Positions 1-64,000 of a stretch of DNA of 64,000 nt are shown here, piece by piece; the stretch's first letter is position 1; every line of letters starts with the position of its first letter. Source of the stretch: Microbacterium sp. W4I20 (GTDB lineage: Bacteria > Actinomycetota > Actinomycetes > Actinomycetales > Microbacteriaceae); NCBI RefSeq assembly GCF_030816505.1, contig NZ_JAUSYB010000001.1, forward strand, positions 1,798,001 through 1,862,000, written 5' to 3'. The notes under the pieces are model-generated. The model saw only the letters and a program-made list of their open reading frames with translations. It made no database searches and had not been told where the DNA came from. A program made the translations under genes and the position numbers.

Positions 1-145
1 GCGCTCGGGCTCTTTCCCGTCTCCGGGTGAAGGTGAAGGACGGTCCCCTCGACCATATCGACCCACCGGAGTGAACCATCGCGGTGATCCCACACCGGAC
101 CTTCCCCGTGAGAGCACAGCGTCGGAGTTATCTGCGCGACGGGAA

Positions 146-820
146 TCAATAGCTGGCCCGTCCACCGCTGATGTCGTAGACCGCGCCAGTCGAGAAGCTG
201 CACTGATCGGAGGTCAGCCAGGCGATTAGGGCGGCAACTTCCGCCGGCCGGCCCACCCGACCCATCGGGATGAGCGAGGTGATGTGCGCCAGCACGTCGG
301 GGGACGTCGTGGCATTCATGGGAGTGTCGATCACGGCGGGGGCGATTGCGTTCACGAGCACGCCGGTCTTGGCCAGTTCCTTGCCCAGAGATTTCGTCAG
401 TCCGATGATCGCCGCCTTTGACGCCGAATAGGCGCTGAGATTCGGATTGCCGTCCTTCCCGGCCATGCTCGCGATGTTGACGATACGCCCCCAGCCTCGT
501 TCCATCATCCCGGGCACGACTGCGCGCGTGACAGCGTATGTGCCATGGACGTTAACGTCGAAAGTGCGTCGCCAATCTTCCGGATCGACGTCCCACAACG
601 GCTGGTTTGGCCCTACGATTCCTGCACTGTTGACGAGGATATCGACGGGCCCGACCGCGATGACAGCTTCATGCACCGAAGCAGAGTCGGTCACGTCGAC
701 GTGGAAGTCAGCGCTGGCTGACACATCGAACGTGATGACCTCGATCCCGTCGGCGCGAAGTCGCTCAGCGCTGGCCGCCCCAAGCCCGCTCTGTCCGCCG
801 GTAATGATTGCACGCCTCAT
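146..820 (-). CDS. SDR-family dehydrogenase, candidate 2-keto-3-deoxy-sugar-acid 4-dehydrogenase
   Basis: This 224-residue protein is a classical short-chain dehydrogenase. The nucleotide-binding motif TGGQSGLG is at residues 7-14, NSAG at 64-67, and the catalytic Ser118 / Tyr131 / Lys135 set is present (YSASK). The family oxidises or reduces hydroxyls with NAD(P). The gene is the last seen of a minus-strand operon (dehydratase, deacetylase, transporter, GH78, FAH hydrolase, this gene), 40 bases after the FAH hydrolase. Next to a sugar-acid dehydratase and an FAH hydrolase, the likely step is oxidation of 2-keto-3-deoxy-L-rhamnonate (or fuconate) at C4, giving the diketo acid that the FAH enzyme cleaves. 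The SDR assignment is secure; the substrate is inferred from neighbours only. The operon may continue past the left edge. Confidence 0.85.
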   Translation of the reverse strand: MRRAIITGGQSGLGAASAERLRADGIEVITFDVSASADFHVDVTDSASVHEAVIAVGPVDILVNSAGIVGPNQPLWDVDPEDWRRTFDVNVHGTYAVTRAVVPGMMERGWGRIVNIASMAGKDGNPNLSAYSASKAAIIGLTKSLGKELAKTGVLVNAIAPAVIDTPMNATTSPDVLAHITSLIPMGRVGRPAEVAALIAWLTSDQCSFSTGAVYDISGGRASY

Positions 821-860
821 GTGACACTCCTAGCTATCGTGGTCGAGCGAATGAAGAACC

Positions 861-1721
861 TCATCGCGGGGCCAGAACCGTCTGACGTTGAGATCCGAGA
901 GCGTCGATCTCAAGTTCGATGACGTCTCCTGGCTGTAACCAGATCGGGGGCTGAAACCCCATACCGACACCTGGAGGCGTCCCCGTGTTGATGAGATCCC
1001 CCGGCTCTAACACAAGAAACTGGCTGATGTAATGCACGATGAAATAAGGGTCGAAGATCATCCTCGAAGTGGAGCCGTCCTGCCGACGCACGCCGTTGAC
1101 GTCTAACCTCATCCCGAGTGCGAGGACGTCCGCTACTTCGTCCTGGGTTACCAGCCACGGTCCCACCGGGTTGAACGTCTCAGCTGACTTGCCTTTAAGC
1201 CACTGACCACCTCGATCCAACTGGAAAGCACGTTCGCTAACGTCGTTGACGACGACCCAGCCGGCGATGCAGTCACGCGCCTGCTCCGGAGAGGCCAGAT
1301 AACTTGCCCGCTCGCCGATGACAATGCCGAGTTCGACTTCCCAATCAGGCTTGGTCGAACCGCGGGGAATCCGCACATCGTCATTCGGACCGACGAGCGT
1401 GTTGGGTGACTTGGTGAACAAGATCGGCTCCGCAGGTACCGCCTGCCCCGTCTCCGCCGCGTGATCGCTGTAGTTCAATCCGACGCAGATGATCTGGTGG
1501 GGCCGGGCAATCGGCGCCCCAATTCGTTGACACAGGAGCAGATGGACGTCGCCAGATTGAACACGTTGATCAACCACGGGCCGGATGCGTTCTATCCCCC
1601 CGCCGGCAAAGAACGCCTCGTCGTACTCAGTGACGACGTCGGAGAGATCGACGTAGGTGTCGTCAGTGATGAACACCGCGGGCCGTTCCTCGCCAATGGC
1701 TCCGATCCGAGCAAGCTTCAT
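861..1721 (-). CDS. FAH-family hydrolase, candidate 2,4-diketo-3-deoxy-sugar-acid hydrolase
   Basis: The 286-residue protein belongs to the fumarylacetoacetate hydrolase family. The segment GLNYSDHAAE (81-90) is typical. The metal ligands appear as Glu128 and Glu130 in DWEVELG and Asp160 in VVND, followed by KGKSAETFNPVGPW and a C-terminal INTGTPPGVG motif. Members cleave C-C bonds of beta-diketo acids using Mg2+ or Mn2+. In the oxidative L-rhamnose and L-fucose pathways a member of this family splits 2,4-diketo-3-deoxy acids into pyruvate and lactate. The adjacent SDR, GH78 and upstream dehydratase make that role likely here. It lies 78 bases downstream of the GH78 gene on the same strand. 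Alternatives such as acylpyruvase or 2-hydroxyhepta-2,4-diene-dioate isomerase cannot be excluded from sequence alone. Confidence 0.85.
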   Translation of the reverse strand: MKLARIGAIGEERPAVFITDDTYVDLSDVVTEYDEAFFAGGGIERIRPVVDQRVQSGDVHLLLCQRIGAPIARPHQIICVGLNYSDHAAETGQAVPAEPILFTKSPNTLVGPNDDVRIPRGSTKPDWEVELGIVIGERASYLASPEQARDCIAGWVVVNDVSERAFQLDRGGQWLKGKSAETFNPVGPWLVTQDEVADVLALGMRLDVNGVRRQDGSTSRMIFDPYFIVHYISQFLVLEPGDLINTGTPPGVGMGFQPPIWLQPGDVIELEIDALGSQRQTVLAPR

Positions 1722-1799
1722 ACGTCTCCTTCTATCGATTTTCGAATGACGCTCCTCTTACAGCACAGTCGGAGATCGGTCTCAGACGGAGCGTGAGGA

Positions 1800-4106
1800 T
1801 CACTCAACTCGAAGGGCAATCGGCATCTGCAGCGAGTGTGTGCCCGGCCCGAGTTCGACATCGTTTCTGCCTGGAACGCGGAACGTCCCTGTTGTTCCGA
1901 ACGGCAGAGTGACCGTGACTGCGATCTCGCGATCACGACGCTCCCACTGCACCGTGGCAACGCCATGGGGGGTCTTCAGACTCGTCTTGGCCCATTCAAT
2001 CTGATCGCCTGTAATAGGCGCGATCAGGATGCGACGGTATCCGGGCTCAAGCGGGGCGAGCCCACCGAGCACTCGGTGCATCCAATCCGCTACCGCTCCC
2101 AGCGCGTAGTGGTTGAAACTCGTCATGCCCCCCGGGTTGATACTCCCATCCGGAAGCATCGAGTCCCAACGCTCCCAGATCGTGGTCGCGCCCTGCGTCA
2201 CAGGATAAAGCCAAGACGGGCACTCCTTCTGCAGCAAGAGCCGGTACGCCGTTTCCACATGCCCGGTCGAGCTGAGTGCATCCATGATGAACGGGGTACC
2301 TGCAAACCCCGTCGAGATGTGATGGCCACTCGCGACGACTAGTTCGCTCAGCCGCCGCCCTGCCCAGTCGACCTGCTCCTCATCGAGAAGCCCGAACACG
2401 ATCGCAAGCGAGTAGACGGTAGGACAATCGCTGACGATGCGGTCACCATCCACATAGACGGTATTGAATGCGGTCTTGATTCGCGCAGCGAGCTGCGTGA
2501 ACTCCTCCGCTTCGCTCGCGTAGCCCAGAATCGCAGATGTTTCGGCTACGATCCGGGCGGTTCGATACGCGCACGCTGATGCCACGACGCCGGGGTCAGC
2601 TTTGGCCGCGGCAGCGTCTTCGGGTGGAGCGTCGGGGTCCAGCCAATCGCCGAACTGGAACCCTTCCTCCCACACGCCACGATCCGACAGCGCGTCTTGG
2701 ACTACGCGTGCATGCCTCGTCATCGACGGGAACGCATCGCGAAGCGTATCCGTCTCCCCGTATGCCTCCCACATAGCCCAGGGCACCCAAGCCGCCGCAT
2801 CACTCCAGATAGCGGTGACCGGCGGCTTGTCGTACACGCTCTCAGCCTCTATGTACTTCAGCACGTCGGGTACAACGAAGGGAACGACTCCGTCATGGTG
2901 CCGCTGTTCCAGGGCCAGATCGGTGAGCCAATTTTGAAGGAAGCCGCGGACGTCGAACAGGAACGACGCCGTAGGGGCGAAAGCTGCGATGTCTCCCGTC
3001 CATCCCAAACGCTCATCGCGTTGGGGGCAGTCTGTGGGTATGTCAACAAAGTTTCCTTGCATGCCCGTCACCACGTTTTGGTGGAGCTGGTTGAGCAGCG
3101 GGTCAGAGCACTCAAACTGACCGATTCGTGCCAAGTCCGAGCTGATAACCACCGCTTCCAGATCACCAGGCTGGATGGCGCTCATTGCGTGCGGCCAACC
3201 CTCAAGCTCGACATAGCGAAATCCGTGGAATGTGAACCTCGGCTCGAAGACGTCCTGCCGCCCACTGAGAATGTACTCATCCGTTGCCTTCGCCGTCCGG
3301 AGGGGTCGAGTCCCCAATTCTCCGTGCTCCAGCACCTCCGCATGACGCAGGATCAGGTGCGACCCGACTGAACCCGTCACCTTCACTCGGACCCAACCGA
3401 CTACATTCTTCCCGTAGTCGACGATGATCGTCCCTCTGGAAGTCGTCCACATGTCGACGGGCACGATCGAGTACTGGCGGCGGACCGGCGGACTGACATA
3501 GGGCACCAGCTTCCGCGGATCAACATCAACGACATGGGTGCCACCCCATCCATCGCCGCCGCCTTCACCGGTCCGCATGACAGCCTCGATATCGACTCGC
3601 CCGTCGATCGTCTGTCCGTCGTAAAGACTGTTGCTGAGGATAGAGCTCGGTCCAGCCATCCATGACGGATCCGTGCCGACGACCTGCTCGTGACCGTCTT
3701 CGAAGGCGATCCGCAACTCGAGTAGCGCTGCGAGTTCCTGCCCGTACGGTCGCGCGCCGTCACCGAAACCGAGTCGTCCCCGGAACCATCCGTTCCCGAG
3801 AACCGCACTGAGGGTGACCTTCTCCAAGGGGCCGTTCTCCAAGGTGCCGTTCTCCAAGTGCGACAACACGTCGTACTCCGCGTACCTCAGTCGCCACTCG
3901 TAGCTCGTCCAGCCGGGAGTCAGCAGGTCCTCCGAGATCGCCGCGCCGTCGATATACGCCTCGATCACTCCCAGCGCGGAGACGCGCATTGAAGCTCGGA
4001 CGATGGCGCCGTGGTCGCGATCAAGCGAAATGGTCTTGCGTAGGAGCGGTGCCGTCAAGTCGGCATCGTCGGGCGCTACGAACGCCGCCTCAAAGGTGGT
4101 GGTCAT
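1800..4106 (-). CDS. Alpha-L-rhamnosidase, glycoside hydrolase family 78, intracellular
   Basis: The 768-residue protein has the GH78 layout: N-terminal beta-sandwich domains, then an (alpha/alpha)6 barrel from about residue 330. The family signature CPQRDERLGWTGD lies near residues 359-371. TTIWERW near 643 supplies the Glu equivalent to the catalytic base of characterised GH78 enzymes. A C-terminal beta domain follows FNHYALGAVADW. GH78 removes terminal alpha-L-rhamnose from glycosides by inversion. No signal peptide is visible, so it should act on oligosaccharides or glycosides after import by the transporter encoded just upstream in the operon. A stretch reading LENGTLENGPLEK near residue 85-95 comes from a 15-base tandem repeat in the gene. 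Family assignment is strong; the natural aglycone is unknown. Confidence 0.93.
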   Translation of the reverse strand: MTTTFEAAFVAPDDADLTAPLLRKTISLDRDHGAIVRASMRVSALGVIEAYIDGAAISEDLLTPGWTSYEWRLRYAEYDVLSHLENGTLENGPLEKVTLSAVLGNGWFRGRLGFGDGARPYGQELAALLELRIAFEDGHEQVVGTDPSWMAGPSSILSNSLYDGQTIDGRVDIEAVMRTGEGGGDGWGGTHVVDVDPRKLVPYVSPPVRRQYSIVPVDMWTTSRGTIIVDYGKNVVGWVRVKVTGSVGSHLILRHAEVLEHGELGTRPLRTAKATDEYILSGRQDVFEPRFTFHGFRYVELEGWPHAMSAIQPGDLEAVVISSDLARIGQFECSDPLLNQLHQNVVTGMQGNFVDIPTDCPQRDERLGWTGDIAAFAPTASFLFDVRGFLQNWLTDLALEQRHHDGVVPFVVPDVLKYIEAESVYDKPPVTAIWSDAAAWVPWAMWEAYGETDTLRDAFPSMTRHARVVQDALSDRGVWEEGFQFGDWLDPDAPPEDAAAAKADPGVVASACAYRTARIVAETSAILGYASEAEEFTQLAARIKTAFNTVYVDGDRIVSDCPTVYSLAIVFGLLDEEQVDWAGRRLSELVVASGHHISTGFAGTPFIMDALSSTGHVETAYRLLLQKECPSWLYPVTQGATTIWERWDSMLPDGSINPGGMTSFNHYALGAVADWMHRVLGGLAPLEPGYRRILIAPITGDQIEWAKTSLKTPHGVATVQWERRDREIAVTVTLPFGTTGTFRVPGRNDVELGPGTHSLQMPIALRVE
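3820..3860. repeat. 15-bp tandem repeat inside the GH78 gene
   Basis: About 2.7 copies of the unit TTCTCCAAGGKGCCG start at 3820, 3835 and 3850. On the coding strand they read Leu-Glu-Asn-Gly-Thr/Pro repeated. The unit length keeps frame, so copy-number change would add or remove five residues in an N-terminal loop without breaking the enzyme. Confidence 0.85.
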
Positions 4107-4170
4107 GAACGTCTCTCTGACTGAGGGATTTGGGAGCGATTCTAGAAGGCCGTGTGGCTCGCAGTATGGA

Positions 4171-5082
4171 CTACTTCATGCCGCTGATGAGCATGCCGTC
4201 GCGGATCTGACGGTTGAAGATAAGGAACATGACCGTCGTCGGCACCAGGATGATGAACCCTCCGGCAAGCAGAGCCGGGAAGTTCGTCACGTATTGCCCC
4301 TGGAAATAGGTCAGGCCGACAGCGGCAGTCATTTGTTCTGGGGAGTTCAAGTAGATAAGGGGCCCGAGCAGATCGTTCCAGGAGCCGAGGAATCCGAGAA
4401 TCGCGAGCACAGCGAGGGGACCGCGGAGGAGAGGGAGGTAAATCGTGAAGAGAACTCTCGGAACGGAGCAGCCGTCCAGCACCGCCGCTTCATACAGTTC
4501 GTTCGGCACGCCGAGCACGAATTGGCGCAGGAAGAAGACAGCGAACGCGGTTCCCGTCCACATCGGCAGAATCAAAGCCCACGGGGTATCGACGAGGCCG
4601 ATCGCACGCATCATCGTATAGAGCGGGATCATCGTGATCGTTCCGGGAATCAGCAATGTGAACACGATGATCGCGAAGAGCGCACCTCGACCCGGGAACC
4701 TGAGTTTCGCGATCGCGAACGCGGCCAGCAGACTGCCCAGCAGATTTCCCGCTGTAGCGAGGACTGCGATGAAGAGTCCGTTGAACAGCATCCTCAGCAT
4801 CGGCATCTCTGTGAAGACATCCGCATAGTTCTGGAGCGTCCACGTCGTCGGCAGCACCGACAATGACGAGATGTAGTCCTCGTTCGTCCGGAAGGTGGTC
4901 AGCAACGTGATGAGAAACGGACCGAGGATGACGAGAGAGCCCAGGGCGAGGACGACGTACGCGACGATCGAGTGCTCGCGTCGCTGCCGCCTTCGAGGCG
5001 TCTTATAGCCGCGTCGCATGGTTACTAACGACGCCGTTGCGGACTCCTGGGCATTCGACGTCGAAATCAGACTAGATGTCAT
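4171..5082 (-). CDS. Carbohydrate ABC transporter permease, MalG type (CUT1)
   Basis: A 303-residue integral membrane protein with about six predicted helices. The EAA loop near residues 195-215 (EAAVLDGCSVPRVLFTIYLP) is where such permeases contact the ATPase. An extended basic N-terminus (RRRQRRE) precedes the first helix. It pairs with the MalF-type permease whose gene overlaps it by 11 bases, and with the lipoprotein encoded two genes upstream. No ATPase gene lies in this operon; CUT1 systems often share one multitask MsiK-type ATPase encoded elsewhere, which would apply here. The substrate is probably a rhamnose-containing saccharide, inferred from the GH78 gene that follows. Confidence 0.93.
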   Translation of the reverse strand: MTSSLISTSNAQESATASLVTMRRGYKTPRRRQRREHSIVAYVVLALGSLVILGPFLITLLTTFRTNEDYISSLSVLPTTWTLQNYADVFTEMPMLRMLFNGLFIAVLATAGNLLGSLLAAFAIAKLRFPGRGALFAIIVFTLLIPGTITMIPLYTMMRAIGLVDTPWALILPMWTGTAFAVFFLRQFVLGVPNELYEAAVLDGCSVPRVLFTIYLPLLRGPLAVLAILGFLGSWNDLLGPLIYLNSPEQMTAAVGLTYFQGQYVTNFPALLAGGFIILVPTTVMFLIFNRQIRDGMLISGMK

Positions 5083-5995
5083 AGTTGACCCACTTCTTCT
5101 GAACTTTGAGTTGAATCGCAGTCATCGATAGCAGAATCACGATGAGGAACACCGAAAGCGCAGCCGCGTATCCCATCTGGAGACCGCCGAAAGCTCGCTC
5201 GTAGATGTAGGCCATGATCGTGAGAGTCGAGTCCAGTGGCCCTTTGAGAATGAACACTTCACCGAATGTTTGGAAGCCCGCGATGAGGGAGATGATGAGA
5301 ACGAAGAAGGTGGTGGGAGTCAGAAGTGGGAACGTTACGTACCGGAATCGCTGCCATGCGTTGGCCCCATCAATCTCCGCCGCGTCGTAGTACTCCTGGG
5401 GGATGGTCTGCAGACCGGCAACATAAAGAAGGGCTATGTAGCCGACCCCTCCCCAAACGACCATTACGGCGATCGATGTGAGCGCGTGATCCGGTCCCAT
5501 CCAGAAGACAGGCTCCCACCCGAGGGCGGCTCTGAATTGGTTGAGCAATCCGTCGACGTCGTACAGATACATCCAGATGAAAGCGACGGATACCACATGA
5601 CAAGTCGTAGGGAAGAAGAGAGCTAATCGGAAGAACGTGCCGAAGCGGGTCACCCTGGTCATGGCGACACCAAGCCCGAGACCGATGGCGATCTTCGCTG
5701 GCACCGTGAGTATCACGAGGAGAGCAGTGTTACTCATTGCCTTCCAGAAGCGGGGGTCGCCGAAGGCGGAGGTGAAGTTGCCAACACCTAGCCATTGAGC
5801 GGGGGAAATAAGATCCCAGCTGGTGAAGCTCAGGGCGATGCCGATCGCGGCCGCGACGTACACCAGGGCCAGCCCCACGCAGATGGGGACAATGAATACA
5901 GGTAGCCATCGTTTCGATCCGGGCGTGAAGTTATGGATCTGTTTAGCGGTGGCTCCCGGTGCTGTGGGGCTGGCGCCCGGTGACGTGGTAACCAT
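5072..5995 (-). CDS. Carbohydrate ABC transporter permease, MalF/UgpA type (CUT1)
   Basis: The 307-residue protein carries about six membrane helices and the EAA motif EYYDAAEIDGANAWQRFRYV near residues 200-220. Length and order (solute-binding protein, MalF type, MalG type) are standard for CUT1 sugar importers. It begins two bases before the stop of the binding-protein gene region and overlaps the next permease by 11 bases, so the three are almost certainly co-translated. The N-terminal 35 residues are Pro/Ala/Thr rich and cytoplasmic. Function as a sugar channel half is secure; substrate specificity rests with the binding protein and is inferred from the operon. Confidence 0.93.
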   Translation of the reverse strand: MVTTSPGASPTAPGATAKQIHNFTPGSKRWLPVFIVPICVGLALVYVAAAIGIALSFTSWDLISPAQWLGVGNFTSAFGDPRFWKAMSNTALLVILTVPAKIAIGLGLGVAMTRVTRFGTFFRLALFFPTTCHVVSVAFIWMYLYDVDGLLNQFRAALGWEPVFWMGPDHALTSIAVMVVWGGVGYIALLYVAGLQTIPQEYYDAAEIDGANAWQRFRYVTFPLLTPTTFFVLIISLIAGFQTFGEVFILKGPLDSTLTIMAYIYERAFGGLQMGYAAALSVFLIVILLSMTAIQLKVQKKWVNYDI

Positions 5996-5997
5996 GA

Positions 5998-7293
5998 TCA
6001 GGGAACGGTGTCCAGCAGCGCCTGAACCTTCACGTCGAGTTCCGTGAGGATTGCTTCGACATCCGAGTCGGCGGACTCGAAGATCTTGTAGTCTGCTTCA
6101 TTTTCTACGATTGAGATATCTGTGAACTTGGGTCCGAATGCCCATCCGCCGCCGTGTTCGACCGCTTCCTGCACGAAGTATCCGTAGTTCGCGGGCCCCT
6201 GAGCTGCCTCTGCGGCGATGCGCTCCTCATCGGTGAGAAGCTCTGTAAGTACTGGAGCCCCGACGTTTGCAATGATGGTCTGCGCGTCGGGATCGAAGAC
6301 GACGTACTTGATGAACTCCTGAGCGGCGTCAGGGTGCTTGCTGCTCGATGTCACGGAGATGAGGTCCGGGCCAGCATAGTTCGTTCCCTGGAACTCCCCG
6401 CTCGGGTTGGGCAGGATGTCCCAATCGAAATTCTCGACCCCTTCCCGGAAGACCCCCGTCATCCAACTCCCATTGAGAGTCATGGCCACTTGCTCCGTCA
6501 CAAACGGATCCTTCTGCGCAGAGACGTCTTTGGGGTGAGGAGCCACCTTCTCGACGTAGATCAGGTCTCGGAGCCAGGTCTTGTACTCGATCATCTCGGG
6601 CGTGTCGTAGGTCGCAGTGCGACCATCGTCCGAGACGGGTGACGCGTCGAAGAGGGAGGCGAAGGCGACTCCGGGGCCCGTGCCAGGGATGGCGATGCCG
6701 TACATGTCATCGGTCGTCATCGCCTTCGCGGCGGCGACGAACTCGTCGATAGTCCACCCATCCTCGGGGACCTCCACGCCGGCAGCTTCCATCGCCGAAG
6801 TGTTCCCATAGATTGATCCGCCGACGAACCGCATCGGCAGAGCGTATGTCACATTCTCGCCATCGACCTCGGTCTGGCCTGACTTGAGGAGGTTTTCCGG
6901 AACCTTCTCGAAGTCCGCGGACAGTTCATCCAGGGCGATCAGCTGCCCGGCCTGCCCCAGCACGCCCGATTGGAATTGCATCCCGACCACGTCCGGCGCG
7001 GAGTTGCTGGCCATCTGCGTGTTCAGCTTCGTCCAGTACGACTGGTAGTCGAGCGGCTCGAACTTGACCGAGATATCGGGGTTCGCCTTCTCGAAGCTCT
7101 CGATAATGTCGTTCCAGACATCGACGTCGGGCCCGGCGGCCCACATCGAGAAGCGGATCTCGGTGCTGGTTGAGCCGCCCGATCCCCCTGATGTGGGGCT
7201 GCACGCCAGTAGCGTCGTTGCTACTACGGCCATCGCAGCAGCAGCAGCAAGCGCCCTCGACCGCTTGCTCTTGCTTTGACTGGTTCTTTTCAT
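5998..7293 (-). CDS. Sugar ABC transporter substrate-binding lipoprotein (CUT1)
   Basis: The 431-residue product has a signal peptide ending in the lipobox TLLAC with lipidated Cys31, then a Gly/Ser linker, then a family-1 extracellular solute-binding fold (SFEKANPDISVKFEPLDYQSYW, DELSADFEKVPENL). It should capture the oligosaccharide outside the membrane and deliver it to the two permeases encoded next. The ATG overlaps the PIG-L stop (ATGA, 7290-7293). The purine-rich PIG-L 3' end (Lys-Gln-Glu-Lys-Lys codons) supplies the ribosome-binding site. Start choice is supported by the complete signal peptide. The specific sugar is not visible in the sequence. Confidence 0.93.
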   Translation of the reverse strand: MKRTSQSKSKRSRALAAAAAMAVVATTLLACSPTSGGSGGSTSTEIRFSMWAAGPDVDVWNDIIESFEKANPDISVKFEPLDYQSYWTKLNTQMASNSAPDVVGMQFQSGVLGQAGQLIALDELSADFEKVPENLLKSGQTEVDGENVTYALPMRFVGGSIYGNTSAMEAAGVEVPEDGWTIDEFVAAAKAMTTDDMYGIAIPGTGPGVAFASLFDASPVSDDGRTATYDTPEMIEYKTWLRDLIYVEKVAPHPKDVSAQKDPFVTEQVAMTLNGSWMTGVFREGVENFDWDILPNPSGEFQGTNYAGPDLISVTSSSKHPDAAQEFIKYVVFDPDAQTIIANVGAPVLTELLTDEERIAAEAAQGPANYGYFVQEAVEHGGGWAFGPKFTDISIVENEADYKIFESADSDVEAILTELDVKVQALLDTVP

Positions 7294-8039
7294 TTCTTCT
7301 CCTGCTTCCTTTTCGTGCGGACAACGTTAACGTCGACGCCGAGACGTGGCAGATCTGGTCGACTTGGGGGGTAAGTAGGGATGTCGCGGAATGCCTCCGC
7401 GTATTGGACCCCCAGTTCGCGTCCCCTCATCGATGCCTGGGACCGAATGAATTCGAGGTAGTCCATGCCGAATATGTGATCGAGCCAGGCCTTCTGGCTG
7501 ACATGGGCTGCCGCCATTTCGATCTTTTGGTCCATCACGCTCGTGATGTCGACGTAGACGTCGAGTCCGCCTTCCAACTGGCCGATCGTGTCCATGGTGT
7601 AGAGCTTTGGTATCTCCGTGAGTGCGGGCAGGCGTGTCTCGACGAGTTTCACAGCCGCGGGAATGCGAGCATCCTGCGCCACCTGGCCCGCGATTCTGTG
7701 GTCGGGGTGGTAATCGCCCGTACTGTGGACGAGCATGATGTCTGGCCTGGCGTGACGGATGGCATCGATGAACACGGTTCTCGTAGCGCGGTCGTCGAAA
7801 AGCCACTCATCGTCGAAGTCCATCCAGATCAGCTCGGCGCCGATCACCGCGCATGATCGCTCGGCTTCGCGGCGGCGAAGTGCGGCTGTCTGGTCGCGGG
7901 TGAGAGTGGCCGATCCCACATTCCCGTTGGTCGCGATCGCAATGACGATGGAGTGTCCAGCCGCCGCGTAGAGTGCGAGCGTCCCGCCACAGAGGATGTC
8001 GATGTCGTCCGGGTGAGCACCGATCGCGAGAATCCTCAT
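7290..8039 (-). CDS. PIG-L/LmbE-family zinc deacetylase
   Basis: The 249-residue protein has the two hallmark motifs: AHPDDID (His9, Asp11, Asp12) and HPDHR (His111-Arg115). By comparison with MshB and LmbE relatives, His9, Asp12 and His114 should bind zinc and Asp11 should act as general base. The family hydrolyses N-acetyl groups on amino sugars and related amides; some members act on other acyl groups. It is translationally coupled on both sides: four-base overlaps with the dehydratase gene before it (8036-8039) and the binding-protein gene after it. No signal peptide is seen, so it works in the cytoplasm, presumably on the imported saccharide. Its presence in a rhamnose-type operon suggests an amino-sugar-containing or acylated substrate; that is inference. 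Confidence 0.9.
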   Translation of the reverse strand: MRILAIGAHPDDIDILCGGTLALYAAAGHSIVIAIATNGNVGSATLTRDQTAALRRREAERSCAVIGAELIWMDFDDEWLFDDRATRTVFIDAIRHARPDIMLVHSTGDYHPDHRIAGQVAQDARIPAAVKLVETRLPALTEIPKLYTMDTIGQLEGGLDVYVDITSVMDQKIEMAAAHVSQKAWLDHIFGMDYLEFIRSQASMRGRELGVQYAEAFRDIPTYPPSRPDLPRLGVDVNVVRTKRKQEKK

Positions 8040-9229
8040 GCGAGCCTCACCGCCGGCTCGATGAACGGAGAGCGGAAGACGGAATCGCCGTCGATTGTTA
8101 TCTCCACATTCACCGCATATCGACCCACGACCTCCTTGTTGATTGTCAGGCCGAGACCGGGTGAGTCTGGAACCCGCACGAGACCGTCGGCGTCGACGGC
8201 GAGCGTCTCAACCGTCAGGTCTCGCGACACTGGCTGCGAGTCGAGCGGGTACTCGCACCAGGTGGATGTCGCGTCGCCGACGTAGGGCTGGAGAGAGGCT
8301 GATAGCGCAAGGTGCGAGGTGAAGGTGTGGTTGAGGTAGGTGGCTCCGCGGTTCGCCGTTGCGCGGGCGACTCTGGAGGCCGTGGTGATGCCCCCGATGC
8401 GGCCGGCGTCGATCTGCAGGTAGTCGACGTTCGCGCTGTCCAGCATGTTGAGAGCCATTTCCTCACTATGGCTTCCCTCGCCCGCCGCGATCTTCACGTT
8501 GGTTAGTGCCCCGCGTAGTGTGCGGTATGCGCGATCGGCCCCGGGGATGAAAGGCTCTTCGAGGAAGAGTACGTGGAACTCCTCGAGAGCCGCGGCGCGT
8601 TCGATTGCTGGGGCCGGGTCGGAACCCCATGCCATGGCAGCGTCGATCATGAGTTCGGCCTCCCCGACGCCCTCGCGTGCGGCTGCCAGCTGGTCGACGT
8701 CATCCCGCAGGGACTGCGTTCCGAACCCCTGCCATCCGAATTTGACCGCCCGGAACCCGCTCTCGACGGCGCGCGCTCCCCTCAGCCGGGTCTCTTCAGG
8801 AGTGTCACCGAAAAGCACCGATGCGTACGGCCGTTTGCCCATCGATCGCTCCTGCCCGAGGAGTTTCCACACCGGCTCTTCGAATCGGCGACCGAGGAGA
8901 TCCCACATCGCGATGTCGATTCCGGACAGCGTGTGCGCCGTCTGCAGCAAGTCGAAGGACCGGGCCCGAGTTCGCCGCGAGATCGCGTCGATATCCTCGG
9001 CGCTCTCGAGCTTCTCACCCAGAATTGAGCTCAGCACGGGATGGCATGCGCTGTGTGACATGGGAGCGATGAGACTCGCGATCGAGGTCAGGGGCGAGGC
9101 CTCGCACTCCCCCCACCCTTCGTATCCTCCGGCTTCGACGCGGACGAGCAGGACATCCTGGCTGCCGTCACCGACATCGAGCACCTCCGGCATCGCCAGG
9201 TAGAAGAAGTCGACGGCGTCGATGTGCAT
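8036..9229 (-). CDS. Enolase-superfamily sugar-acid dehydratase (mandelate racemase group)
   Basis: The 397-residue protein is a mandelate racemase/muconate lactonizing enzyme homologue. The Mg2+ ligands read as Asp196 (IDAAMAWG), Glu224 (FLEEP) and Glu251 (AAGEGSH). The His301/Asp274 dyad (NHTF, IDAGRIGG) and Lys163 (VKFGW) complete an acid/base set typical of acid-sugar dehydratases. Such enzymes turn aldonates such as L-rhamnonate or L-fuconate into 2-keto-3-deoxy acids. It is the first gene of the operon, about 60 bases after a candidate promoter carrying the shared operator-like element. With the FAH hydrolase and the SDRs it supports the diketo-hydrolase pathway. The exact sugar acid cannot be read from sequence; the neighbouring GH78 favours rhamnonate. 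Confidence 0.88.
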   Translation of the reverse strand: MHIDAVDFFYLAMPEVLDVGDGSQDVLLVRVEAGGYEGWGECEASPLTSIASLIAPMSHSACHPVLSSILGEKLESAEDIDAISRRTRARSFDLLQTAHTLSGIDIAMWDLLGRRFEEPVWKLLGQERSMGKRPYASVLFGDTPEETRLRGARAVESGFRAVKFGWQGFGTQSLRDDVDQLAAAREGVGEAELMIDAAMAWGSDPAPAIERAAALEEFHVLFLEEPFIPGADRAYRTLRGALTNVKIAAGEGSHSEEMALNMLDSANVDYLQIDAGRIGGITTASRVARATANRGATYLNHTFTSHLALSASLQPYVGDATSTWCEYPLDSQPVSRDLTVETLAVDADGLVRVPDSPGLGLTINKEVVGRYAVNVEITIDGDSVFRSPFIEPAVRLA

Positions 9230-9288
9230 CGGAGGCTACCTCGCTGTTCCGTGGTTGGTCTGCGATGACGTGCGTTCGCAGTAAGTAC

Positions 9289-9319
9289 AGATAACCGCAA
9301 CACTACTTGTGTGTCAAGT
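9289..9319 (-). promoter_or_regulatory. Promoter and operator-like palindrome before the dehydratase operon
   Basis: On the minus strand TTGACA (9312-9317) is followed after 17 bases by TTATCT (9289-9294), a good -35 and a weak -10. The -35 sits inside the perfect inverted repeat ACTTG-TGTGT-CAAGT (9305-9319). The same 17-base string with one change occurs at the other promoter of the cluster (12813-12828), so a shared regulator, most simply the GntR protein, is likely. Confidence 0.65.
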
Positions 9320-9374
9320 GTCTCGTAGAATTAGGCAGTTCTGCCAACTCTGCCAACCAGGCCGCTGACTTGTA

Positions 9375-10118
9375 CTACAGGTTGAACGAGCGGATTCCTT
9401 TTGCTGTTGCGCCGCCATCGACCACGATCGCCTGTCCATTGATGAGCGATGACGCCTCGGTCAGGAGGAATTCAATGACGGAGGCCACCTCATCCGGCGT
9501 TCCCATCCGTCGCATAAGGTGCAGTGACTCGTCTGCGGCTTGTGCCTCGGCGGGGTCATCGGCGCGTTCCCATTCGAGCCTGCACATGTCAGTGTCGATC
9601 GCACCCGGGAGGACGACGTTCGACCGAAGACCCGATGCGCCGTAGTCCACCGCGAGCTGACGAGCCATCGCCACGACGGCTCCCTTCGTCGCCGCGTAGA
9701 CGAAGGCGCTCGGGAACCCGACCAGCGCATGGATGGAGCTCACGGACACGACTGACCCCCCGTCGGGCATCGCGCTTGCGGCGGCCGCGCATCCCAATAG
9801 CGTTCCGACCAGGTTCACGTCAACCTGGGGGCGGATATGTTCGAGCGTGATCTCCGATGCGGGCGCAGCCAACTGAATGGCTGCGTTGTTGACCCACCCC
9901 CGGAGGGGCGCCATTTGCGCGGCGGTATCGGCCGCTGCCGCATGCGTCTCCGGGTCGCGAACATCGCCGATGACTCGTGCGATGTTCGGGATCTCAGGTC
10001 CGCGGGGATGGACAATATCGACCGCGACGACGGACCATCCGGCACGCGCGAGTCGGATCGACGTCGCTCGCCCGATGCCGTTGCCCGCACCCGTCACCAC
10101 TACTGACTGCGTCAACAT
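9375..10118 (-). CDS. SDR-family dehydrogenase, candidate L-rhamnose/deoxyhexose 1-dehydrogenase
   Basis: From the preferred start the protein has 247 residues, with TGAGNGIG at 9-16, NNAA at 77-80 and the Ser128 / Tyr141 / Lys145 active site (YAATK). I chose the ATG at 10116-10118 because it is preceded by a GAGAGA ribosome-binding site and puts the nucleotide-binding motif at its usual distance; an upstream ATG at 10154 would add 12 residues. It follows the six-hairpin glycosidase gene by 84 bases and probably shares its transcript. As the second SDR of the cluster it could oxidise the free sugar at C1, the entry step of the oxidative pathway. This substrate is inferred. Confidence 0.85.
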
Positions 10119-10202
10119 TTCGGATCGTCTCTCTCGTGGCAATAGCGATGCCATATTCGCGCGGCGGTATAGTCACTGCCAACCTAGAGGTTGAGGCTCA
10201 GA

Positions 10203-12746
10203 TCATGTCCAGACGATGTCGAACTCGGCGTGGGTCGAAACGATCTCGATGTGAACGGCCTCCTCCTGAGCGTCGTAGGTCCCCGCCGTCACGGTCGCAG
10301 CGCCACCTCCTCGCGGATGCGGCAAGCGTACCGAGATGGCGTCAGGGTGTCGATCCGGGTCGAACGAAGCGGAGAATCGAGCGCTGTTCCCGTCATCACT
10401 TACAGTCACGCAGGCTGAGACTGGTCCAAAGTAGCTGCGGACATTCGTGAGTTCGATGCGCTCCTTTGGGGACATCCAAGATCGGGGGATGCCGGAGAAG
10501 AACTTCAGATCGCGGCCGTCCTCGAGGTACAGCATCCACCTGGTCTGCATGAGGAACCATGCTTCCTCGTGTGTCTTGTGCGGGCTAGCGTGAAAGTAGT
10601 GTTCCCAGAACGAGTATGTTTCTCGGTCTGCCAACGAAGCGACCATCGTGAAGTAGGCGCGGAGAAACGCTCGGGGCTCTCCCCGACGCAGATGGACCAG
10701 AGGGTGGGGGCTGTAGTACGGCTGGCTGAAAGCTGCATTGTCGTGGAACGAGAGATCTGCGCTGTACTCCAGCATTTCTTGCGCCGTCGGCTCATCCGGT
10801 TCAAGTACCTCTTGCGCGATCAACCAGAGCGGTCCGATCAACGCGTCTCGCGTAGTGATCGTGCCGTGCGAGAACGCGGGCTCAGCGGTCCGTGCGAGCA
10901 TGACAGGTCCAGGGTGCCCGGCCCAGGGTGGCGCCGTCCGCGACCATGTCCCGTCGCTGAGTGGCACGATGGGCGAGATGGCCATCGCTTCTGCAAGAGA
11001 TGCTCGAATATCTTCTTTGAGATCATGAGCTGCTCTGGACCAGAGTGCACTGAGATCGGGGTCGATATCCTCGAACATCTCAGCGGCTCGCGAAAGCCCG
11101 AGGCATGCGAACCCGTTCAGCATGTAGGTGGCGAAGGGATCGTCGGGATCTGCGACTTTCCCGACGAGCAGCCCGTGCGGCTCGACACCTTCGCTCTGCT
11201 GGACGGCTCTCTGATCGAGGATGTAGCCGACGGCGCTCTCAATTGTCGCGCGTGAACGAGAGAGCCAGTCGGCGTCGCGATGGATCCGATAGTGCTCACC
11301 GAACGACCACAGGATCGCTTCGGTCTCCAGCATGTAGCCGTTGAAGTTTTGAATGAACCCATCGGGTCGTTGTTTCATTGAGAAATAGTCCAACGATCGG
11401 CTTGCGACGTCCGACCACCCCATCGAATCGAAGAACTGAATGATGGGCCCGCTTTCGGAGCCGATCGGGCTGTAGACGCCAATCATCGGCGCGAGCGGTG
11501 CCTCTGGTTCCGATCCGAAAGTGATGAGGTCCAAGTGGAGCAGCCCAGCGGAGATCATGTTCGCGATGCGCGGATCCGGAACCTTGATCGAAGCCGCTGA
11601 GGACAACTTGGCTTGCCAGTATCGGGAAACATCGGCAGTGATGAGATCCGTCGACTTCGCATAGAGCGCAAGCGCCCGCTCGGACGTCACCGGGGTGTGG
11701 GGAATTGCCACGTCAAGGGTTGCTTCTCCTCCAGGAGCGAGGAGCAGGGCCGTCTCCTCGTGCTCGGGGGCACGTCCGTTCAACTTTGCCACAGCGTAGA
11801 TTCGACCATCCGCGAGAGCACCATACCCATCCGCGAAAACGTGGTCGATGAGAGTCTCGCCACCAAGCTTGTATGGAGCGGGCACGCCAAAGAACGCATG
11901 CCTTGCGACAGATGCGTTGTTCTCCGCTCGAATGCGCAGGAAGAGCACCGTCTCCTCCGCCGGCTCATACTCCCCTAGCTGAGCTTCGTACTCGGCCGTT
12001 TGGTCTGCCGTGAATGTGTGGCCACCAGCATGCCCGTCGGCGACCAGAGCGGGGGTCCCGAAGATCGGATTTTCGGCCAGCGACGAGACCTCCAAAGAAA
12101 CAAACGCTGTGACGGTGTAAGTGATCTCACCATCCGGCACGCTGGCGACGAGGATCGGGAGGCAACCATCGACTAGCGACCGGGCGACGTCATGCTGCGA
12201 ACTGATCCCTCTTCCGAGGTTATAGCGATAGTTCACGGGGTCACCGTCCGGGTCAAGCGTGACACCCTGCCAATGCCGAAGAGGCGTGACCCAGTTCGCC
12301 GAGCGCTCGGCGTCATTGACCGGCCCAACCCCTGCGAACCCGACCGAGAAAATCCTGTGATCACGTCCCAGACCGAGCCAGGTCGGCCCCGGCAGTGTGC
12401 GCCCGTTCGAAGCGGCAGCAAACGAATGCTCCTCAGATCCGAAGGACGCTAACGCCGTCTGCCTCCCCTTATCCTCGATACTCGACAACAAGGTAGCGAA
12501 GTCTGCCATGTTCTCGGCTAGAACGACGGCAGCTCCGACCCTGCGGACGAGCATCTGCTCTACTGTGTCAAGCTCGTCTGGCCAGAAGGAAAAGCCACCG
12601 TCAGCGGTGTCTACTCTGACGAGCTCGTGGGGGCGTGTCGACCACGACGCGAGAAATCGACCTGGCCTGACCTGATCGACTCGCTCCGCACCCCTCACCG
12701 TGGCGCGGGATGAGGGATCCTGCAACTCGACGGCAATCTCGTACAT
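10203..12746 (-). CDS. Putative six-hairpin glycosidase of unassigned family
   Basis: The 847-residue protein is not one I can place in a named family. The first 370 residues look beta-rich. From about 390 onward the pattern fits an (alpha/alpha)6 six-hairpin barrel: IIQFFDSMGWSDVASRSLDYF, KQRPDGFIQNFNGYMLETEAILW, WLIAQEVLEPDEPTAQEMLEY. A short beta tail ends it. Acidic residues in those stretches are candidates for catalysis, but no family signature is conclusive. There is no signal peptide, so it should act in the cytoplasm. It opens a two-gene operon with an SDR and carries the same operator-like promoter element as the dehydratase operon, which ties it to the rhamnoside cluster. It could process the saccharide backbone or the aglycone side after rhamnose removal. 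Confidence 0.65.
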   Translation of the reverse strand: MYEIAVELQDPSSRATVRGAERVDQVRPGRFLASWSTRPHELVRVDTADGGFSFWPDELDTVEQMLVRRVGAAVVLAENMADFATLLSSIEDKGRQTALASFGSEEHSFAAASNGRTLPGPTWLGLGRDHRIFSVGFAGVGPVNDAERSANWVTPLRHWQGVTLDPDGDPVNYRYNLGRGISSQHDVARSLVDGCLPILVASVPDGEITYTVTAFVSLEVSSLAENPIFGTPALVADGHAGGHTFTADQTAEYEAQLGEYEPAEETVLFLRIRAENNASVARHAFFGVPAPYKLGGETLIDHVFADGYGALADGRIYAVAKLNGRAPEHEETALLLAPGGEATLDVAIPHTPVTSERALALYAKSTDLITADVSRYWQAKLSSAASIKVPDPRIANMISAGLLHLDLITFGSEPEAPLAPMIGVYSPIGSESGPIIQFFDSMGWSDVASRSLDYFSMKQRPDGFIQNFNGYMLETEAILWSFGEHYRIHRDADWLSRSRATIESAVGYILDQRAVQQSEGVEPHGLLVGKVADPDDPFATYMLNGFACLGLSRAAEMFEDIDPDLSALWSRAAHDLKEDIRASLAEAMAISPIVPLSDGTWSRTAPPWAGHPGPVMLARTAEPAFSHGTITTRDALIGPLWLIAQEVLEPDEPTAQEMLEYSADLSFHDNAAFSQPYYSPHPLVHLRRGEPRAFLRAYFTMVASLADRETYSFWEHYFHASPHKTHEEAWFLMQTRWMLYLEDGRDLKFFSGIPRSWMSPKERIELTNVRSYFGPVSACVTVSDDGNSARFSASFDPDRHPDAISVRLPHPRGGGAATVTAGTYDAQEEAVHIEIVSTHAEFDIVWT

Positions 12747-12797
12747 GTCGGCCTCTCGATGACGATGTATACGCCGAGGAAGTCGGCCATCAAACCG

Positions 12798-12828
12798 ATG
12801 GTAGGCAAAGCCTACTTATGTGTCAAGT
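12798..12828 (-). promoter_or_regulatory. Promoter with operator-like repeat before the six-hairpin glycosidase
   Basis: On the minus strand TTGACA (12821-12826) and TACCAT (12798-12803) are 17 bases apart. The -35 overlaps ACTTA-TGTGT-CAAGT (12814-12828), which matches the dehydratase promoter element at all but one base. A second perfect inverted repeat, GTAGGC-AAA-GCCTAC (12801-12815), fills the spacer and is absent from the other promoter. This arrangement suggests repression by occlusion of the -35. Confidence 0.65.
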
Positions 12829-12895
12829 TCAGCAAACAAGCCCTATAGCGAGCGAGAAACACCTGCTTTACCGCTTTCTTGTATGAGAACCGATG

Positions 12896-13606
12896 TCATC
12901 GGTCGGGGTCACCGAGTCCGCGTTCGGTATCCGCTAGGTCCTCAACCATCGCTCGAGCCGCAGCCTCAGGATCGCCCGCCGCGATCGCGTCGCGAATGGC
13001 GATATGCCGATCGACGGCGACATCGTTGGTACCCCCATCGCGGAGGTAGCCATCCCAGACAGCCTGACGCGACTCCATGAGCAGCCCGGCAAGACCCTCA
13101 AGCACGAATCCGAAAACCGGATTCGCTGCGTTCGCGATCGTGCGGTGGAACTCGACGTCTGCCTTGAGCAGGTCAATGTCGTCCTTTCCGGAACGCATCT
13201 CACTCAAGAGATCTGACAGGCGCGCGATGATTGGTCCGTCCGGACGCGCCGCTGCGAGGCGAGCCGCGCCCACCTCGACAACCTCGCGAAACGCGTGGAG
13301 GTCTCGGAGGGACGCGCGTTCTATCGTGAACTTCGAGCTGAGTAGTGTGGAGAGCTGTTCCGCCTGCGGTCGCCTGATGACTCCTTCGCGTCCCTGACGC
13401 CTGTCGAGCAACCCCTGTCCCGACAGCTGCGCAAGCGCCTCCCTAATCACGGTGCGAGACACACCAAACTCATCAGCGAGTTTGCCGGTCGACGGTATCG
13501 AATCTCCATCGCTAAGGCCGATCTCGGCGAAATGAGCGGCGAGCCTTGCGGCGACGCGGTCCGTCATCGATGGCGCTGGCTCGCGTCCCGTGGGCAGTTG
13601 ACTCAT
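12896..13606 (-). CDS. GntR-family transcriptional regulator, FadR subfamily (FCD domain)
   Basis: The protein has an N-terminal winged helix (about residues 15-80; IPSTGKLADEFGVSRTVIREALAQLSGQGLL) and a C-terminal all-helical FCD ligand domain. Histidines in EFHRTIANAANP and DRHIAIRDAI match the usual metal site that binds carboxylate effectors. I prefer the ATG at 13604-13606 (236 residues) because GAAGGAA lies just upstream; an upstream ATG at 13666 would add 20 residues. FadR-type regulators commonly sense sugar acids or their breakdown products. Located beside the cluster, it is the best candidate to bind the repeated element at 9305-9319 and 12814-12828. Confidence 0.9.
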   Translation of the reverse strand: MSQLPTGREPAPSMTDRVAARLAAHFAEIGLSDGDSIPSTGKLADEFGVSRTVIREALAQLSGQGLLDRRQGREGVIRRPQAEQLSTLLSSKFTIERASLRDLHAFREVVEVGAARLAAARPDGPIIARLSDLLSEMRSGKDDIDLLKADVEFHRTIANAANPVFGFVLEGLAGLLMESRQAVWDGYLRDGGTNDVAVDRHIAIRDAIAAGDPEAAARAMVEDLADTERGLGDPDR

Positions 13607-14161
13607 AGCGGTTCCTTCGGGTTCACGACGGGACTGTCGGTGACGGCTGAGGGTCGGCGAATTCAACGGGGAGAACCAGCCCTCATCCGTATCGCCAGTC
13701 TGCCGGATCTTCGGTTCTCATGCTCGGGAAGTCATTGGCTCTTTCGACGCCTTCGGGGCACCGACGTGCAGCTTGTTCTCTGTAGAAGGGTTCAATCGCG
13801 CCAGCGTATCCCGCAGCAGCGCAGAGAGCACCAGAAACGATCGTTTACGGTGAATCGATCGCCGACTACCACCAGGTGTGCAACACACCGAAGGCTGATC
13901 CGCCAAAACCCCTGCCGAAACCAAGCCGCGCCGGAACATCGATATCACGGTTTTCGGCGCGGTCGCGAGCGACACCACCACAGACGCTTTCACGCCCTAT
14001 GTCCCGACTGCTATATCGCGAGCCGCGGACTCGACGGCGGCCGATCTTAGCTTTTGCGGGCATGTTCACGACCTCGCCTACGACTGCGTGAACCAGGGTG
14101 ACGTCTCGAACGTGCAGACGATCCAGCCTCCGGATTGAGCCGACCAGTCGTAGCAAAGCAG
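13607..14161. other. 555-base gap between the GntR gene and the relaxase gene, possible coding remnant
   Basis: No confident gene lies here. The first 60 bases could be an N-terminal extension of the GntR protein. On the plus strand 13899-14138 is open without any start codon and reads like ordinary protein (NIDITVFGAVASDTTTDAF, ending in TIQPPD and TGA). It may be the 3' scar of a gene broken when the mobile element and the sugar cluster were joined. A six-base inverted repeat GGTGTG-CAA-CACACC lies at about 13875-13889. I could not identify the remnant. Confidence 0.3.
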
Positions 14162-17100
14162 CTACAGAGACGGCCCGACCCTCTGTACTTCGGTGCGGCG
14201 GGTTCGTTGCTGCTCAGGTGGGTGGGCCTGGGCGAGGTTCTGTACCCGGTGAAGGGCAGCACGGGCGCGGGTGGCGTCGATCTTCTGCGCCTCCGACTCG
14301 GCCTGCGCCCCAAGCGGGGACGATCCGGTGATCCCGTAGCGGTCGCGGTAAGCGGCGATGGTGCGGGCACCGTAGCGCCATCCCCGGGCCGCTCGTGCCT
14401 GCGTCGGTTGCGTGCCGAGCTTCGTGATCCACTCGTGTTTGTCTGTGAGTGCAGTGTCGACGAGCACGTCGGCACGCGCCTCGATGAGGTCGCGCCGGTC
14501 GGTCAGAGCCCGCCGCATCTCGGACGGCATGAAGCCTGTGGCCTCCGGGATGAGACCGGCGATCAGGCGCGGTGCCGCGCGGGCACGGCCGGCGCCTGCT
14601 GGGCGGGAGGTCGCGTTGGCGACGCGGTCGTGCAGGACGGCGGCGATGTCTTCGGCGTCTCCGAAACCGCGCGTTCTGACTAGGTGTGGCAGCAGGGTCT
14701 CGATGTCGTGCTGGTTCGCTTCGGCCCGTCGCAGCTCGGCGGTGAGTGCGCCGAAAGCCGGCGAGGCGATCGCGTCCTCGGCGCCGTTGCCGCTGAGCCC
14801 GGAGGATCGGATGAGTGCGGCCCAGCGGTCGTGCTGTGCGGCGGTGGCTAGGGTCTCGTATTCGGCGGCTAGCTGCGCGATCGAGGTCCAGGTGTCCTGC
14901 TCGGCGGTGACGGTCTCGTGCGCGGAGAGTTCGGCACCTGCGTGCTGCAGTACCCCGAACAGCACCGACCGTGCGGTTGCCTCGGTGTTGTCGCCGGGGT
15001 GCGGGCCGTCGTGGGCGGGGTCGGGCTTGTCGACGGCGACGTAGGCGATGTTCTCTTCGCGGCCGCGGGTCATGGCGACGTAGAACGTTTCCTTGGTCAT
15101 CGACGCATCCGCGAGAACGTGAGAGGAGTTCACCGTGATGCCCTGCGCCCGGTAGGAGGTGACGGCGTAGCCGAGGTCGAGGTGCTCTGTCACGTACCCC
15201 GCCGGGACTACAACCGTCCCGCTCCACCTGCGTCCGGCGCGGCGCAGGGTGAGGGCACCATGGTGGTGGACCTGGGTGATCATCCACCGGTCGCCATTGC
15301 GTACCCAGGATCGCCCGGCGCGCAGGCGACGGTCGTTGCGGCGGGTGATGACGGTATCCCCGACCGCGGCGCGGGAGCCGTCGTGCAGCTCGACGTCGCG
15401 GCCGGGGTTCACCGTGCCGTCAAGGATCAGATCAGCCCGCGCCCTGTTGTTGAGCGCTTGGACGGATTCGAGGGAGTCGGTCACGAGGACACTGGCCCGA
15501 CCGGCGAGGGAGTCTGCCCGCCAGGCGGTGTAGGCGGCGTCGATCATGTCCTCGGTCTCCCCGCCGATCACACGGGAGTGCTTGGCGTAGGTGTCGATGA
15601 CCTCGGTGCGGCCGTGCCGCAGGTCGAGGGAGGCGGTCTTCTCCCATGGGTTGACGAAACGGTGCACGTCGACCAGCTCGGGGATGTCGTCGCGGTCCTG
15701 GACGAGGAGAGAGAACGCGCCGCCCGCGGTGACGGACTGGAGCTGGGCGTGGTCCCCGACCAGCAGCACCTTCGCCCCGGCCTCCGCCGCCAAGGCCGTG
15801 ATGCGGTCGAGGGAGAGCGTGCCCGCCAGCGATGCCTCATCGACGATGACGAGCTGGCCCCTGCGGAAGGTCTCCCCGGTGCGGTCATGGATGTCGAGCC
15901 ACTTGGCGGTGTTCTCCGTCTGGATGCCGAGGTCATCGGCCAGGACCTGCGCTGCCGCCGCAGACGGCGCGAGCCCCACCACGCTGCCGCGCCCGTGTTC
16001 CTGCTCCCACGCCCACCGCAACGCCGACATCGCGGTCGTCTTCCCCGCACCCGCCGGACCAACCAGCACATCGAGCATCCGCCCGGAGACCGCGATCTTC
16101 GCCAACGCGACCGCCTGGTCGTCACCGAGCACGTGACCCTTGCTGTCGGGGCGCTTGGTAGTCCATTCGACGGTCGTCAGCGGCACGGTCGGGGCGGTGG
16201 TGGTGCGCGCGCGCTCGAGAAGGCGATCCTCGGCGGCCAGCAGCACCTCGGACGTGAACAGTGCCGAGTGCTTCGGCCGGAACACGCTCGTGCCATCCCG
16301 CCGGCGGAACGCTGCCGGGCTGGACGCGAGCTCGGGCGGAGTCAGGCGCAGCGACGCGGCTTCGGCGGCGTCGACGACCAGTCCGATGACGGCTTCTCGA
16401 TCTGCGGTCGTGGCGAACCGGTAGCTCATCGTCTGTCGCGCCGCCTCGGCGGTGAGGTTCCAGCGGTGCCAGGTGGAGCGCTTCTCACCGACCGCGGTCA
16501 CCACATCCTGCCCGAGCAAGGCGATCACATCGAGGGGCACGTCGTCGGCGCGCAGCAGCAACGGCTCATCGTTCACCGTGACGGTGCGTGCCCACGCGGT
16601 TGCATCCGCCCCGAGCACTTGTCTGGCGCGTTCCCGCCAGGAGGTGGTGAGGTCGGCCAGCGACCGTACCTTTTTATCGGGCCGGGTGGAGAGGGTGGCT
16701 TGGGCGCGGAGCTTCATGATCGTCGTCGATGACGGCCGCCGCCCGCGCGTCGCGATGTATTGGCTGATGAGGCGATCGGTCTCGGTGTCGATGCGCCGGG
16801 CCCGGGTGGAGAACTCCTTAACCAGCGCCTCCGGCACCGCGGCGACCGCCCACGCCGGGTTCCGGTCGCGGCCCCTGTCCCGCGCCTCCCACGAGACACC
16901 CAGCACCCGGGTCAGATGGTCAGCGAAGACCGCCTCGTGCAGTTCGGAGAGGGCGACCACGGCGGCGTGCATCGGCCCCCCGTCCAACGCCCGCCACTTG
17001 TTGTCGAGGACGGTCTGCACCTTGTTACTGATAACGACATGCGTGTGCAGGTGCGGATCACCCGCCCTCGAGTCGTAGTGAGCAAATGCCGTCGCGACCA

Positions 17101-17719
17101 AGCCGCGGACATCGACCTGCGCAACCGCACCGTCACGGCCGGTTGCACCGGCGCGGGTGGCTGCAACCTCCCGCTCCATGAACGCAACCACCTCCCCAAC
17201 CGCCGCATGGTGCGCGTCCGCGATCACCGCCTGTGTCCCGGCATCCGCGACCGCCCACAACACGCTCGCGGACTTCGGGATCGAGAACGTGAAGTCGTAC
17301 CCCGCCACCGCCCTCCGCGTCCCGCGCTCGGACTCCTCCGCCTCGATCGCGGCGACGGCCTCTGCACGTGAAGCGCGCCCGAGGGCTGGATTGAGTGCCG
17401 CGGCGCGTTCCTCGATGCGCTCGGCAACGCTCCGGTATTCGGGGTAGGCGCGGCCGAGCGGATCGCCGGTGATGGGATCACGGCCCATGCCGACCAGGAG
17501 CTGGAGCTGAGCTTCGGAGACCTGATCGCCCACGTTGATCCGCCCGCCGCCAAGCGTGGCGACGCCCGTGCCGAGCCAACGGCCTGGCGGTGTGCCCTCA
17601 GCGTTGTAATAGCGCGTCAACGCGGTGGAGAGAGACCTGTCGCCGTCGCCGGCCGCGACGGTGCGCAGCAGATATTTGTATCCATCGCCCGCGCTCATCA
17701 CGCGCATCGACACCGTCAT
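14162..17719 (-). CDS. MobF-family conjugative relaxase-helicase (TrwC/TraI type)
   Basis: The protein of about 1185 residues starts at the ATG at 17717-17719, preceded by GGAGAAGGGCGG; an ATG 60 bases upstream is less likely. The N-terminal relaxase domain has Tyr residues in YKYLL and LTRYYNAEG, and the metal-binding triad in HYDSRAGDPHLHTHV near residue 222. It then has a superfamily-1 helicase with Walker A VGPAGAGKTT near 556, the DEAS box, and C-terminal SYRAQGITV and AMTRGREEN motifs. It would nick the element at oriT and unwind the strand for transfer. No coupling protein or type IV secretion gene is seen in the window, so the element is mobilizable at most, or decayed. The gene appears intact. 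Confidence 0.93.
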   Translation of the reverse strand: MTVSMRVMSAGDGYKYLLRTVAAGDGDRSLSTALTRYYNAEGTPPGRWLGTGVATLGGGRINVGDQVSEAQLQLLVGMGRDPITGDPLGRAYPEYRSVAERIEERAAALNPALGRASRAEAVAAIEAEESERGTRRAVAGYDFTFSIPKSASVLWAVADAGTQAVIADAHHAAVGEVVAFMEREVAATRAGATGRDGAVAQVDVRGLVATAFAHYDSRAGDPHLHTHVVISNKVQTVLDNKWRALDGGPMHAAVVALSELHEAVFADHLTRVLGVSWEARDRGRDRNPAWAVAAVPEALVKEFSTRARRIDTETDRLISQYIATRGRRPSSTTIMKLRAQATLSTRPDKKVRSLADLTTSWRERARQVLGADATAWARTVTVNDEPLLLRADDVPLDVIALLGQDVVTAVGEKRSTWHRWNLTAEAARQTMSYRFATTADREAVIGLVVDAAEAASLRLTPPELASSPAAFRRRDGTSVFRPKHSALFTSEVLLAAEDRLLERARTTTAPTVPLTTVEWTTKRPDSKGHVLGDDQAVALAKIAVSGRMLDVLVGPAGAGKTTAMSALRWAWEQEHGRGSVVGLAPSAAAAQVLADDLGIQTENTAKWLDIHDRTGETFRRGQLVIVDEASLAGTLSLDRITALAAEAGAKVLLVGDHAQLQSVTAGGAFSLLVQDRDDIPELVDVHRFVNPWEKTASLDLRHGRTEVIDTYAKHSRVIGGETEDMIDAAYTAWRADSLAGRASVLVTDSLESVQALNNRARADLILDGTVNPGRDVELHDGSRAAVGDTVITRRNDRRLRAGRSWVRNGDRWMITQVHHHGALTLRRAGRRWSGTVVVPAGYVTEHLDLGYAVTSYRAQGITVNSSHVLADASMTKETFYVAMTRGREENIAYVAVDKPDPAHDGPHPGDNTEATARSVLFGVLQHAGAELSAHETVTAEQDTWTSIAQLAAEYETLATAAQHDRWAALIRSSGLSGNGAEDAIASPAFGALTAELRRAEANQHDIETLLPHLVRTRGFGDAEDIAAVLHDRVANATSRPAGAGRARAAPRLIAGLIPEATGFMPSEMRRALTDRRDLIEARADVLVDTALTDKHEWITKLGTQPTQARAARGWRYGARTIAAYRDRYGITGSSPLGAQAESEAQKIDATRARAALHRVQNLAQAHPPEQQRTRRTEVQRVGPSL

Positions 17720-17737
17720 ACGTCCGCCCTTCTCCTC

Positions 17738-17807
17738 CTGCTCACGAGGTGAGCAGCAGCCCGTTGAAAGCGGGCTCACCCTCGATCTGCAAGAGGCGTG
17801 GCAGATC
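17738..17807. other. Stacked inverted repeats beside the relaxase gene, possible oriT
   Basis: Three perfect inverted repeats follow each other just upstream of the relaxase start: CTGCTCAC-GAG-GTGAGCAG (17738-17756), AGCCCG-N7-CGGGCT (17758-17776) and GATCTGC-N10-GCAGATC (17784-17807). Relaxase genes of the MobF class usually lie next to their oriT, and such hairpins normally mark it. I cannot name a nic site. The repeats overlap the 3' end of a possible small gene, which weakens the case. Confidence 0.45.
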
Positions 17808-18059
17808 TTGCGCCGGACGGTGGCAGGGTCGTGGATCCAGCAAGGTCCAATGGCCGAGATGGGCTGCTTTCTGAAGGACGTGCGTGTGGACGCCGGCTGA
17901 TCTCAGCGCGACGCGTACGAGCATCTCCTCGGCGAAGTTGCCTCCGAACACGGATGGGGCGTGGAAGTAACACACATGACGAGCGATCGTTCGGAACCCT
18001 GGCGACCCCCGCCCCGGCTCATCGAGATTCATTCGACGCGTTCGACTTGCTGCCGTCAC
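17742..18059 (-). CDS. Hypothetical protein upstream of the relaxase
   Basis: This 105-codon frame starts at GTG (18057-18059), overlapping the stop of the next upstream small frame (GTGA), and ends 22 bases before the relaxase ATG. The segment FGGNFAEEMLVRVALRSAGV looks protein-like with mostly G or C in third positions, while both ends are less convincing. I do not recognise a family. Position between a small basic protein and a relaxase would suit an accessory mobilisation protein, but that is only a guess. A competing plus-strand frame (17798-18292) covers part of the same DNA. Confidence 0.35.
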   Translation of the reverse strand: MTAASRTRRMNLDEPGRGSPGFRTIARHVCYFHAPSVFGGNFAEEMLVRVALRSAGVHTHVLQKAAHLGHWTLLDPRPCHRPAQDLPRLLQIEGEPAFNGLLLTS

Positions 18060-18229
18060 CGGAGGTCGAGGCTCGCAAGATGGTCCATGACCTCAACGCA
18101 GGGCTGGCTGAGTTCGCGAGCGTCGCTGAGGCGCTCGAAGAGGCCGATGTATTCCGGGGGCGGCTTGCGGTCGATGCGAACGATCGTGTGCTTGCGAGAA
18201 CGGTGCCGCAAAATTTTCGGCACCGTCAT
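18056..18229 (-). CDS. Small basic protein, unknown
   Basis: An ATG-started frame of 57 residues, beginning MTVPKILRHRSRKH and ending HLASLDLR. Most codons end in G or C, the N-terminus is strongly basic and the rest is helix-compatible. Its stop overlaps the GTG of the following frame, a sign of coupled translation. An inverted repeat CGGTGCCG-N9-CGGCACCG (18201-18225) sits over its first codons. Upstream on the same strand, near 18245-18290, a TTGACT and a TACCTT lie 16 bases apart as a possible promoter. No family is recognised. Confidence 0.4.
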   Translation of the reverse strand: MTVPKILRHRSRKHTIVRIDRKPPPEYIGLFERLSDARELSQPCVEVMDHLASLDLR

Positions 18230-18491
18230 CGTTGCGTCAAGGCCACCGGCGTCTCCCCCTTAAGGTACGCCGCCGCCCCCTGGAGTCAATAGCGGCACGT
18301 CAAGGAGGGGAACGCAGCGAATGAAAGCGCTGGCAAGACGTTCCCCCGTGGGCAGGCAAGCGCGAGCGGGCTTCCAGAGATACGTGGGAGCGAAGCGTAC
18401 ACCTGTCCATCGCCGGAACTGTTGTCGCGCCTCGCCACCGGGCAGTCGCGATGTCGGCCACGAATGGTGTCGCACAAGATAGGAGAATGCG

Positions 18492-18693
18492 ATGAGCGCG
18501 GATCACAGTACCGACTCGCCTCGGATGTTCCTCTCCGAGGAAGAGGCGGCAGCACAGCTCGGCATCCACCGCACGACGCTGCGCGCGTTGGCCTTGGATG
18601 GCCGGTCCCCCCCTCGAGCCCGTCAATCTGACCGCGCATAAGCGGATCTACCGTCTCCGCGATCTCGAACGGCTGGGCGGTGTATCAGAGTGA
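18492..18693 (+). pseudogene. xis: Excisionase-like helix-turn-helix protein, frameshifted at a C7 run
   Basis: Translation from ATG 18492 (AGGAGA six bases upstream) begins MSADHSTDSPRMFLSEEEAA and continues AQLGIHRTTLRALALDGRS, a MerR/excisionase-type HTH start. The frame then runs to an early TAA at 18639-18641 (49 residues). After the seven C at 18607-18613 the next frame continues with LEPVNLTAHKRIYRLRDLER and LGGVSE to TGA 18691-18693, the expected second half of such a protein. Removing one C gives a 66-residue product whose stop overlaps the integrase GTG (GTGA). So this is a broken xis, a slippage-controlled gene, or a sequencing error. Confidence 0.75.
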
Positions 18694-19814
18694 GCATCGA
18701 GATCCGGCGGACTACGGCCGGTAGGCCCTACTACGTCGTTCGAGTCAAGTCCGGCCGCCGGCTAGTGGCCTCGAAGGCGTTCGATATCAAGCGAGACGCA
18801 GAGATATGGGAACGGACACAGAAGCACCTCGTCGAGACAGGCCGCTCCTTGCCTCCTCCTCGCACGTTCACCCTCGGGAAGCTTGTCACGCAGTTCAAGA
18901 TGGCGCGCGCGGGCGGGAACCCGCACAGTGTCGACACCGATGTGAATAACCTGAACACGCTGCCCGCGAGCCTGCTCGACCGCCCGCTTGCGTCCATCAA
19001 CGCCAGCGACATCCGCGCTCATCTGCTCCGGCAGCTGCGGGCGGGCAAGAAGCCATCCACCGTCGCGCGGGCAAAGACCACGCTGAGCGCCTTGTTCACC
19101 TTCGCCGCTGCTGAAGGTCTTCTGCATCAACCTCACCCGGTGCGCACCATGGCGCGGATCCCCGAACTCGCAGCACCCACGCTGCGTCCCGTCAGCCCAC
19201 ATTCCATCCCCACATCGCGGATCGTTGCCTCGGCTCTCGCCGACCTCCGTGGGCGCCGCTCGGATATCGCTGATGTCTTCGAGTTCCTCTCGCTAACTGG
19301 ACTGCGCTGGGGTGAGCTCCGCGCTCTCCGCACGAATGCGCTGTCGGATGTTCCGCTTCCGCAGTTGATTGTCGAGCGCTCGCACTCCGATGGCTACGAG
19401 GAAAAGGAGCCGAAGTCCTGGCGTGGTGCGCGTCTGATCCCACTTTCCCCTCGAGCAGTGGCCATCTTCCGCGAGCATGCGCACGGAAAGCCGCTAGACG
19501 CCTACTTGTTTACTAACCGTCGCGGCGAACAGCTGAGCGTGGGCGTCGTCCGCAAGTTCCCTCTCGGCTTCCGCCGCCACGCTCTGCGCCACTACGCCGC
19601 ATCCACCTGGTTACGGCTGGGAACACCCGTAAACGAGGTCGCCGAGTACCTCGGCGATGATCCGCGCACCGTGCTTGCGGTATACGCCCACGTACTGGGG
19701 GACGACCAGCGGCGCGCGCACCTGCGACGCCTCACGGCTGCCGAGGAGCATCCCTTCGAGCAGCGTCGCGCTCAGCGCTCCCCTAACGATCGCCTTCCGG
19801 GGCTCGGCAGCTGA
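18690..19814 (+). CDS. int: Tyrosine recombinase, site-specific integrase
   Basis: The 374-residue protein has an arm-binding N-terminus, a SAM-like core-binding domain (about 60-150) and a catalytic domain. Active-site residues are Arg206 (TGLRWGEL), Lys242, His297 and Arg300 (HALR) and the nucleophile Tyr332 (VYAHV). The position usually His in LGH is Asp323. It starts at GTG 18690, overlapping the excisionase frame. It reads toward the 3' end of tRNA-Ser(GCU), 263 bases away, the classic arrangement for elements that integrate into a tRNA 3' end. It should catalyse integration and excision of the element that contains the relaxase gene. Confidence 0.95.
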   Translation: MSIEIRRTTAGRPYYVVRVKSGRRLVASKAFDIKRDAEIWERTQKHLVETGRSLPPPRTFTLGKLVTQFKMARAGGNPHSVDTDVNNLNTLPASLLDRPLASINASDIRAHLLRQLRAGKKPSTVARAKTTLSALFTFAAAEGLLHQPHPVRTMARIPELAAPTLRPVSPHSIPTSRIVASALADLRGRRSDIADVFEFLSLTGLRWGELRALRTNALSDVPLPQLIVERSHSDGYEEKEPKSWRGARLIPLSPRAVAIFREHAHGKPLDAYLFTNRRGEQLSVGVVRKFPLGFRRHALRHYAASTWLRLGTPVNEVAEYLGDDPRTVLAVYAHVLGDDQRRAHLRRLTAAEEHPFEQRRAQRSPNDRLPGLGS

Positions 19815-19971
19815 CACTCCCCCAGCGACCTCGCGCGGAGCTAATGCACCGGTCCGCCGCTATCTGAGAGCCGAACGGCCTCGGCGGCCCAGTCGAACAG
19901 CGACGTTCTCGACGCTTGGAGCGCCGCAAATGGCGGCGGCTCGTGCAGTCCGTGGAACCCGTCATCCGATC

Positions 19972-19991
19972 GGGGGACACCTGGGGGACAC
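19972..19991. repeat. Direct repeat GGGGGACAC between integrase and tRNA
   Basis: GGGGGACAC occurs at 19972-19980 and again at 19983-19991, an 11-base period. Short direct repeats between an integrase gene and the attachment tRNA are often arm-type integrase sites; that role is inferred here. Confidence 0.5.
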
Positions 19992-20047
19992 TTGGCGGCC
20001 GAAACGCGGCATTCACGTCAGATTGACCCCACAACCCCGGAACCAAG

Positions 20048-20071
20048 AAATCCCCGCCTGAGCGGGGATTT
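20048..20071. terminator. Hairpin terminator between integrase and tRNA-Ser
   Basis: AAATCCCCGC-CTGA-GCGGGGATTT forms a 10-bp stem with A and T flanks in both directions. It lies just past the 3' end of the tRNA (minus strand) and after the integrase (plus strand), so it may end both transcripts. Confidence 0.75.
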
Positions 20072-20077
20072 TCGCTG

Positions 20078-20166
20078 CGGAGACGAGGGGATTTGAACCC
20101 CTGGTCCCCGTGAGGGGACTCCACCTTAGCAGGGTGGTGCACTCGGCCGGACTATGCGACGTCTCC
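20078..20166 (-). tRNA. tRNA-Ser(GCU), likely integration site
   Basis: On the minus strand an 89-base tRNA folds with acceptor stem GGAGACG/CGTCTCC, a long variable arm and anticodon stem CCACC-CTGCTAA-GGTGG giving anticodon GCU. No CCA is encoded. The T arm reads GGGGTTCAAATCCCC. The integrase and relaxase lie on the 3' side, so the tRNA 3' half is the probable attB/attR. I found no second copy of the tRNA 3' end in the window, so the other junction should lie to the left. Confidence 0.95.
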
Positions 20167-20270
20167 AGGCATCCGACCCGAAAGCACGGATGCACCTAGC
20201 CATCATAACGGCTCTGCGCGACGGGCACGAACCGAGGCGCCGCTCGCGCTCGGTGGTCCGCAGCGGGTGA

Positions 20271-20286
20271 TCGTCCAGTCCATGTT
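20271..20286 (+). promoter_or_regulatory. 16-bp repeat upstream of the ferredoxin-P450 operon, candidate AraC site
   Basis: TCGTCCAGTCCATGTT occurs here, about 114 bases before the ferredoxin start, and again identically at 23974-23989 before the aldo-keto reductase gene. It contains a direct GTCC-A-GTCC. The AraC-type regulator encoded in the operon is the natural candidate to bind both. Confidence 0.6.
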
Positions 20287-20399
20287 CTGCACGCGTCGAG
20301 CATAGGGAATACCGGCTCGAACGATTTGAATTGACCCCATCGTCCTCGGCGAAGCGAACGCCGCACGGACAGCACCGGCAGAGGTACAGAGGAGTATCC

Positions 20400-20594
20400 A
20401 TGAGCATCACGGTCCAGACCGGAGCCTGCGTCGGCGCCGGCCAGTGCGCACTCGTCGCACCCGACGTCTTCGACCAGGACGACGACGGCATCGTCCTGCT
20501 GCTCGAGCCGAACCCGGAGGGCTCCGACCTCATCGATGCCACCCGTGCCGTGCGCCTGTGCCCGGCTCGCGCCATCACCCTGACGTCGCCATGA
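20400..20594 (+). CDS. [3Fe-4S] ferredoxin, P450 redox partner
   Basis: The 64-residue protein starts at ATG 20400 after GAGGAG. Cysteines 10, 16 and 54 (ACVGAGQC ... RLCPA) with a non-Cys residue at the fourth position indicate a [3Fe-4S] cluster of the type used by bacterial cytochromes P450. An acidic patch FDQDDDG follows the second Cys. It should carry electrons from the reductase encoded next, with which it overlaps by four bases (ATGA), to the P450 two genes down. A longer upstream reading frame is not supported by a ribosome-binding site. Confidence 0.95.
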   Translation: MSITVQTGACVGAGQCALVAPDVFDQDDDGIVLLLEPNPEGSDLIDATRAVRLCPARAITLTSP

Positions 20595-21766
20595 CCGCAC
20601 CCGCACGGGTCGTCGTGGTCGGCGCATCGATCGGCGGACTCACCGCCGCCGAGACCCTGCGCCAGGAGGGCTTCGACGGCGAGATCATCCTGCTCGGCGA
20701 CGAGTCGCACCTGCCGTACACCCGCCCTCCGCTGTCGAAGCAGATCCTCCTCGGCGAGTGGACCCCGGAGGAAGCGGCCATCCGGACGACGGCCGAGCTC
20801 GACGACCTCCGCATCGACGTGCGCACCGGCTGCGCGGCCATCGGGCTCGACGTCGACGCCCGCGTGCTGCAGACCTCCGACGGTCCGCTCCCCTTCGACG
20901 AGCTGGTCATCGCGACCGGTACCGAACCGCGCACGCATCCGCTGCTCACCGACGCTCCGACGCTGCGCACCCTCGAGCATTCGGTCCAGCTGCGCGAGCG
21001 CCTGCAGACCGCGCGTCGCATCGCGGTCGTCGGCTCCGGCATCCTCGGTTCCGAGATCGCCAGCGCCGCACGAAAGCACGACGCGGAAACACTCCTCCTC
21101 GGGCGCTCGGGCTCACTGGGCTTCGGCGGGGTCGGCCGGCTCCTCACCGACCGGCTGAGCAGCCTGCACGAGGACCACGGCGTCGAACTCGCGCTACGCG
21201 CCGACATCACCGCCGCCACCCCGGCAACCGGCGGAGGTACCGAACTCACCGTCGACGGCACCACCCGCTCCTTCGACCTCGTCGTCGTCGTGATCGGCGG
21301 AACGCCGCGCACGCGGTGGCTCGACGGTTCATCCCTCGACCTCAGCGACGGCGTCGCCTGCGACCGTGCGGGCGCTGCCGCCCCCGGTGTCTGGGCGGTC
21401 GGCGACGTCGCCGCCTGGGCCGACCCGGTGACCGGCGAGCACGTACGCGTCGAGCACCAGAGCAACGCGATCGAGCAGGCGATCGCGGTCGCCTCCCGGC
21501 TCACCCACGGTGCGGAGAGCCCGCAGCCGGTCCCGTTCTTCTGGTCCGAGATCCACGGCACGCGCATCAACGCCTACGGATGGTTCGACGCGCAGCATCC
21601 GCTGATCGACACGACGACGGATGCCGACGCCAAAGGCGCCGTGCTCGAGAGCCGCGACGCCGCCGGCCACCTCCGCGGCGTCGTCGGCTGGAACGCCTCG
21701 CCTCGCGACTTCCGCACCGCCCGCACCGCCGTCGTGACCTCCGCCCCTCCTGTCCCCCAACCCTGA
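20591..21766 (+). CDS. FAD-dependent ferredoxin reductase
   Basis: The 391-residue protein from ATG 20591 has an N-terminal FAD motif VVVGASIGGLTAAETL, the RPPLSK segment, a second dinucleotide motif VVGSGILGSEIA for NAD(P)H, and the C-terminal FAD motif GVWAVGDVAAW. This is the putidaredoxin-reductase/BphA4-like class that passes electrons from NAD(P)H to the small ferredoxin. Overlap with the ferredoxin stop and a gap of only 13 bases to the P450 show a co-translated redox chain. Length and motifs are normal for the family. Confidence 0.94.
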   Translation: MTAPARVVVVGASIGGLTAAETLRQEGFDGEIILLGDESHLPYTRPPLSKQILLGEWTPEEAAIRTTAELDDLRIDVRTGCAAIGLDVDARVLQTSDGPLPFDELVIATGTEPRTHPLLTDAPTLRTLEHSVQLRERLQTARRIAVVGSGILGSEIASAARKHDAETLLLGRSGSLGFGGVGRLLTDRLSSLHEDHGVELALRADITAATPATGGGTELTVDGTTRSFDLVVVVIGGTPRTRWLDGSSLDLSDGVACDRAGAAAPGVWAVGDVAAWADPVTGEHVRVEHQSNAIEQAIAVASRLTHGAESPQPVPFFWSEIHGTRINAYGWFDAQHPLIDTTTDADAKGAVLESRDAAGHLRGVVGWNASPRDFRTARTAVVTSAPPVPQP

Positions 21767-21779
21767 AGAAGGTAGATCG

Positions 21780-23078
21780 ATGACGATCCCCGCCGGATGC
21801 CCGTTCCACGCCCGCTCCCTGCCCGGAGACGGCACACCCCTCGCACCGTCGCCGCAGCTCGCGGCCTGGCGGGAGGAGGCGGCGTTCATACCGCTCGACT
21901 TCCAGGACGGCCACGAGGGCCTCGTCGCCACCCGCTACGACGCCGCAGTGAGCGTGCTGCAGGACCCGCGCTTCAGCATGCGCCCCGGACGGATGCCGGT
22001 GGGCCCTGCCGTCGAATCCCACGGCACCGGGCACGAGGGCGCCCAAGAGGGCACCGCCGAGACCGCCGCGGTCCCTCTCGAAGCGCCCGGCGAGCTCGAC
22101 GAGGCAGGACAGCGGTCGGACGACCTCAATCTGCTCAACCTCGACGGCGAGGAGCACTCCAAGCTCCGCCGCGCAGTGACCGCGCGCTTCTCGGTGCGCC
22201 AGGCCCGCGCGCGCGAGCCGTGGATCCGCGGCATGATCGCCGAGCAGATCGCGCGGCTGCGCACCCTGGGAGCCGAGGTCGATCTGTGGCGCGAGTACGC
22301 GATGCCCATCTCGGCGCGCACCCACTGCCATGTCATCGGCATCCCGGAACACCACTACGAGACCTTCGTCGCGCTGTTCGTGGAGGAGTCCACGGCGCAG
22401 CAGAAGTACGACTTCATCCGCGCTCTGCTCGAGGAGCGCCGCAGCTCGCCCGGCGACGACGTGATCAGCGACCTGCTCGCCCACCCCGATCTCGACCGCA
22501 TCGAGGTCGAGGGAGTGCTGCGACTGCTCATGGGCGCCGGTCGCGATTCGGTGGCGTACCTGATCGCCACGGCATCCGTCGCTCTCCTGACGAATCCCGA
22601 CCAGCGCGCGATCCTGCAGAGCGAGCCGGAGAAGATCCGCCCGGCCGTCGAGGAGTTCATGCGGGTCGGAGCGATGTTCGTGACACTGTTCGCGCGCACC
22701 GCGCTCGAAGACGTCGAGGTCGAGGGGACGACGATCCCGGCCGGAACCTCGGTGTCGGTGTCGCCCGTCTCCGCCAACCGCGACCCTGCGCACTGGGGAG
22801 CGGATGCCGAGACCTTCGACGTCGAGCGCGACGCGTTCGGACACCTCGGCTTCGGCTACGGCATCCACGGCTGCATCGGCCAGCAGGTCGCCCGGGTCGA
22901 GATCCGCGAGGCGATCACCGCGCTCCTCGAGGCCTTCCCCGCCATCGAGCTCGTCGACGCCGAACAGCTCACCCCGCAGCCGTTCGCGCACCCCGTCGCC
23001 GTCTACGAGGCAGGGAGCGTGATCGCGCGTCTCGAGCCTGTGTCGGATGCCGCGAGTGAACTAGCATCGGCGAGATGA
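21780..23078 (+). CDS. Cytochrome P450 monooxygenase
   Basis: The 432-residue soluble P450 has the heme loop FGYGIHGCIG with axial Cys365, the I-helix AGRDS near 252 and an ExxR motif (EEFMR). The ribosome-binding site AAGAAGG precedes ATG 21780. After GRMPVGP there is an insertion of roughly 25-30 acidic and Gly/Ala-rich residues before the normal NLDGEEHSKLRR, in the B-C loop region that often shapes substrate entry. It should hydroxylate an unknown organic substrate using the ferredoxin and reductase encoded before it. The gene overlaps the AraC regulator by four bases. The substrate cannot be read from sequence. Confidence 0.95.
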   Translation: MTIPAGCPFHARSLPGDGTPLAPSPQLAAWREEAAFIPLDFQDGHEGLVATRYDAAVSVLQDPRFSMRPGRMPVGPAVESHGTGHEGAQEGTAETAAVPLEAPGELDEAGQRSDDLNLLNLDGEEHSKLRRAVTARFSVRQARAREPWIRGMIAEQIARLRTLGAEVDLWREYAMPISARTHCHVIGIPEHHYETFVALFVEESTAQQKYDFIRALLEERRSSPGDDVISDLLAHPDLDRIEVEGVLRLLMGAGRDSVAYLIATASVALLTNPDQRAILQSEPEKIRPAVEEFMRVGAMFVTLFARTALEDVEVEGTTIPAGTSVSVSPVSANRDPAHWGADAETFDVERDAFGHLGFGYGIHGCIGQQVARVEIREAITALLEAFPAIELVDAEQLTPQPFAHPVAVYEAGSVIARLEPVSDAASELASAR

Positions 23079-23941
23079 CGACCCTTCGCCCCGACGATGA
23101 CCCGGTCGTCGTCGGGGCGAACTGGTACCGGTTCTCCTCTGGCGAGCGCATCGTCAATCCGCATGTGAAGAGCGTCTCGTTCGTCTGGATCGTGAGCGGT
23201 GGCGGTGAGATCCGCGCCGGCGGCCAACGCTTCGCCGTCGACGCCCAGCACGTGCTGCGCCTGCCCTGGAACCACCACGTCGAGTACCGCGCCCACGCCC
23301 GCGGTCCGTTCCACATCGGCACCCTGCACGTGGTCCCGCGGCATGACCGGGATGCCGCCGTCATCCCGCGAGTCGCGCACCTGCCGGGCGATCCGCTGCT
23401 CGACGATCCCGCTCGCAGCGGCGATGCCTCCGCCTTCCGCCCCGGGCTCTCCTCGATGCGCAACGCCGCCGCCCGCCGCATCACCGAGTTCGGCACCATG
23501 GCGATCGAGCGGCTCGGCGAAGGCGGCTTCGACGAGGACTACTTCCGCGCGCTCGGCCGCCTCATCCTGCTCGAGAACGAGGCCTGGGCAGACACGCACG
23601 TGCAGCAGGCGACGCTCCCCGGGTCGCTCGAGCTGATGATGACGTTCATCCGCCACCACATCGCCGAGCCGCTGACCGTGGCGCGCGTCGCGGAGGCCGC
23701 CCGCTGCAGTGAGACCACTGCGCAGCGCCTGTTCGTGCGGCATACGGGCGAGTCCACCCAGGCGTGGATCCGGCATCACCGCCTGCGCGAGGCGAGCAGT
23801 CTGCTCCGCACCACCGGCCTGCGCGTGAGCGAGGTCGCGCAGCTCGTCGGCTACCCCGATCCGCTGTACTTCTCGCGCGCGTTCCGGCGTGCCTACGGCG
23901 TCGCTCCCAGCCAGTTCGCCCGCGCCACGCTCCGCCCCTGA
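23075..23941 (+). CDS. AraC-family transcriptional regulator
   Basis: The 288-residue protein has an N-terminal cupin-like sensing domain (about 1-160) and a C-terminal double helix-turn-helix (about 185-285; LTVARVAEAARCSETTAQRLF and VSEVAQLVGYPDPLYFSRAFRR). It is translationally coupled to the P450 gene (ATGA, 23075-23078). Its position at the end of the operon and the identical 16-base sequence before this operon and before the following one make it a likely activator of both. The inducer is probably the P450 substrate or product. Confidence 0.94.
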   Translation: MTTLRPDDDPVVVGANWYRFSSGERIVNPHVKSVSFVWIVSGGGEIRAGGQRFAVDAQHVLRLPWNHHVEYRAHARGPFHIGTLHVVPRHDRDAAVIPRVAHLPGDPLLDDPARSGDASAFRPGLSSMRNAAARRITEFGTMAIERLGEGGFDEDYFRALGRLILLENEAWADTHVQQATLPGSLELMMTFIRHHIAEPLTVARVAEAARCSETTAQRLFVRHTGESTQAWIRHHRLREASSLLRTTGLRVSEVAQLVGYPDPLYFSRAFRRAYGVAPSQFARATLRP

Positions 23942-23973
23942 CCGCCGTTCGCGAGCCGCGGGAAGCACCCTGC

Positions 23974-23989
23974 TCGTCCAGTCCATGTT
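23974..23989 (+). promoter_or_regulatory. Second copy of the 16-bp candidate AraC site
   Basis: TCGTCCAGTCCATGTT, identical to 20271-20286, lies 33 bases after the AraC gene and 103 bases before the aldo-keto reductase start. A TAGATT near 24030 is a possible -10. Sixteen identical bases in two intergenic regions of one block are unlikely by chance. Confidence 0.6.
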
Positions 23990-24091
23990 TCGGTGTTCCG
24001 GTGCCCGCCGTGGAGCGGCCGCGATCCGTAGATTCGACAGCAGAGTCGCGCAGTGTCGGCTGCGCCAGAGCGTGAAGGAGCGCACCTGCAC

Positions 24092-25072
24092 ATGACGGTT
24101 CATCGGCGTCGGTTCGGACGCACAGGGTGGGAGATCAGCGAAGTGTCCTTCGGGGCGTGGCAGCTGGGCGGCCAATGGGGGCCGGTCGACGACGACGCCT
24201 CCGTGCGGGCTCTTCTCGAGGCCTACGAGCGAGGGATCAACTTCGTCGACACGGCGGAGATGTACGGCTCAGGGCACAGCGAGGAGGTCGTCGGGCGTTC
24301 GCTGCGCGAGTGGCAGGGCGAGAAGATCTTCGTCGCCACCAAGTTGCAGCCGACGGCCTGGCCGCATCCGTCGGTCGACGATCCCGACATCGCCGCCGCC
24401 TACCCGCCCGAGTATCTCCGGGCGCAGGTGGAGCAGTCGCTGCGCCGGCTCGCCGTCGACCGGCTCGATCTGATCCAGCTGCACTGCTGGATGCCGGGCG
24501 GCATGCACGACCGCGCCTGGCTCGACACCCTTCGCGCGCTGCAGGCCGAGGGCAAGATCGACCGGATCGGCGTCTCGCTGCGCGACTACCGCGCTGACGA
24601 GGGCGTCGAGATCGCCGGGTCCGGCCTCGTCGACTCGATCCAGGTCATCTACAACATCTTCGAGCAGCGACCGGAGCACGCGCTGTTCGCCGCCGCGGCC
24701 GCATCGGACACCGCGATCATCGCCCGGGTGGCCCTCGATTCCGGTTCGCTGAGCGGCGCGTGGACGGCATCGTCCTACGACGAGTGGGCCGAGGACTCGG
24801 TGCTGAAGACGATGTTCCGCGGCGAGCGCTTCGCCGAGACCCTCGAGCGACTGGACGAGCTGAAGAAGGTGACCGAGGCGCACTACCCGGGGCTCGACGA
24901 GGCGGCCGTGCGCTTCGTACTGGACCGCCCCGAGGTGTCGACGGCGATCGTCGGCATGACCTCGCAGAAGCGCATCGCGCGCAACCTGTCCTTCGCGGAT
25001 GGCCAGGGGCTGGTCGACGGGCTCCACGAGAAGCTCGCGCCGTTCGAGTGGCAGAGGAACTTCTACGTATGA
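24092..25072 (+). CDS. Aldo/keto reductase
   Basis: From ATG 24092 (AAGGAG about 12 bases upstream) the protein has 326 residues and forms a typical AKR barrel. The catalytic tetrad is Asp53 and Tyr58 (FVDTAEMYG), Lys84 (ATKLQP) and His131 (IQLHCW). The C-terminal VRFVLDRPEVSTAIVGM cofactor loop is present. It would reduce or oxidise a carbonyl/alcohol with NADPH. It is coupled to the creatininase-family gene (ATGA at 25069-25072) and preceded by the same 16-base element as the P450 operon, so a joint pathway is likely. An alternative upstream ATG would add 13 residues. Confidence 0.92.
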   Translation: MTVHRRRFGRTGWEISEVSFGAWQLGGQWGPVDDDASVRALLEAYERGINFVDTAEMYGSGHSEEVVGRSLREWQGEKIFVATKLQPTAWPHPSVDDPDIAAAYPPEYLRAQVEQSLRRLAVDRLDLIQLHCWMPGGMHDRAWLDTLRALQAEGKIDRIGVSLRDYRADEGVEIAGSGLVDSIQVIYNIFEQRPEHALFAAAAASDTAIIARVALDSGSLSGAWTASSYDEWAEDSVLKTMFRGERFAETLERLDELKKVTEAHYPGLDEAAVRFVLDRPEVSTAIVGMTSQKRIARNLSFADGQGLVDGLHEKLAPFEWQRNFYV

Positions 25073-25794
25073 CCACCTCATCGACAGCCGCCGTGGAGCG
25101 GCTCAGCCCGCAGCAGATCGAAGATCGCCTCGCGATCGCGCCGGTCGCCTATCTTCCGCTGGGCTCGTTGGAGTTCCACGGTCCGCACCTGCCGATCGGT
25201 CTCGACGCGCTCACGGCTTACGGCATCTGCCTCGCCGCGGCCGAGCGCGGCGGGGGCATCGTGTTGCCCGCGTACTACCAGGCGGTCGGCGGGGAGCACA
25301 GCCGGTACCCGTGGACGATCATGAGCGACAACCCGGATGCCATCGAGGCGCTGCTGGGCGAGACCCTGCTGCGGCTGTCCGAGCTCGGCGTGCGTCGCGC
25401 CGTGATCCTCAGCGGTCACTTCGCCGACGAGCAGCGCGACCTCATCACGCGTGTGGCCGAGCGCTGGAACGGCGGCCGCTCGGAGCTGTCGGCCGTCGCC
25501 CGCACCCTCGGTCAGGCGCCAGAGCCGCCGGTCGCGCCCGACCACGCCGGACGATTCGAGTCGCTGCTGCTGCACGCGATGTCACCCGAGCTGGTGGATG
25601 TGAGCGTGCTCCCGGACGCCGACGCGTTCCCGGCCCCGGCGGACGAAGACCCCTACGGACAGAACCGCCACGGCGCCGAGCATCCGCTGCACGGCATCTT
25701 CGGCGCCGACCCGCGCCGCCTCGATGTGGAGAGCGCGGCTCCCCTGTTCGAGCACCTCGTGCACTGGACCGGGGGGCTGGCGGAGGACGCGTAG
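25069..25794 (+). CDS. Creatininase-family metal-dependent hydrolase
   Basis: The 241-residue protein has the family metal site GSLEFHGPHLPIGLDAL (Glu35, His37, His40, Asp46), then GGEHSRYPW, SGHFADEQ in place of the usual GHGGN-type segment, and DHAGRFES matching the DHAGxxET motif. The family includes creatinine amidohydrolase, mycofactocin-maturation and keto-cyclitol hydrolases. Substrates therefore cannot be assigned. The gene overlaps the aldo-keto reductase stop and ends before a strong terminator. Working with an oxidoreductase and a P450, it may open a ring (lactam, lactone or keto-cyclitol) formed earlier in the pathway; that is inference. Confidence 0.88.
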   Translation: MTTSSTAAVERLSPQQIEDRLAIAPVAYLPLGSLEFHGPHLPIGLDALTAYGICLAAAERGGGIVLPAYYQAVGGEHSRYPWTIMSDNPDAIEALLGETLLRLSELGVRRAVILSGHFADEQRDLITRVAERWNGGRSELSAVARTLGQAPEPPVAPDHAGRFESLLLHAMSPELVDVSVLPDADAFPAPADEDPYGQNRHGAEHPLHGIFGADPRRLDVESAAPLFEHLVHWTGGLAEDA

Positions 25795-25825
25795 CCCCGC
25801 CGCACGCCGGAAATCATGCACACGA

Positions 25826-25861
25826 AGAGGCGCCCGGTCGGATTTCCGACCGGGCGCCTCT
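25826..25861. terminator. Strong bidirectional terminator
   Basis: AGAGGCGCCCGGTCGG (25826-25841), a four-base loop, then its exact complement (25846-25861) form a 16-bp GC-rich stem. It lies between two converging genes, the creatininase-family gene and the rhamnose binding-protein gene, and can stop transcription from both sides. Confidence 0.9.
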
Positions 25862-25876
25862 CTCGTCGTTCTCGAC

Positions 25877-26923
25877 TCAGAAGTCGAACTCGCCGATGTT
25901 CTCCTTGTCGAACACGTACGGGTCACCGAGCAGCACGGTGGCGTCGGGACCGACGGTGAACGAGCCGAGCTCGCCCGCCTCGAACTCGTCGCCTTCCTTG
26001 CCGGTGATCTCGCCGGTGATCAGCGCACCGGCGGCGTAGGCCGCGAGAGCACCCAGGTCCTCCGGGTTCCACAGGGCGAACGAGGTGACGGTGCCGTTCT
26101 CGACATACTCGCGCATCTGGTTCGGGGTGCCGAGACCGGTCAGCGCGACCTTGCCCTTGTAGTCCGAGGTGGACAGGTAACGGGCGGCGGCCGAGATGCC
26201 GATCGTCGTCGGCGAGATAATGCCCTTCAGGTTCGGGTGCGACTGCAGCAGCGCCGCCGTCTTGTCGAACGAGATCTGCTCGTCATCGTCGCCGTAGACG
26301 GTCTCCACGAGGGTGATGTCGGGGTGCTCGGAGGCGAGCAGCTCCTCCATCTTGGCGATCCAGTCGTTCTGGTTCGTGGCGTTGGCCGTCGACGACACGA
26401 TCGCGATCTCGCCGGCGTCACCGATCTGCTCGGCGATGAGGTCGACCTGGATCTTGGCGATGCCGTCGGCGGTCGCCTGGTTGACGAACAGGTCGCGGCA
26501 TCCCGGCTCGGTGTCGGAGTCGAAGGTGACGACCTTCACGCCGGCGTCGCGAGCCTCGTCGAGTGCGTCGCAGATCGCCGTCGGGTCGTTCGCCGAGACG
26601 ACGAGCGCGCCGACACCCTGCTGCGTCGCGGTGTTGATGTAGCTGACCTGCGCATCGGGGCCCGACTCCGCCGGACCGACCTCGGCGAAGGTGCCGCCGA
26701 GGTCTTCGACGGCTGCCTTGCCGCCCTTGCTCGACGTGTCGAAGTACGGGTTGCCGAGGTTCTTGGGCAGGAAGGTGATCGCGAGGTTGTCGCTGCCGCC
26801 TTCGGACTCGCCGCCACCGCCGCCGCCACCGGAGCCGCCGGTGTCGGCACAGCCGGACAGTGCGATCGCCGCAGCGACTGCCATCGCGGCGACCGCCGCC
26901 ACACGCTTGTGTGCAAACTTCAT
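25877..26923 (-). CDS. rhaS: Rhamnose ABC transporter substrate-binding lipoprotein
   Basis: The 348-residue protein has a signal peptide ending in ALSGC, a very Gly-rich linker and a periplasmic-binding-protein type 1 sugar fold (FLPKNLGNPYFDTSSKGGKAA, ANDPTAICDAL, TTIGISAAARYL). It matches RhaS-type binding proteins in layout. It is last in the four-gene importer operon, 61 bases after the second permease, ahead of a strong terminator. The L-rhamnose specificity rests on the neighbouring LacI, mutarotase, isomerase, aldolase and kinase genes; the sequence alone shows a CUT2 sugar binder. Confidence 0.9.
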   Translation of the reverse strand: MKFAHKRVAAVAAMAVAAAIALSGCADTGGSGGGGGGGESEGGSDNLAITFLPKNLGNPYFDTSSKGGKAAVEDLGGTFAEVGPAESGPDAQVSYINTATQQGVGALVVSANDPTAICDALDEARDAGVKVVTFDSDTEPGCRDLFVNQATADGIAKIQVDLIAEQIGDAGEIAIVSSTANATNQNDWIAKMEELLASEHPDITLVETVYGDDDEQISFDKTAALLQSHPNLKGIISPTTIGISAAARYLSTSDYKGKVALTGLGTPNQMREYVENGTVTSFALWNPEDLGALAAYAAGALITGEITGKEGDEFEAGELGSFTVGPDATVLLGDPYVFDKENIGEFDF

Positions 26924-26984
26924 TGTTTCGTTCCTTTCGTGCGGGCGACCGAGACGGGTGCCGTCGGCCGAGGACGCAGCTCGG

Positions 26985-28043
26985 TCATGGTGCTGTGGAT
27001 GCTGCGAGATGCGGGAGACGGCCGGGTCGCCGTCGAGTCTTCTGTAGCCAGGCGAGCACGCTGGCGCTCACGACCGAGACGACCAGCAGAGCGCCGGTGA
27101 TGACGTTGATCACGTCGGAGGTGACGTTGGCGAGGCGCAGAGCGCTGGAGAGCACTCCGATCAGGAGCACGGCGGCGACCACGCCGTGCAGCTGCCCTCG
27201 CCCTCCGAAGACCGAGACGCCTCCGAGCACGACCGCGGCGATGACCTGCAGTTCGAGCCCCGTGGCGTTGTCACCGCGCGCGCTGCCGAACCGGAGCGTG
27301 TAGAAGATGCCGGCGAAGGCGGAGACCAGTCCCGCGAGCACGAAGAGGAGGAACTTCGTGCGCTCGACATGCACGCCCGAGAACCGGGCGGCATCCTTCG
27401 AGAGACCGATCGCGTAGATCCCCCGCCCGAAGGCGGTGAAGTTCAGCACGACGATCAGCACGACCAGCAGGATCAGGAACGGCACCATGATGTACGGGAT
27501 CGTGGTGCCGGCGATCTTTGCCTTGGCGAGCGCGGTCCACATCTCGGGGAAGTCGGTGACGGCGGTGGATCCGAGGATGCCGACGGCGAGGCCGCGGAAC
27601 AGTGCGAGCGTGCCGATGGTGACGGCCAGCGACGGCAGTCCGACCACGGTCACGAGGAATCCGTTGAAGGCGCCGCCGACCACGCCGGCGAGCAGTGCCA
27701 GGATCGCGGCGACCTCGAACGGGAGGCCCGCCTGCACCCCCGCACCGGTGACGATGCTGGAGAGACCGACCATGCTGCCCACCGAGAGGTCGATCTCGCC
27801 GGTGATCATGATGAGCGCCATCGGAAGGGCGATGAGCAGGATCGCCGCGACGTCGAGCAGGAGGTAGTTGAGCGTGATCGGTTGACCGAAGCCGCGCACC
27901 GTGAGCACCGAGTAGGCGACCACGATGATGAGCAGCGCGATGATCGCGCTCTCCCTGGTGATCAGGATGCGGCGCCAGAGCGGCTTCTCGAAGTCGCGCG
28001 CCACCCGGTTCAGGGAGGCGGTGTCTGCGGTCGCGGTCGTCAT
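26985..28043 (-). CDS. Rhamnose ABC transporter permease (CUT2)
   Basis: The 352-residue membrane protein has eight to ten helices and the CUT2 signatures ITGEIDLSVGSMVGLSS, TIGTLALFRGLAVG and VVLGGVSVFGG. The ATG at 28041-28043 overlaps the stop of the preceding permease (ATGA). With the other permease and the double ATPase it forms the membrane part of a RhaPQ/T-type importer. It has a basic, Pro-containing tail. A much longer open frame through the start is an antisense artefact of GC-rich DNA. Confidence 0.92.
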   Translation of the reverse strand: MTTATADTASLNRVARDFEKPLWRRILITRESAIIALLIIVVAYSVLTVRGFGQPITLNYLLLDVAAILLIALPMALIMITGEIDLSVGSMVGLSSIVTGAGVQAGLPFEVAAILALLAGVVGGAFNGFLVTVVGLPSLAVTIGTLALFRGLAVGILGSTAVTDFPEMWTALAKAKIAGTTIPYIMVPFLILLVVLIVVLNFTAFGRGIYAIGLSKDAARFSGVHVERTKFLLFVLAGLVSAFAGIFYTLRFGSARGDNATGLELQVIAAVVLGGVSVFGGRGQLHGVVAAVLLIGVLSSALRLANVTSDVINVITGALLVVSVVSASVLAWLQKTRRRPGRLPHLAASTAP

Positions 28044-29071
28044 GACTGGTCCCTCGATTCGATGAGCTGCCGTCTCTGCCGCACGGCGAGCCAGCGGTCG
28101 AGCACGATCGCGCCGATGATGAGCACACCCACGACGGCACGCTGCCAGAAGTCGGGGATGCCGAGGATCGGCAGCGCGCGGTTGATGGTCATCAGGAGCA
28201 TGGCGCCGATCGCCGCTCCCCAGACGGTGCCGACGCCGCCGGTGATCGCGACACCGCCGATGACGGCGGCGCCGACGGCATCCAACTCCCAGCCGGCTCC
28301 GGCCTGCGAGCTGACCGATCCGTAGCGCGCCGCATAGAAGACGCCCGCGAGGCCGGCCAGAGCTCCCGACAGCACGAACGCAGTGAGCACCCGGCGCGTG
28401 ACCTTGAGGCCGTAGAGGCCGGCCGCGGCCGGGTCGGAGCCGATCGCGAAGTACTCTCGCCCGCCGCGGGTGTTCCGCATATACCAGGCGGCAGCGGCGA
28501 GCACGATGAACGCGACGATCGCGAGGATCGGGATGGTGAGGATCTGGCCGGTGCCGATCGCGAGGAAGTCCTTCGGCATGTCCGAGGCGTTCACGCGGGT
28601 CGACCCCGCCCACATCACGTTGATGCCGCGATAGGCGTAGAGCGTGCCGAGCGTGATCACCATCGCGGGCACCTTGGCGAAGGCCACCAGTGCGCCGTTG
28701 ATGAGTCCGAGGACCGCTCCGAACAGGACCGACAGCAGCACGACGACCGGGATCGGCAGGCTCGGCAGGTCGATGAAGAGGCGTCCGGTCAGGTACGCCG
28801 ACAGCCCCATCACCGAGCCGACCGAGAGGTCGACGTTGCGGGTGATGATGACGAACGCCTGACCGACGGCGACGAGCACCAGGATCGACGGGGTCAGCAG
28901 CAGGTCGCGCCAGCCGTCCGGCGAGAAAACGAACGCCGGGTTCTTGGCGGTGGCCACCACGACGACGAGCGCCAGGGCGACCAGGATGCCGAACTCACGG
29001 GCCTTGCCGAGCGCACCGATGTGCTTCGTGATGCCCGAGACCGGGATGCGGGTGGTGGAGGTGAAGGTCAC
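28040..29071 (-). CDS. Rhamnose ABC transporter permease (CUT2)
   Basis: This 343-residue protein starts at GTG 29069-29071, which overlaps the ATPase stop (GTGA). It carries IITRNVDLSVGSVMGLSAYL, VITLGTLYAYRGINVMWAGS and GGVAITGGVGTVWGA, the family motifs of CUT2 permeases, and about ten helices. The RGINVMWAGSTRVNASDMP segment resembles permeases of the rhamnose group. Overlaps on both sides show tight coupling with the ATPase and the second permease. Function is secure as a sugar permease; L-rhamnose is inferred from context. Confidence 0.92.
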   Translation of the reverse strand: MTFTSTTRIPVSGITKHIGALGKAREFGILVALALVVVVATAKNPAFVFSPDGWRDLLLTPSILVLVAVGQAFVIITRNVDLSVGSVMGLSAYLTGRLFIDLPSLPIPVVVLLSVLFGAVLGLINGALVAFAKVPAMVITLGTLYAYRGINVMWAGSTRVNASDMPKDFLAIGTGQILTIPILAIVAFIVLAAAAWYMRNTRGGREYFAIGSDPAAAGLYGLKVTRRVLTAFVLSGALAGLAGVFYAARYGSVSSQAGAGWELDAVGAAVIGGVAITGGVGTVWGAAIGAMLLMTINRALPILGIPDFWQRAVVGVLIIGAIVLDRWLAVRQRRQLIESRDQS

Positions 29072-30582
29072 GAGTGCTGCTCCGATGCGTGCGTGGCGGC
29101 GAACATCACGTTCTCGCTGGTGGCCTCTGCGCGGTCGATCTCCGCAGTGATCTGTCCTTCTCGCATGACGAGCACCCGGTCGGCCATGCCCAGCACCTCG
29201 GGGAGTTCGGACGAGATCATCAGGATGCCCATCCCCTGCCCCGCGAGCTCGGACAGCAACCGGTGTACCTCGGACTTGGTGCCGATGTCGATGCCACGGG
29301 TCGGCTCGTCGATGATGAGGACGTCGGGTTCGGTGGCGAGCCATTTCGCCAGGACGACCTTCTGCTGGTTGCCGCCCGAGAGCGTCGCGGCGACCGTGTC
29401 GAAGGAGTGCGCCTTCACCTCGAGCCTGCTCGCCCACTCGCGTGCGGCCCGGTTCTCCGCGCCGGTGGTGAGGAGACCGACGCGCGAGAGCTGACGGCGG
29501 ATCGCCATCGTGATGTTGCGCCCGACCCCCGACTCGATCACGAGGCCCTGCTTGCGGCGATCCTCGGGGACGAGCGCGATGCCGGCGCGCATGGCCTCGG
29601 TGGGCCGGCCGCCGCGGATGCGCTTGCCCTTCATCGTGACCGTGCCCTCGCGGTAGTCGTCGACTCCGAAGATCGCCCGGGCGACCTCGCTGCGGCCGGC
29701 GCCGACGAGACCGGCGAGACCGACGATCTCGCCGGCGCGCACGGTGAAGGAGATGTCGTGGAAGACACCGGGAGAGGTGAGGTTCTCGACCTCGAGCAGC
29801 GGAGCGCCGATCACGGCGTCCTGCTTGGGGAAGAGGTCGGTGACGTCGCGCCCGACCATCTGTCGCACCAGCTCGGCCGGTGTGGTGTCGGCGATGGCGG
29901 TCGTGGAGATGTAGGCGCCGTCGCGCATGACCGTGACGGTGTCGCAGAGCGCGAACACCTCGTCGAAGCGGTGCGAGATGAAGATGAGGCCGCGGCCCTC
30001 GTCGCGCAGGCTGCGGGCGATCGTGAAGAGGCGCTCGACCTCGACGCCGGACAGCGCCGCGGTCGGCTCGTCCATCACGAGCAGCTTCGCGTCGAGCGAG
30101 ACGGCCTTGGCGATCTCGATGACCTGCTGGTCGGCGATGGAGAGCCCCTCGGCGGGACGGTCGGGGTCGATCGCGACGCCGAGCCGGGTGAACAGACGCT
30201 CGACCTCGTGTCGCATCGCCTTGCGGTCGATGCGACCGAAGCGACCGACCAGCTGGCGACCCATGAAGATGTTCTCCGTCACGGAGAGGTCGGGGAACAG
30301 GGTCGGCTCCTGGTAGATGACCGCGACGCCGGCCGCCTTCGACTGCGCCGTGGAGGTGAAGTCGACATCCTCGCCGTCGAAGCGGAACCCACCGCCGTCG
30401 CGGCGGTAGAGGCCGGCGACGATCTTGACGAGCGTCGACTTGCCCGCGCCGTTCTCGCCGATGAGGGCGTGGATGGAACCGGACTGCACGCGGAGACTTC
30501 CTGAACGCAGTGCGATGACTGCGCCGAACGCCTTGGCGACGTCCGTCAGCTCGAGTACCACCGGGGCATCGCTGCTCGGCAC
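29068..30582 (-). CDS. rhaT: Rhamnose ABC transporter ATP-binding protein, two-domain (CUT2)
   Basis: The 504-residue protein has two fused nucleotide-binding domains. The first has Walker A GENGAGKST, the signature-like segment LSIADQQ and Walker B LLVMDEPTAAL. The second has a degenerate P-loop GLVGAGRSE, LSGGNQQKV and VLIIDEPTRGIDIG. This tandem layout is usual for CUT2 importers, where only one site hydrolyses ATP well. It is the first gene of the importer operon, behind a promoter containing a perfect LacI-type palindrome. It energises uptake of rhamnose through the two permeases. Confidence 0.93.
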   Translation of the reverse strand: MPSSDAPVVLELTDVAKAFGAVIALRSGSLRVQSGSIHALIGENGAGKSTLVKIVAGLYRRDGGGFRFDGEDVDFTSTAQSKAAGVAVIYQEPTLFPDLSVTENIFMGRQLVGRFGRIDRKAMRHEVERLFTRLGVAIDPDRPAEGLSIADQQVIEIAKAVSLDAKLLVMDEPTAALSGVEVERLFTIARSLRDEGRGLIFISHRFDEVFALCDTVTVMRDGAYISTTAIADTTPAELVRQMVGRDVTDLFPKQDAVIGAPLLEVENLTSPGVFHDISFTVRAGEIVGLAGLVGAGRSEVARAIFGVDDYREGTVTMKGKRIRGGRPTEAMRAGIALVPEDRRKQGLVIESGVGRNITMAIRRQLSRVGLLTTGAENRAAREWASRLEVKAHSFDTVAATLSGGNQQKVVLAKWLATEPDVLIIDEPTRGIDIGTKSEVHRLLSELAGQGMGILMISSELPEVLGMADRVLVMREGQITAEIDRAEATSENVMFAATHASEQHS

Positions 30583-30644
30583 GGTTCCTCCTCGTCGAGG
30601 TGCGGGTGAGTCGGGTCCCGAACTGCGGTTCCCGAGGAAAAGAT

Positions 30645-30702
30645 ATGAATCGATTCATTCGCGATTCATCGCAAGTGTAGGTAACCGCGACCGTCCGGTC
30701 AA
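30645..30702 (-). promoter_or_regulatory. Rhamnose importer promoter with LacI-type operator
   Basis: On the minus strand TTGACC (30697-30702) and TACACT (30674-30679) are 17 bases apart. Downstream of the -10 lies the perfect palindrome ATGAATCGATTCAT (30645-30658), with another CGATTCAT half at 30662-30669. An operator over the start region fits repression by the LacI protein encoded next door. Confidence 0.8.
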
Positions 30703-30742
30703 GTCACGGATCCGATAAGTCCTCGGAGCCCCCGAATACGGC

Positions 30743-31747
30743 TCAGCGCCCGGTCGAGGCCCGCACCACGAGCTCGGGCTGGAACCGCACGTGACGCACG
30801 GCACCCCGCGGCGACGCGAGCGCCTCGAGCAGCAGCTCGACGGCCGTGACCCCGATCGCACGGGCCGGCTGCCGGATCGACGACAGCGGCACCACCGCCG
30901 CCTGGGCGAAGTCGATGTCGTCGTAGCCGATGATCGCGAGGTCTTCCGGAACCCGGACCGAACCGAGGATCGCGGTCCCCTGCAGCAGTCCGACCGCCAG
31001 CAGATCGTTCGCGCAGAACACCGCATCCGGACGCTCATCCGCCGGGCGGCGCGCGATCTCCTCGCCCGCATCGCGCCCGCACAGAACGGTGAGGGCGTCG
31101 AGCTCGATCACCTCGAGCGAGGCATCCGGCGTCGTGGCGAGGGCGCGCCGCGCACCTTCGAGACGGTCCGCGACCTGCCGGATCGACGAGGGTCCGCCGA
31201 CGAAGGCGATCCGCCGCCTCCCCCTCCCGAGCAGGTGGGAGACGGCGAGCATCCCACCCTCGATGTCATCGACGGCGACGGACGGGGTCGCTCCGCCGGG
31301 CAGCTCCTCGTCGACGAGCACCAGCGGGATGCCGCTGTCGGCCAGGCGACGCACGGCCGATCCCGCGAGATCCGTGGGGGTCAGGAGCACGCCGCTGACC
31401 CGCTGCTCGCGGAAGAGGTCGAGATACGACACCTCGCGGTCGGCGTTCTGGTCACTGTTCCCCAGCAGCACGGCCATGCCCTCGCGGGCCGCGCGCTCCT
31501 CGGCGCCGCGGGCGACCTCGGCGAAGAACGGGTTCGCACTGTCGAGCACGATCAGGCCGATGCTGCGACTGCGGCCGGCGCGGAGTTGGCGGGCGGCGTC
31601 GTTGCGCACGAACCCGAGAGCATCGATGGCCGCCTGGACACGCTCCACGGTCGCGCGGGCCACCTTGTCGGGCCGATTGAGCACATTGGAGACGGTTCCG
31701 ACCGACACGCCCGCCCTCGCGGCGACGTCCTTCACGCTCACGGACAT
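30743..31747 (-). CDS. LacI-family regulator of rhamnose genes
   Basis: The 334-residue protein has the LacI helix-turn-helix (VKDVAARAGVSVGTVSNVLN, residues 5-24), a hinge helix and a type-1 periplasmic-binding-like effector domain (GLIVLDSANPFFAEVARG, IGYDDIDFA). It sits between the importer operon and the catabolic operon. TGAATCGATTCA-like palindromes flank it at 30645-30658 and twice at 31816-31844. It probably represses both units and itself until rhamnose or a derivative binds. It is transcribed divergently from the catabolic genes. Confidence 0.93.
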   Translation of the reverse strand: MSVSVKDVAARAGVSVGTVSNVLNRPDKVARATVERVQAAIDALGFVRNDAARQLRAGRSRSIGLIVLDSANPFFAEVARGAEERAAREGMAVLLGNSDQNADREVSYLDLFREQRVSGVLLTPTDLAGSAVRRLADSGIPLVLVDEELPGGATPSVAVDDIEGGMLAVSHLLGRGRRRIAFVGGPSSIRQVADRLEGARRALATTPDASLEVIELDALTVLCGRDAGEEIARRPADERPDAVFCANDLLAVGLLQGTAILGSVRVPEDLAIIGYDDIDFAQAAVVPLSSIRQPARAIGVTAVELLLEALASPRGAVRHVRFQPELVVRASTGR

Positions 31748-31785
31748 GATCGGCGGCCTCCGGCGGTTCGACGTCAGGGCATCTC

Positions 31786-31844
31786 TTGACGGATGCTGAT
31801 GTCCACATTACAGTTTGAAACGATTCATGGTTGGATCGATTCAT
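31786..31844 (+). promoter_or_regulatory. Promoter and tandem operators for the rhamnose catabolic operon
   Basis: TTGACG (31786-31791), 17 bases, TACAGT (31809-31814) form a plus-strand promoter. TGAAACGATTCA (31816-31827) and GGATCGATTCAT within 31831-31844 follow, about 16 bases apart, and match the palindrome before the importer operon. Two operators across the start site suggest cooperative repression. Confidence 0.75.
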
Positions 31845-31887
31845 TGAATGGGTCTATCCCACCCCGCTCACACCACGAAGGAGTGCC

Positions 31888-32253
31888 GTGACCCGCGTCG
31901 CGTTCCAGTTGACCGTGCGCCCCGACATGATCGAGGCGTACATCGCCCGGCACTCCCCGGTCTGGCCGGAGCTGCTTGAGGAGATCGCCGCGGCGGGCCG
32001 CCGCAACTACTCGATCTTCCTCGGCGAAGGCGGGCGTCTGTTCGGGTACTACGAGACCGACGACGACGACGCCGCACGGCAGTACCTCGCGAACTCCGAG
32101 GTCGCCGCCCGCTGGGAGGCGTCGATGGCCGAGTTCTTCGTCGGTCTCGACGGGCGCGCCGATCAGGCCGCCGCTCCCCTCACCGAAGTCTTCAATCTGC
32201 ACGACCAGCTGACGGCTGCGGCCGGCACCGACAACGAAAGCTCCGCCTCATGA
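31888..32253 (+). CDS. rhaM: L-rhamnose mutarotase
   Basis: The 121-residue protein starts at GTG 31888 after AAGGAG. It has the RhaM-type features HSPVWPELLEEI, NYSIFLGEGG and LFGYYE, with the conserved His and Trp residues that serve anomer interconversion. It converts alpha- and beta-L-rhamnopyranose, speeding supply to the isomerase. Its stop overlaps the isomerase ATG (ATGA). It is the first gene of the catabolic operon. An upstream ATG would add 19 residues but has no ribosome-binding site. Confidence 0.93.
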   Translation: MTRVAFQLTVRPDMIEAYIARHSPVWPELLEEIAAAGRRNYSIFLGEGGRLFGYYETDDDDAARQYLANSEVAARWEASMAEFFVGLDGRADQAAAPLTEVFNLHDQLTAAAGTDNESSAS

Positions 32254-33416
32254 GCATCCTCACCTCCGACCATCTCGCCGCCCTCGAGCAGCAGGCCATC
32301 GAGCTCCCCAGCTGGGCCTTCGGCAACTCCGGCACCCGCTTCAAGGTGTTCGGCACGCCCGGCACGCCGCGCGATCCGTGGGAGAAGATCGCGGATGCCG
32401 CGCAGGTGCACAGGTACACGGCTCTGGCGCCGGCAGTGGCCCTGCACATCCCGTGGGACCTGGTCGATTCCTTCGACGACCTGCGCAAGCATGCGGAGGA
32501 TCACGGCGTCGTGCTCGGCACGATCAACTCGAACACCTTCCAGGACGACGACTACAAGTTCGGTGCCCTCACGCACGAGGATGCCGCGATCCGGCAGAAG
32601 GCCATCGACCACCACCTCGCCTGCATCGACGTGATTGACGCCACCGGCAGCCGCGACCTCAAGATCTGGCTCGCCGAGGGGTCGAACTACCCCGGCCAGG
32701 CCGACCTGCGCGGCCGCCAGGACCGCCTGCAGGAGTCGCTGCAGCAGATCTACGCACGGCTCGGCGACGACCAGCGGCTCGTGCTCGAGTACAAGTTCTT
32801 CGAGCCGGCGTTCTACCACACCGATGTTCCGGACTGGGGCACGTCGTACGCCCAGGTGTCGTCGCTCGGCGAGAAGGCCATGGTGTGCCTCGACACCGGC
32901 CACCATGCCCCCGGAACGAACATCGAGTTCATCGTCATGCAGCTGCTGCGCCTCGGCAAGCTCGGCTCCTTCGACTTCAACTCGCGCTTCTACGCCGACG
33001 ACGACCTGATCGTCGGCGCCGCCGATCCGTTCCAGCTCTTCCGCATCCTGTTCGAGGTCATCCGCGGCGGCGGACTCAACAATCCCGACGTCGCGTTCAT
33101 GCTCGACCAGTGCCACAACGTCGAGGACAAGATCCCCGGCCAGATCCGCTCGGTGCTGAACGTGCAGGAGATGACGGCGCGTGCGCTGCTCGTCGATCAC
33201 GACGCCCTCACCGCCGCGCAGAAGTCGGGCGACGTGCTCGCCGCCAACGCGGTCTTCATGGATGCGTTCTACACCGATGTGCGCCCGGCGCTGGCCGAGT
33301 GGCGCGAGTCGCGCGGTCTCGCCGGCGATCCGATGGCGGCCTACGCGGCATCCGGCTACCAGCAGAAGATCGCGGCGGACCGCGTCGGCGGCGTCCAGGC
33401 GGGCTGGGGCGCCTGA
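32250..33416 (+). CDS. rhaI: L-rhamnose isomerase
   Basis: The 388-residue enzyme belongs to the RhaI group typified by the Pseudomonas stutzeri isomerase. Metal-site segments are visible: LVLEYKFFEPAFYHTDVPDWG, CLDTGHHAPGTN and SFDFNSRFYADDD. It converts L-rhamnose to L-rhamnulose using divalent metal. It overlaps the mutarotase by four bases and is followed after 71 bases by the aldolase-dehydrogenase. Family and role agree with all neighbours. Confidence 0.95.
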   Translation: MSILTSDHLAALEQQAIELPSWAFGNSGTRFKVFGTPGTPRDPWEKIADAAQVHRYTALAPAVALHIPWDLVDSFDDLRKHAEDHGVVLGTINSNTFQDDDYKFGALTHEDAAIRQKAIDHHLACIDVIDATGSRDLKIWLAEGSNYPGQADLRGRQDRLQESLQQIYARLGDDQRLVLEYKFFEPAFYHTDVPDWGTSYAQVSSLGEKAMVCLDTGHHAPGTNIEFIVMQLLRLGKLGSFDFNSRFYADDDLIVGAADPFQLFRILFEVIRGGGLNNPDVAFMLDQCHNVEDKIPGQIRSVLNVQEMTARALLVDHDALTAAQKSGDVLAANAVFMDAFYTDVRPALAEWRESRGLAGDPMAAYAASGYQQKIAADRVGGVQAGWGA

Positions 33417-33487
33417 GCGCCTCTCCGCCCGATCTCGCACACCCCACTCTCTCGAACCCGCGCTCTTCGACTCCGAGGAAAAGACTG

Positions 33488-35542
33488 ATGACGAATCCCA
33501 CTGCCGCCGCCCTCATCGAGCGGTCGAACCGCCTGGGCGCGGATCCCGCGAACACCAACTACGCCGGCGGCAACACGTCCGCCAAGGGCACCGAGACCGA
33601 CCCGGTCACCGGGCAGCCGGTCGAGCTGCTCTGGGTCAAGGGCTCGGGAGGCGACCTCGGCACCCTGAAGGAGTCGGGTCTCGCGGTGCTGCGCCTCGAC
33701 CGCCTGCTCGCGCTCAAGGGCGTCTACCCCGGTGTCGAGCGAGAAGACGAGATGGTCGCAGCCTTCGACTACTGCCTGCACGGCAAGGGCGGTGCCGCGC
33801 CCTCGATCGACACCGCGATGCACGGGCTGGTGGATGCTGCGCACGTCGACCACCTGCACCCGGACTCCGGCATCGCGATCGCGACCGCGGCCGACGGCGA
33901 GGCGCTGACGGCGAGCATCTTCGGCGAGAAGGTCGCCTGGGTCCCCTGGCGTCGCCCCGGGTTCCAGCTGGGTCTCGACATCGCCGCGATCAAGGATGCG
34001 AATCCGGCTGCGATCGGCTGCATCCTCGGCGGACACGGCATCACCGCCTGGGGCGACACGTCGGAGGCGGCCGAGGCGAACTCGCTGTGGATCATCGAGA
34101 CGGCATCCGCCTATCTCGCCGAGCACGGGAAGGCTGATCCGTTCGGTGGCGTGCGCGCCGGCTTCGAAGCACTGCCCGAGGCCGAGCGCCGCGAGCGCGC
34201 GGCAGCACTCGCCCCCACCATTCGCGGCATCGCCTCGCACGATCGTCCGCAGATCGGCCACTTCACCGATGCCGACGTGGTGCTCGACTTCCTGGCGTCC
34301 GAGAAGGCTCCGGCACTCGCCGCCCTCGGCACGAGCTGCCCCGACCACTTCCTGCGCACCAAGGTCAAGCCGCTGATCCTCGACCTGCCGGCCACCGCGT
34401 CACTCGAGGAGCAGATCGCCCGCCTGCGCGAGCTGCACGAGGAGTACCGCGCCGACTACCAGGCCTACTACGACGCGCACGCTTCGACAGGCTCAGCGGG
34501 GACCGCGGCAAGTCCCGCGATCCGCGGCGCCGACCCGCTCATCGTGCTGATCCCCGGCATCGGCATGTTCTCCTACGGCGCCAACAAGCAGACCGCCCGC
34601 GTCGCCGGCGAGTTCTACGTCAACGCGATCAACGTCATGCGCGGCGCCGAGTCGCTGTCCACCTACTCCCCCATCTCCGACGCCGAGAAGTTCCGCATCG
34701 AGTACTGGGCCCTCGAAGAGGCCAAGCTGCAGCGGATGCCGAAACCGAAGTCCCACCAGGGCCGTATCGCGTTCGTCACCGGCGCGGCATCGGGCATCGG
34801 CAAGGCCATCGCCACTCGCCTCGCGGCCGAGGGCGCGTGCGTCGTCGTCGCTGACCTCGACCTCGAGAAGGCGCAGGCCGCCGCGGCCGAACTCGGGAAC
34901 ACCGATGTCGCGATCGGCGTCGCGGCGAACGTGGCGGATGCCGCGGCGATCCGGGCCGCCATGGATACGACGGTGCTCGCCTTCGGCGGCGTCGACCTCG
35001 TCGTGAACAACGCAGGACTCTCGCTGTCGAAGCCGCTGCTGGAGACGACCGAGAAGGATTGGGACCTGCAGCACGACGTGATGGCGAAGGGCTCGTTCCT
35101 GGTCTCGCAGGCCGCGGCCCGCGCGCTCATCGACCAGAAGCTCGGCGGCGACATCATCTACATCTCGTCGAAGAACTCGGTCTTCGCCGGCCCCAACAAC
35201 ATCGCGTACTCGGCGACCAAGGCCGACCAGGCGCACCAGGTGCGGCTGTTGGCGGTCGAGCTCGGGGAGTTCGGCATCCGCGTCAACGGCATCAACCCCG
35301 ACGGCGTCGTGCGCGGCTCGGGCATCTTCGCCTCGGGTTGGGGCGCCAACCGCGCCGCGACCTACGGCGTCGCGGAAGAGGACCTCGGCCAGTTCTACGC
35401 GAACCGCACGATCCTCAAGCGCGAGGTCGTTCCCGAGAACGTGGCGGATGCGGTGTTCGTACTCACCGGCCCCGAGCTGAGCCGCACCACCGGCCTCCAC
35501 ATCCCGGTCGACTCCGGCGTCGCCGCCGCCTTCCTGCGATGA
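33488..35542 (+). CDS. rhaD: Bifunctional L-rhamnulose-1-phosphate aldolase / L-lactaldehyde dehydrogenase
   Basis: The 684-residue fusion has an N-terminal class II aldolase domain (about 1-400; AGGNTSAKG, HVDHLHPDSGIA with zinc His residues, LGGHGITAWG) and a C-terminal SDR (about 425-684; VTGAASGIG, NNAGLS, YSATKADQ). It splits rhamnulose-1-phosphate to dihydroxyacetone phosphate and L-lactaldehyde, and oxidises or reduces the aldehyde. ATG 33488 is preceded by GAGGAAAAG. A short Ala/Ser/Gly/Thr stretch, STGSAGTAAS, at about residues 333-342 is encoded by a REP-like insertion in the aldolase domain. It overlaps the kinase gene by four bases. Confidence 0.95.
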   Translation: MTNPTAAALIERSNRLGADPANTNYAGGNTSAKGTETDPVTGQPVELLWVKGSGGDLGTLKESGLAVLRLDRLLALKGVYPGVEREDEMVAAFDYCLHGKGGAAPSIDTAMHGLVDAAHVDHLHPDSGIAIATAADGEALTASIFGEKVAWVPWRRPGFQLGLDIAAIKDANPAAIGCILGGHGITAWGDTSEAAEANSLWIIETASAYLAEHGKADPFGGVRAGFEALPEAERRERAAALAPTIRGIASHDRPQIGHFTDADVVLDFLASEKAPALAALGTSCPDHFLRTKVKPLILDLPATASLEEQIARLRELHEEYRADYQAYYDAHASTGSAGTAASPAIRGADPLIVLIPGIGMFSYGANKQTARVAGEFYVNAINVMRGAESLSTYSPISDAEKFRIEYWALEEAKLQRMPKPKSHQGRIAFVTGAASGIGKAIATRLAAEGACVVVADLDLEKAQAAAAELGNTDVAIGVAANVADAAAIRAAMDTTVLAFGGVDLVVNNAGLSLSKPLLETTEKDWDLQHDVMAKGSFLVSQAAARALIDQKLGGDIIYISSKNSVFAGPNNIAYSATKADQAHQVRLLAVELGEFGIRVNGINPDGVVRGSGIFASGWGANRAATYGVAEEDLGQFYANRTILKREVVPENVADAVFVLTGPELSRTTGLHIPVDSGVAAAFLR
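34480..34510. repeat. REP-like GCTTCGACAGGCTCAGC element inside the rhaD coding region
   Basis: GCTTCGACAGGCTCAGCG (34481-34498) followed by GGGACCGCGGCA resembles the TTCGACAGGCTCAG-core repeats scattered between genes in many actinobacteria. Here it sits in frame and codes for a linker-like Ser/Thr/Gly/Ala stretch. I saw no other copy in this window. Confidence 0.55.
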
Positions 35543-36939
35543 CCACCCGGGCCGTCGCGGCGGTCGACCTCGGAGCGACCAGCGGGCGGGTCGTGATCGG
35601 GCGGGTCGGCGACGGCGTGCTCGAGCTCGAACTCGTCTCGCGGTTCCCGAACGGTCCGGTCGAGCGCGAAGACGGCCTGCACTGGGACTTCGCGGCGCTG
35701 TCCGAGCACGTGGTCGAGGGGCTCGCCGAGGCCGTGCGCCGCGAACCCGCGATCGAGAGCATCGGCATCGATTCGTGGGCGGTCGACTACGGGCTGCTCG
35801 CGGGCGACGACCTGCTGGCCGAGCCGTTCCACTACCGCGACGCCCGCACGGCCCGCGGAGTCGAAGAGGTGCACGCGCTCCTCCCGTTCGCCGAGCTGTA
35901 CCGCCGCAACGGCCTGCAGTTCCTGCCGTTCAACACCCTGTACCAATACCGGGCCGACTCGCGGATCACGGATGCCGACAGCGCACTCCTCATCCCCGAT
36001 CTGCTCGCGTTCCTCCTCACCGGTGCGCGGGTCGCCGAACGGACGAACGCCTCCACGACCGGCCTGCTCGGCGTCGAGACCGGCGAGTGGGACGCCGACC
36101 TCGCCGCCCGCCTCCGCATCCCGGCGGCTCTGCTCCCGCCGCTCGTCGACCCCGGCACGACGATCGGCACCCTGCGTCCCGAACTCGCCGCCCGGATCGG
36201 CAAGCACCTGCCCGTCATCGCGGTCGGCTCGCACGACACCGCCTCGGCCGTCGTAGCCGTGCCGATGGTCGCAGGGTCGGCCGCCTACATCTCCTGCGGC
36301 ACCTGGGGACTCGTCGGCGTCGAGCTGACCGAGCCGGTGCTGACGGATGCCGCGCGCGAGGCGAACTTCACGCACGAGCTCGGCGTCGACGGCCGCTACC
36401 GGTTCCTGCACAACGTCACCGGGCTGTGGCTGCTCAGCGAGACCGTGCGGGCGTGGGAGGCGGAGGACGGCGCGAGCCTCGATCTGTCCGAGCTGCTCAC
36501 CGCCGCATCCGCCGTCACGGGCGACATCCCGCTCTTCGACGCGAACGACCCTTCGCTCAGTGCGCCGGGCGACATGCCGACGCGCATCACCGTGCTTCTC
36601 CGTGGCGACGCGCCCTCATCGAGAGCCGCCTTCGCCCGCACGATCGTCGAGTCGATCGCCGCGGCGTTCGCGGAAGCCGTGCAGACGGCATCCGCTCTCT
36701 CCGGGCGCACGCTCGACGTCGTGCATCTCGTCGGCGGCGGCTCGCTCAACCGCCTGCTCTGCCAGGCGACCGCCGATCGCACCGGCCTGCCGGTGCTCGC
36801 CGGCCCGGTCGAGGCGACCGCCCTGGGGAACGTGCTCGTGCAGGCCCGCGCCCTCGGCGCCGCCCCCGCGACGCTCGAGGGTCTGCGCGCCCTGGTCGCC
36901 GCGACCCATCCGCCGGAGCGCTTCGAGCCGCACCCCTGA
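35539..36939 (+). CDS. rhaB: Rhamnulokinase
   Basis: The 466-residue protein is an FGGY-family carbohydrate kinase. The N-terminal ATP-phosphate motif AAVDLGATSGRVVIG, the segment IGIDSWAVDYGLL, the NTLYQYRA segment typical of rhamnulokinases, and the C-terminal VHLVGGGSLNRLLCQ are present. It phosphorylates L-rhamnulose at C1, feeding the aldolase encoded just before it. The start overlaps the aldolase stop (ATGA). It ends seven bases from a converging permease gene, with no terminator hairpin seen between. Confidence 0.95.
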   Translation: MTTRAVAAVDLGATSGRVVIGRVGDGVLELELVSRFPNGPVEREDGLHWDFAALSEHVVEGLAEAVRREPAIESIGIDSWAVDYGLLAGDDLLAEPFHYRDARTARGVEEVHALLPFAELYRRNGLQFLPFNTLYQYRADSRITDADSALLIPDLLAFLLTGARVAERTNASTTGLLGVETGEWDADLAARLRIPAALLPPLVDPGTTIGTLRPELAARIGKHLPVIAVGSHDTASAVVAVPMVAGSAAYISCGTWGLVGVELTEPVLTDAAREANFTHELGVDGRYRFLHNVTGLWLLSETVRAWEAEDGASLDLSELLTAASAVTGDIPLFDANDPSLSAPGDMPTRITVLLRGDAPSSRAAFARTIVESIAAAFAEAVQTASALSGRTLDVVHLVGGGSLNRLLCQATADRTGLPVLAGPVEATALGNVLVQARALGAAPATLEGLRALVAATHPPERFEPHP

Positions 36940-36946
36940 CGCGGGT

Positions 36947-37894
36947 CTATCCCTTCACCGCTCCCCCGAGCCCTGCCGACCGCAGGAACACCGACTGGAA
37001 CACGAGGAACATCGCGATCGGGATCAGCGTCGCGATCGCCAGCGCCGCGAGGAACACGTCGAGCTCGGTCTGCGACTGCACGGCGGGGAGTCGCACCGAC
37101 AGGGGCTGCACCGCGGGATCGGGCAGCACCAGCATCGGCCAGAGGTAGTCCTTCCACGCGGCGATGATCGCGAACACCGAGACCACTCCGAGGATCGGCT
37201 TCGACATCGGCAGGACGATCGACCAGAACAGCCGGAAAGGGCCGGCGCCGTCCGTGCGCGCCGCCTCGAACACCTCGCGCGGCAGCGAGTCGAAGAACCG
37301 CTTCACGAGCAGGATGTTGAACGCGTTCGCGCCCATCGGCAGCCACACGGCCAGGTAGTTGTTCAGCAGGTTGACCTCGCCGAGCAGCGGCGGGTTCACG
37401 ATGGTCAGGTACAGCGGCACCAGCAGCACGATCCCGGGGATGAACAGCGTCGCGAGCACGAGCGCATTGAGCACGGGGGCGTACGCGGGACGCAGCACGG
37501 ACAGCGCGTACCCGGCGGTGGTCGCGATGAACAGCTGCACGAACCAGGCGCCGACCGCGATCACCACCGTGTTGAGGAAGTACTGGTCGATGTGGATGTC
37601 GTTCCACGCGGTGGACAGGTTCGCCCAGTCGATCCCGTTCGGCCACAGCGCGAAGGGTTGCTGCAGCGTGTCCTGCGTGGGAGTGACCGCGGACTTCGCC
37701 AGCCAGAGGATCGGCCCCAGCCCGGCGACCACCAGCCCGATGGTGAGGAACACGTGCGTCAGCGACATGCCGAATCGGATGCCGGGGCGCCGGCGTTCCG
37801 AGGCGGAGATGACGGTGCGGTCGCCCGCACTGTCGACCGCGCGCTCGGCGGCCTTCTCGGCCGCCCGCGTCGAGAGGCGAGTGGTGAGGCTCAT
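36947..37894 (-). CDS. Carbohydrate ABC transporter permease, MalG type (CUT1)
   Basis: The 315-residue protein starts at ATG 37892-37894, overlapping the stop of the MalF-type gene. An alternative ATG at 37906 would add four residues. It has a long charged N-terminus, about six helices and an EAA loop (EVFEAARTDGAGPFRLFWSIVLP). It is the last gene of a GH13 / binding protein / two-permease operon. Again no ATPase is encoded in the operon. The GH13 enzyme suggests uptake of glucose-containing oligosaccharides. Confidence 0.92.
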   Translation of the reverse strand: MSLTTRLSTRAAEKAAERAVDSAGDRTVISASERRRPGIRFGMSLTHVFLTIGLVVAGLGPILWLAKSAVTPTQDTLQQPFALWPNGIDWANLSTAWNDIHIDQYFLNTVVIAVGAWFVQLFIATTAGYALSVLRPAYAPVLNALVLATLFIPGIVLLVPLYLTIVNPPLLGEVNLLNNYLAVWLPMGANAFNILLVKRFFDSLPREVFEAARTDGAGPFRLFWSIVLPMSKPILGVVSVFAIIAAWKDYLWPMLVLPDPAVQPLSVRLPAVQSQTELDVFLAALAIATLIPIAMFLVFQSVFLRSAGLGGAVKG

Positions 37895-38856
37895 GTCGTG
37901 CTCCATCGGTCGGTCAGCGTGAAGTACAGCCACGAGAGCACCGCCAGCACGATCGCCAGCAGCACCGAGACCGCGGTGGCCTCGCCGTAGTCGCCGCCGA
38001 GGCTGTTGCGGAACGCCTTGTCGTAGATGTAGAGCAGCACGGTCTTCGTCGCACCGGCAGGGCCGCCGCCGGTGAACAGGAACGGTTCGAGGAACACCTG
38101 CGCGGTGGCGATCACCTGCAGGATCAGCATGATGAAGAGGATGCCGCGCAGCTGCGGCAGCGTGACATGCCAGACCTTTTTCCAGATGCCGGCGCCGTCG
38201 ACCTCGGCGGCGTCGTAGAGCTCGGGCGGAACACCCAGAAGCGCGGCGAGGTAGATGATGATCGACCCGCCGGCCCCGGCCCAGGTCGCCTCGAGCACCA
38301 GCGAGGGCATGGCCTGCACCGCGTCCTGGATCCACGGCTGCGGCGGGATGCCGACGGCGCCGAGCACGGTGTTGAAGACGCCGGAGGGGTCGGCGCTGTA
38401 GAAGAACTTCCACAGCAGCACGGCGACGACCGGCGGGATGACGACCGGCAGGTACGCGAGGGCCGAGTAGAGCCCCTTGCCACGACGCACCTCACTCATC
38501 AGCACGGCCATGAGCAGCGGCAGCGGGAAGCCGAAGAGGAGGGCGAGCACCGCGAACCAGAGCGTGTTGATCACCGCCCGTCCGAGTTCCGGATCGCTCA
38601 GAACGACGAGGTAGTTGTCGAAGCCGACCCATTCGGCCACGATCAGGTTCGTCTTCTGCAGGCTCATGATCACCGACTGCACGATCGGCGACCACGAGAA
38701 GAACACGAACACGAACAGCATCGGGAGGACGAAGAGGAGGTTCGCGAGACCGCCGCCGCGGTACCAGGTGAGGGGCGAGCGGCGGCGAGCGGAGCGCACA
38801 GGGGGCGGCGGAGTCTCCTCCGCCGCCACCCGCTGCTCAGAGAGCGTCATCGTCAT
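37891..38856 (-). CDS. Carbohydrate ABC transporter permease, MalF/UgpA type (CUT1)
   Basis: The 321-residue membrane protein has about six helices and the EAA loop ELYDAAEVDGAGIWKKVWHV near residue 220. The gene starts three bases after the stop of the binding-protein gene and overlaps the MalG-type gene by four bases. It is standard for CUT1 importers in length and order. A Pro-rich N-terminal segment (EETPPPPVRSARRRS) is cytoplasmic. Substrate is inferred from the GH13 gene at the head of the operon. Confidence 0.92.
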   Translation of the reverse strand: MTMTLSEQRVAAEETPPPPVRSARRRSPLTWYRGGGLANLLFVLPMLFVFVFFSWSPIVQSVIMSLQKTNLIVAEWVGFDNYLVVLSDPELGRAVINTLWFAVLALLFGFPLPLLMAVLMSEVRRGKGLYSALAYLPVVIPPVVAVLLWKFFYSADPSGVFNTVLGAVGIPPQPWIQDAVQAMPSLVLEATWAGAGGSIIIYLAALLGVPPELYDAAEVDGAGIWKKVWHVTLPQLRGILFIMLILQVIATAQVFLEPFLFTGGGPAGATKTVLLYIYDKAFRNSLGGDYGEATAVSVLLAIVLAVLSWLYFTLTDRWSTT

Positions 38857-38859
38857 GGA

Positions 38860-40230
38860 CTACTCGTCGAGCTTCGCCTGGGCGTCGGTCTGGGCCTGGG
38901 CCAGCAGGGCGTCGATGTCGGCGTTCTCGTCGGTGAGCACGGTCTGGACCACCGAGTCCAGGAGCGAGTACACCTCCTGCGTCTTGACCTTCGGCTCCCC
39001 CACCGGCGTCTGGTCCCAGATGCGCTCGCTGAACGGCGCCATCTGCTCGACCGGGACATTGATGTAGTCGGCGATCCAACCGAGCGACTCCTCGTACAGC
39101 TCGCGGCTGAGCACCGGCAGCAGCGGGGTGCCGACGGCCTGGTCCGACTCGCTCAGCGTCTTCGCGTCCTGCACGGCCGCATCCTCATCCATGAGCTTCT
39201 GCATGTAGTACCAGTCGATCCACTCGACGCCGGCCGCCTTGGTCGTCTCATCGATGGTCGGGCTCATCACCGCGATGTCGCCACCGCCGAGCGTGCCGGG
39301 ATCATCGCCCTCCAGCGGCACGACCGTCATGCCGTAGATCGCGGAGTCCATCCCGAAGTCGCGTACGAGTGCGGTGTAGATGTCCGAGCCGGACGTGTAC
39401 ATTCCGATGTTCCCGGCGGCGAACTCCTGGTTGATCGTGCCCCAGTCCAGGTCGACCTTCGAGCCGAAGGACGAGTCCTCCCATTTCACGTCGTGCAGGA
39501 ACTGCAGCGCCGCCTTCGTCGCGTCGTTGTCGATCGTCGACTCCGCGGTGCCGTCGCCGTTGTCGGTCTGGGTGCGCCCGCCGCGCGCGACGGTCTGCGA
39601 GGTGAGCTGCCAGCCACCCGTGTTGTTGATGGCCATCTGCGCGTAGCCGGCCTTGCCCGTGGCATCCGTGATCGCCTTGGCGGCCTCGCGGATCTCGTCC
39701 CAGGTCTGCGGCGGGTTGTCCGGATCGAGCCCGGCCTGCTCGAACAGATCGCGGTTGTAATGCAGGGCCGCGGCGTAGGCCTGGCGCGGGAAGCCGTAGA
39801 GCTTGCCGTCGTCGCCGGTGACGCCGTCGAGGATGACCGGGTTGAACCGGTCCGTGTACCCGAGCTCGTCGATCGCGTCGGTGACGTCCATCAGCTGCCC
39901 GTTCTCGAGCAGGGTCTTGGAGTCGGTGAACGGCACGGTGAACACGTCGGGCAGGCTGCCGCCGGCGAGCTGTACCGCGAAGGTCGGCCCTTCCCATTCG
40001 TACTCGACCCCGATGATGTCGATGTCGGGATGCTCCTTCTCGAACTGCTTCTCCTGAGCGGCGAAGGCGTCGTAGGCCGCGGCATCGGCGCCGGGCGGGA
40101 ACGTCGCGACGCGCAGCTCGGTCTTGCCGCTCGCGTCGCCCTCTCCTCCGTCTGCGGAGCAGCCGGCGAGAGCGGTGACCGTGGCCAGTGCGGCGATGCC
40201 GGCGACCAGGGTCCTCGTGGGTGACTTCAT
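38860..40230 (-). CDS. Sugar ABC transporter substrate-binding lipoprotein (CUT1)
   Basis: From ATG 40228-40230, preceded by GGAAGGAAAGACG, the 456-residue product has a signal peptide with lipobox ALAGC and a family-1 solute-binding domain (EKEHPDIDIIGVEYEWEG, GGSLPDVFTVPFTDSK, GMYTSGSDIY). It should bind an oligosaccharide outside the cell for the permeases encoded next. It follows the GH13 gene by 61 bases. A longer frame upstream lacks a signal peptide at its start and is not used. Confidence 0.92.
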   Translation of the reverse strand: MKSPTRTLVAGIAALATVTALAGCSADGGEGDASGKTELRVATFPPGADAAAYDAFAAQEKQFEKEHPDIDIIGVEYEWEGPTFAVQLAGGSLPDVFTVPFTDSKTLLENGQLMDVTDAIDELGYTDRFNPVILDGVTGDDGKLYGFPRQAYAAALHYNRDLFEQAGLDPDNPPQTWDEIREAAKAITDATGKAGYAQMAINNTGGWQLTSQTVARGGRTQTDNGDGTAESTIDNDATKAALQFLHDVKWEDSSFGSKVDLDWGTINQEFAAGNIGMYTSGSDIYTALVRDFGMDSAIYGMTVVPLEGDDPGTLGGGDIAVMSPTIDETTKAAGVEWIDWYYMQKLMDEDAAVQDAKTLSESDQAVGTPLLPVLSRELYEESLGWIADYINVPVEQMAPFSERIWDQTPVGEPKVKTQEVYSLLDSVVQTVLTDENADIDALLAQAQTDAQAKLDE

Positions 40231-40291
40231 CGTCTTTCCTTCCATGTGAGTGCGGATCGGGTCGTGCAGGGGTGGGTCATGCGGGGTCGGG

Positions 40292-42007
40292 TCATCTCTG
40301 AACTCGGTGCGGCACGGAAGCCCCGCGCTCGGGCACCGCCCGCAGCCCGAGCCAGGCGGTGGCATCGGGCGGCAGCATGCCGTCGAGCTGCGTGCTGGCG
40401 AGAAGCACCTCGTGGTGGGCGGGGAGCGGCACCGCCGTCGGGCCGAGGTTGGTGACGCTGATCATGCCGTCGCCGCGTCGGAAGGCCAGCACGTCGGCGC
40501 CCGATTCCAGCCAGGAGAGCTCCCCCTCGGCCAGATCGACGAGGCTCCGTCGCAGCGCGATGGCCCGGCGGTAGAGGTGGAGGGTCGATGCGGGATCCTG
40601 CTCCTGCGCCTCGACGGTCAACCGCGCCCAGTCCGTCGGCTGCGGCAACCACGGCCGGCCGCCGAAACCGTACGGGCTCGCCGTACCCGACCAGGGCAAC
40701 GGCACCCGGCATCCGTCCCGCCCCGGATCGACCCCGCCGGAGCGGAAGTGCATCGGATCCTCGATCGCGTCGAGCGGGAGCTCGACCTCCGGGAGTCCGA
40801 GCTCGTCGCCCTGGTAGATGTAGAGACTGCCGGGGAGAGCCGCGATCAGCAGCGCCGCGGCGCGGGCGCGGTGCTGCCCGCGCGCAGCATCCGTCGGCGT
40901 GCCGAAGCGCTTGCGGTCGAAGGCGAAGCCGGAGTCGGCGCGCCCGTAGCGCGTCGCCGGTCGTGTTACGTCATGGTTCGAGAGCACCCAGGTCGCCGGG
41001 GCGCCGACCGGCGCATGCTCGGCCAGTGTGCGGGCGATGGAGTCGCGCATCGCCTGTGCGCTCCACGGCTGGGTCATGAACCCGAAGTTGAACGCGGTGT
41101 GCATCTCGCCGGGGCGGAGGTAGCGGGCGAACCGCTCCGGGTCGTCGAGCCAGACCTCCCCGACCAGGACGCGCTCGCCCTCGTACTCGTCGGCGACCGA
41201 GCGCCAGCTGCGGTAGATGTCGTGCAGCTCGTCGCGATCGAGGTGCGGATGGTCGACGGCGGGTGCGCCGCCCGACGGGAGGTCGGGAAGGGCGGGGTCC
41301 TTCGCGGGAAGCGCCGCCGAATCGATGCGCACGCCGGCGGCCCCCCGGTCGAACCAGAAGCGGAGGATGTCCTCGTGCTCGCGCCGTACGTCGGGGTGGT
41401 TCCAGTTGAGGTCGGGCTGTTCCGGGGTGAACAGATGCAGGTACCACTCGCCGGGTGTGCCGTCGGGGTTCGTGGTCCGGGTCCAGGTCTCGCCCTGGAA
41501 GCTCGAGACCCAGTTGGTGGGGATGCCGTCGCCTGCTTCGCCGCGGCCGGGGTGGAACCAGAAGCGCTCGCGTTCGACGCTGCCGGGGCCGGCCGCCAAT
41601 GCCTGGCGAAACCACTCGTGCCGGTCCGAGATGTGGTTCGGGACGATGTCGATGATGGTGCGGATGCCGAGTTCGAGCGCCTCGGCGATCAGCTGCTCCG
41701 CCTCCTGCAGGGTGCCGAACCGCGGGTCGATCTCGCGGTAGTCCTGCACGTCATACCCGCCGTCGGCGAGAGGGCTCAGGTACCAGGGGTTGAACCAGAG
41801 CGCATCGACACCGAGGCTCTTCAGGTACGGAAGTCGTTCGCGCACTCCGGCGAGATCACCGGTGCCGTCGCCGTTCCCATCGGCGAAGCTGCGCACGTAG
41901 ACCTGGTAGATCACGGCGGTGCGCCACCATCCCTCATCCGCCGGCATGCTCAGGATGCGGGGGGATGCAGGCGCGGTCGCAGTGGTGCGCAGAACGTCGG
42001 TGTCCAC
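40292..42007 (-). CDS. GH13 alpha-glucosidase / oligo-1,6-glucosidase-like
   Basis: I place the start at GTG 42005-42007 with GAGGAG just upstream, giving about 571 residues; an ATG 60 bases earlier would read through the promoter. GH13 landmarks are WWRTAVIYQVYVRSF, DIVPNHIS, GVRIDSAAL with the nucleophile Asp, LVGEVW with the acid/base Glu, and WVLSNHDVTRP. The QGDELGLPEVELP segment is typical of alpha-glucosidases of the oligo-1,6/maltose group. No signal peptide is seen, so it hydrolyses imported alpha-glucosides. It heads an operon with a CUT1 importer and lies next to a LacI regulator. Confidence 0.92.
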   Translation of the reverse strand: MDTDVLRTTATAPASPRILSMPADEGWWRTAVIYQVYVRSFADGNGDGTGDLAGVRERLPYLKSLGVDALWFNPWYLSPLADGGYDVQDYREIDPRFGTLQEAEQLIAEALELGIRTIIDIVPNHISDRHEWFRQALAAGPGSVERERFWFHPGRGEAGDGIPTNWVSSFQGETWTRTTNPDGTPGEWYLHLFTPEQPDLNWNHPDVRREHEDILRFWFDRGAAGVRIDSAALPAKDPALPDLPSGGAPAVDHPHLDRDELHDIYRSWRSVADEYEGERVLVGEVWLDDPERFARYLRPGEMHTAFNFGFMTQPWSAQAMRDSIARTLAEHAPVGAPATWVLSNHDVTRPATRYGRADSGFAFDRKRFGTPTDAARGQHRARAAALLIAALPGSLYIYQGDELGLPEVELPLDAIEDPMHFRSGGVDPGRDGCRVPLPWSGTASPYGFGGRPWLPQPTDWARLTVEAQEQDPASTLHLYRRAIALRRSLVDLAEGELSWLESGADVLAFRRGDGMISVTNLGPTAVPLPAHHEVLLASTQLDGMLPPDATAWLGLRAVPERGASVPHRVQR

Positions 42008-42038
42008 GGAACTCCTCGTCGTCAGTGGCGATGTCCCG

Positions 42039-42103
42039 AATGTAGCTTTTCGGAACACATGACGCAAGAACTAAACAAACTGTCGCAATTTTGCGATTCT
42101 TGC
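42039..42103 (-). promoter_or_regulatory. GH13 operon promoter with LacI-type operators
   Basis: On the minus strand TTGCGT (42062-42067) and TACATT (42039-42044) are 17 bases apart. GCAAG at 42064-42068 overlaps the -35. TCGCAA-TT-TTGCGA (42083-42096) and CTTGC (42099-42103) lie upstream. The same GCAAG/CTTGC halves form the palindromes before the LacI gene. Confidence 0.65.
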
Positions 42104-42148
42104 AGGGCGCACGTAAGCGGACGGGCTCGGCGACCCCGGGAACGAGTG

Positions 42149-43153
42149 TCAGGCCAGCGGGCCCGTGGAGGATCGGAGCACGAGTTCGGGCTCGAACAGG
42201 AGCTCGTCGATCGGCTGCGCGGTGCCGGCGATCTGCGCGAGCAGCAGCGCGATCACGGCCCGCCCCATGGACTCGATGGGTTGACGCACCGTCGTCAGCG
42301 GAGGCTCGGTGCAGCTCATCAGCGCCGAGTCGTCGAACCCGACGATGCTCACGTCGCCGGGTACCGAGAGGCCGGCCCGACGCGCCGCGCGGATCGCCCC
42401 CAGCGCCATCGGGTCGCTGGCGCACACGATCGCCGTGGCTCCGGCGTCGAAGAGACGAGCCGCGCCGGCCTGCCCCGACTCCAAGGAGTACATGCCCCGA
42501 ATCACGAGGTCATCGGAGAGCGGCGCCCCCAAACGCTCGAGCAGCCGACGCGCGGACTCCAGCTTGCGCTGCGATGGCACGTGGTCGGTGGGGCCGAGCA
42601 GCATCCCGATGCGCCGATGGCCCAGCTGGTGCACGTGCAGGAGGGCCTGCTCCGCCGCGGCGGCGTCGTCGGTCGAGACCGTGGCGAACTGCAGCTCGGG
42701 CACCCGCGCGTTCACGAGGACGGTGGGCAGGTTGACCTGGCGCAGCCGGGCGTAGTGCTGATGCGCGGCATCCGCCTGGGTGTAGTTGCCCCCGAGGAAG
42801 ATCACCCCCGACACCTGCTGCGCGAGGAGCAGATCGATGTAGTCCGACTCGGTGACGCCGCCGGCGTTCTGCGTGCACAGCAGCGGGGTGTACCCGTTCT
42901 GCGTGAGAGCGCCGCCGACGATCTCGGCGAAGGCGGGGAAGATCGGGTTCTGGAGTTCCGGCAGCACCAGCCCGACCAGTCGTGCCCGCTCACCGCGCAG
43001 TTTCGTCGGGCGTTCGTAGCCCAGCACATCCAGCGCGGTGAGGACGGCCTGACGCGTGGCGTCGGAGACCCCGGGCTTGTCGTTGAGCACGCGGCTGACC
43101 GTGGCCTCGCTCACACCGACCTTGCGCGCCACCTCGGCGAGTCGCTTCGACAT
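42149..43153 (-). CDS. LacI-family regulator of the GH13 operon
   Basis: The preferred start at ATG 43151-43153 gives 334 residues beginning MSKRLAEVARKVGVSEATVS, the LacI helix-turn-helix; a start 27 bases upstream is less likely. The effector domain follows (LVGLVLPELQNPIFPAFAEI, IVGFDDSALMS). TACACT lies exactly six bases before this ATG, which indicates leaderless translation. A GCAAGTTCTTGC palindrome covers the -35/-10 spacer, so it is probably autoregulated. It most likely controls the GH13/importer operon that follows after 141 bases. Confidence 0.92.
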   Translation of the reverse strand: MSKRLAEVARKVGVSEATVSRVLNDKPGVSDATRQAVLTALDVLGYERPTKLRGERARLVGLVLPELQNPIFPAFAEIVGGALTQNGYTPLLCTQNAGGVTESDYIDLLLAQQVSGVIFLGGNYTQADAAHQHYARLRQVNLPTVLVNARVPELQFATVSTDDAAAAEQALLHVHQLGHRRIGMLLGPTDHVPSQRKLESARRLLERLGAPLSDDLVIRGMYSLESGQAGAARLFDAGATAIVCASDPMALGAIRAARRAGLSVPGDVSIVGFDDSALMSCTEPPLTTVRQPIESMGRAVIALLLAQIAGTAQPIDELLFEPELVLRSSTGPLA

Positions 43154-43159
43154 GGGGTC

Positions 43160-43199
43160 AGTGTACGCAAGTTCTTGCAAACGCGCGCAAGCGCCTTGC
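43160..43199 (-). promoter_or_regulatory. Autoregulated leaderless promoter of the LacI gene
   Basis: TACACT (43160-43165, minus strand) is followed by six bases and the ATG. The perfect inverted repeats GCAAG-TT-CTTGC (43167-43178) and GCAAG-CGC-CTTGC (43187-43199) lie directly upstream, where a repressor would block RNA polymerase. Confidence 0.7.
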
Positions 43200-43216
43200 A
43201 GAGCGCGCGGAGCGGG

Positions 43217-44467
43217 TCAGCGGACGTTGCCGTTGGAGCAGGTCTGCTGCGCGGCGGAATTGCCCTTGATCGAGTCCGGCAGCGCCACGACGTTCTCCGG
43301 CGTCGCGGTCGCACCCGGGGTGGGTTCCGCGGTCGGCGTCTCCTCCGCCGGCGCAGTGGGCTCCTCGACGACCACGCCGTCGTTGCTGTTGTTCTGGTGC
43401 GTGATCTGGAGCTGGGCGTTCGCCTCGATCGCGGCCCAGAGCTGGTCTGCGGCGTCGTAGTTCGGGACCACCTTGTTCGGATCCTCGTAGTCGGCGCCGG
43501 TCGGGTACTGCACGAACACGATGTCCTCGAAGGGCACCTCTCGCACGGCGAGCGCGATCTGGACGATCTTCATCGGGTCTGCGAGGGAGGTGCTCGCCTC
43601 GAGGTTGTTGAGCCCCGTGTTCGCGAGCTTCAGCATCACCGGCACATTCCCGAGCACCTCGCCGCTGATCATCTTGCGCGCGAGGCTCGACATGTACTGC
43701 TGCTGGTTGCCGATGCGTCCGAGGTCGCTGCCGTCGCCGACCCCGTGACGGGTACGGAGGAACTGCAGCGCCTCGATGCCCTTCACCGTGTGCGTGCCCG
43801 CGGTCATGTCAAGCCCGGTGTACCTGTCCCGAATCGGGTTGGCCAGACACACGTCGACGCCGCCGATCGAGTTGGTGATCTCGATCACGCCGCCGAAGGT
43901 GACGGATGCCGCGAACTGCACTTCCTGACCCGTGAGCTCGGAGATCGTCTTCACGACGCAGTTCAGCCCGCCGTCGGTGTAGGCGACGTTCAACGGTCGC
44001 TTGCTCATCGCGGAGTGGACGTTCCCGTCGTCGTCGGTGCACTCGGGGATCGGGATCATCAGGTCGCGCGGGAAGCTGACGACCGTGATGCGGCGCGGGT
44101 CCTTCGAGACGTGCACCAACAGGTTCACGTCGTTGAGCGTGCCTTCGGAGTCTCCGCCGGTGCAGCGGTCGCCGAAGTACTGCTTGTAGTCGTCCTCGCA
44201 GGTGTCGACGCCCGTGAGAACGAGGTTGAAGCCGTCCTTGTACTCGCCGATGTCCGGCGGCACGGGCGCGTCTCCTTCGAGGTCGACCGCATTGGCCGAG
44301 ACCGTGCTGGAGAAGTCATACAGAATGTAGGCGCCGACGCCGAAGCCGCTGACGAGGACGACGGCCAGGCCGATCGCGAGGAACTTCAGCAGCTGGCCGA
44401 CCGGGCCGGGCGTGTGCAGCTGACCGTGCCGCGCGATGGTGCGACGGCGTCGGGTGTACTCGCTCAC
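43217..44467 (-). CDS. LytR-CpsA-Psr (LCP) family cell-wall glycopolymer ligase
   Basis: The 416-residue protein has a cytoplasmic basic N-terminus, one membrane helix (about 25-50), and an extracytoplasmic LCP domain (about 80-310) with SFPRDLMIPIP, NVAYTDGG and FLRTRHGVGDGSDLGRIGNQQQ, the Arg- and Asp-containing motifs that hold the polyprenyl pyrophosphate. A Glu/Pro/Thr-rich tail follows. LCP proteins attach teichoic-acid-like or arabinogalactan-type polymers to peptidoglycan. It starts at GTG 44465-44467 with GAAAGG upstream. The tRNA-Ser(UGA) lies 49 bases beyond its start. Confidence 0.92.
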   Translation of the reverse strand: MSEYTRRRRTIARHGQLHTPGPVGQLLKFLAIGLAVVLVSGFGVGAYILYDFSSTVSANAVDLEGDAPVPPDIGEYKDGFNLVLTGVDTCEDDYKQYFGDRCTGGDSEGTLNDVNLLVHVSKDPRRITVVSFPRDLMIPIPECTDDDGNVHSAMSKRPLNVAYTDGGLNCVVKTISELTGQEVQFAASVTFGGVIEITNSIGGVDVCLANPIRDRYTGLDMTAGTHTVKGIEALQFLRTRHGVGDGSDLGRIGNQQQYMSSLARKMISGEVLGNVPVMLKLANTGLNNLEASTSLADPMKIVQIALAVREVPFEDIVFVQYPTGADYEDPNKVVPNYDAADQLWAAIEANAQLQITHQNNSNDGVVVEEPTAPAEETPTAEPTPGATATPENVVALPDSIKGNSAAQQTCSNGNVR

Positions 44468-44516
44468 TCGTGGCCTTTCGAGGTCAGCGCCGGTGCGGGG
44501 TCACCGTGCTCGGATG

Positions 44517-44601
44517 CGGAGGGTGTGGGATTCGAACCCACGAGACATCTCTGCCCACTGGTTTTCAAGACCAGCTCCATCGGCCACTCGGACAACCCTC
44601 C
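44517..44601 (-). tRNA. tRNA-Ser(UGA)
   Basis: The 85-base minus-strand tRNA has acceptor stem GGAGGGT/ACCCTCC, a long variable arm and anticodon loop CTTGAAA giving UGA. The T arm reads GTGGGTTCGAATCCCAC. No CCA is encoded. It lies between the LCP gene and the HAD/serS pair, close to the synthetase that charges it. Confidence 0.95.
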
Positions 44602-44643
44602 CGACAGATGCATCTGCCGACAACGCGTGAGTCTAGCCGAGTT

Positions 44644-45465
44644 CTATTGTCCCGCGCTGACCTGGGCGGGCGCTGGAAGCGTGTCCAGGGCCGTTGCCAG
44701 GCCCCCGTCCTCGACGTCGGTGGTGATCTCCGACGCGGCATCCTTCACTTCCGGCGGCGCCTGCCCCATCGCCACGGCCCGGCCGCCCAAGCTGCGCGCC
44801 CAGCCGAACATGCCGATGTCGTTACGGCCGTCTCCCGCGACGAAGACCCGCTCCCGGCCGAGACCCAGCTCGGCGCGCACCTGCTCCAGGGCGGTGCCCT
44901 TGTCGACGCCCATGGGCGCGATGTCGAGCCAGGCGGTCCAGCCGATGGCGTAGGAGACCTCATTCAGCCCCGCATCCGCGACCAGCCGATGGAAGTCCTC
45001 CTCGTCATGCCCCGGGGAGACGACGACGATGCGCGAGACCGGCTCGGCGCCGAGCTCGTCGAAGTCGACCTGGCGCCCGCCGTCGAGGGTCCAGTCGTCG
45101 AGCTGCGCGGTGTACAGACGCTGACCGGAGGCGAGCTCGACCATGTAGCGGGCATCGGGCAGCCGGTCCTGCAGCAGAGTGAGCACCGGGCGCGGGTCGA
45201 AGGTCTCGACGTTCCAGCGTTCCCAGTCGTCTCCCGCGCGGCGCATCGTCACGGCGCCGTTGGAGCATACGACGAAGTCGGCGGTCATGCCCAGCTCTTC
45301 CACGTAGCGCCGCGTGGCCATCCAGCTGCGTCCGGTGGCGATCGTGACCACGTGGCCGGCATCGCGCACCCGGGCGACCGCCTCGGGCACGCCGGGGCTC
45401 ATGGTCTCGTCCTGGAGCAGGATGGTTCCGTCGACGTCGAGGCCGACGAGCCAGGTGCCGGTCAT
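44644..45465 (-). CDS. HAD-superfamily hydrolase, Cof type
   Basis: The 273-residue protein has HAD motif I DVDGT (Asp10, Asp12), motif II TGR, a Lys in GVDKGTAL and motif [12 protein letters not shown]. The large cap between motifs II and III marks the Cof/IIB class that dephosphorylates sugar phosphates and similar metabolites. The gene overlaps serS by four bases (45462-45465), so it is in the same transcript. The substrate is not predictable. Confidence 0.9.
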
Positions 45466-46781
45466 CGTGATTCCTGCGCGTCGGCGGGCTCCGCGGTCCA
45501 GCCGAGGGGCCGGATCACGTCGAGGCCGCCGAGGTAGGGGCGCAGCACCTCCGGCACACGCACCGAGCCGTCCGCCTGCTGGTGCGTCTCGAGCAGCGCG
45601 ACGATCCAGCGGGTGGTGGCGAGCGTGCCGTTCAGCGTGGCGACGTGCTGCGTCTTCTTCTCCTGTCCGTCGCCATCCGCCGGCCGGTGACGCACGTCGA
45701 GCCGGCGCGCCTGGAACGTCGTGCAGTTGGAGGTGGAGGTCAGCTCGCGGAAGGCGCCCTGAGTCGGCACCCAGGCTTCGATGTCGTACTTGCGCGCCGC
45801 GCTCGACCCGAGGTCGCCGGCAGCGACGTCGATCACGCGGTAGGAGAGACCGAGCGAGGTCAGCATCTCCTCCTGCAGCGCGACGAGGCGCAGGTGCTCG
45901 GCCTCCGCATCCTCGGCGTTCGTGTAGACGAACATCTCCAGCTTGTTGAACTGGTGCACGCGGATGATCCCGCGGGTGTCCTTGCCGTGCGATCCGGCCT
46001 CGCGACGGTAGCAGGTCGACCAGCCGGCGTAGCGCAGGGCACCGTGCGACAGGTCGACGATCTCGTCCTTGTGGTACCCGGCGAGCGCGACCTCGCTCGT
46101 GCCGACGAGGTAGAGGTCGTCATCCTTGTCGAGGTGGTACACCTCGTCGGCGTGCTCGCCGAGGAACCCGGTGCCCTGCATGATCTCGGGGCGCACCAGG
46201 GTCGGGGTGATCAGCGGCACGAAGTCGTTCTGCAGCGCCTTGTCGAGAGCCAGGTTCATCAGCGCGATCTCGAGGCGGGCGCCGATGCCGCGGAGGAAGT
46301 AGAACCGCGCACCCGACACCTTCGCGCCGCGCTCCATGTCGATCGCTCCGAGGAGCTCGCCGAGCTCGAGGTGATCGCGCGGCTCGAAGTCGAAGGTGGG
46401 CATCTCGCCGACGCGGCGCAGTTCGACGAAGTCGGCTTCGCCGCCCGCCGGAACACCGTCGATGACGACGTTCTCGATCTTCGACAGAGCCGCAGCTGCG
46501 GCGTCGGCCGCCTCGTTGGCTGCCTGCTGCGCCTGCTTGACCCGATCGGCGAGCTCTCTCACCTGGGCGACGAGGGCGGCCTTCTCCTCCTTCGGCGCCT
46601 TCGCGACCTGCTTGCCGAAGGCGTTCTGCTCGGCCCGCAGCTCCTCGAACGCGGTGAGCGCCGCGCGGCGCGATCGGTCGGCCTCGAGTGCGTCGTCGAC
46701 GGTGCTCTCGGCGTTCCCGCGAGCAGCCTGTGAACGGCGGACGATCTCCGGATTGTCGCGGAGGAGTGCGAGGTCGATCAT
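45462..46781 (-). CDS. serS: Serine--tRNA ligase
   Basis: The 439-residue class II synthetase has an N-terminal coiled-coil arm (about 30-105), then the catalytic core with motif 2 [34 protein letters not shown] and motif 3 [15 protein letters not shown]. It charges tRNA-Ser. TAGACT lies exactly six bases upstream of the ATG with no ribosome-binding site, indicating a leaderless transcript. A tRNA-Ser(UGA) gene lies less than 1 kb downstream beyond the HAD gene. Confidence 0.97.
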
Positions 46782-46787
46782 GCCTCA

Positions 46788-46793
46788 AGTCTA
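46788..46793 (-). promoter_or_regulatory. Leaderless -10 of serS
   Basis: TAGACT on the minus strand is followed by six bases and the serS ATG, so transcription should start at or next to the start codon. Confidence 0.6.
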
Positions 46794-46811
46794 GAGCGCG
46801 CTCCCCGGCCC

Positions 46812-48005
46812 TCAGCCGCGTGCGGTCAGCTCCCGCCACGCCAGAGCGAGACGGGACACTCCCTCGGTCAGGTCCTCCGAGCTCACCTCCGAGAACGACA
46901 GCCGCAGGAAGCCGCGATACCCCTCGCCCGCCGCGGCGAACCACTCCCCGCGCTGGTAGAAGACGCCGCGATCCTGCGCGGCCTCGAAAAGGCGGGTGAA
47001 GTCGACGTCTCCGATCAGGCGCGCCCACGCGAAGAATCCGCCCCGGGGCTCCGCTACCTCGACCTCGTTGCCGAACTCCGCGCGGAGCGCCGCCGTCAGC
47101 GCGCGCGCCTTCACCGCGTACTCGGCTCCGGCCGCGGAGATGGACGGGTCCAGCCGCTCGTCGGCGAGCATCCGGGTCACCACCGCCTGGAGGATGCCGC
47201 TGGTCTGTCCGTCGAGGCGATTGCGCAGCCAGGTGACGCGCTCCGAGAGGGCGGCGGGCAGCACGATCCAGCCCAGCCGGAGGCCGGGTCCCAGGGTCTT
47301 CGAGAACGTGTTCACCGCGAGCACGTGGTCGGAGCCGCGGAACGACCGACGCTCGGGCACGACGAACCCGGGGGACGAGATCGCGCGATAGGGGTCGTCC
47401 GCGATGATCGTGAAGCCGTACTTCTCGGCCAGGGCGACCAGCGCGGCCTCCTTCTCCACGCTCAGTGTGACACCCGACGGGTTCTGGAACGTGGGCACCG
47501 TGAAGAGCGCCTTGGGGCGAAGACCCTCGCGCAGCCGGCGTTCGAGCTCGTCGGTGTCGATGCCGTCGGACCCCACCCGGATGGCAGCGACTTCGACGCC
47601 GATCAGATCAAGCACGCGGAGGAAGAGCGGATACACCGGGTCGTCGACGACGATCAGGTCGCCGGGATCGAGCAGGCTGAGTACCGCGAGCGCGAGCCCG
47701 TGCGCCCCGCCGTTGGTGATGAGCACCCGCTCGGACGAGACTCCCTCGCGCGCCGCGATCGCCGACCGCAGCTCGGGCAGTCCGGCAGCCGGCGAGTACT
47801 TCAGCAGCGGAGCCAATCTGTCGCTGTCGGTCACCTCATGGAAGGCGTCGCGATAGACGTCCAGCGGCAGCAGGTCCGTCGACGGGTTGCCTCCGCCGAG
47901 GTCGATGGCACCCGGGGCGAGGCGGATGAGCGTCGCGTCGCCGAACCCCTGGCGGGCGGGGAGCCCGGCCAGCAGTGCGCTCGGGGTCAGGGCGGTGTCC
48001 GTCAT
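46812..48005 (-). CDS. PLP-dependent aminotransferase, class I/II
   Basis: The 397-residue fold-type I enzyme shows NGGAHGLALAVLSLLDPGD, PTFQNPSGVTLS, ADDPYR and NTFSKTLGPGLRLGW, where the Lys binds pyridoxal phosphate. The TFQNPSG motif is typical of the MocR/2-aminoadipate aminotransferase-like group, here without a DNA-binding domain. It lies 15 bases after an FAD oxidoreductase gene and probably belongs to the MetQNI operon. It may transaminate the imported amino acid; the substrate is not known. Confidence 0.88.
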   Translation of the reverse strand: MTDTALTPSALLAGLPARQGFGDATLIRLAPGAIDLGGGNPSTDLLPLDVYRDAFHEVTDSDRLAPLLKYSPAAGLPELRSAIAAREGVSSERVLITNGGAHGLALAVLSLLDPGDLIVVDDPVYPLFLRVLDLIGVEVAAIRVGSDGIDTDELERRLREGLRPKALFTVPTFQNPSGVTLSVEKEAALVALAEKYGFTIIADDPYRAISSPGFVVPERRSFRGSDHVLAVNTFSKTLGPGLRLGWIVLPAALSERVTWLRNRLDGQTSGILQAVVTRMLADERLDPSISAAGAEYAVKARALTAALRAEFGNEVEVAEPRGGFFAWARLIGDVDFTRLFEAAQDRGVFYQRGEWFAAAGEGYRGFLRLSFSEVSSEDLTEGVSRLALAWRELTARG

Positions 48006-48020
48006 GGGTGTCCGTTCGGG

Positions 48021-48956
48021 TCAGGGGCGGAAGGGGGCGAGTCTCGGGTCGGCGTCGCCGCGGATATCACGGGCGATCAGGTCACCCAACAGCGCCGCGA
48101 GTGTGACGCCGCTGTGGGTGAGGGCGACATACACATCATCGGCGACGGGACCGACGGCCGGCGAACCGTCGTCGGCATGCGGGCGGGCGGCATGCTCGAC
48201 GGCGACGTGCGCGTCATCGGCGACACGCCACCCCAGCGCGGCGTCGATCTCGTCACGGAGCGCCGGCCAGACCGATCCGACGGAGGCGACGATGCCATCA
48301 CGCCGCAGTGCCGCCTCGATGCTCAGGCTCTGCGCCGCGATGCGACCACGGCCGTCCGGGCGCACCTGCAGCCCGTCGAGGGAGCGGATCCGGTCGATCG
48401 GGTGATCACCGACCTCGATCCGGGCGAGGAAGCCATCCACCCCCGTCGATCCGGAGAGCCGCTGGGCTTCGGTCGCCACTGCCGCCACGAGCTCCGCCGT
48501 TCCGGAGCCGGCGGCCACGACGATCGTGTCGACCGGCCCGACCAGGTCGCGCACCTGATCCAGCGACCGGATGCGCGTCGCATCCCGCACCGTCCCGCCC
48601 GCCCGCCGCAGGTCGTCGAGATGTGCGGCGAGGAAGGCGCGGGTGTCGACGTACCCGTCGTCGGGGTACGCGATGCCGTCGATCTCCGCGCCGGTCTGCA
48701 CGAACCACGGGATGGCGTGGGCTGCGGAACGCTCGGCGTGCACACGACGACCGTCCTCGTTGAGCCGACGGTACGACTCCGGCTGCTTGCCGTGGGAGTT
48801 CACCCAGGCGAAGCTCGCGCGCGACACCGCGGTGCTGCCGATCGGCTCGGCCGAGACGAGCACCACCTCATTCCCGTCCTCCGCGATCCGCGCGGCGGCC
48901 GTCGTGCCGGTCACTCCCGCGCCCACGACGGCGACACGGCGCCGAGACGCCGTCAT
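48021..48956 (-). CDS. FAD-dependent oxidoreductase, DadA/glycine-oxidase-like
   Basis: The 311-residue protein opens with the FAD motif VAVVGAGVTGTTAAARIAE and continues with FAWVNSHGKQPESY and VDTIVVAAGSGTAEL. This resembles D-amino-acid dehydrogenases and glycine/sarcosine oxidases, though it is somewhat short. It overlaps metI by four bases (48953-48956). Coupling to an amino-acid importer and an aminotransferase suggests oxidative deamination of an imported amino acid or amine. The substrate is inferred only. Confidence 0.8.
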   Translation of the reverse strand: MTASRRRVAVVGAGVTGTTAAARIAEDGNEVVLVSAEPIGSTAVSRASFAWVNSHGKQPESYRRLNEDGRRVHAERSAAHAIPWFVQTGAEIDGIAYPDDGYVDTRAFLAAHLDDLRRAGGTVRDATRIRSLDQVRDLVGPVDTIVVAAGSGTAELVAAVATEAQRLSGSTGVDGFLARIEVGDHPIDRIRSLDGLQVRPDGRGRIAAQSLSIEAALRRDGIVASVGSVWPALRDEIDAALGWRVADDAHVAVEHAARPHADDGSPAVGPVADDVYVALTHSGVTLAALLGDLIARDIRGDADPRLAPFRP

Positions 48957-49627
48957 CCGTCGATGAAGTGCTTGGCGATGCGGTTCCCGATGAACTGCAC
49001 CAGCTGCACGAGGGCGATCAGGACGACGATGATCAGGATCATCACGGCGTAGTCGAACCGCTGGTAGCCGTAGGTGAGCGCCAGGTTGCCGAGCCCGCCT
49101 CCGCCGACCACGCCGGCGACGGCGGTCGCGTCGATCAGGGCGACGAAGATGAACGTCAGCGACAGCAGCAACGGCCCGAAGGCCTCGCGCACCACGAAGC
49201 CGAACAGGATGTGCAGCGGAGACGCCCCGAACGACTTGGCCGCCTCGATGACGCCCGGATCCACCGCGACGAGGTTCGACTCGGCCACGCGGGCGATCCC
49301 GACGGAGGCCGCGATCGTCAGCGGCAGGATCGCGGCGGCCGGACCGATGCTGGTGCCGATGAGCGCCCGGGTCAAGGGTGTGAGCGCGATCAGCAGGATG
49401 ATGAACGGGATCGGCCGCAGGGTGTTCACCACGATGTTCAAGGTCGTGTGCACCACGCGGCTGTGCAGCAGCTGGCCGGGACGCGTGGCGTACAGGAAGA
49501 TGCCGAGGATCAGACCGATCACGGAGGCGAGGAAGAACGCCACCGTCACCATGAAGAGCGTCTCGCCGAGCGCGCGGGCGACCTTGGGGATGACCACCTC
49601 CAGGTCGAGCACGTCGAAGGTCACCAT
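48953..49627 (-). CDS. metI: Methionine-type ABC transporter permease
   Basis: The 224-residue MetI-family permease has five helices and the EAA-like loop GVIEAAKSFGASPLHILFGFV. I use ATG 49625-49627, overlapping the metN stop by seven bases; a GTG three bases later is also possible. It forms the membrane channel for the MetN ATPase and MetQ binding protein. The family imports methionine, its D form or other small amino acids. Confidence 0.92.
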   Translation of the reverse strand: MVTFDVLDLEVVIPKVARALGETLFMVTVAFFLASVIGLILGIFLYATRPGQLLHSRVVHTTLNIVVNTLRPIPFIILLIALTPLTRALIGTSIGPAAAILPLTIAASVGIARVAESNLVAVDPGVIEAAKSFGASPLHILFGFVVREAFGPLLLSLTFIFVALIDATAVAGVVGGGGLGNLALTYGYQRFDYAVMILIIVVLIALVQLVQFIGNRIAKHFIDG

Positions 49628-50646
49628 GACGTCACCTCCGTACGGGTCGCGAGCTCGGCGACGAACCTCTCGACGGCAGCATCCTCGCCGTGCAGTGCGA
49701 GGCTGAGCTGGCCGTACGGCAGGTTCTTCACGCGCGCCACACCGCCCTGGATGATCGAGAAATCCACGTCGTGGCGGCGGGCGAGCGACGAGAGCAGCGG
49801 CCCCTCGGCGACCGCGCCGTCCATCGCGACGGATATCCGAAGACCCGAGAAGCTGGTGGCGAGTTCCGCGCGCTGCGCGTCGCTCAGGAACGTGCGCGTG
49901 TAGGAGCCGACCAGGTTCGCCGTGACCGGATGCTGAGGCCGCGCGAGGATCTGGTGGATGCCGCCCGACTCGACGACGTCGCCGTTGCTGAGGATCGACA
50001 CGCGATCGGCGAGCTGGCTCATCACGTCCATCTCGTGCGTCACGACGACGATCGTGATGCCGAACTCCTGGTTCACCGACCGCAGCAGATCGACGATCTC
50101 CGTGGTCGTCTGCGGATCGAGAGCGCTCGTGGCCTCGTCGGCCAGCAGCACCGAGGGCTTGGCCGCGATCGCCCGCGCGATCCCGACGCGCTGCTTCTGC
50201 CCGCCGGAGAGCTGTCGCGGCCGCGCGAAGGCCTTTCCACCGAGTCCCACGAAGTCGAGCAGTTCGGCGACCCGTCGCGAGACCGCGTCGTCCTTCCATC
50301 CGGCGAGCTTCAGCGGCGTGGCGATGTTGCTGAACACGGTGCGCGAGTTCCACAGGTTGAACTGCTGAAACACCATCCCTATGCTGTGCCGCAGCACCCG
50401 CAGCTCGGCGGGTGGTAGCGACTGCACGTCGACCCCGTCGACGAGCACGCGCCCCTCCGTCGGCGCCTCGAGGCCGTTGATCATGCGCAGGAGGGTCGAC
50501 TTGCCCGCCCCGGATCGCCCGATCAGGCCGTAGACCTCTCCCGCCCGCACCGAGATGTCGACGTCGCGCAGCACGCGGACGGGCTCGCCCTTGCCTCGCG
50601 CGGGGTAGTCCTTCGACACCCCGGACAGCTGGATGCGCTCTGTCAT
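49621..50646 (-). CDS. metN: Methionine-type ABC transporter ATP-binding protein
   Basis: The 341-residue ATPase has Walker A GRSGAGKST, signature LSGGQKQRVGIARAI, Walker B LLADEATSALD and a C-terminal NIL/ACT-like domain (about 265-341) that in MetN senses intracellular methionine. It energises MetI and overlaps it. A hairpin lies in the 44-base gap after metQ. The assignment to the MetNIQ class is firm; the ligand could be another amino acid. Confidence 0.93.
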   Translation of the reverse strand: MTERIQLSGVSKDYPARGKGEPVRVLRDVDISVRAGEVYGLIGRSGAGKSTLLRMINGLEAPTEGRVLVDGVDVQSLPPAELRVLRHSIGMVFQQFNLWNSRTVFSNIATPLKLAGWKDDAVSRRVAELLDFVGLGGKAFARPRQLSGGQKQRVGIARAIAAKPSVLLADEATSALDPQTTTEIVDLLRSVNQEFGITIVVVTHEMDVMSQLADRVSILSNGDVVESGGIHQILARPQHPVTANLVGSYTRTFLSDAQRAELATSFSGLRISVAMDGAVAEGPLLSSLARRHDVDFSIIQGGVARVKNLPYGQLSLALHGEDAAVERFVAELATRTEVTSW

Positions 50647-50661
50647 TCGGTCCTCGGTCTG

Positions 50662-50684
50662 GTCGTGCGGTCGCCCCGCACGAC
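50662..50684. terminator. Hairpin between metQ and metN
   Basis: GTCGTGCGG-TCGCC-CCGCACGAC is a perfect 9-bp stem. There is no following T run, so it is more likely an RNA-stabilising or attenuating hairpin that raises binding-protein output than a full stop. Confidence 0.5.
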
Positions 50685-50690
50685 GGCGGA

Positions 50691-51650
50691 TTACTGCGCG
50701 ACGAGCTCGGCGAGCGCCGCGCGCAGGTCGTCGACGGGCAGCTCGACGATGGTGGCCTCGCCGCGCTTCTCCTCTTCCAGGGCTGCGACGACGCGGTCGT
50801 CGCGGTAGGTCTTCTCGAGGAGCCTCCAGGCCGGGTCATCGGCGCGGTCGGCGGTCGTGGCGACGACGATCACGTAGGGGCTCGAGGTGGTGGCGGCCGA
50901 GTCCTCGAGCACGAGGGCGTCGTCGCTGGTGATCTCGAGCGCCGGGTCGAAGTCGTCGGTCGCGATCACGACGGCCGAGATGGTCGGGTCGCTGTAGCTG
51001 GTCTGCACCGACTCGTGGGCGATGCGCACGAGCTCGACCCCGCGCGGGTTCGAGGTGATGTCCTCCTCGGTCGGGAAGACGCCGGCGTTCTCGTCGACCT
51101 CGATGACACCGGCGGTCTGCAGGATGAACAGCGCGCGCGAGAAGTTCGCGGGGTCGTCGGGAACGGCGACCTTCGCCCCCTCGGGAATGTCGTCCGCCGA
51201 CTCGAGATCCTCCGAGAACAGACCCCACGCCGAGATCACCGTCGAGAAGACGGGGGTGATGTCCGAGTCGTTCTCCTTGTTGAACTGACTCAGCCACGCG
51301 ACGTGCTGGAAGGAGTTGCCGTCGACCTCGCCCTCGACGAGCGCGGTGTTCGGCAGGTAGGGGTCGTCGAAGTTCACGAAGGTGAGGTCGAGGCCGTTCT
51401 CCCGGCCGACCTCGATGATCGCGTCCTGGAAGTCGCTCTGCGCGGTGTCGGCGATCGTCAGCGGGATCAGCTCGTCCTCGCCATCGCCGGCAGCCTCGGG
51501 GGTCGCGTTCTGCACCACGATCGGGATGACGATGGCCGCGGCGATCGCCACGACGGCGACGGCTCCGCCGATCAGCCACAGACGCTTGCGCGACTTCTGC
51601 TTCGCGAGGTGCGCGTCGATCTCGCTCTGGGTCTGATTCTGCTCTGACAT
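50691..51650 (-). CDS. metQ: MetQ/NlpA-family substrate-binding protein with N-terminal membrane anchor
   Basis: The 319-residue protein from ATG 51648-51650 (AGGAG upstream) has a charged N-terminus and one hydrophobic helix (about 24-47) but no lipobox Cys. The NlpA-type domain follows (FVNFDDPYLPNTALVEGEVDG, VAWLSQFNKENDS, ADDIPEGAKVAVPDDPANFSRAL). It is the first gene of the metQ-metN-metI-oxidase-aminotransferase run. Loss of the usual lipid anchor in favour of a membrane helix is unusual for this family but not unknown. Confidence 0.9.
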   Translation of the reverse strand: MSEQNQTQSEIDAHLAKQKSRKRLWLIGGAVAVVAIAAAIVIPIVVQNATPEAAGDGEDELIPLTIADTAQSDFQDAIIEVGRENGLDLTFVNFDDPYLPNTALVEGEVDGNSFQHVAWLSQFNKENDSDITPVFSTVISAWGLFSEDLESADDIPEGAKVAVPDDPANFSRALFILQTAGVIEVDENAGVFPTEEDITSNPRGVELVRIAHESVQTSYSDPTISAVVIATDDFDPALEITSDDALVLEDSAATTSSPYVIVVATTADRADDPAWRLLEKTYRDDRVVAALEEEKRGEATIVELPVDDLRAALAELVAQ

Positions 51651-51845
51651 GAGGGGCTCCTGCGAGGTGGGCGGGTCGTCGGGAGTGCGTCCCACGTCGG
51701 TGACCGACCGTTCGGGCGGCGGCGCGACAGATGCGGGATGTGTTCCGACGTTAGCCGCGGGGCCACCGGGGGCACGATCCAGGCGGTAACGCGCGGAAAC
51801 ACGAGCGGGGCTCGTCGTGCGGGAAAGGCGAGCGGACGGCGGGTT

Positions 51846-51851
51846 TAGAGT
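51846..51851 (+). promoter_or_regulatory. Leaderless -10 of the lipid kinase gene
   Basis: TAGAGT followed by AGCGCC and the ATG at 51858. No Shine-Dalgarno sequence is present, which fits leaderless translation. Confidence 0.6.
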
Positions 51852-51857
51852 AGCGCC

Positions 51858-52856
51858 ATGACCTCGCCCGTGCCCGTCCGACGACAGGCGGCGCTCGTCT
51901 ACAACCCCATCAAGGTCGACGAGAAGAGGCTGCGCGCCGCGGTGCGGGATCTGTCGCGCGAGGCCGGGTGGGAGCATCCGGCCTTCTATCCCACGACGAT
52001 TCAGGATGCCGGTCAGGCCGCCACCGCGCAGGCTCTCGCACGCGGCGTCGATGTCGTGCTGGTGGCCGGCGGAGACGGCACCGTGCGCGCGGTGTCGGAG
52101 GCGATCGCGAACACCGGGGTGCCGCTCGCGATCCTCCCGAGTGGCACCGGCAATCTGCTGGCCCGCAATCTGGGGCTCCCGCTCGGCGACCCGGCGGAGA
52201 TGATCCGGGCCGCCCTGGGCGACTTCCGATTGCCCATCGACATCGGATGGGCGCGGATCAACCGTGCGAACGGGGAGGTATCGGAGCACGCCTTCGTCGT
52301 GCTGGCCGGCATCGGCCTCGACGCCGACATGATCGCGAACACCCGCTCAGACCTGAAGAGGTCGGTGGGGTGGATCGCGTACGTCGACGGGGCCGCCCGC
52401 TCGCTTCCGCGCGCCCGCCCCTTCCGCGCGGTCTATCAGATCGACGACGGGCGCCTGCATTCGACGAAGGTGCACAGCATCCTGTTCGCGAACTGCGGCA
52501 CCCTGCCGGGCGGCATCGCGTTGATTCCGGATGCGTCCATCACCGACGCGACCCTCGACGTCGCGGTCATCCAGCCCACGGGCATGCTCGGCTGGCTCGG
52601 AGTCTGGCGGAAGATCTGGTGGGACAACTCGGTCCTGCGGCGCTTCCGCGCCGGTCGCCGCGTGCTGGAACGTCGTGGCCGGGATGCATCGGTGCATTAC
52701 TTCCGGGGGCTCGCGGCCGAGGTCGCGCCGCCGGGCCCCACCCCGATCGAGCTGGACGGCGACGAGTTCGGCGAGGCCGTGCGGATGACCTGCCGCACCG
52801 ACCCCGGGGCGCTGCTGCTCGCGCTGCCCGCGGGGCACCCCGTCTCGATGCTCTGA
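51858..52856 (+). CDS. Diacylglycerol kinase-family lipid kinase (DagK/YegS)
   Basis: The 332-residue protein has the kinase motifs VAGGDGTVRAVSE, LPSGTGNLLARNL and a C-terminal IELDGDEFGEA. The family phosphorylates diacylglycerol or related lipids, recycling it to phosphatidic acid at the membrane. It is a single gene read divergently from metQ and ends 16 bases before a converging lipoprotein gene. The lipid substrate is inferred from the family. Confidence 0.92.
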   Translation: MTSPVPVRRQAALVYNPIKVDEKRLRAAVRDLSREAGWEHPAFYPTTIQDAGQAATAQALARGVDVVLVAGGDGTVRAVSEAIANTGVPLAILPSGTGNLLARNLGLPLGDPAEMIRAALGDFRLPIDIGWARINRANGEVSEHAFVVLAGIGLDADMIANTRSDLKRSVGWIAYVDGAARSLPRARPFRAVYQIDDGRLHSTKVHSILFANCGTLPGGIALIPDASITDATLDVAVIQPTGMLGWLGVWRKIWWDNSVLRRFRAGRRVLERRGRDASVHYFRGLAAEVAPPGPTPIELDGDEFGEAVRMTCRTDPGALLLALPAGHPVSML

Positions 52857-52872
52857 GCGTCAGCGCAGGCGA

Positions 52873-53595
52873 TCAGCCGATCCGGATGGTGCCATCGAGT
52901 CCGTCTCCGACGAGCGTCAGGGTGAACGGCCCGTCGTCGTCCACAGCATCCTCCCCGAAGTCGAGGATCGTGCCGCGAGGGCCCATGTCCATGGTGCAGA
53001 TCTGCTGATCATCGGTGACGAAGGTCGCGGTGCCCGCGTTCCCTGCACCCTCGAGCGACTCGACCACCGGTACGCACGACGACGATCCCCAGGTCAGGAG
53101 CACGAGCCCGCCGTCATCGAACCAGGCGGCCGTCGACATCCCGGTCTCGAGCCCGGACTCGCCGGTGGCCGCCGGGTCGCCGTCGATGTCGACGTCGTCG
53201 TTCACGTCGCCGTAGGTCACCTGCAGCGTGATGTCGGACTTCGGGTCGACTCCCTCCGGAAGGGCGCCGAGGCTCGCCCGCGGGACGAGATCCTTCGTGC
53301 ACGCCGCATCGCCGGGAACGTCGACGAGCGTGACGGTGACCGTCTGCCCGTCGGCGGAGACCTGATCGACCTGCGGCACGCACGTCGACGACCCGGACGT
53401 GATGACCGCGAACATGCGTCCGTTGTCGAGCAGTACGCCTTCGACGTCGTTGCGGTCGTCGGCGTCCTCGGGCGCGGACGACGGCGCGGCGGAGCTCGTC
53501 GGGGTCTCGGCGCCCGGCGTCGTGGTGCAGCCCGCGAGGAGCGCGACCGCGGCGAATGCGGAGAGGACGGCGGCGTAGCGAGTGCGGAGGGCCAT
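52873..53595 (-). CDS. Putative lipoprotein, unknown function
   Basis: The 240-residue product from ATG 53593-53595 has a signal peptide with lipobox LLAGC and a Ser/Pro/Ala-rich linker. Two similar halves follow, each with a conserved Cys segment (SGSSTCVPQVDQVSADG and GSSSCVPVVESLEGAG), suggesting an internal duplication of a small secreted domain. TACCCT six bases before the ATG supports this start as leaderless. I do not recognise a named family. Confidence 0.8.
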   Translation of the reverse strand: MALRTRYAAVLSAFAAVALLAGCTTTPGAETPTSSAAPSSAPEDADDRNDVEGVLLDNGRMFAVITSGSSTCVPQVDQVSADGQTVTVTLVDVPGDAACTKDLVPRASLGALPEGVDPKSDITLQVTYGDVNDDVDIDGDPAATGESGLETGMSTAAWFDDGGLVLLTWGSSSCVPVVESLEGAGNAGTATFVTDDQQICTMDMGPRGTILDFGEDAVDDDGPFTLTLVGDGLDGTIRIG

Positions 53596-53601
53596 GCTCA
53601 C

Positions 53602-53607
53602 AGGGTA
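53602..53607 (-). promoter_or_regulatory. Leaderless -10 of the lipoprotein gene
   Basis: TACCCT on the minus strand, then GTGAGC and the ATG. It fixes the start at 53595 against upstream in-frame alternatives. Confidence 0.55.
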
Positions 53608-53654
53608 CCCGGCGGGCATGACGGAGTCACCCGGTCGAGCGGCGCAGCGGACGG

Positions 53655-55115
53655 CTACTGCAGCGCCGAGGTGAGTCGCGCGAGGTTGTCGAGCACCGTG
53701 GAGCGCAGGGGTTGCTGCATCCACTCCTCGAGCGTCAGCTCTCGACTGAGGGATCGGTACTGATCCTCCACCTCGCGCATCTCGGAGACGAACTCCTGCC
53801 CGCGCACCAGCATCGACACCTCGAGGTTCAGGCCGAACGACCGCATGTCCATGTTGCTCGACCCGATGACCGCGACCTCGTCGTCGATCGTGAGCGTCTT
53901 GGTGTGCAGGATGTACGGCTTGCGGTACATCCAGATGCGCACGCCCGCCTTCAGCAGCACCTCGTAGTAGCTGCGCTGGGCGTGGTAGACCATCGCCTGG
54001 TCGCCCTCTTCCGAGACGAACAGCTCGACGTGCACGCCACGGTCGACCGCCGCGGTGACCGCCAGCAGCAGCGCCTCGTCGGGGACGAAGTACGGGCTGA
54101 CGATCATGATCTTGTGCTTCGCCGCGTACAGCAGCCCGAGGAAGAGACGCAGGTTGTTCTCGACCTCGAATCCCGGCCCCGAGGGGACGACCTGGCAGTC
54201 CAGATCGCCCGACCCGATGTCGGCGTGCGAGATGTCGATCTCCTCGAGCACCTCATCGGTCTCGCTGTACCAGTCGCTGAGGAAGATGGCGTTCACGCTC
54301 AGCACGACCGGACCGTCGATGCGCACCATCAGGTCGACCCAGTGGAGTCCGCGTTTGATGTTCCGTCGCAGGTTGTAGGTCGAGTCGGTGATGTTCTGGG
54401 AGCCGAGGAAGGCGATCTTGCCGTCCACGACGAGGAGCTTGCGGTGATTGCGCAGGTCAGGGCGCTGCATCCGCCCCTTCAACGGCTGGACGGGCAGCAT
54501 CAGGTGCCAGTCGGCGCCCATCGCATTGAGTCTCTTGATGGTCTTCTTGTAGCGGGGCTTGCCGCGGTTGGCCCAGTGGTCGAGCAGCACGCGCACTTCG
54601 ACACCGCGGGCCGCGACCTCTTCCATCGCGCGGAAGAAGTCGTCCGTGGCCGCATCGGACTGCAGGATGTAGAACTCGACGTGGACGTAGTCCTTCGCCT
54701 CGCGGATGGCGGCGGCCATCGCATCCAACGACTCCTGGTAGTCCGAGATCAGGTGCGCGCCGTTGTCGCCGGAGAGCGGCAGCGCACCCAGCCGCTGATT
54801 CATCTCGACGATCGGGCCGAACCACCCCGGAGCGTGCGGCCGCAGGGTCCCGAAGTGCAGGTGCTCGCTCGTTTGCGCGATGTACTCGTTGATCTGGTCC
54901 TGCTTGCGGCGCCGGGCCCGCGGGAGCCGTGGGTTGCCGATCAGGAGGAAGAGGAAGACGCCGACGAACGGGATGAAGAACACCGCGAGGAGCCAGGCCA
55001 TCGCGGCGGTGGGTCGGCGGTTGCGCGGGATGACGATGATCGCCGTGGTGCGGATGACCAGGTCGAGGGCCAGCAGGAAGGCGGCGATCCACCATCCCCA
55101 GGTCTCCGCCGTCAT
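53655..55115 (-). CDS. cls: Cardiolipin synthase
   Basis: The 486-residue protein has two N-terminal membrane helices (about 7-60) and two phospholipase-D motifs: HRKLLVVDGKIAFLGSQN and HTKTLTIDDEVAVIGSSN. Each carries the HxKxxxxD catalytic set. It condenses phosphatidylglycerol molecules to cardiolipin at the inner membrane. GAGGGGCAACG precedes the ATG. Length and motifs are normal for ClsA-type enzymes. Confidence 0.93.
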   Translation of the reverse strand: MTAETWGWWIAAFLLALDLVIRTTAIIVIPRNRRPTAAMAWLLAVFFIPFVGVFLFLLIGNPRLPRARRRKQDQINEYIAQTSEHLHFGTLRPHAPGWFGPIVEMNQRLGALPLSGDNGAHLISDYQESLDAMAAAIREAKDYVHVEFYILQSDAATDDFFRAMEEVAARGVEVRVLLDHWANRGKPRYKKTIKRLNAMGADWHLMLPVQPLKGRMQRPDLRNHRKLLVVDGKIAFLGSQNITDSTYNLRRNIKRGLHWVDLMVRIDGPVVLSVNAIFLSDWYSETDEVLEEIDISHADIGSGDLDCQVVPSGPGFEVENNLRLFLGLLYAAKHKIMIVSPYFVPDEALLLAVTAAVDRGVHVELFVSEEGDQAMVYHAQRSYYEVLLKAGVRIWMYRKPYILHTKTLTIDDEVAVIGSSNMDMRSFGLNLEVSMLVRGQEFVSEMREVEDQYRSLSRELTLEEWMQQPLRSTVLDNLARLTSALQ

Positions 55116-55203
55116 CGTTGCCCCTCACTTCGGCGGCGTTCGCCGTACGTCGGCGCCGTCGCCCGCGCGTCTGCTACACAGTAGCCGATGGTGCAGACGT
55201 CGC

Positions 55204-55377
55204 TCAGACGCGAGGGGGAAGGCCGCGCGCTGCGCGCTCCTCGGCCTCGATCCGGGCGTGCACCTTCCGCTCGGTGCGGTCGGAGCGGAGGATGCCGCGG
55301 AGCACGAAGAAGAACACGACGCTCACGCCGATGGTCGGCAGGATCGACCATGCCGCAGCGAGCCAGAAGTTCTCCAT
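55204..55377 (-). CDS. Small single-pass membrane protein
   Basis: From ATG 55375-55377 the protein has 57 residues: an N-terminal helix (about 4-25, WLAAAWSILPTIGVSVVFFF) followed by a charged, basic cytoplasmic tail (RTERKVHARIEAEERAAR). TACGAT six bases before the ATG supports leaderless expression and this start over an upstream GTG. It resembles the small hypothetical membrane proteins common in Microbacteriaceae. Function is unknown. Confidence 0.75.
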   Translation of the reverse strand: MENFWLAAAWSILPTIGVSVVFFFVLRGILRSDRTERKVHARIEAEERAARGLPPRV

Positions 55378-55489
55378 CCCTCCATCGTACGCGAGCCACT
55401 CCTCGTACACAGTCGGGGCCTTTCAGCGACTGCCTCCACAGGACGCGGATCCGCCCCACGAGGATGCCCCGATCGATGACACTCCTGGC

Positions 55490-56608
55490 ATGACAACACT
55501 GCTTCGTGCTTCCGGCTCCGCCGAATTCCTCCGCATCGTCCCCGCCCTTGCCGGCTTCACCCCACGACAGAGCATCGTGCTGCTGCCGTTCCGCGACTCG
55601 CGCACGTATGGCGCGATGCGTCTCGACCTCCCCGGTCCCGACCTCTCCCTGGAGGACTACGCCGATGCCGCGGTCGGTCTGGTCGCGCGGGTCGAGGGAA
55701 CAGACGCGGTCGCCGTGGTGGTGTACACCGACGAGGCGGCGCACCCGACCCGCGACGGCCTGGTGCTGCCGTTCGCCGTCGAGGTGGACGAGCTGCTGGG
55801 ATGCGCCGCGGAGGCAGGACTCCGCGTGGTCGACGCTCTCTGCGTCACGCCGGCAGGCTGGTCGAGCTACCTCGATGAGGACCCGGAGATCGGTCCGTCC
55901 GACGAGATCGAGCCGCTTCGCGATGCACCGTCCGAGGGTGATGTGTCCGGCGACCAGTCGACCGGATCGGACCTTCCGGAGATCGGCTTCATCGAGAAGG
56001 AACGCGTCGGGCAGGCGCTGGTCGATCTCACGCGCCTGCTCGGTCACGATGGTCACGGGAAGCCGAGCGGGCGCGAGAACCCCGCCGCGATCGCCGCCCT
56101 CGTCATGCTCGAAGACGTCCCGGCGTTCTTCGAGTCGGTGCTGCGCTCACCCGACGATCTGCCGCCGTTCGCGACCGCCGCACTGCTCTGGTGCCTGAAT
56201 CGCCCGCTGTTCCGCGATGTGGCCATCGCGCAGTGGGCGACGGACCTGGCCGGAGGCATGCGCACCCTCGAGGCCCAGCTCGCGTTCTCGGCGACGGGCG
56301 AGACCGTGCCCGACGACCTCGGAGCCGTGTTCCTCGGGCAGGGTCCCGCTCCCGACACCGATCGCCTTCGGGTCGCCCTGACCGTCGTCCGGGAGGCGGC
56401 GGCACGAGCGCCCCGGGAGTTCCGGCCGGCACCGCTCACGGCAGCAGCCTGGCTGTCCTGGGCTCTGGGGCGCTCGACCCACGCGGGGCACTACCTCGAA
56501 CGGGTGCGAGAGATCGACCCGCAGTATGGACTCGCCGCGCTGCTCGGCACCATGATCGGCGGGGCGATGCTGCCGGAGTGGGCGTTCCGGCGAGGACCGC
56601 TCGGATGA
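55490..56608 (+). CDS. DUF4192 domain-containing protein
   Basis: The 372-residue protein begins [20 protein letters not shown] and shows the DUF4192 pattern [18 protein letters not shown] near the N-terminus and a C-terminal [23 protein letters not shown]. The family is found in actinobacteria and has no established function. GACACT lies six bases before the ATG, a possible weak leaderless -10. It converges on lysS with a 16-base gap. Confidence 0.88.
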
Positions 56609-56624
56609 CGGTCCGGCCGCTCGC

Positions 56625-58157
<1,533 letters not shown>

Positions 58158-58224
58158 GTGCGGGCTCCTTGAAGTCCTCACCAGTTTACCGAGCCGGGAT
58201 GCCGAGACTGCGGCGTCGCCTGGG

Positions 58225-58230
58225 TAGCCT
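58225..58230 (+). promoter_or_regulatory. Leaderless -10 of the DUF2207 gene
   Basis: TAGCCT, then CGAAGC and the ATG at 58237, the same spacing as at serS, the lipid kinase and other genes here. Confidence 0.55.
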
Positions 58231-58236
58231 CGAAGC

Positions 58237-60129
58237 ATGGCCGCCACACGCACTCTCCGCGCGCTCGCAGCACTCGCCCTCGCTCTCGCCGCGGTCGCCA
58301 CGCCCGGCGTGGCCTCTGCAGCCGTCGCTCCCGGAACCGCCTCCTCCCTGCCGTCGCAGGCAGCCGGGTCGGCGGCGGCCGACGTCGACGATTTCTCGTA
58401 CGCCTCGTGGGACGCCCGATACGAGGTCGGGCTCGACGCCGAGGGCCGCGCCCGCATGCACGTCACCGAGACCGTCGTCGCCCGCTTCCCCCCATACGAC
58501 CAGAACCGGGGCATCGTCCGCGGACTGCCGACGTCGTACGAGGGCGCGAGCACCGAGACCCGGGTGCTGTCCGTCACGGACGACTCCGGGGCGGACGTGC
58601 CGTTCGAGACCGACGAAGAGGACGGCCTGCTCCTGATCCTCACCGGCGACGACGACTTCGTGCAGGGGCTCACCACCTACGTGATCGAGTACGAGATGCA
58701 GGACGTGATCCTGGCGGCGGACGCGTCGAGAGGGTCGCGTGGCGAGCGGGCGGGGACGCCGGCGGTGGACGAGTTCTACTGGGACCTCCTCCCTCTCGAC
58801 AGCACGCAGGCCATCGAGCGGTTCCGCGCCGACATCGTGTTCGATGCCGCGATGAGCAAGCGCCTCGCGGGATCCGCGAGCTGCTACGCCGGCGTCTCGG
58901 GTGCGACCGAGGAGTGCTCGCTCGACGGACCGGCGATCGACGGCGATGTCGCGACGTTCCGTGTCGAATCGGGTGAGCGCGCGGCCGGAGACGGAGTGAC
59001 GGTGGCGATCGGCTTCGAACCGGGCACCGCGACCCAGCCCTCCGCCCGCACCCCGAACCCGGTGACCGACACCGTCCCTCTGATCGCCGCCATCGGCGCC
59101 GGGGCGCTGTCCGTCGGCGCCTGGGCGACGGTGTGGGCCTTCCAGCGCCGCCGCCGCACGGCGACCGGCGTCGTCGTCGCCCAGTTCGACGTGCCCGACT
59201 CGATGCCGCCCCTGCTCGCCGCCGCGCTGATCCCCGGCGCGAAGGACATCATCCCCGCTGAGATCGTGCACCTCGCCGTGCGCGGAACGCTGCGCATCGA
59301 AGAAGGAGGCTCCCCGGAGCATCCGCGGTTGCGAAGGATCCCCGACTCACGGATCCCCGACCAGCTCGACGTCGAGGCGCTCGACGCGCTGTTCCTCAAG
59401 GCGAATGCCGGGGGCGTCGTCGACGTCCCCACGTCCAGCGAGGCGTTCGCGGACCGGATGAACGCGCTGCTCCAGAGCGGCAAGAGCACCGCGGAATCGC
59501 GCGGCCTCACCACCGCAGCCCGTAGTCGCGGCGCAGTCATCGTGCAGTGGTGCGCCATCGCACTCGTGCTCCTCGGGCTCGGCGTCTCCCTCGTGGGCGT
59601 GATCACCGGACGGCTCTCCGCCATCCCTGCCCTCGTCGCCGTCTCGTTCGGCGTGGTCCTCGTGCTCATCGCGTGCTTCTACTCGTTCTCGAAGCACACC
59701 GTGCTCACGACCGAAGGCGCGCGGGAGCTCGAATACCTGAAGGGCGTCGAGGAGTTCATCCGCGTCGCGGAGGCGGACCGGCTCCGCATGCTGCAGTCGT
59801 ACAGCGGGGCGGAGCGCCGCACGGACGGCGGAGCCGATGTCATTCACGTGTACGAGCGCCTGCTGCCCTACGCGATGCTGTTCGGCATGGAGAAGGAGTG
59901 GGGCGACGTGCTCGAGCGCGTCTATTCCGCCGAGCAGCACGGTCCGTCCTGGATCGGTGACCCCTCCTCCCCCTACGTCGGCGTGTACCTGTCCTCGTTC
60001 ACGGCGTCGTCACACGCGGCAGCGACGTACAGCTCGCCGTCCGCCGGGACGTCGTCGAGCTCGGGGGGCTCGTTCGGCGGAGGCTTCTCCGGCGGCGGGG
60101 GCGGCGGCGGATTCTCCGGCGGCCGCTGA
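58237..60129 (+). CDS. DUF2207 domain-containing membrane protein
   Basis: The 630-residue protein has a signal peptide, an extracytoplasmic DUF2207 domain (about 50-260; FPPYDQNRGIVRGLPTSYEG), a membrane helix near 285, a cytoplasmic part with LDALFLKANAGGVVD, two further helices near 435-485 and a Gly/Ser-rich C-terminus (GGSFGGGFSGGGGGGG). This is the normal layout of the family, which is widespread but functionally undefined. It stands alone, divergent from lysS and convergent with the DUF2520 gene. Confidence 0.9.
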   Translation: MAATRTLRALAALALALAAVATPGVASAAVAPGTASSLPSQAAGSAAADVDDFSYASWDARYEVGLDAEGRARMHVTETVVARFPPYDQNRGIVRGLPTSYEGASTETRVLSVTDDSGADVPFETDEEDGLLLILTGDDDFVQGLTTYVIEYEMQDVILAADASRGSRGERAGTPAVDEFYWDLLPLDSTQAIERFRADIVFDAAMSKRLAGSASCYAGVSGATEECSLDGPAIDGDVATFRVESGERAAGDGVTVAIGFEPGTATQPSARTPNPVTDTVPLIAAIGAGALSVGAWATVWAFQRRRRTATGVVVAQFDVPDSMPPLLAAALIPGAKDIIPAEIVHLAVRGTLRIEEGGSPEHPRLRRIPDSRIPDQLDVEALDALFLKANAGGVVDVPTSSEAFADRMNALLQSGKSTAESRGLTTAARSRGAVIVQWCAIALVLLGLGVSLVGVITGRLSAIPALVAVSFGVVLVLIACFYSFSKHTVLTTEGARELEYLKGVEEFIRVAEADRLRMLQSYSGAERRTDGGADVIHVYERLLPYAMLFGMEKEWGDVLERVYSAEQHGPSWIGDPSSPYVGVYLSSFTASSHAAATYSSPSAGTSSSSGGSFGGGFSGGGGGGGFSGGR

Positions 60130-60182
60130 GAGGCCCGGCGGCCGCTGGGGCGCGATCGTCCGTCGGAGCCTGCGGCCGTCCG

Positions 60183-60875
60183 TCAGATCAACGCGGGAGG
60201 ATCGGATGCTTCGCGCAGCGCGCGTTCGACGGTCGACTGCACGAGCGCCGAGAGATAGCCGCCCGGGTTCTCCACGCCGATCTCGCGCAGCCGCGCGGTC
60301 GACTGACCGATGATCGACCGCGAGAACTCGGTGGCGGTGTGGATGGCGTCGGCGTAGGCCGGGCGGTCCTCCTCGGCGATCACGATGGGCTCGCACCCGA
60401 TCTCCACGGCGAGGGCCTGGGCGATCGGCAGCACCGCCGCCGGCGCCGTCACGGCAGCGAAACCCGCCTGCAGCTGCCGCAGATCGATCGACGTGCCGGT
60501 GAAGGTGATCGCGGGATGCACGGCCAGCGGAATGGCTCCGCGCTCGGCGGCGGGGCGCAGCACCTCGATGCCGTGGGACGCGTCCGTGTGCAGCACCAGC
60601 TGACCGACCTGCCAGCCGCCGACCTCGGCGATACCCGCGACCAGCGAGGGAAGCTGTTCCGTCGGGACCGCGAGGATGACCAGCTCGGCGCGGCGCACGA
60701 CCTCGAGGGCGTCGAGGATAGGCACGTCCGGCAGCACCGCGGATGCCCGCTCGTCGTCGGACCCGCTCGTGATCCCGACGACGGCGTGCCCGGCGCCGCC
60801 GAGTGCCGCCCCGATGACGGGTCCGACCCGACCGGCGCCGATGATGCCGACGCCGAGACGTCCGTCTCGCACCAC
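60183..60875 (-). CDS. Rossmann-fold oxidoreductase-like protein, DUF2520
   Basis: From GTG 60873-60875 (GGGGGA upstream, inside the end of the preceding gene) the product has 230 residues. It opens with the nucleotide-binding motif VGIIGAGRVGPVIGAALGGA. A C-terminal helical domain with HPAITFTGT and YADAIHTATEFSRSIIGQS fits DUF2520. Proteins of this kind lie in the pan/fol neighbourhood of many actinobacteria and look like NAD(P)-dependent reductases. No reaction is proven. It is the last gene of the folK-DUF3180-PH-PH run. Confidence 0.85.
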   Translation of the reverse strand: MVRDGRLGVGIIGAGRVGPVIGAALGGAGHAVVGITSGSDDERASAVLPDVPILDALEVVRRAELVILAVPTEQLPSLVAGIAEVGGWQVGQLVLHTDASHGIEVLRPAAERGAIPLAVHPAITFTGTSIDLRQLQAGFAAVTAPAAVLPIAQALAVEIGCEPIVIAEEDRPAYADAIHTATEFSRSIIGQSTARLREIGVENPGGYLSALVQSTVERALREASDPPALI

Positions 60876-60879
60876 GGCG

Positions 60880-62826
60880 TCAGTCCCCCGTCGTCGCCGG
60901 TGGAGCAGGAGGCGCAGGAGGCGGTGCGACCGGCGGAGCAGGAGGCGCGACCGGAGGAGCAGGAGGCGGTGCGACCGGCGGAGCAGGCGGCGCCACCGGC
61001 GGTGCAGGAGGCGCCGCAACCGGCGGAGCAGGAGGAGCAGGAGGCGCAGGCGGCGGTGCAACCGGCGGAGCAGGAGGAGCGACCGGAACCGCGGGCTGCC
61101 CCGGCGCCGCATATGCCGGAGGCGCGACCGGCGCTCCCTGTGCCTCGGCCGCCGCATGCGCACTCCATCGGTGCGTCGTGTCGCGCGCCGCAGCCTCGGC
61201 GGCCGCGCGGCTGACGCCGTCGAGCAGCGCCAGCGCGTCCGCGCGTTCCAGTCCCGAGAGGTAGCCGGTGATGGGGCCGGGTGCGGTGTGCACCTGCGCG
61301 CCGGAGACGCGCTGCGACCGGTCGATCGGTCCCTGCGAGAGCGAGACGCCCTGCAGACGGGCGAGCGGGAACACCGCGAGCTTGCGCCAGATGATGCCGC
61401 GGCGCAGCAGCAGCCCGAAGTCGGTCACCGCGTAGCCGTGGCGCTTCCACGAGACCGGACGGCGCCACCACGCGCGTCGGGGCATGGTGCGATACGGGTC
61501 GCCGTCGATGGGCCCGGTGATCCCGTGATCCCAGAGGAACGGGATGCTGTCCGTGGGCACATCGGGGAGCACGAGCCCGAGGACCCGCTCGACGTCCGCC
61601 CGCTTGCCCACCGGGAGCACCACGTTGAACTGCTGCGCACTGCCCGACTGCTGCGCGGCCGCGCTCTTGCCGCTCATCCGGTTGATCTTGATCGTCCACC
61701 ATCCGAACGGACGCCACAGCAGCGACTGCGAGACCTCGACCGCGAAGATGCGGCCGGGGGGCAGCGTCTCGGTCACGGTCGTCAGCAGGCCGTAGGTGAT
61801 GCGGACGCCATCCGGTGTCGGGGCGATCGAGTAGCGCAGCGACTTGGAGATCTGCGCCCAGGTGATACCGACGACCGCGATGAGCATCGGGACGCCCATT
61901 CCGAGCCCGATGCCCAGCACGATGAAGCCGCCGTCGCTCTCGCCGTCGGCGATCAGTCCGATGATCGTGCTGCCGAGCGCGACCGCGAAGATCACGCCGA
62001 AGAACACCAGCCACAGCAGGGCCGAGATCAACTGCGAGCCGATCAGGCGACCGGTGGGGATCTTGACGACGCTCTCGGGCGCGACGTCGGCGAGGTCGAC
62101 GCCGGAGATCAGGCTGTTGACGCCCTCGTTCACCGACCCGACCAGCTGGGAACGAGCCGACGCGCGGGTACCGTCCGCCGGCGGGTTCGCCGCGCCCTGC
62201 GGGTTCAGCGCGGCCTGACGCGCGGCCCTGGCTCCCGATGCGAGACGCAGGATGTCGGACCGCACGGCCTCGGCACGCGTGGTGGCGAGATACTCCAGGT
62301 CGACGTTCGCGTCGGTTCCGGCGCCGACCACCTCGAGCTTCGCGAGGCCGATGATCCGGGCCGGGAAGGGACGCGTGAGGTTGACACCCTGCACGCGGTC
62401 GAGCGGGGCTCGTCGGTGCGAGCGGAACACGATGCCCTTGCGCACCTCGACGTGGTCGCCCGTGATGCGGAACTGGTGGAATCGCCAGAAGAACCAGAAG
62501 ATCGCCACCAGCACGATCACGAGGGCCAGCACGCCGAGCAGCACGAGCAGGATCAGGTTGTTCTCGACCACCCAGTCGACGGGGTCGCCGCCGTTGTAGT
62601 CGCCGTAGTGCGCCTCTTCGGGCGTGAACAGCGCGACGAACCAGTTGATGACCCGGTCCCGCATGTTCGCGATCACGATACCGGCGATGATGATCAGCGC
62701 CAGCCCGCCCTTGAACAGCGGGGTGAGCGGATGCATCCGGTGCCATTCGCCGTCCGCCAGGTTCGACGAGGTATCGCGATCGCGCGTCGCAGCCTTCGGC
62801 GCTTCGGGGAACTGCTGCTCGCTCAC
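60880..62826 (-). CDS. Membrane protein with bacterial PH domains (DUF304), Pro-rich tail
   Basis: The 648-residue protein starts at GTG 62824-62826, overlapping the previous PH gene (GTGA). It has paired membrane helices near 38-58 and 90-115, a first bPH2 domain (RITGDHVEVRKGIVFRSHRR), further helices near 265-320 and another PH-like part (YAVTDFGLLLRRGIIWRKLA). The C-terminal 80 residues are Ala/Pro/Val repeats. It belongs to the YdbT/YdbS pair type, of unknown role at the membrane. Confidence 0.88.
   Translation of the reverse strand: MSEQQFPEAPKAATRDRDTSSNLADGEWHRMHPLTPLFKGGLALIIIAGIVIANMRDRVINWFVALFTPEEAHYGDYNGGDPVDWVVENNLILLVLLGVLALVIVLVAIFWFFWRFHQFRITGDHVEVRKGIVFRSHRRAPLDRVQGVNLTRPFPARIIGLAKLEVVGAGTDANVDLEYLATTRAEAVRSDILRLASGARAARQAALNPQGAANPPADGTRASARSQLVGSVNEGVNSLISGVDLADVAPESVVKIPTGRLIGSQLISALLWLVFFGVIFAVALGSTIIGLIADGESDGGFIVLGIGLGMGVPMLIAVVGITWAQISKSLRYSIAPTPDGVRITYGLLTTVTETLPPGRIFAVEVSQSLLWRPFGWWTIKINRMSGKSAAAQQSGSAQQFNVVLPVGKRADVERVLGLVLPDVPTDSIPFLWDHGITGPIDGDPYRTMPRRAWWRRPVSWKRHGYAVTDFGLLLRRGIIWRKLAVFPLARLQGVSLSQGPIDRSQRVSGAQVHTAPGPITGYLSGLERADALALLDGVSRAAAEAAARDTTHRWSAHAAAEAQGAPVAPPAYAAPGQPAVPVAPPAPPVAPPPAPPAPPAPPVAAPPAPPVAPPAPPVAPPPAPPVAPPAPPVAPPPAPPAPPATTGD
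60897..61091. repeat. Repetitive DNA coding for an APPAPPVAPP tail
   Basis: Units of GGCGGAGCAGGAGG and close variants repeat through this stretch. On the minus strand they give runs of Pro-Ala-Pro-Pro-Val. It forms the C-terminal tail of the large PH-domain protein and is prone to length change. Confidence 0.8.
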
Positions 62827-63404
62827 AGGCCGGTCCGGCGGGTCTCGGCCACTTCGATGAGGGTGTCGCGCAGCGCCTCGGCCGCGCCCTGCGTGAGACC
62901 GGGGATCTGGACGCCGGTGGTGGCCGCGGCCGTCACCATCTTCAGCTGGCTGATGCCGAAGGCGCGGTCGAGGGGGCCCTGCGTGATGTCGACGAGCTGC
63001 ATGCGGCCGTACGGCACCGCGATCATGCGCTGCCACAGGATGCCCTTGCGGAACACGATGTCGTCGGCGCGCAGCATGTAGCCGATGGCCTTCGCCTGAC
63101 GCGGCAGGATGATGAGCGCGATCACCGTGATGAGGAGGATCACTCCGGCGGGGATCCACACCCAGTCCTGCTCGAGGACGATGTTCAGCACGATGGCCAC
63201 GGCCGCGACGAAGGCGATGAAGATCACGTTCTGCACGACCTGCGAGACCACATACCGCGGCGAGATCTGATGCCAGGTGCCGTCCAGTTCCAGACGCGCC
63301 TCGTTCCGCGCCGTGCGCAGCTGCGTGTAGGTGCCCTGGTCGAGGGCGTCGAGATCAACGCCCTCCGCCGGGTTCAGGGGCGCGGTCTCTGGGTTCTGAG
63401 TCAT
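62823..63404 (-). CDS. Membrane protein with bacterial PH domain (YdbS-like)
   Basis: The 193-residue protein has two adjacent membrane helices (about 55-100) and a bPH2 domain with GYMLRADDIVFRKGILWQRM and VPYGRMQLVDITQGPLDR. AAGGATCCTG precedes the ATG at 63402-63404, which lies 50 bases inside the DUF3180 gene. It forms a pair with the larger PH protein that follows. Function is unknown; such pairs occur next to fol genes across Microbacteriaceae. Confidence 0.88.
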   Translation of the reverse strand: MTQNPETAPLNPAEGVDLDALDQGTYTQLRTARNEARLELDGTWHQISPRYVVSQVVQNVIFIAFVAAVAIVLNIVLEQDWVWIPAGVILLITVIALIILPRQAKAIGYMLRADDIVFRKGILWQRMIAVPYGRMQLVDITQGPLDRAFGISQLKMVTAAATTGVQIPGLTQGAAEALRDTLIEVAETRRTGL

Positions 63405-63837
63405 CAGGATCCTTCGGCAGGGTGCAGAACTGTTCGGCGACGAGCGCGGCGATCACGAGGATGATCGCGCTCCCGATCAGGGCCAGCATGGCCACAGTCG
63501 ACCCTACCTGTGGATCGATGGGCCGCGACAGGAGGAACACCAGCAGGCCGACGCCGAAGCCCGCCATGATCGCTCCGAGCAGACTCGACGACCGGGCCAG
63601 CGTCGCCGCCCTGAGTGCACGGAACGGATCGATGCGGATGCCGGAGCGCACGCTGCGGCGCACCGGCCACGAGACGCCGAGCGCCGCGGCGGCGATCAGC
63701 AGCAGGAGCACGGGGAGCAGCAGCGACGGCGTGAACGTCGCTCGGCCGGTCACGGTGAGCAGGTGGTCGAGCAGGAATCCGGCACCCGCCGCGAGCAGCG
63801 CGAGGACGGCCAGCACACCCGCCGACGTGCGTCTCAT
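63355..63837 (-). CDS. DUF3180 domain-containing membrane protein
   Basis: The 160-residue protein has four predicted helices (near 5-27, 40-58, 88-105 and 115-135) and a charged C-terminus ending in APEPGGGR. It matches DUF3180, a family almost always found beside folK in actinobacteria. Its ATG overlaps the folK stop (ATGA, 63834-63837), and its last 50 bases overlap the PH gene. No function is known. Confidence 0.88.
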   Translation of the reverse strand: MRRTSAGVLAVLALLAAGAGFLLDHLLTVTGRATFTPSLLLPVLLLLIAAAALGVSWPVRRSVRSGIRIDPFRALRAATLARSSSLLGAIMAGFGVGLLVFLLSRPIDPQVGSTVAMLALIGSAIILVIAALVAEQFCTLPKDPDDSEPRDRAPEPGGGR

Positions 63838-64000
63838 CCGTCGCCCCGGGCGCGCAGCCGGGCCGCCAGGTCGGCGACCCTGCCGTGTCCTGGGAGTTCG
63901 GCATCCGCGTCGAGGTCGAGCCAGGGCTCGAGCACGAACAGCCGCTCGGAGGCGCGCGGATGCGGCAACTGCAGGTTCGGCTCGTCCGATGTGACGTCGC
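63834..64000 (-). CDS. folK: 6-hydroxymethyl-7,8-dihydropterin pyrophosphokinase, 3' end
   Basis: Only the last 54 codons lie in the window; the gene continues past the right edge. The visible part reads VTSDEPNLQLPHPRASERLF, then VLEPWLDLDADAELPGHG, and ends in RLRARGDG and TGA. LPHPR...R.FVL.PW is the C-terminal signature of FolK, which transfers pyrophosphate from ATP in folate synthesis. Its stop overlaps the DUF3180 start. Confidence 0.88.
   Translation of the reverse strand, partial: DVTSDEPNLQLPHPRASERLFVLEPWLDLDADAELPGHGRVADLAARLRARGDG

Follow-up and report, generated by a model that had tools for sequence, protein, structure and literature searches.

Two gene groups on the minus strand of the Microbacterium sp. 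W4I20 genome, at the left end of the 64,000-nt stretch analysed here (the window), raise the question of which glycoside they serve and by which route its sugar would be broken down. A sequence-only reading of this DNA had proposed a CUT1 importer, a GH78 rhamnosidase, a second glycosidase, a PIG-L deacetylase, an acid-sugar dehydratase, two SDRs, an FAH hydrolase and one GntR regulator, arranged in two operons for oxidative use of an L-rhamnoside. All of these genes are intact ORFs with the place and strand that it gave, and Pfam or NCBIfam agrees with the family of each (Table 1), except for the second glycosidase, an 847-aa ORF (X847) that neither collection matches and whose predicted fold is that of a six-hairpin glycosidase. 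The two-operon arrangement is supported by a 17-base site that precedes both groups in copies differing at one base. Eight genes recur as a single cluster in Dactylosporangium and Jiangella at 50–71% identity, which takes the grouping beyond chance.

Table 1. Features of the two operons and of the adjoining island end (window coordinates)
Feature	Position	Strand	Evidence or remark
Lactonase 5′ end, SMP-30/gluconolactonase/LRE family	1..149	-	PF08450 207.5 bits, cut-off 26.3
SDR1, proposed 2-keto-3-deoxy-aldonate 4-dehydrogenase (LRA5-like)	146..820	-	best PDB 6d9y, 210.5 bits
FAH-family hydrolase, proposed 2,4-diketo-3-deoxy-aldonate hydrolase	861..1721	-	PF01557
GH78 alpha-L-rhamnosidase	1800..4106	-	PF17389 379.5 bits; PF08531, PF05592, PF17390; all above cut-off
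CUT1-type permease, MalG-like	4171..5082	-	PF00528 62.6 bits
CUT1-type permease, MalF/UgpA-like	5072..5995	-	NCBIfam UgpA 102.4 bits, below cut-off 335
Importer solute-binding protein	5998..7293	-	PF13416/PF01547
PIG-L family zinc hydrolase, proposed N-deacetylase	7290..8039	-	PF02585
Enolase-superfamily (MR/MLE) sugar-acid dehydratase	8036..9229	-	PF13378/PF02746
Operator-like site ACTTGACACACAAGTAG, before dehydratase operon	9303..9319	-	
SDR2, proposed aldose 1-dehydrogenase	9375..10154	-	PF13561
X847, six-hairpin glycosidase, unmatched sequence family, 847 aa	10203..12746	-	predicted fold
Operator-like site ACTTGACACATAAGTAG, before X847 operon	12812..12828	-	overlaps the region's one promoter-like match
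GntR/FCD regulator	12896..13666	-	longest ORF (first ATG gives 13606); PF00392 + PF07729
TrwC/TraA-type relaxase-helicase of island	14162..17779	-	PF08751 293.3 bits, AAA_30 194.9 bits
Tyrosine integrase of island	18690..19814	+	PF00589 33.2 bits, cut-off 27.1
Right attachment repeat, within/at edge of tRNA-Ser(gct) 20077-20166	20075..20132		58 bp identical, 47.8 kb leftward

Enzymes of a proposed oxidative sugar route

The LRA pathway for L-rhamnose (Sphingomonas, Herbaspirillum) passes through a dehydrogenase, a lactonase, a dehydratase, an SDR 4-dehydrogenase and an FAH hydrolase, and the proposed reaction order of the window set is the same. The lactonase had been reported as absent, an apparent lack produced by the window edge: a check of the left flank, as the earlier reading advised, finds that the next gene leftward is of the SMP-30/gluconolactonase family and starts inside the window, with a TTG at base 149 that overlaps the TGA of SDR1. 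The protein is 280 aa in all (L009:17307-18149), its gene ends about 0.69 kb left of the window and its best PDB relative is 7plb, an Smp-30 family protein. By its PF08450 match the cluster includes a lactonase, as the LRA set does, with a substrate that is predicted.

The last two enzymes are those nearest to LRA5/LRA6 relatives. For FAH the best PDB match is the L-2,4-diketo-3-deoxyrhamnonate hydrolase 8gsr (248.9 bits; next, 156.7), and the best NCBIfam model, the 2,4-didehydro-3-deoxy-L-rhamnonate hydrolase equivalog NF053535, scores 312.6 bits against a cut-off of 500, which it misses. SDR1 matches 6d9y, then 9jve and 9kq1; the available text of PMC11199699 presents 6D9Y as a putative L-2-keto-3-deoxyrhamnonate (L-KDR) 4-dehydrogenase, closest to the characterised ones, and Lys209 and Arg247 (6D9Y numbering) as the basic residues of such enzymes. 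In the C-terminal GGRA-Y of SDR1 the Arg is kept and the Lys209 equivalent is Leu (own residue offset of 8). For SDR1 and SDR2, members of a very large family, sequence is a poor guide to close function. Because all five enzyme kinds are present once the left flank is included, with FAH nearest to 8gsr and SDR1 to 6D9Y, a diketo-hydrolase-type oxidative route is well supported at the level of sequence, and this part of the earlier proposal stands.

The L-rhamnose substrate proposed with it is no more than a candidate, given three missed L-rhamnose cut-offs (that of FAH and two given below), the changed basic residue of SDR1 and a nearby host cluster (32250-36939) of rhamnose isomerase (RhaI), RhaD-ADH and a rhamnulokinase homologue. 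The dehydratase scores 72.8 bits with the L-rhamnonate dehydratase model NF011968 (cut-off 393) and so lies outside that family; its best PDB relative is 2hzg (422.3 bits), which carries a superfamily name alone in the PDB listing, versus 55.6 bits for the L-rhamnonate dehydratase 2i5q. It has the residues of an MR/MLE enolase-superfamily enzyme, K163, D196, E225, E251, D274 and H301 being invariant in all 12 aligned sequences; we take D196, E225 and E251 to be the metal ligands, K163 the beta-2 Lys and D274-H301 the Asp-His dyad. SDR2, which has 60–62% identical counterparts in Dactylosporangium (adjoining a lactonase gene) and Jiangella, scores 112.1 bits against the cut-off of 400 of the L-rhamnose 1-dehydrogenase (LRA1 family) model NF053807.

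A plain L-rhamnose variant, in which GH78, with X847 as a second rhamnosidase-like enzyme, would free L-rhamnose for conversion to pyruvate and L-lactate, is a tentative reading that we rate somewhat below an even chance. It draws on the GH78 gene within the operon, on further GH78-type genes of the surrounding island (four GH78 domains are encoded at L047:14970-16973 and one at L047:11480-14056) and on the nearest relatives of SDR1 and FAH, and is weakened by the low model scores of the dehydratase and the first dehydrogenase, by the rhamnose genes that the host already has and by the Dactylosporangium and Jiangella clusters, where GH78 and FAH are unmatched and SDR1 has no place of its own. 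Nor does FAH fix the identity of the sugar, since two of the host paralogues (75% and 56% identical to it; nine FAH matches in the genome exceed the Pfam cut-off) each adjoin other dehydratases. On sequence grounds, it is plausible that the gene set works like a diketo-hydrolase pathway, with L-rhamnose as a candidate substrate.

Unlike the LRA pathway, the window set has its dehydratase outside the L-rhamnonate family, has GH78, X847 and PIG-L in its operons, and lies on an island whose host genome belongs to the class of Jiangella. Non-phosphorylating L-fucose route 3 (FucA-B-C-F-G), which yields pyruvate and lactate according to the available text of PMC11199699, has the same lower-half chemistry as that proposed here; SDR1, however, resembles the L-KDR and not the L-KDF type of 4-dehydrogenase, and the window lactonase is of the SMP-30 type, whereas a title cited in that text assigns an L-fucono-1,5-lactonase to the amidohydrolase superfamily.

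X847 and its PIG-L neighbour

X847 has no match in Pfam, NCBIfam or PDB sequences. Its predicted structure is an (alpha/alpha)6 barrel (pLDDT 88.7, pTM 0.90), and it differs from the six-hairpin glycosidases of GH65, GH78, GH95, GH94 and GH63 in showing 8–16% identity among the 50 structural matches listed and no sequence-family match. The Foldseek and VIA lists point to no single parent family: GH65, MmpH (7qsj), GH78, a glucoamylase (1lf6), the entry 5z3c, titled just Glycosidase, and others score alike. A profile search of the PDB aligned 44 positions with the GH63 enzyme YgjK at E 0.043 and gave some weaker hits, none of which we took as a match. Profile–profile comparison (hhalign) with three GH78 sequences gave a probability of 0.4%, so that X847 is not GH78 by sequence. 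By eye, its motifs FFDSMGW (D440) and FWEHY (E715) resemble GH78 RDERLGW and WERW; of the 27 loci, 25 have Asp at D440 and two have Glu, and E715 is invariant. That these two residues are catalytic stays a guess, because hhalign did not align X847 with GH78.

Six peptide patterns collected X847 from at least 27 loci of several phyla, a lower bound on family size. Counts use all 27 rows, without L010; L037, counted separately, comes from the assembly that also gave L036, and the two may be halves of a single gene. The commonest neighbour among the genes sought is PIG-L (10/27), and FAH (as two fragments) and GH78 occur in one locus each, which puts both outside the conserved core. In an Acidobacteriales contig (L035), X847 is linked to pieces of FAH, to an IlvD/EDD dehydratase and to a gene resembling SDR1; hydantoinase A/B genes are also present. 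Judged against Pfam, NCBIfam and PDB sequences, X847 is probably a new enzyme family, apparently unnamed, spread over several phyla and with PIG-L as a recurrent partner.

The window PIG-L belongs to the PIG-L/LmbE family by PF02585 and its HPDD zinc motif (AHPDD in 10/10 aligned sequences and a later PDH in 9/10, the window protein included), and its deacetylase activity is predicted. Its best PDB match is the diacetylchitobiose deacetylase 8bgn (78.9 bits), with the 4-oxalmesaconate hydratase 5cgz scoring lower (56.4 bits); a structure model built without an alignment (pLDDT 33.2) was discarded. Archaeal chitin breakdown likewise pairs such a deacetylase with a glycosidase, a glucosaminidase, but there the partner has a different fold, and the window pair would then feed an aldonate pathway. 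The pairing fits the earlier guess of a saccharide more complex than a plain rhamnoside.

It could also mean that the cluster serves an N-acetylated or otherwise amidated glycoside, with PIG-L as the defining step and oxidation of a neutral sugar as secondary. We consider this rather unlikely. In its favour, PIG-L adjoins X847 in 10 loci, although the 4.31-Mb host genome has no more than 2 PIG-L genes; further genes of the amide-hydrolase type recur (AstE-like ones in Dactylosporangium and Jiangella, the hydantoinase genes of L035); and in one further locus (L076), which has no X847, PIG-L sits beside a dehydratase relative and an alcohol dehydrogenase. Against these, we recognised no gene for amino-sugar catabolism in the operon, and the GH20/SIS genes of the island form a separate operon at which the operator-like site was not found at up to 3 mismatches.

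Operator-like sites and a tRNA-Ser island

Outside the window, a near-identical copy of the 17-base site also precedes the gene of a secreted DUF5722 protein, and the Dactylosporangium and Jiangella loci carry related sites (the secreted protein of Jiangella gave no tblastn match to DUF5722). We regard ACTTGACACAYAAGTAG as a putative GntR operator and infer its use by GntR. Of the regions covering the two operator gaps, 9200-9420 gave no inverted repeat and 12700-13800 just one, within the GntR gene. Scans for promoters (1 site, fewer than the shuffle mean of 3.4) and terminators (8 sites; 8.1 in shuffles) stayed at or below shuffled sequence.

Both operons and the DUF5722 gene are part of a 47.8-kb island, inserted in tRNA-Ser, that encodes an integrase and a relaxase. 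The integrase gene adjoins the tRNA and the 58-bp attachment site is duplicated, as in integrative islands; GC content is 62.8% in the island, 69.3% in the right flank and 65.9% in the left. From sequence features of this kind, the island is probably mobile and was probably acquired laterally. Plasmids gave no match to window 1-13700 or to X847.

Related clusters and the proposed route

The clusters of Dactylosporangium (L012) and Jiangella (L013) have the upper cassette in common with the window and a different lower module. In L012, X847 is followed by alcohol dehydrogenase, AstE-like and glycerate kinase genes; what we take to be LarA adjoins the lactonase gene, and presumed LarC-type (nickel insertion) and LarE-like genes lie downstream. 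The alcohol dehydrogenase and AstE-like genes of L013 are 85–87% identical to these. The score of the AstE/DoeB type with the DoeB model is 199 bits (cut-off 402.7). In another locus (L064) an alcohol dehydrogenase (MDR), the dehydratase (54%), an importer, an SDR and FAH (60%) follow one another, a dehydratase–FAH linkage without X847.

The genes of L012, and the two common to L013, would suit an ordinary (6-hydroxy) or rare L-configuration hexose, whose aldonate Dactylosporangium would convert by alcohol dehydrogenase, AstE/DoeB-like hydrolase, LarA racemase and glycerate kinase to pyruvate and glycerate, the FAH/SDR lower module being borrowed in the window. This reading, which we think unlikely, builds on gene position, and AstE/DoeB are amide hydrolases by family name; we know of no enzyme of this type that hydrolyses a diketo acid.

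What we consider reasonably likely is that the tRNA-Ser island provides for the inducible use of one glycoside, from import through intracellular cutting to oxidation to pyruvate. The CUT1-type importer would take up an oligosaccharide or glycoside, which PIG-L (deacetylating an acetylated part), X847 and GH78 would dismantle inside the cell; X847 and GH78 both appear by eye to be without a signal peptide. SDR2 would oxidise the released sugar, giving a lactone for the SMP-30 lactonase to open; the dehydratase would make a 2-keto-3-deoxy acid from the aldonate, SDR1 would oxidise C4, and FAH would cleave the 2,4-diketo acid to pyruvate and a hydroxy acid (lactate in the case of a 6-deoxy sugar). 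Through the common operator, GntR would control both operons and the secreted DUF5722 protein. A bolder version, which we regard as a long shot, makes X847 the founder of a new intracellular glycosidase family that works with PIG-L on an N-acetylated glycoside, and gives the aldonate cassette an exchangeable lower half. In the window this half would be SDR and FAH; Dactylosporangium and Jiangella would instead use alcohol dehydrogenase and an AstE/DoeB-like zinc enzyme, the latter as a carbon–carbon diketo acid hydrolase of a new kind, followed in Dactylosporangium by LarA racemase and glycerate kinase.

The available text of a 2013 survey (PMC3870299) gives the non-phosphorylated L-rhamnose route to only a small number of proteobacteria. 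If our reading is true, a diketo-hydrolase sugar route would lie on a probably mobile island in a lineage other than the proteobacteria surveyed there. The X847 family, with its recurrent PIG-L partner, would be a clear target for enzyme discovery, and the common upper cassette with its differing lower modules would offer a testable case of pathway modularity.

Gene set and candidate oxidative route

The minus-strand genes listed in the sequence-only reading were all found intact and in the families named there by ORF and family-model checks. Its claim that a lactonase was absent proved wrong, as our reading took in the left flank of the window (bases 1798001-1862000 of a 4.18-Mb contig): a 280-aa SMP-30/gluconolactonase gene (PF08450, 207.5 bits) directly follows SDR1, the proposed 2-keto-3-deoxy-aldonate 4-dehydrogenase gene, and its TTG start overlaps the SDR1 TGA. 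The lactonase seemed missing because the window edge cuts this gene.

The best PDB relative of the FAH hydrolase is the L-2,4-diketo-3-deoxyrhamnonate hydrolase 8gsr (248.9 bits; second entry, 156.7), and the NCBIfam model for that enzyme gave 312.6 bits, under its cut-off of 500. For SDR1 the best PDB match is 6d9y (210.5 bits), which PMC11199699 places at 51 and 54% identity to two characterised L-2-keto-3-deoxyrhamnonate 4-dehydrogenases, highlighting Lys209 and Arg247 as pocket residues. In our alignment (numbering offset 8, worked out here), SDR1 retains the Arg247 equivalent and has Leu for Lys209. The dehydratase is an enolase-superfamily enzyme whose ligands are conserved; it is remote from L-rhamnonate dehydratase by NCBIfam comparison, and the listed title of its nearest PDB entry, 2hzg, gives the superfamily name only. 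SDR2, the proposed aldose 1-dehydrogenase, is a generic SDR by NCBIfam and matched no PDB entry at E 1e-30 or below; its homologue in a Dactylosporangium locus (L012) is paired with a lactonase gene.

Judged from these similarities, the cluster would work like a diketo-hydrolase pathway. This part of the proposed oxidative rhamnoside pathway is supported; the cluster is not classed as the L-rhamnose pathway, because the three defining NCBIfam models tested were all missed. The substrate is most likely an L-sugar glycoside, perhaps with an acetylated partner. Outside the island described below, the host carries a canonical rhamnose cluster of RhaI (632.2 bits, cut-off 531.35), the aldolase-dehydrogenase RhaD-ADH (1321 bits, cut-off 1152) and a rhamnulokinase homologue (384.8 bits, under the cut-off of 527.95), and plain L-rhamnose is therefore probably handled already. 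Two further host relatives of FAH, 75% and 56% identical, adjoin IlvD/EDD-type and enolase-superfamily dehydratase genes; these loci appear to be additional oxidative sugar-acid routes.

Features by stretch (no label, window; C1, host contig; L009, left of window; L047, further island stretch; L078 and L079, other host loci; others, loci named in the text)
Feature	Position	Remark
SDR1 / lactonase overlap	149-146	-
SDR1	146..820	-
FAH	861..1721	-
GH78	1800..4106	-
PIG-L	7290..8039	-
Dehydratase	8036..9229	-
SDR2	9375..10154	-
X847	10203..12746	-
TrwC-type relaxase	14162-17779	between cluster and tRNA-Ser(gct)
Integrase	18690-19814	between cluster and tRNA-Ser(gct)
tRNA-Ser(gct)	20077-20166	
Rhamnose cluster	32250-36939	
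tRNA-Ser 3' copy	C1:1770244-1770340	58 bases identical
GH78 piece	L009:10468-10897	matches window 2208-2637
DUF5722 protein	L009:11123-15250	1375 aa
Operator-like copy	L009:15284-15300	two changes
477-aa protein	L047:9993-11426	
FAH relatives	L078:7019-9721; L079:8168-10451	
Nickel-pincer racemase-type genes	L012:882-2306; 17276-19300	
Secreted-looking protein	L080:1409-4909	1166 aa
X847 copies	L028:10001-12184; 18003-20447	
X847 stretches	L032:1-828; 1064-3490; 3737-6178	

Genomic island and operator-like site

The 3' part of tRNA-Ser is duplicated, and the 47.8 kb between the copies has a GC content of 62.8%, lower than the 69.3% of the right and the 65.9% of the left flank. Other island genes encode two more GH78-type proteins, DUF5722, and GH20, SIS and solute-binding proteins. 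Between the GH20 region and DUF5722 sits a 430-base stretch with 95% identity to the window GH78 gene; it is a relic of recent island duplication or rearrangement. Elsewhere on the island, a partial GH78-type gene adjoins that of a 477-aa protein with weak arabinose/fucose isomerase domain matches (E 0.036 to 0.22).

A 17-base site, differing at one base, is common to the gaps before X847 (an 847-aa predicted six-hairpin glycosidase) and the dehydratase, 66 and 74 bp upstream of their start codons. The search pattern ACTTGACACAYAAGTAG was derived from this pair of sites and hence matches both exactly; at up to three mismatches it occurred nowhere else in the 64 kb, nor in 100 shuffles. A third, independent copy directly precedes the DUF5722 gene (match in 3 of 200 L009 shuffles), and L047 holds none. 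L012 and a Jiangella muralis locus (L013) have one three-mismatch match each (match in 1 and 2 of 100 shuffles), upstream of a protein that looks secreted (15.8 bits with the Tat signal model, below its cut-off of 22.7); a looser copy was seen by eye between GntR and the dehydratase in both. With a matrix built from seven sites, whose high scores are by construction, nine stretches scanned at scores over 13 gave no further site except the same Jiangella site in L080, a Jiangella stretch. The GntR regulator would be the candidate binder. The DUF5722 protein, which has a signal-like stretch, may be the secreted protein that performs this regulon's first step. The L080 protein behind the Jiangella copy has no Pfam domain over cut-off, and 109 residues early in its sequence have a 72% identical counterpart in Dactylosporangium.

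X847 neighbourhoods and related clusters

By tblastn (E up to 1e-8), PIG-L lies near X847 in 10 of 27 loci (L012, L013, L014, L016, L017, L018 in pieces, L019, L024, L034 and L036); several of the 27 are truncated at contig ends. Since the 4.31-Mb host genome has only 2 PIG-L genes, this looks far above random expectation. Dehydratase relatives (weak in L022 and L032) and SDR1- or SDR2-like genes each occur in 8/27 loci, a MalF-type permease in 4/27, and FAH (in two pieces) and GH78 in 1/27 each. X847 is present in two copies in a Kiritimatiellae locus (L028) and three stretches in an Oscillospiraceae locus (L032). L064 holds dehydratase and FAH together, with no X847 or PIG-L match. None of the open-licence papers found describes this gene set.

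L012 contains lactonase, SDR2 and GntR, with divergent dehydratase, PIG-L, importer and X847 (37-70% identity, tblastn); L013 has the same set except the lactonase, which gave no tblastn match. GH78 and FAH had no tblastn match in either locus, and X847 is followed in both by zinc-type alcohol dehydrogenase and AstE/AspA-like hydrolase genes, and in L012 additionally by a glycerate kinase gene. L012 also carries LarA, nickel-insertion LarC and LarE-like genes, the nickel-pincer racemase-type genes flanking the cluster. Common upper genes with other genes after X847 point to a shared upper cassette and a differing lower module. Interest thus centres on X847 with PIG-L and on the seemingly exchangeable lower half of the pathway.
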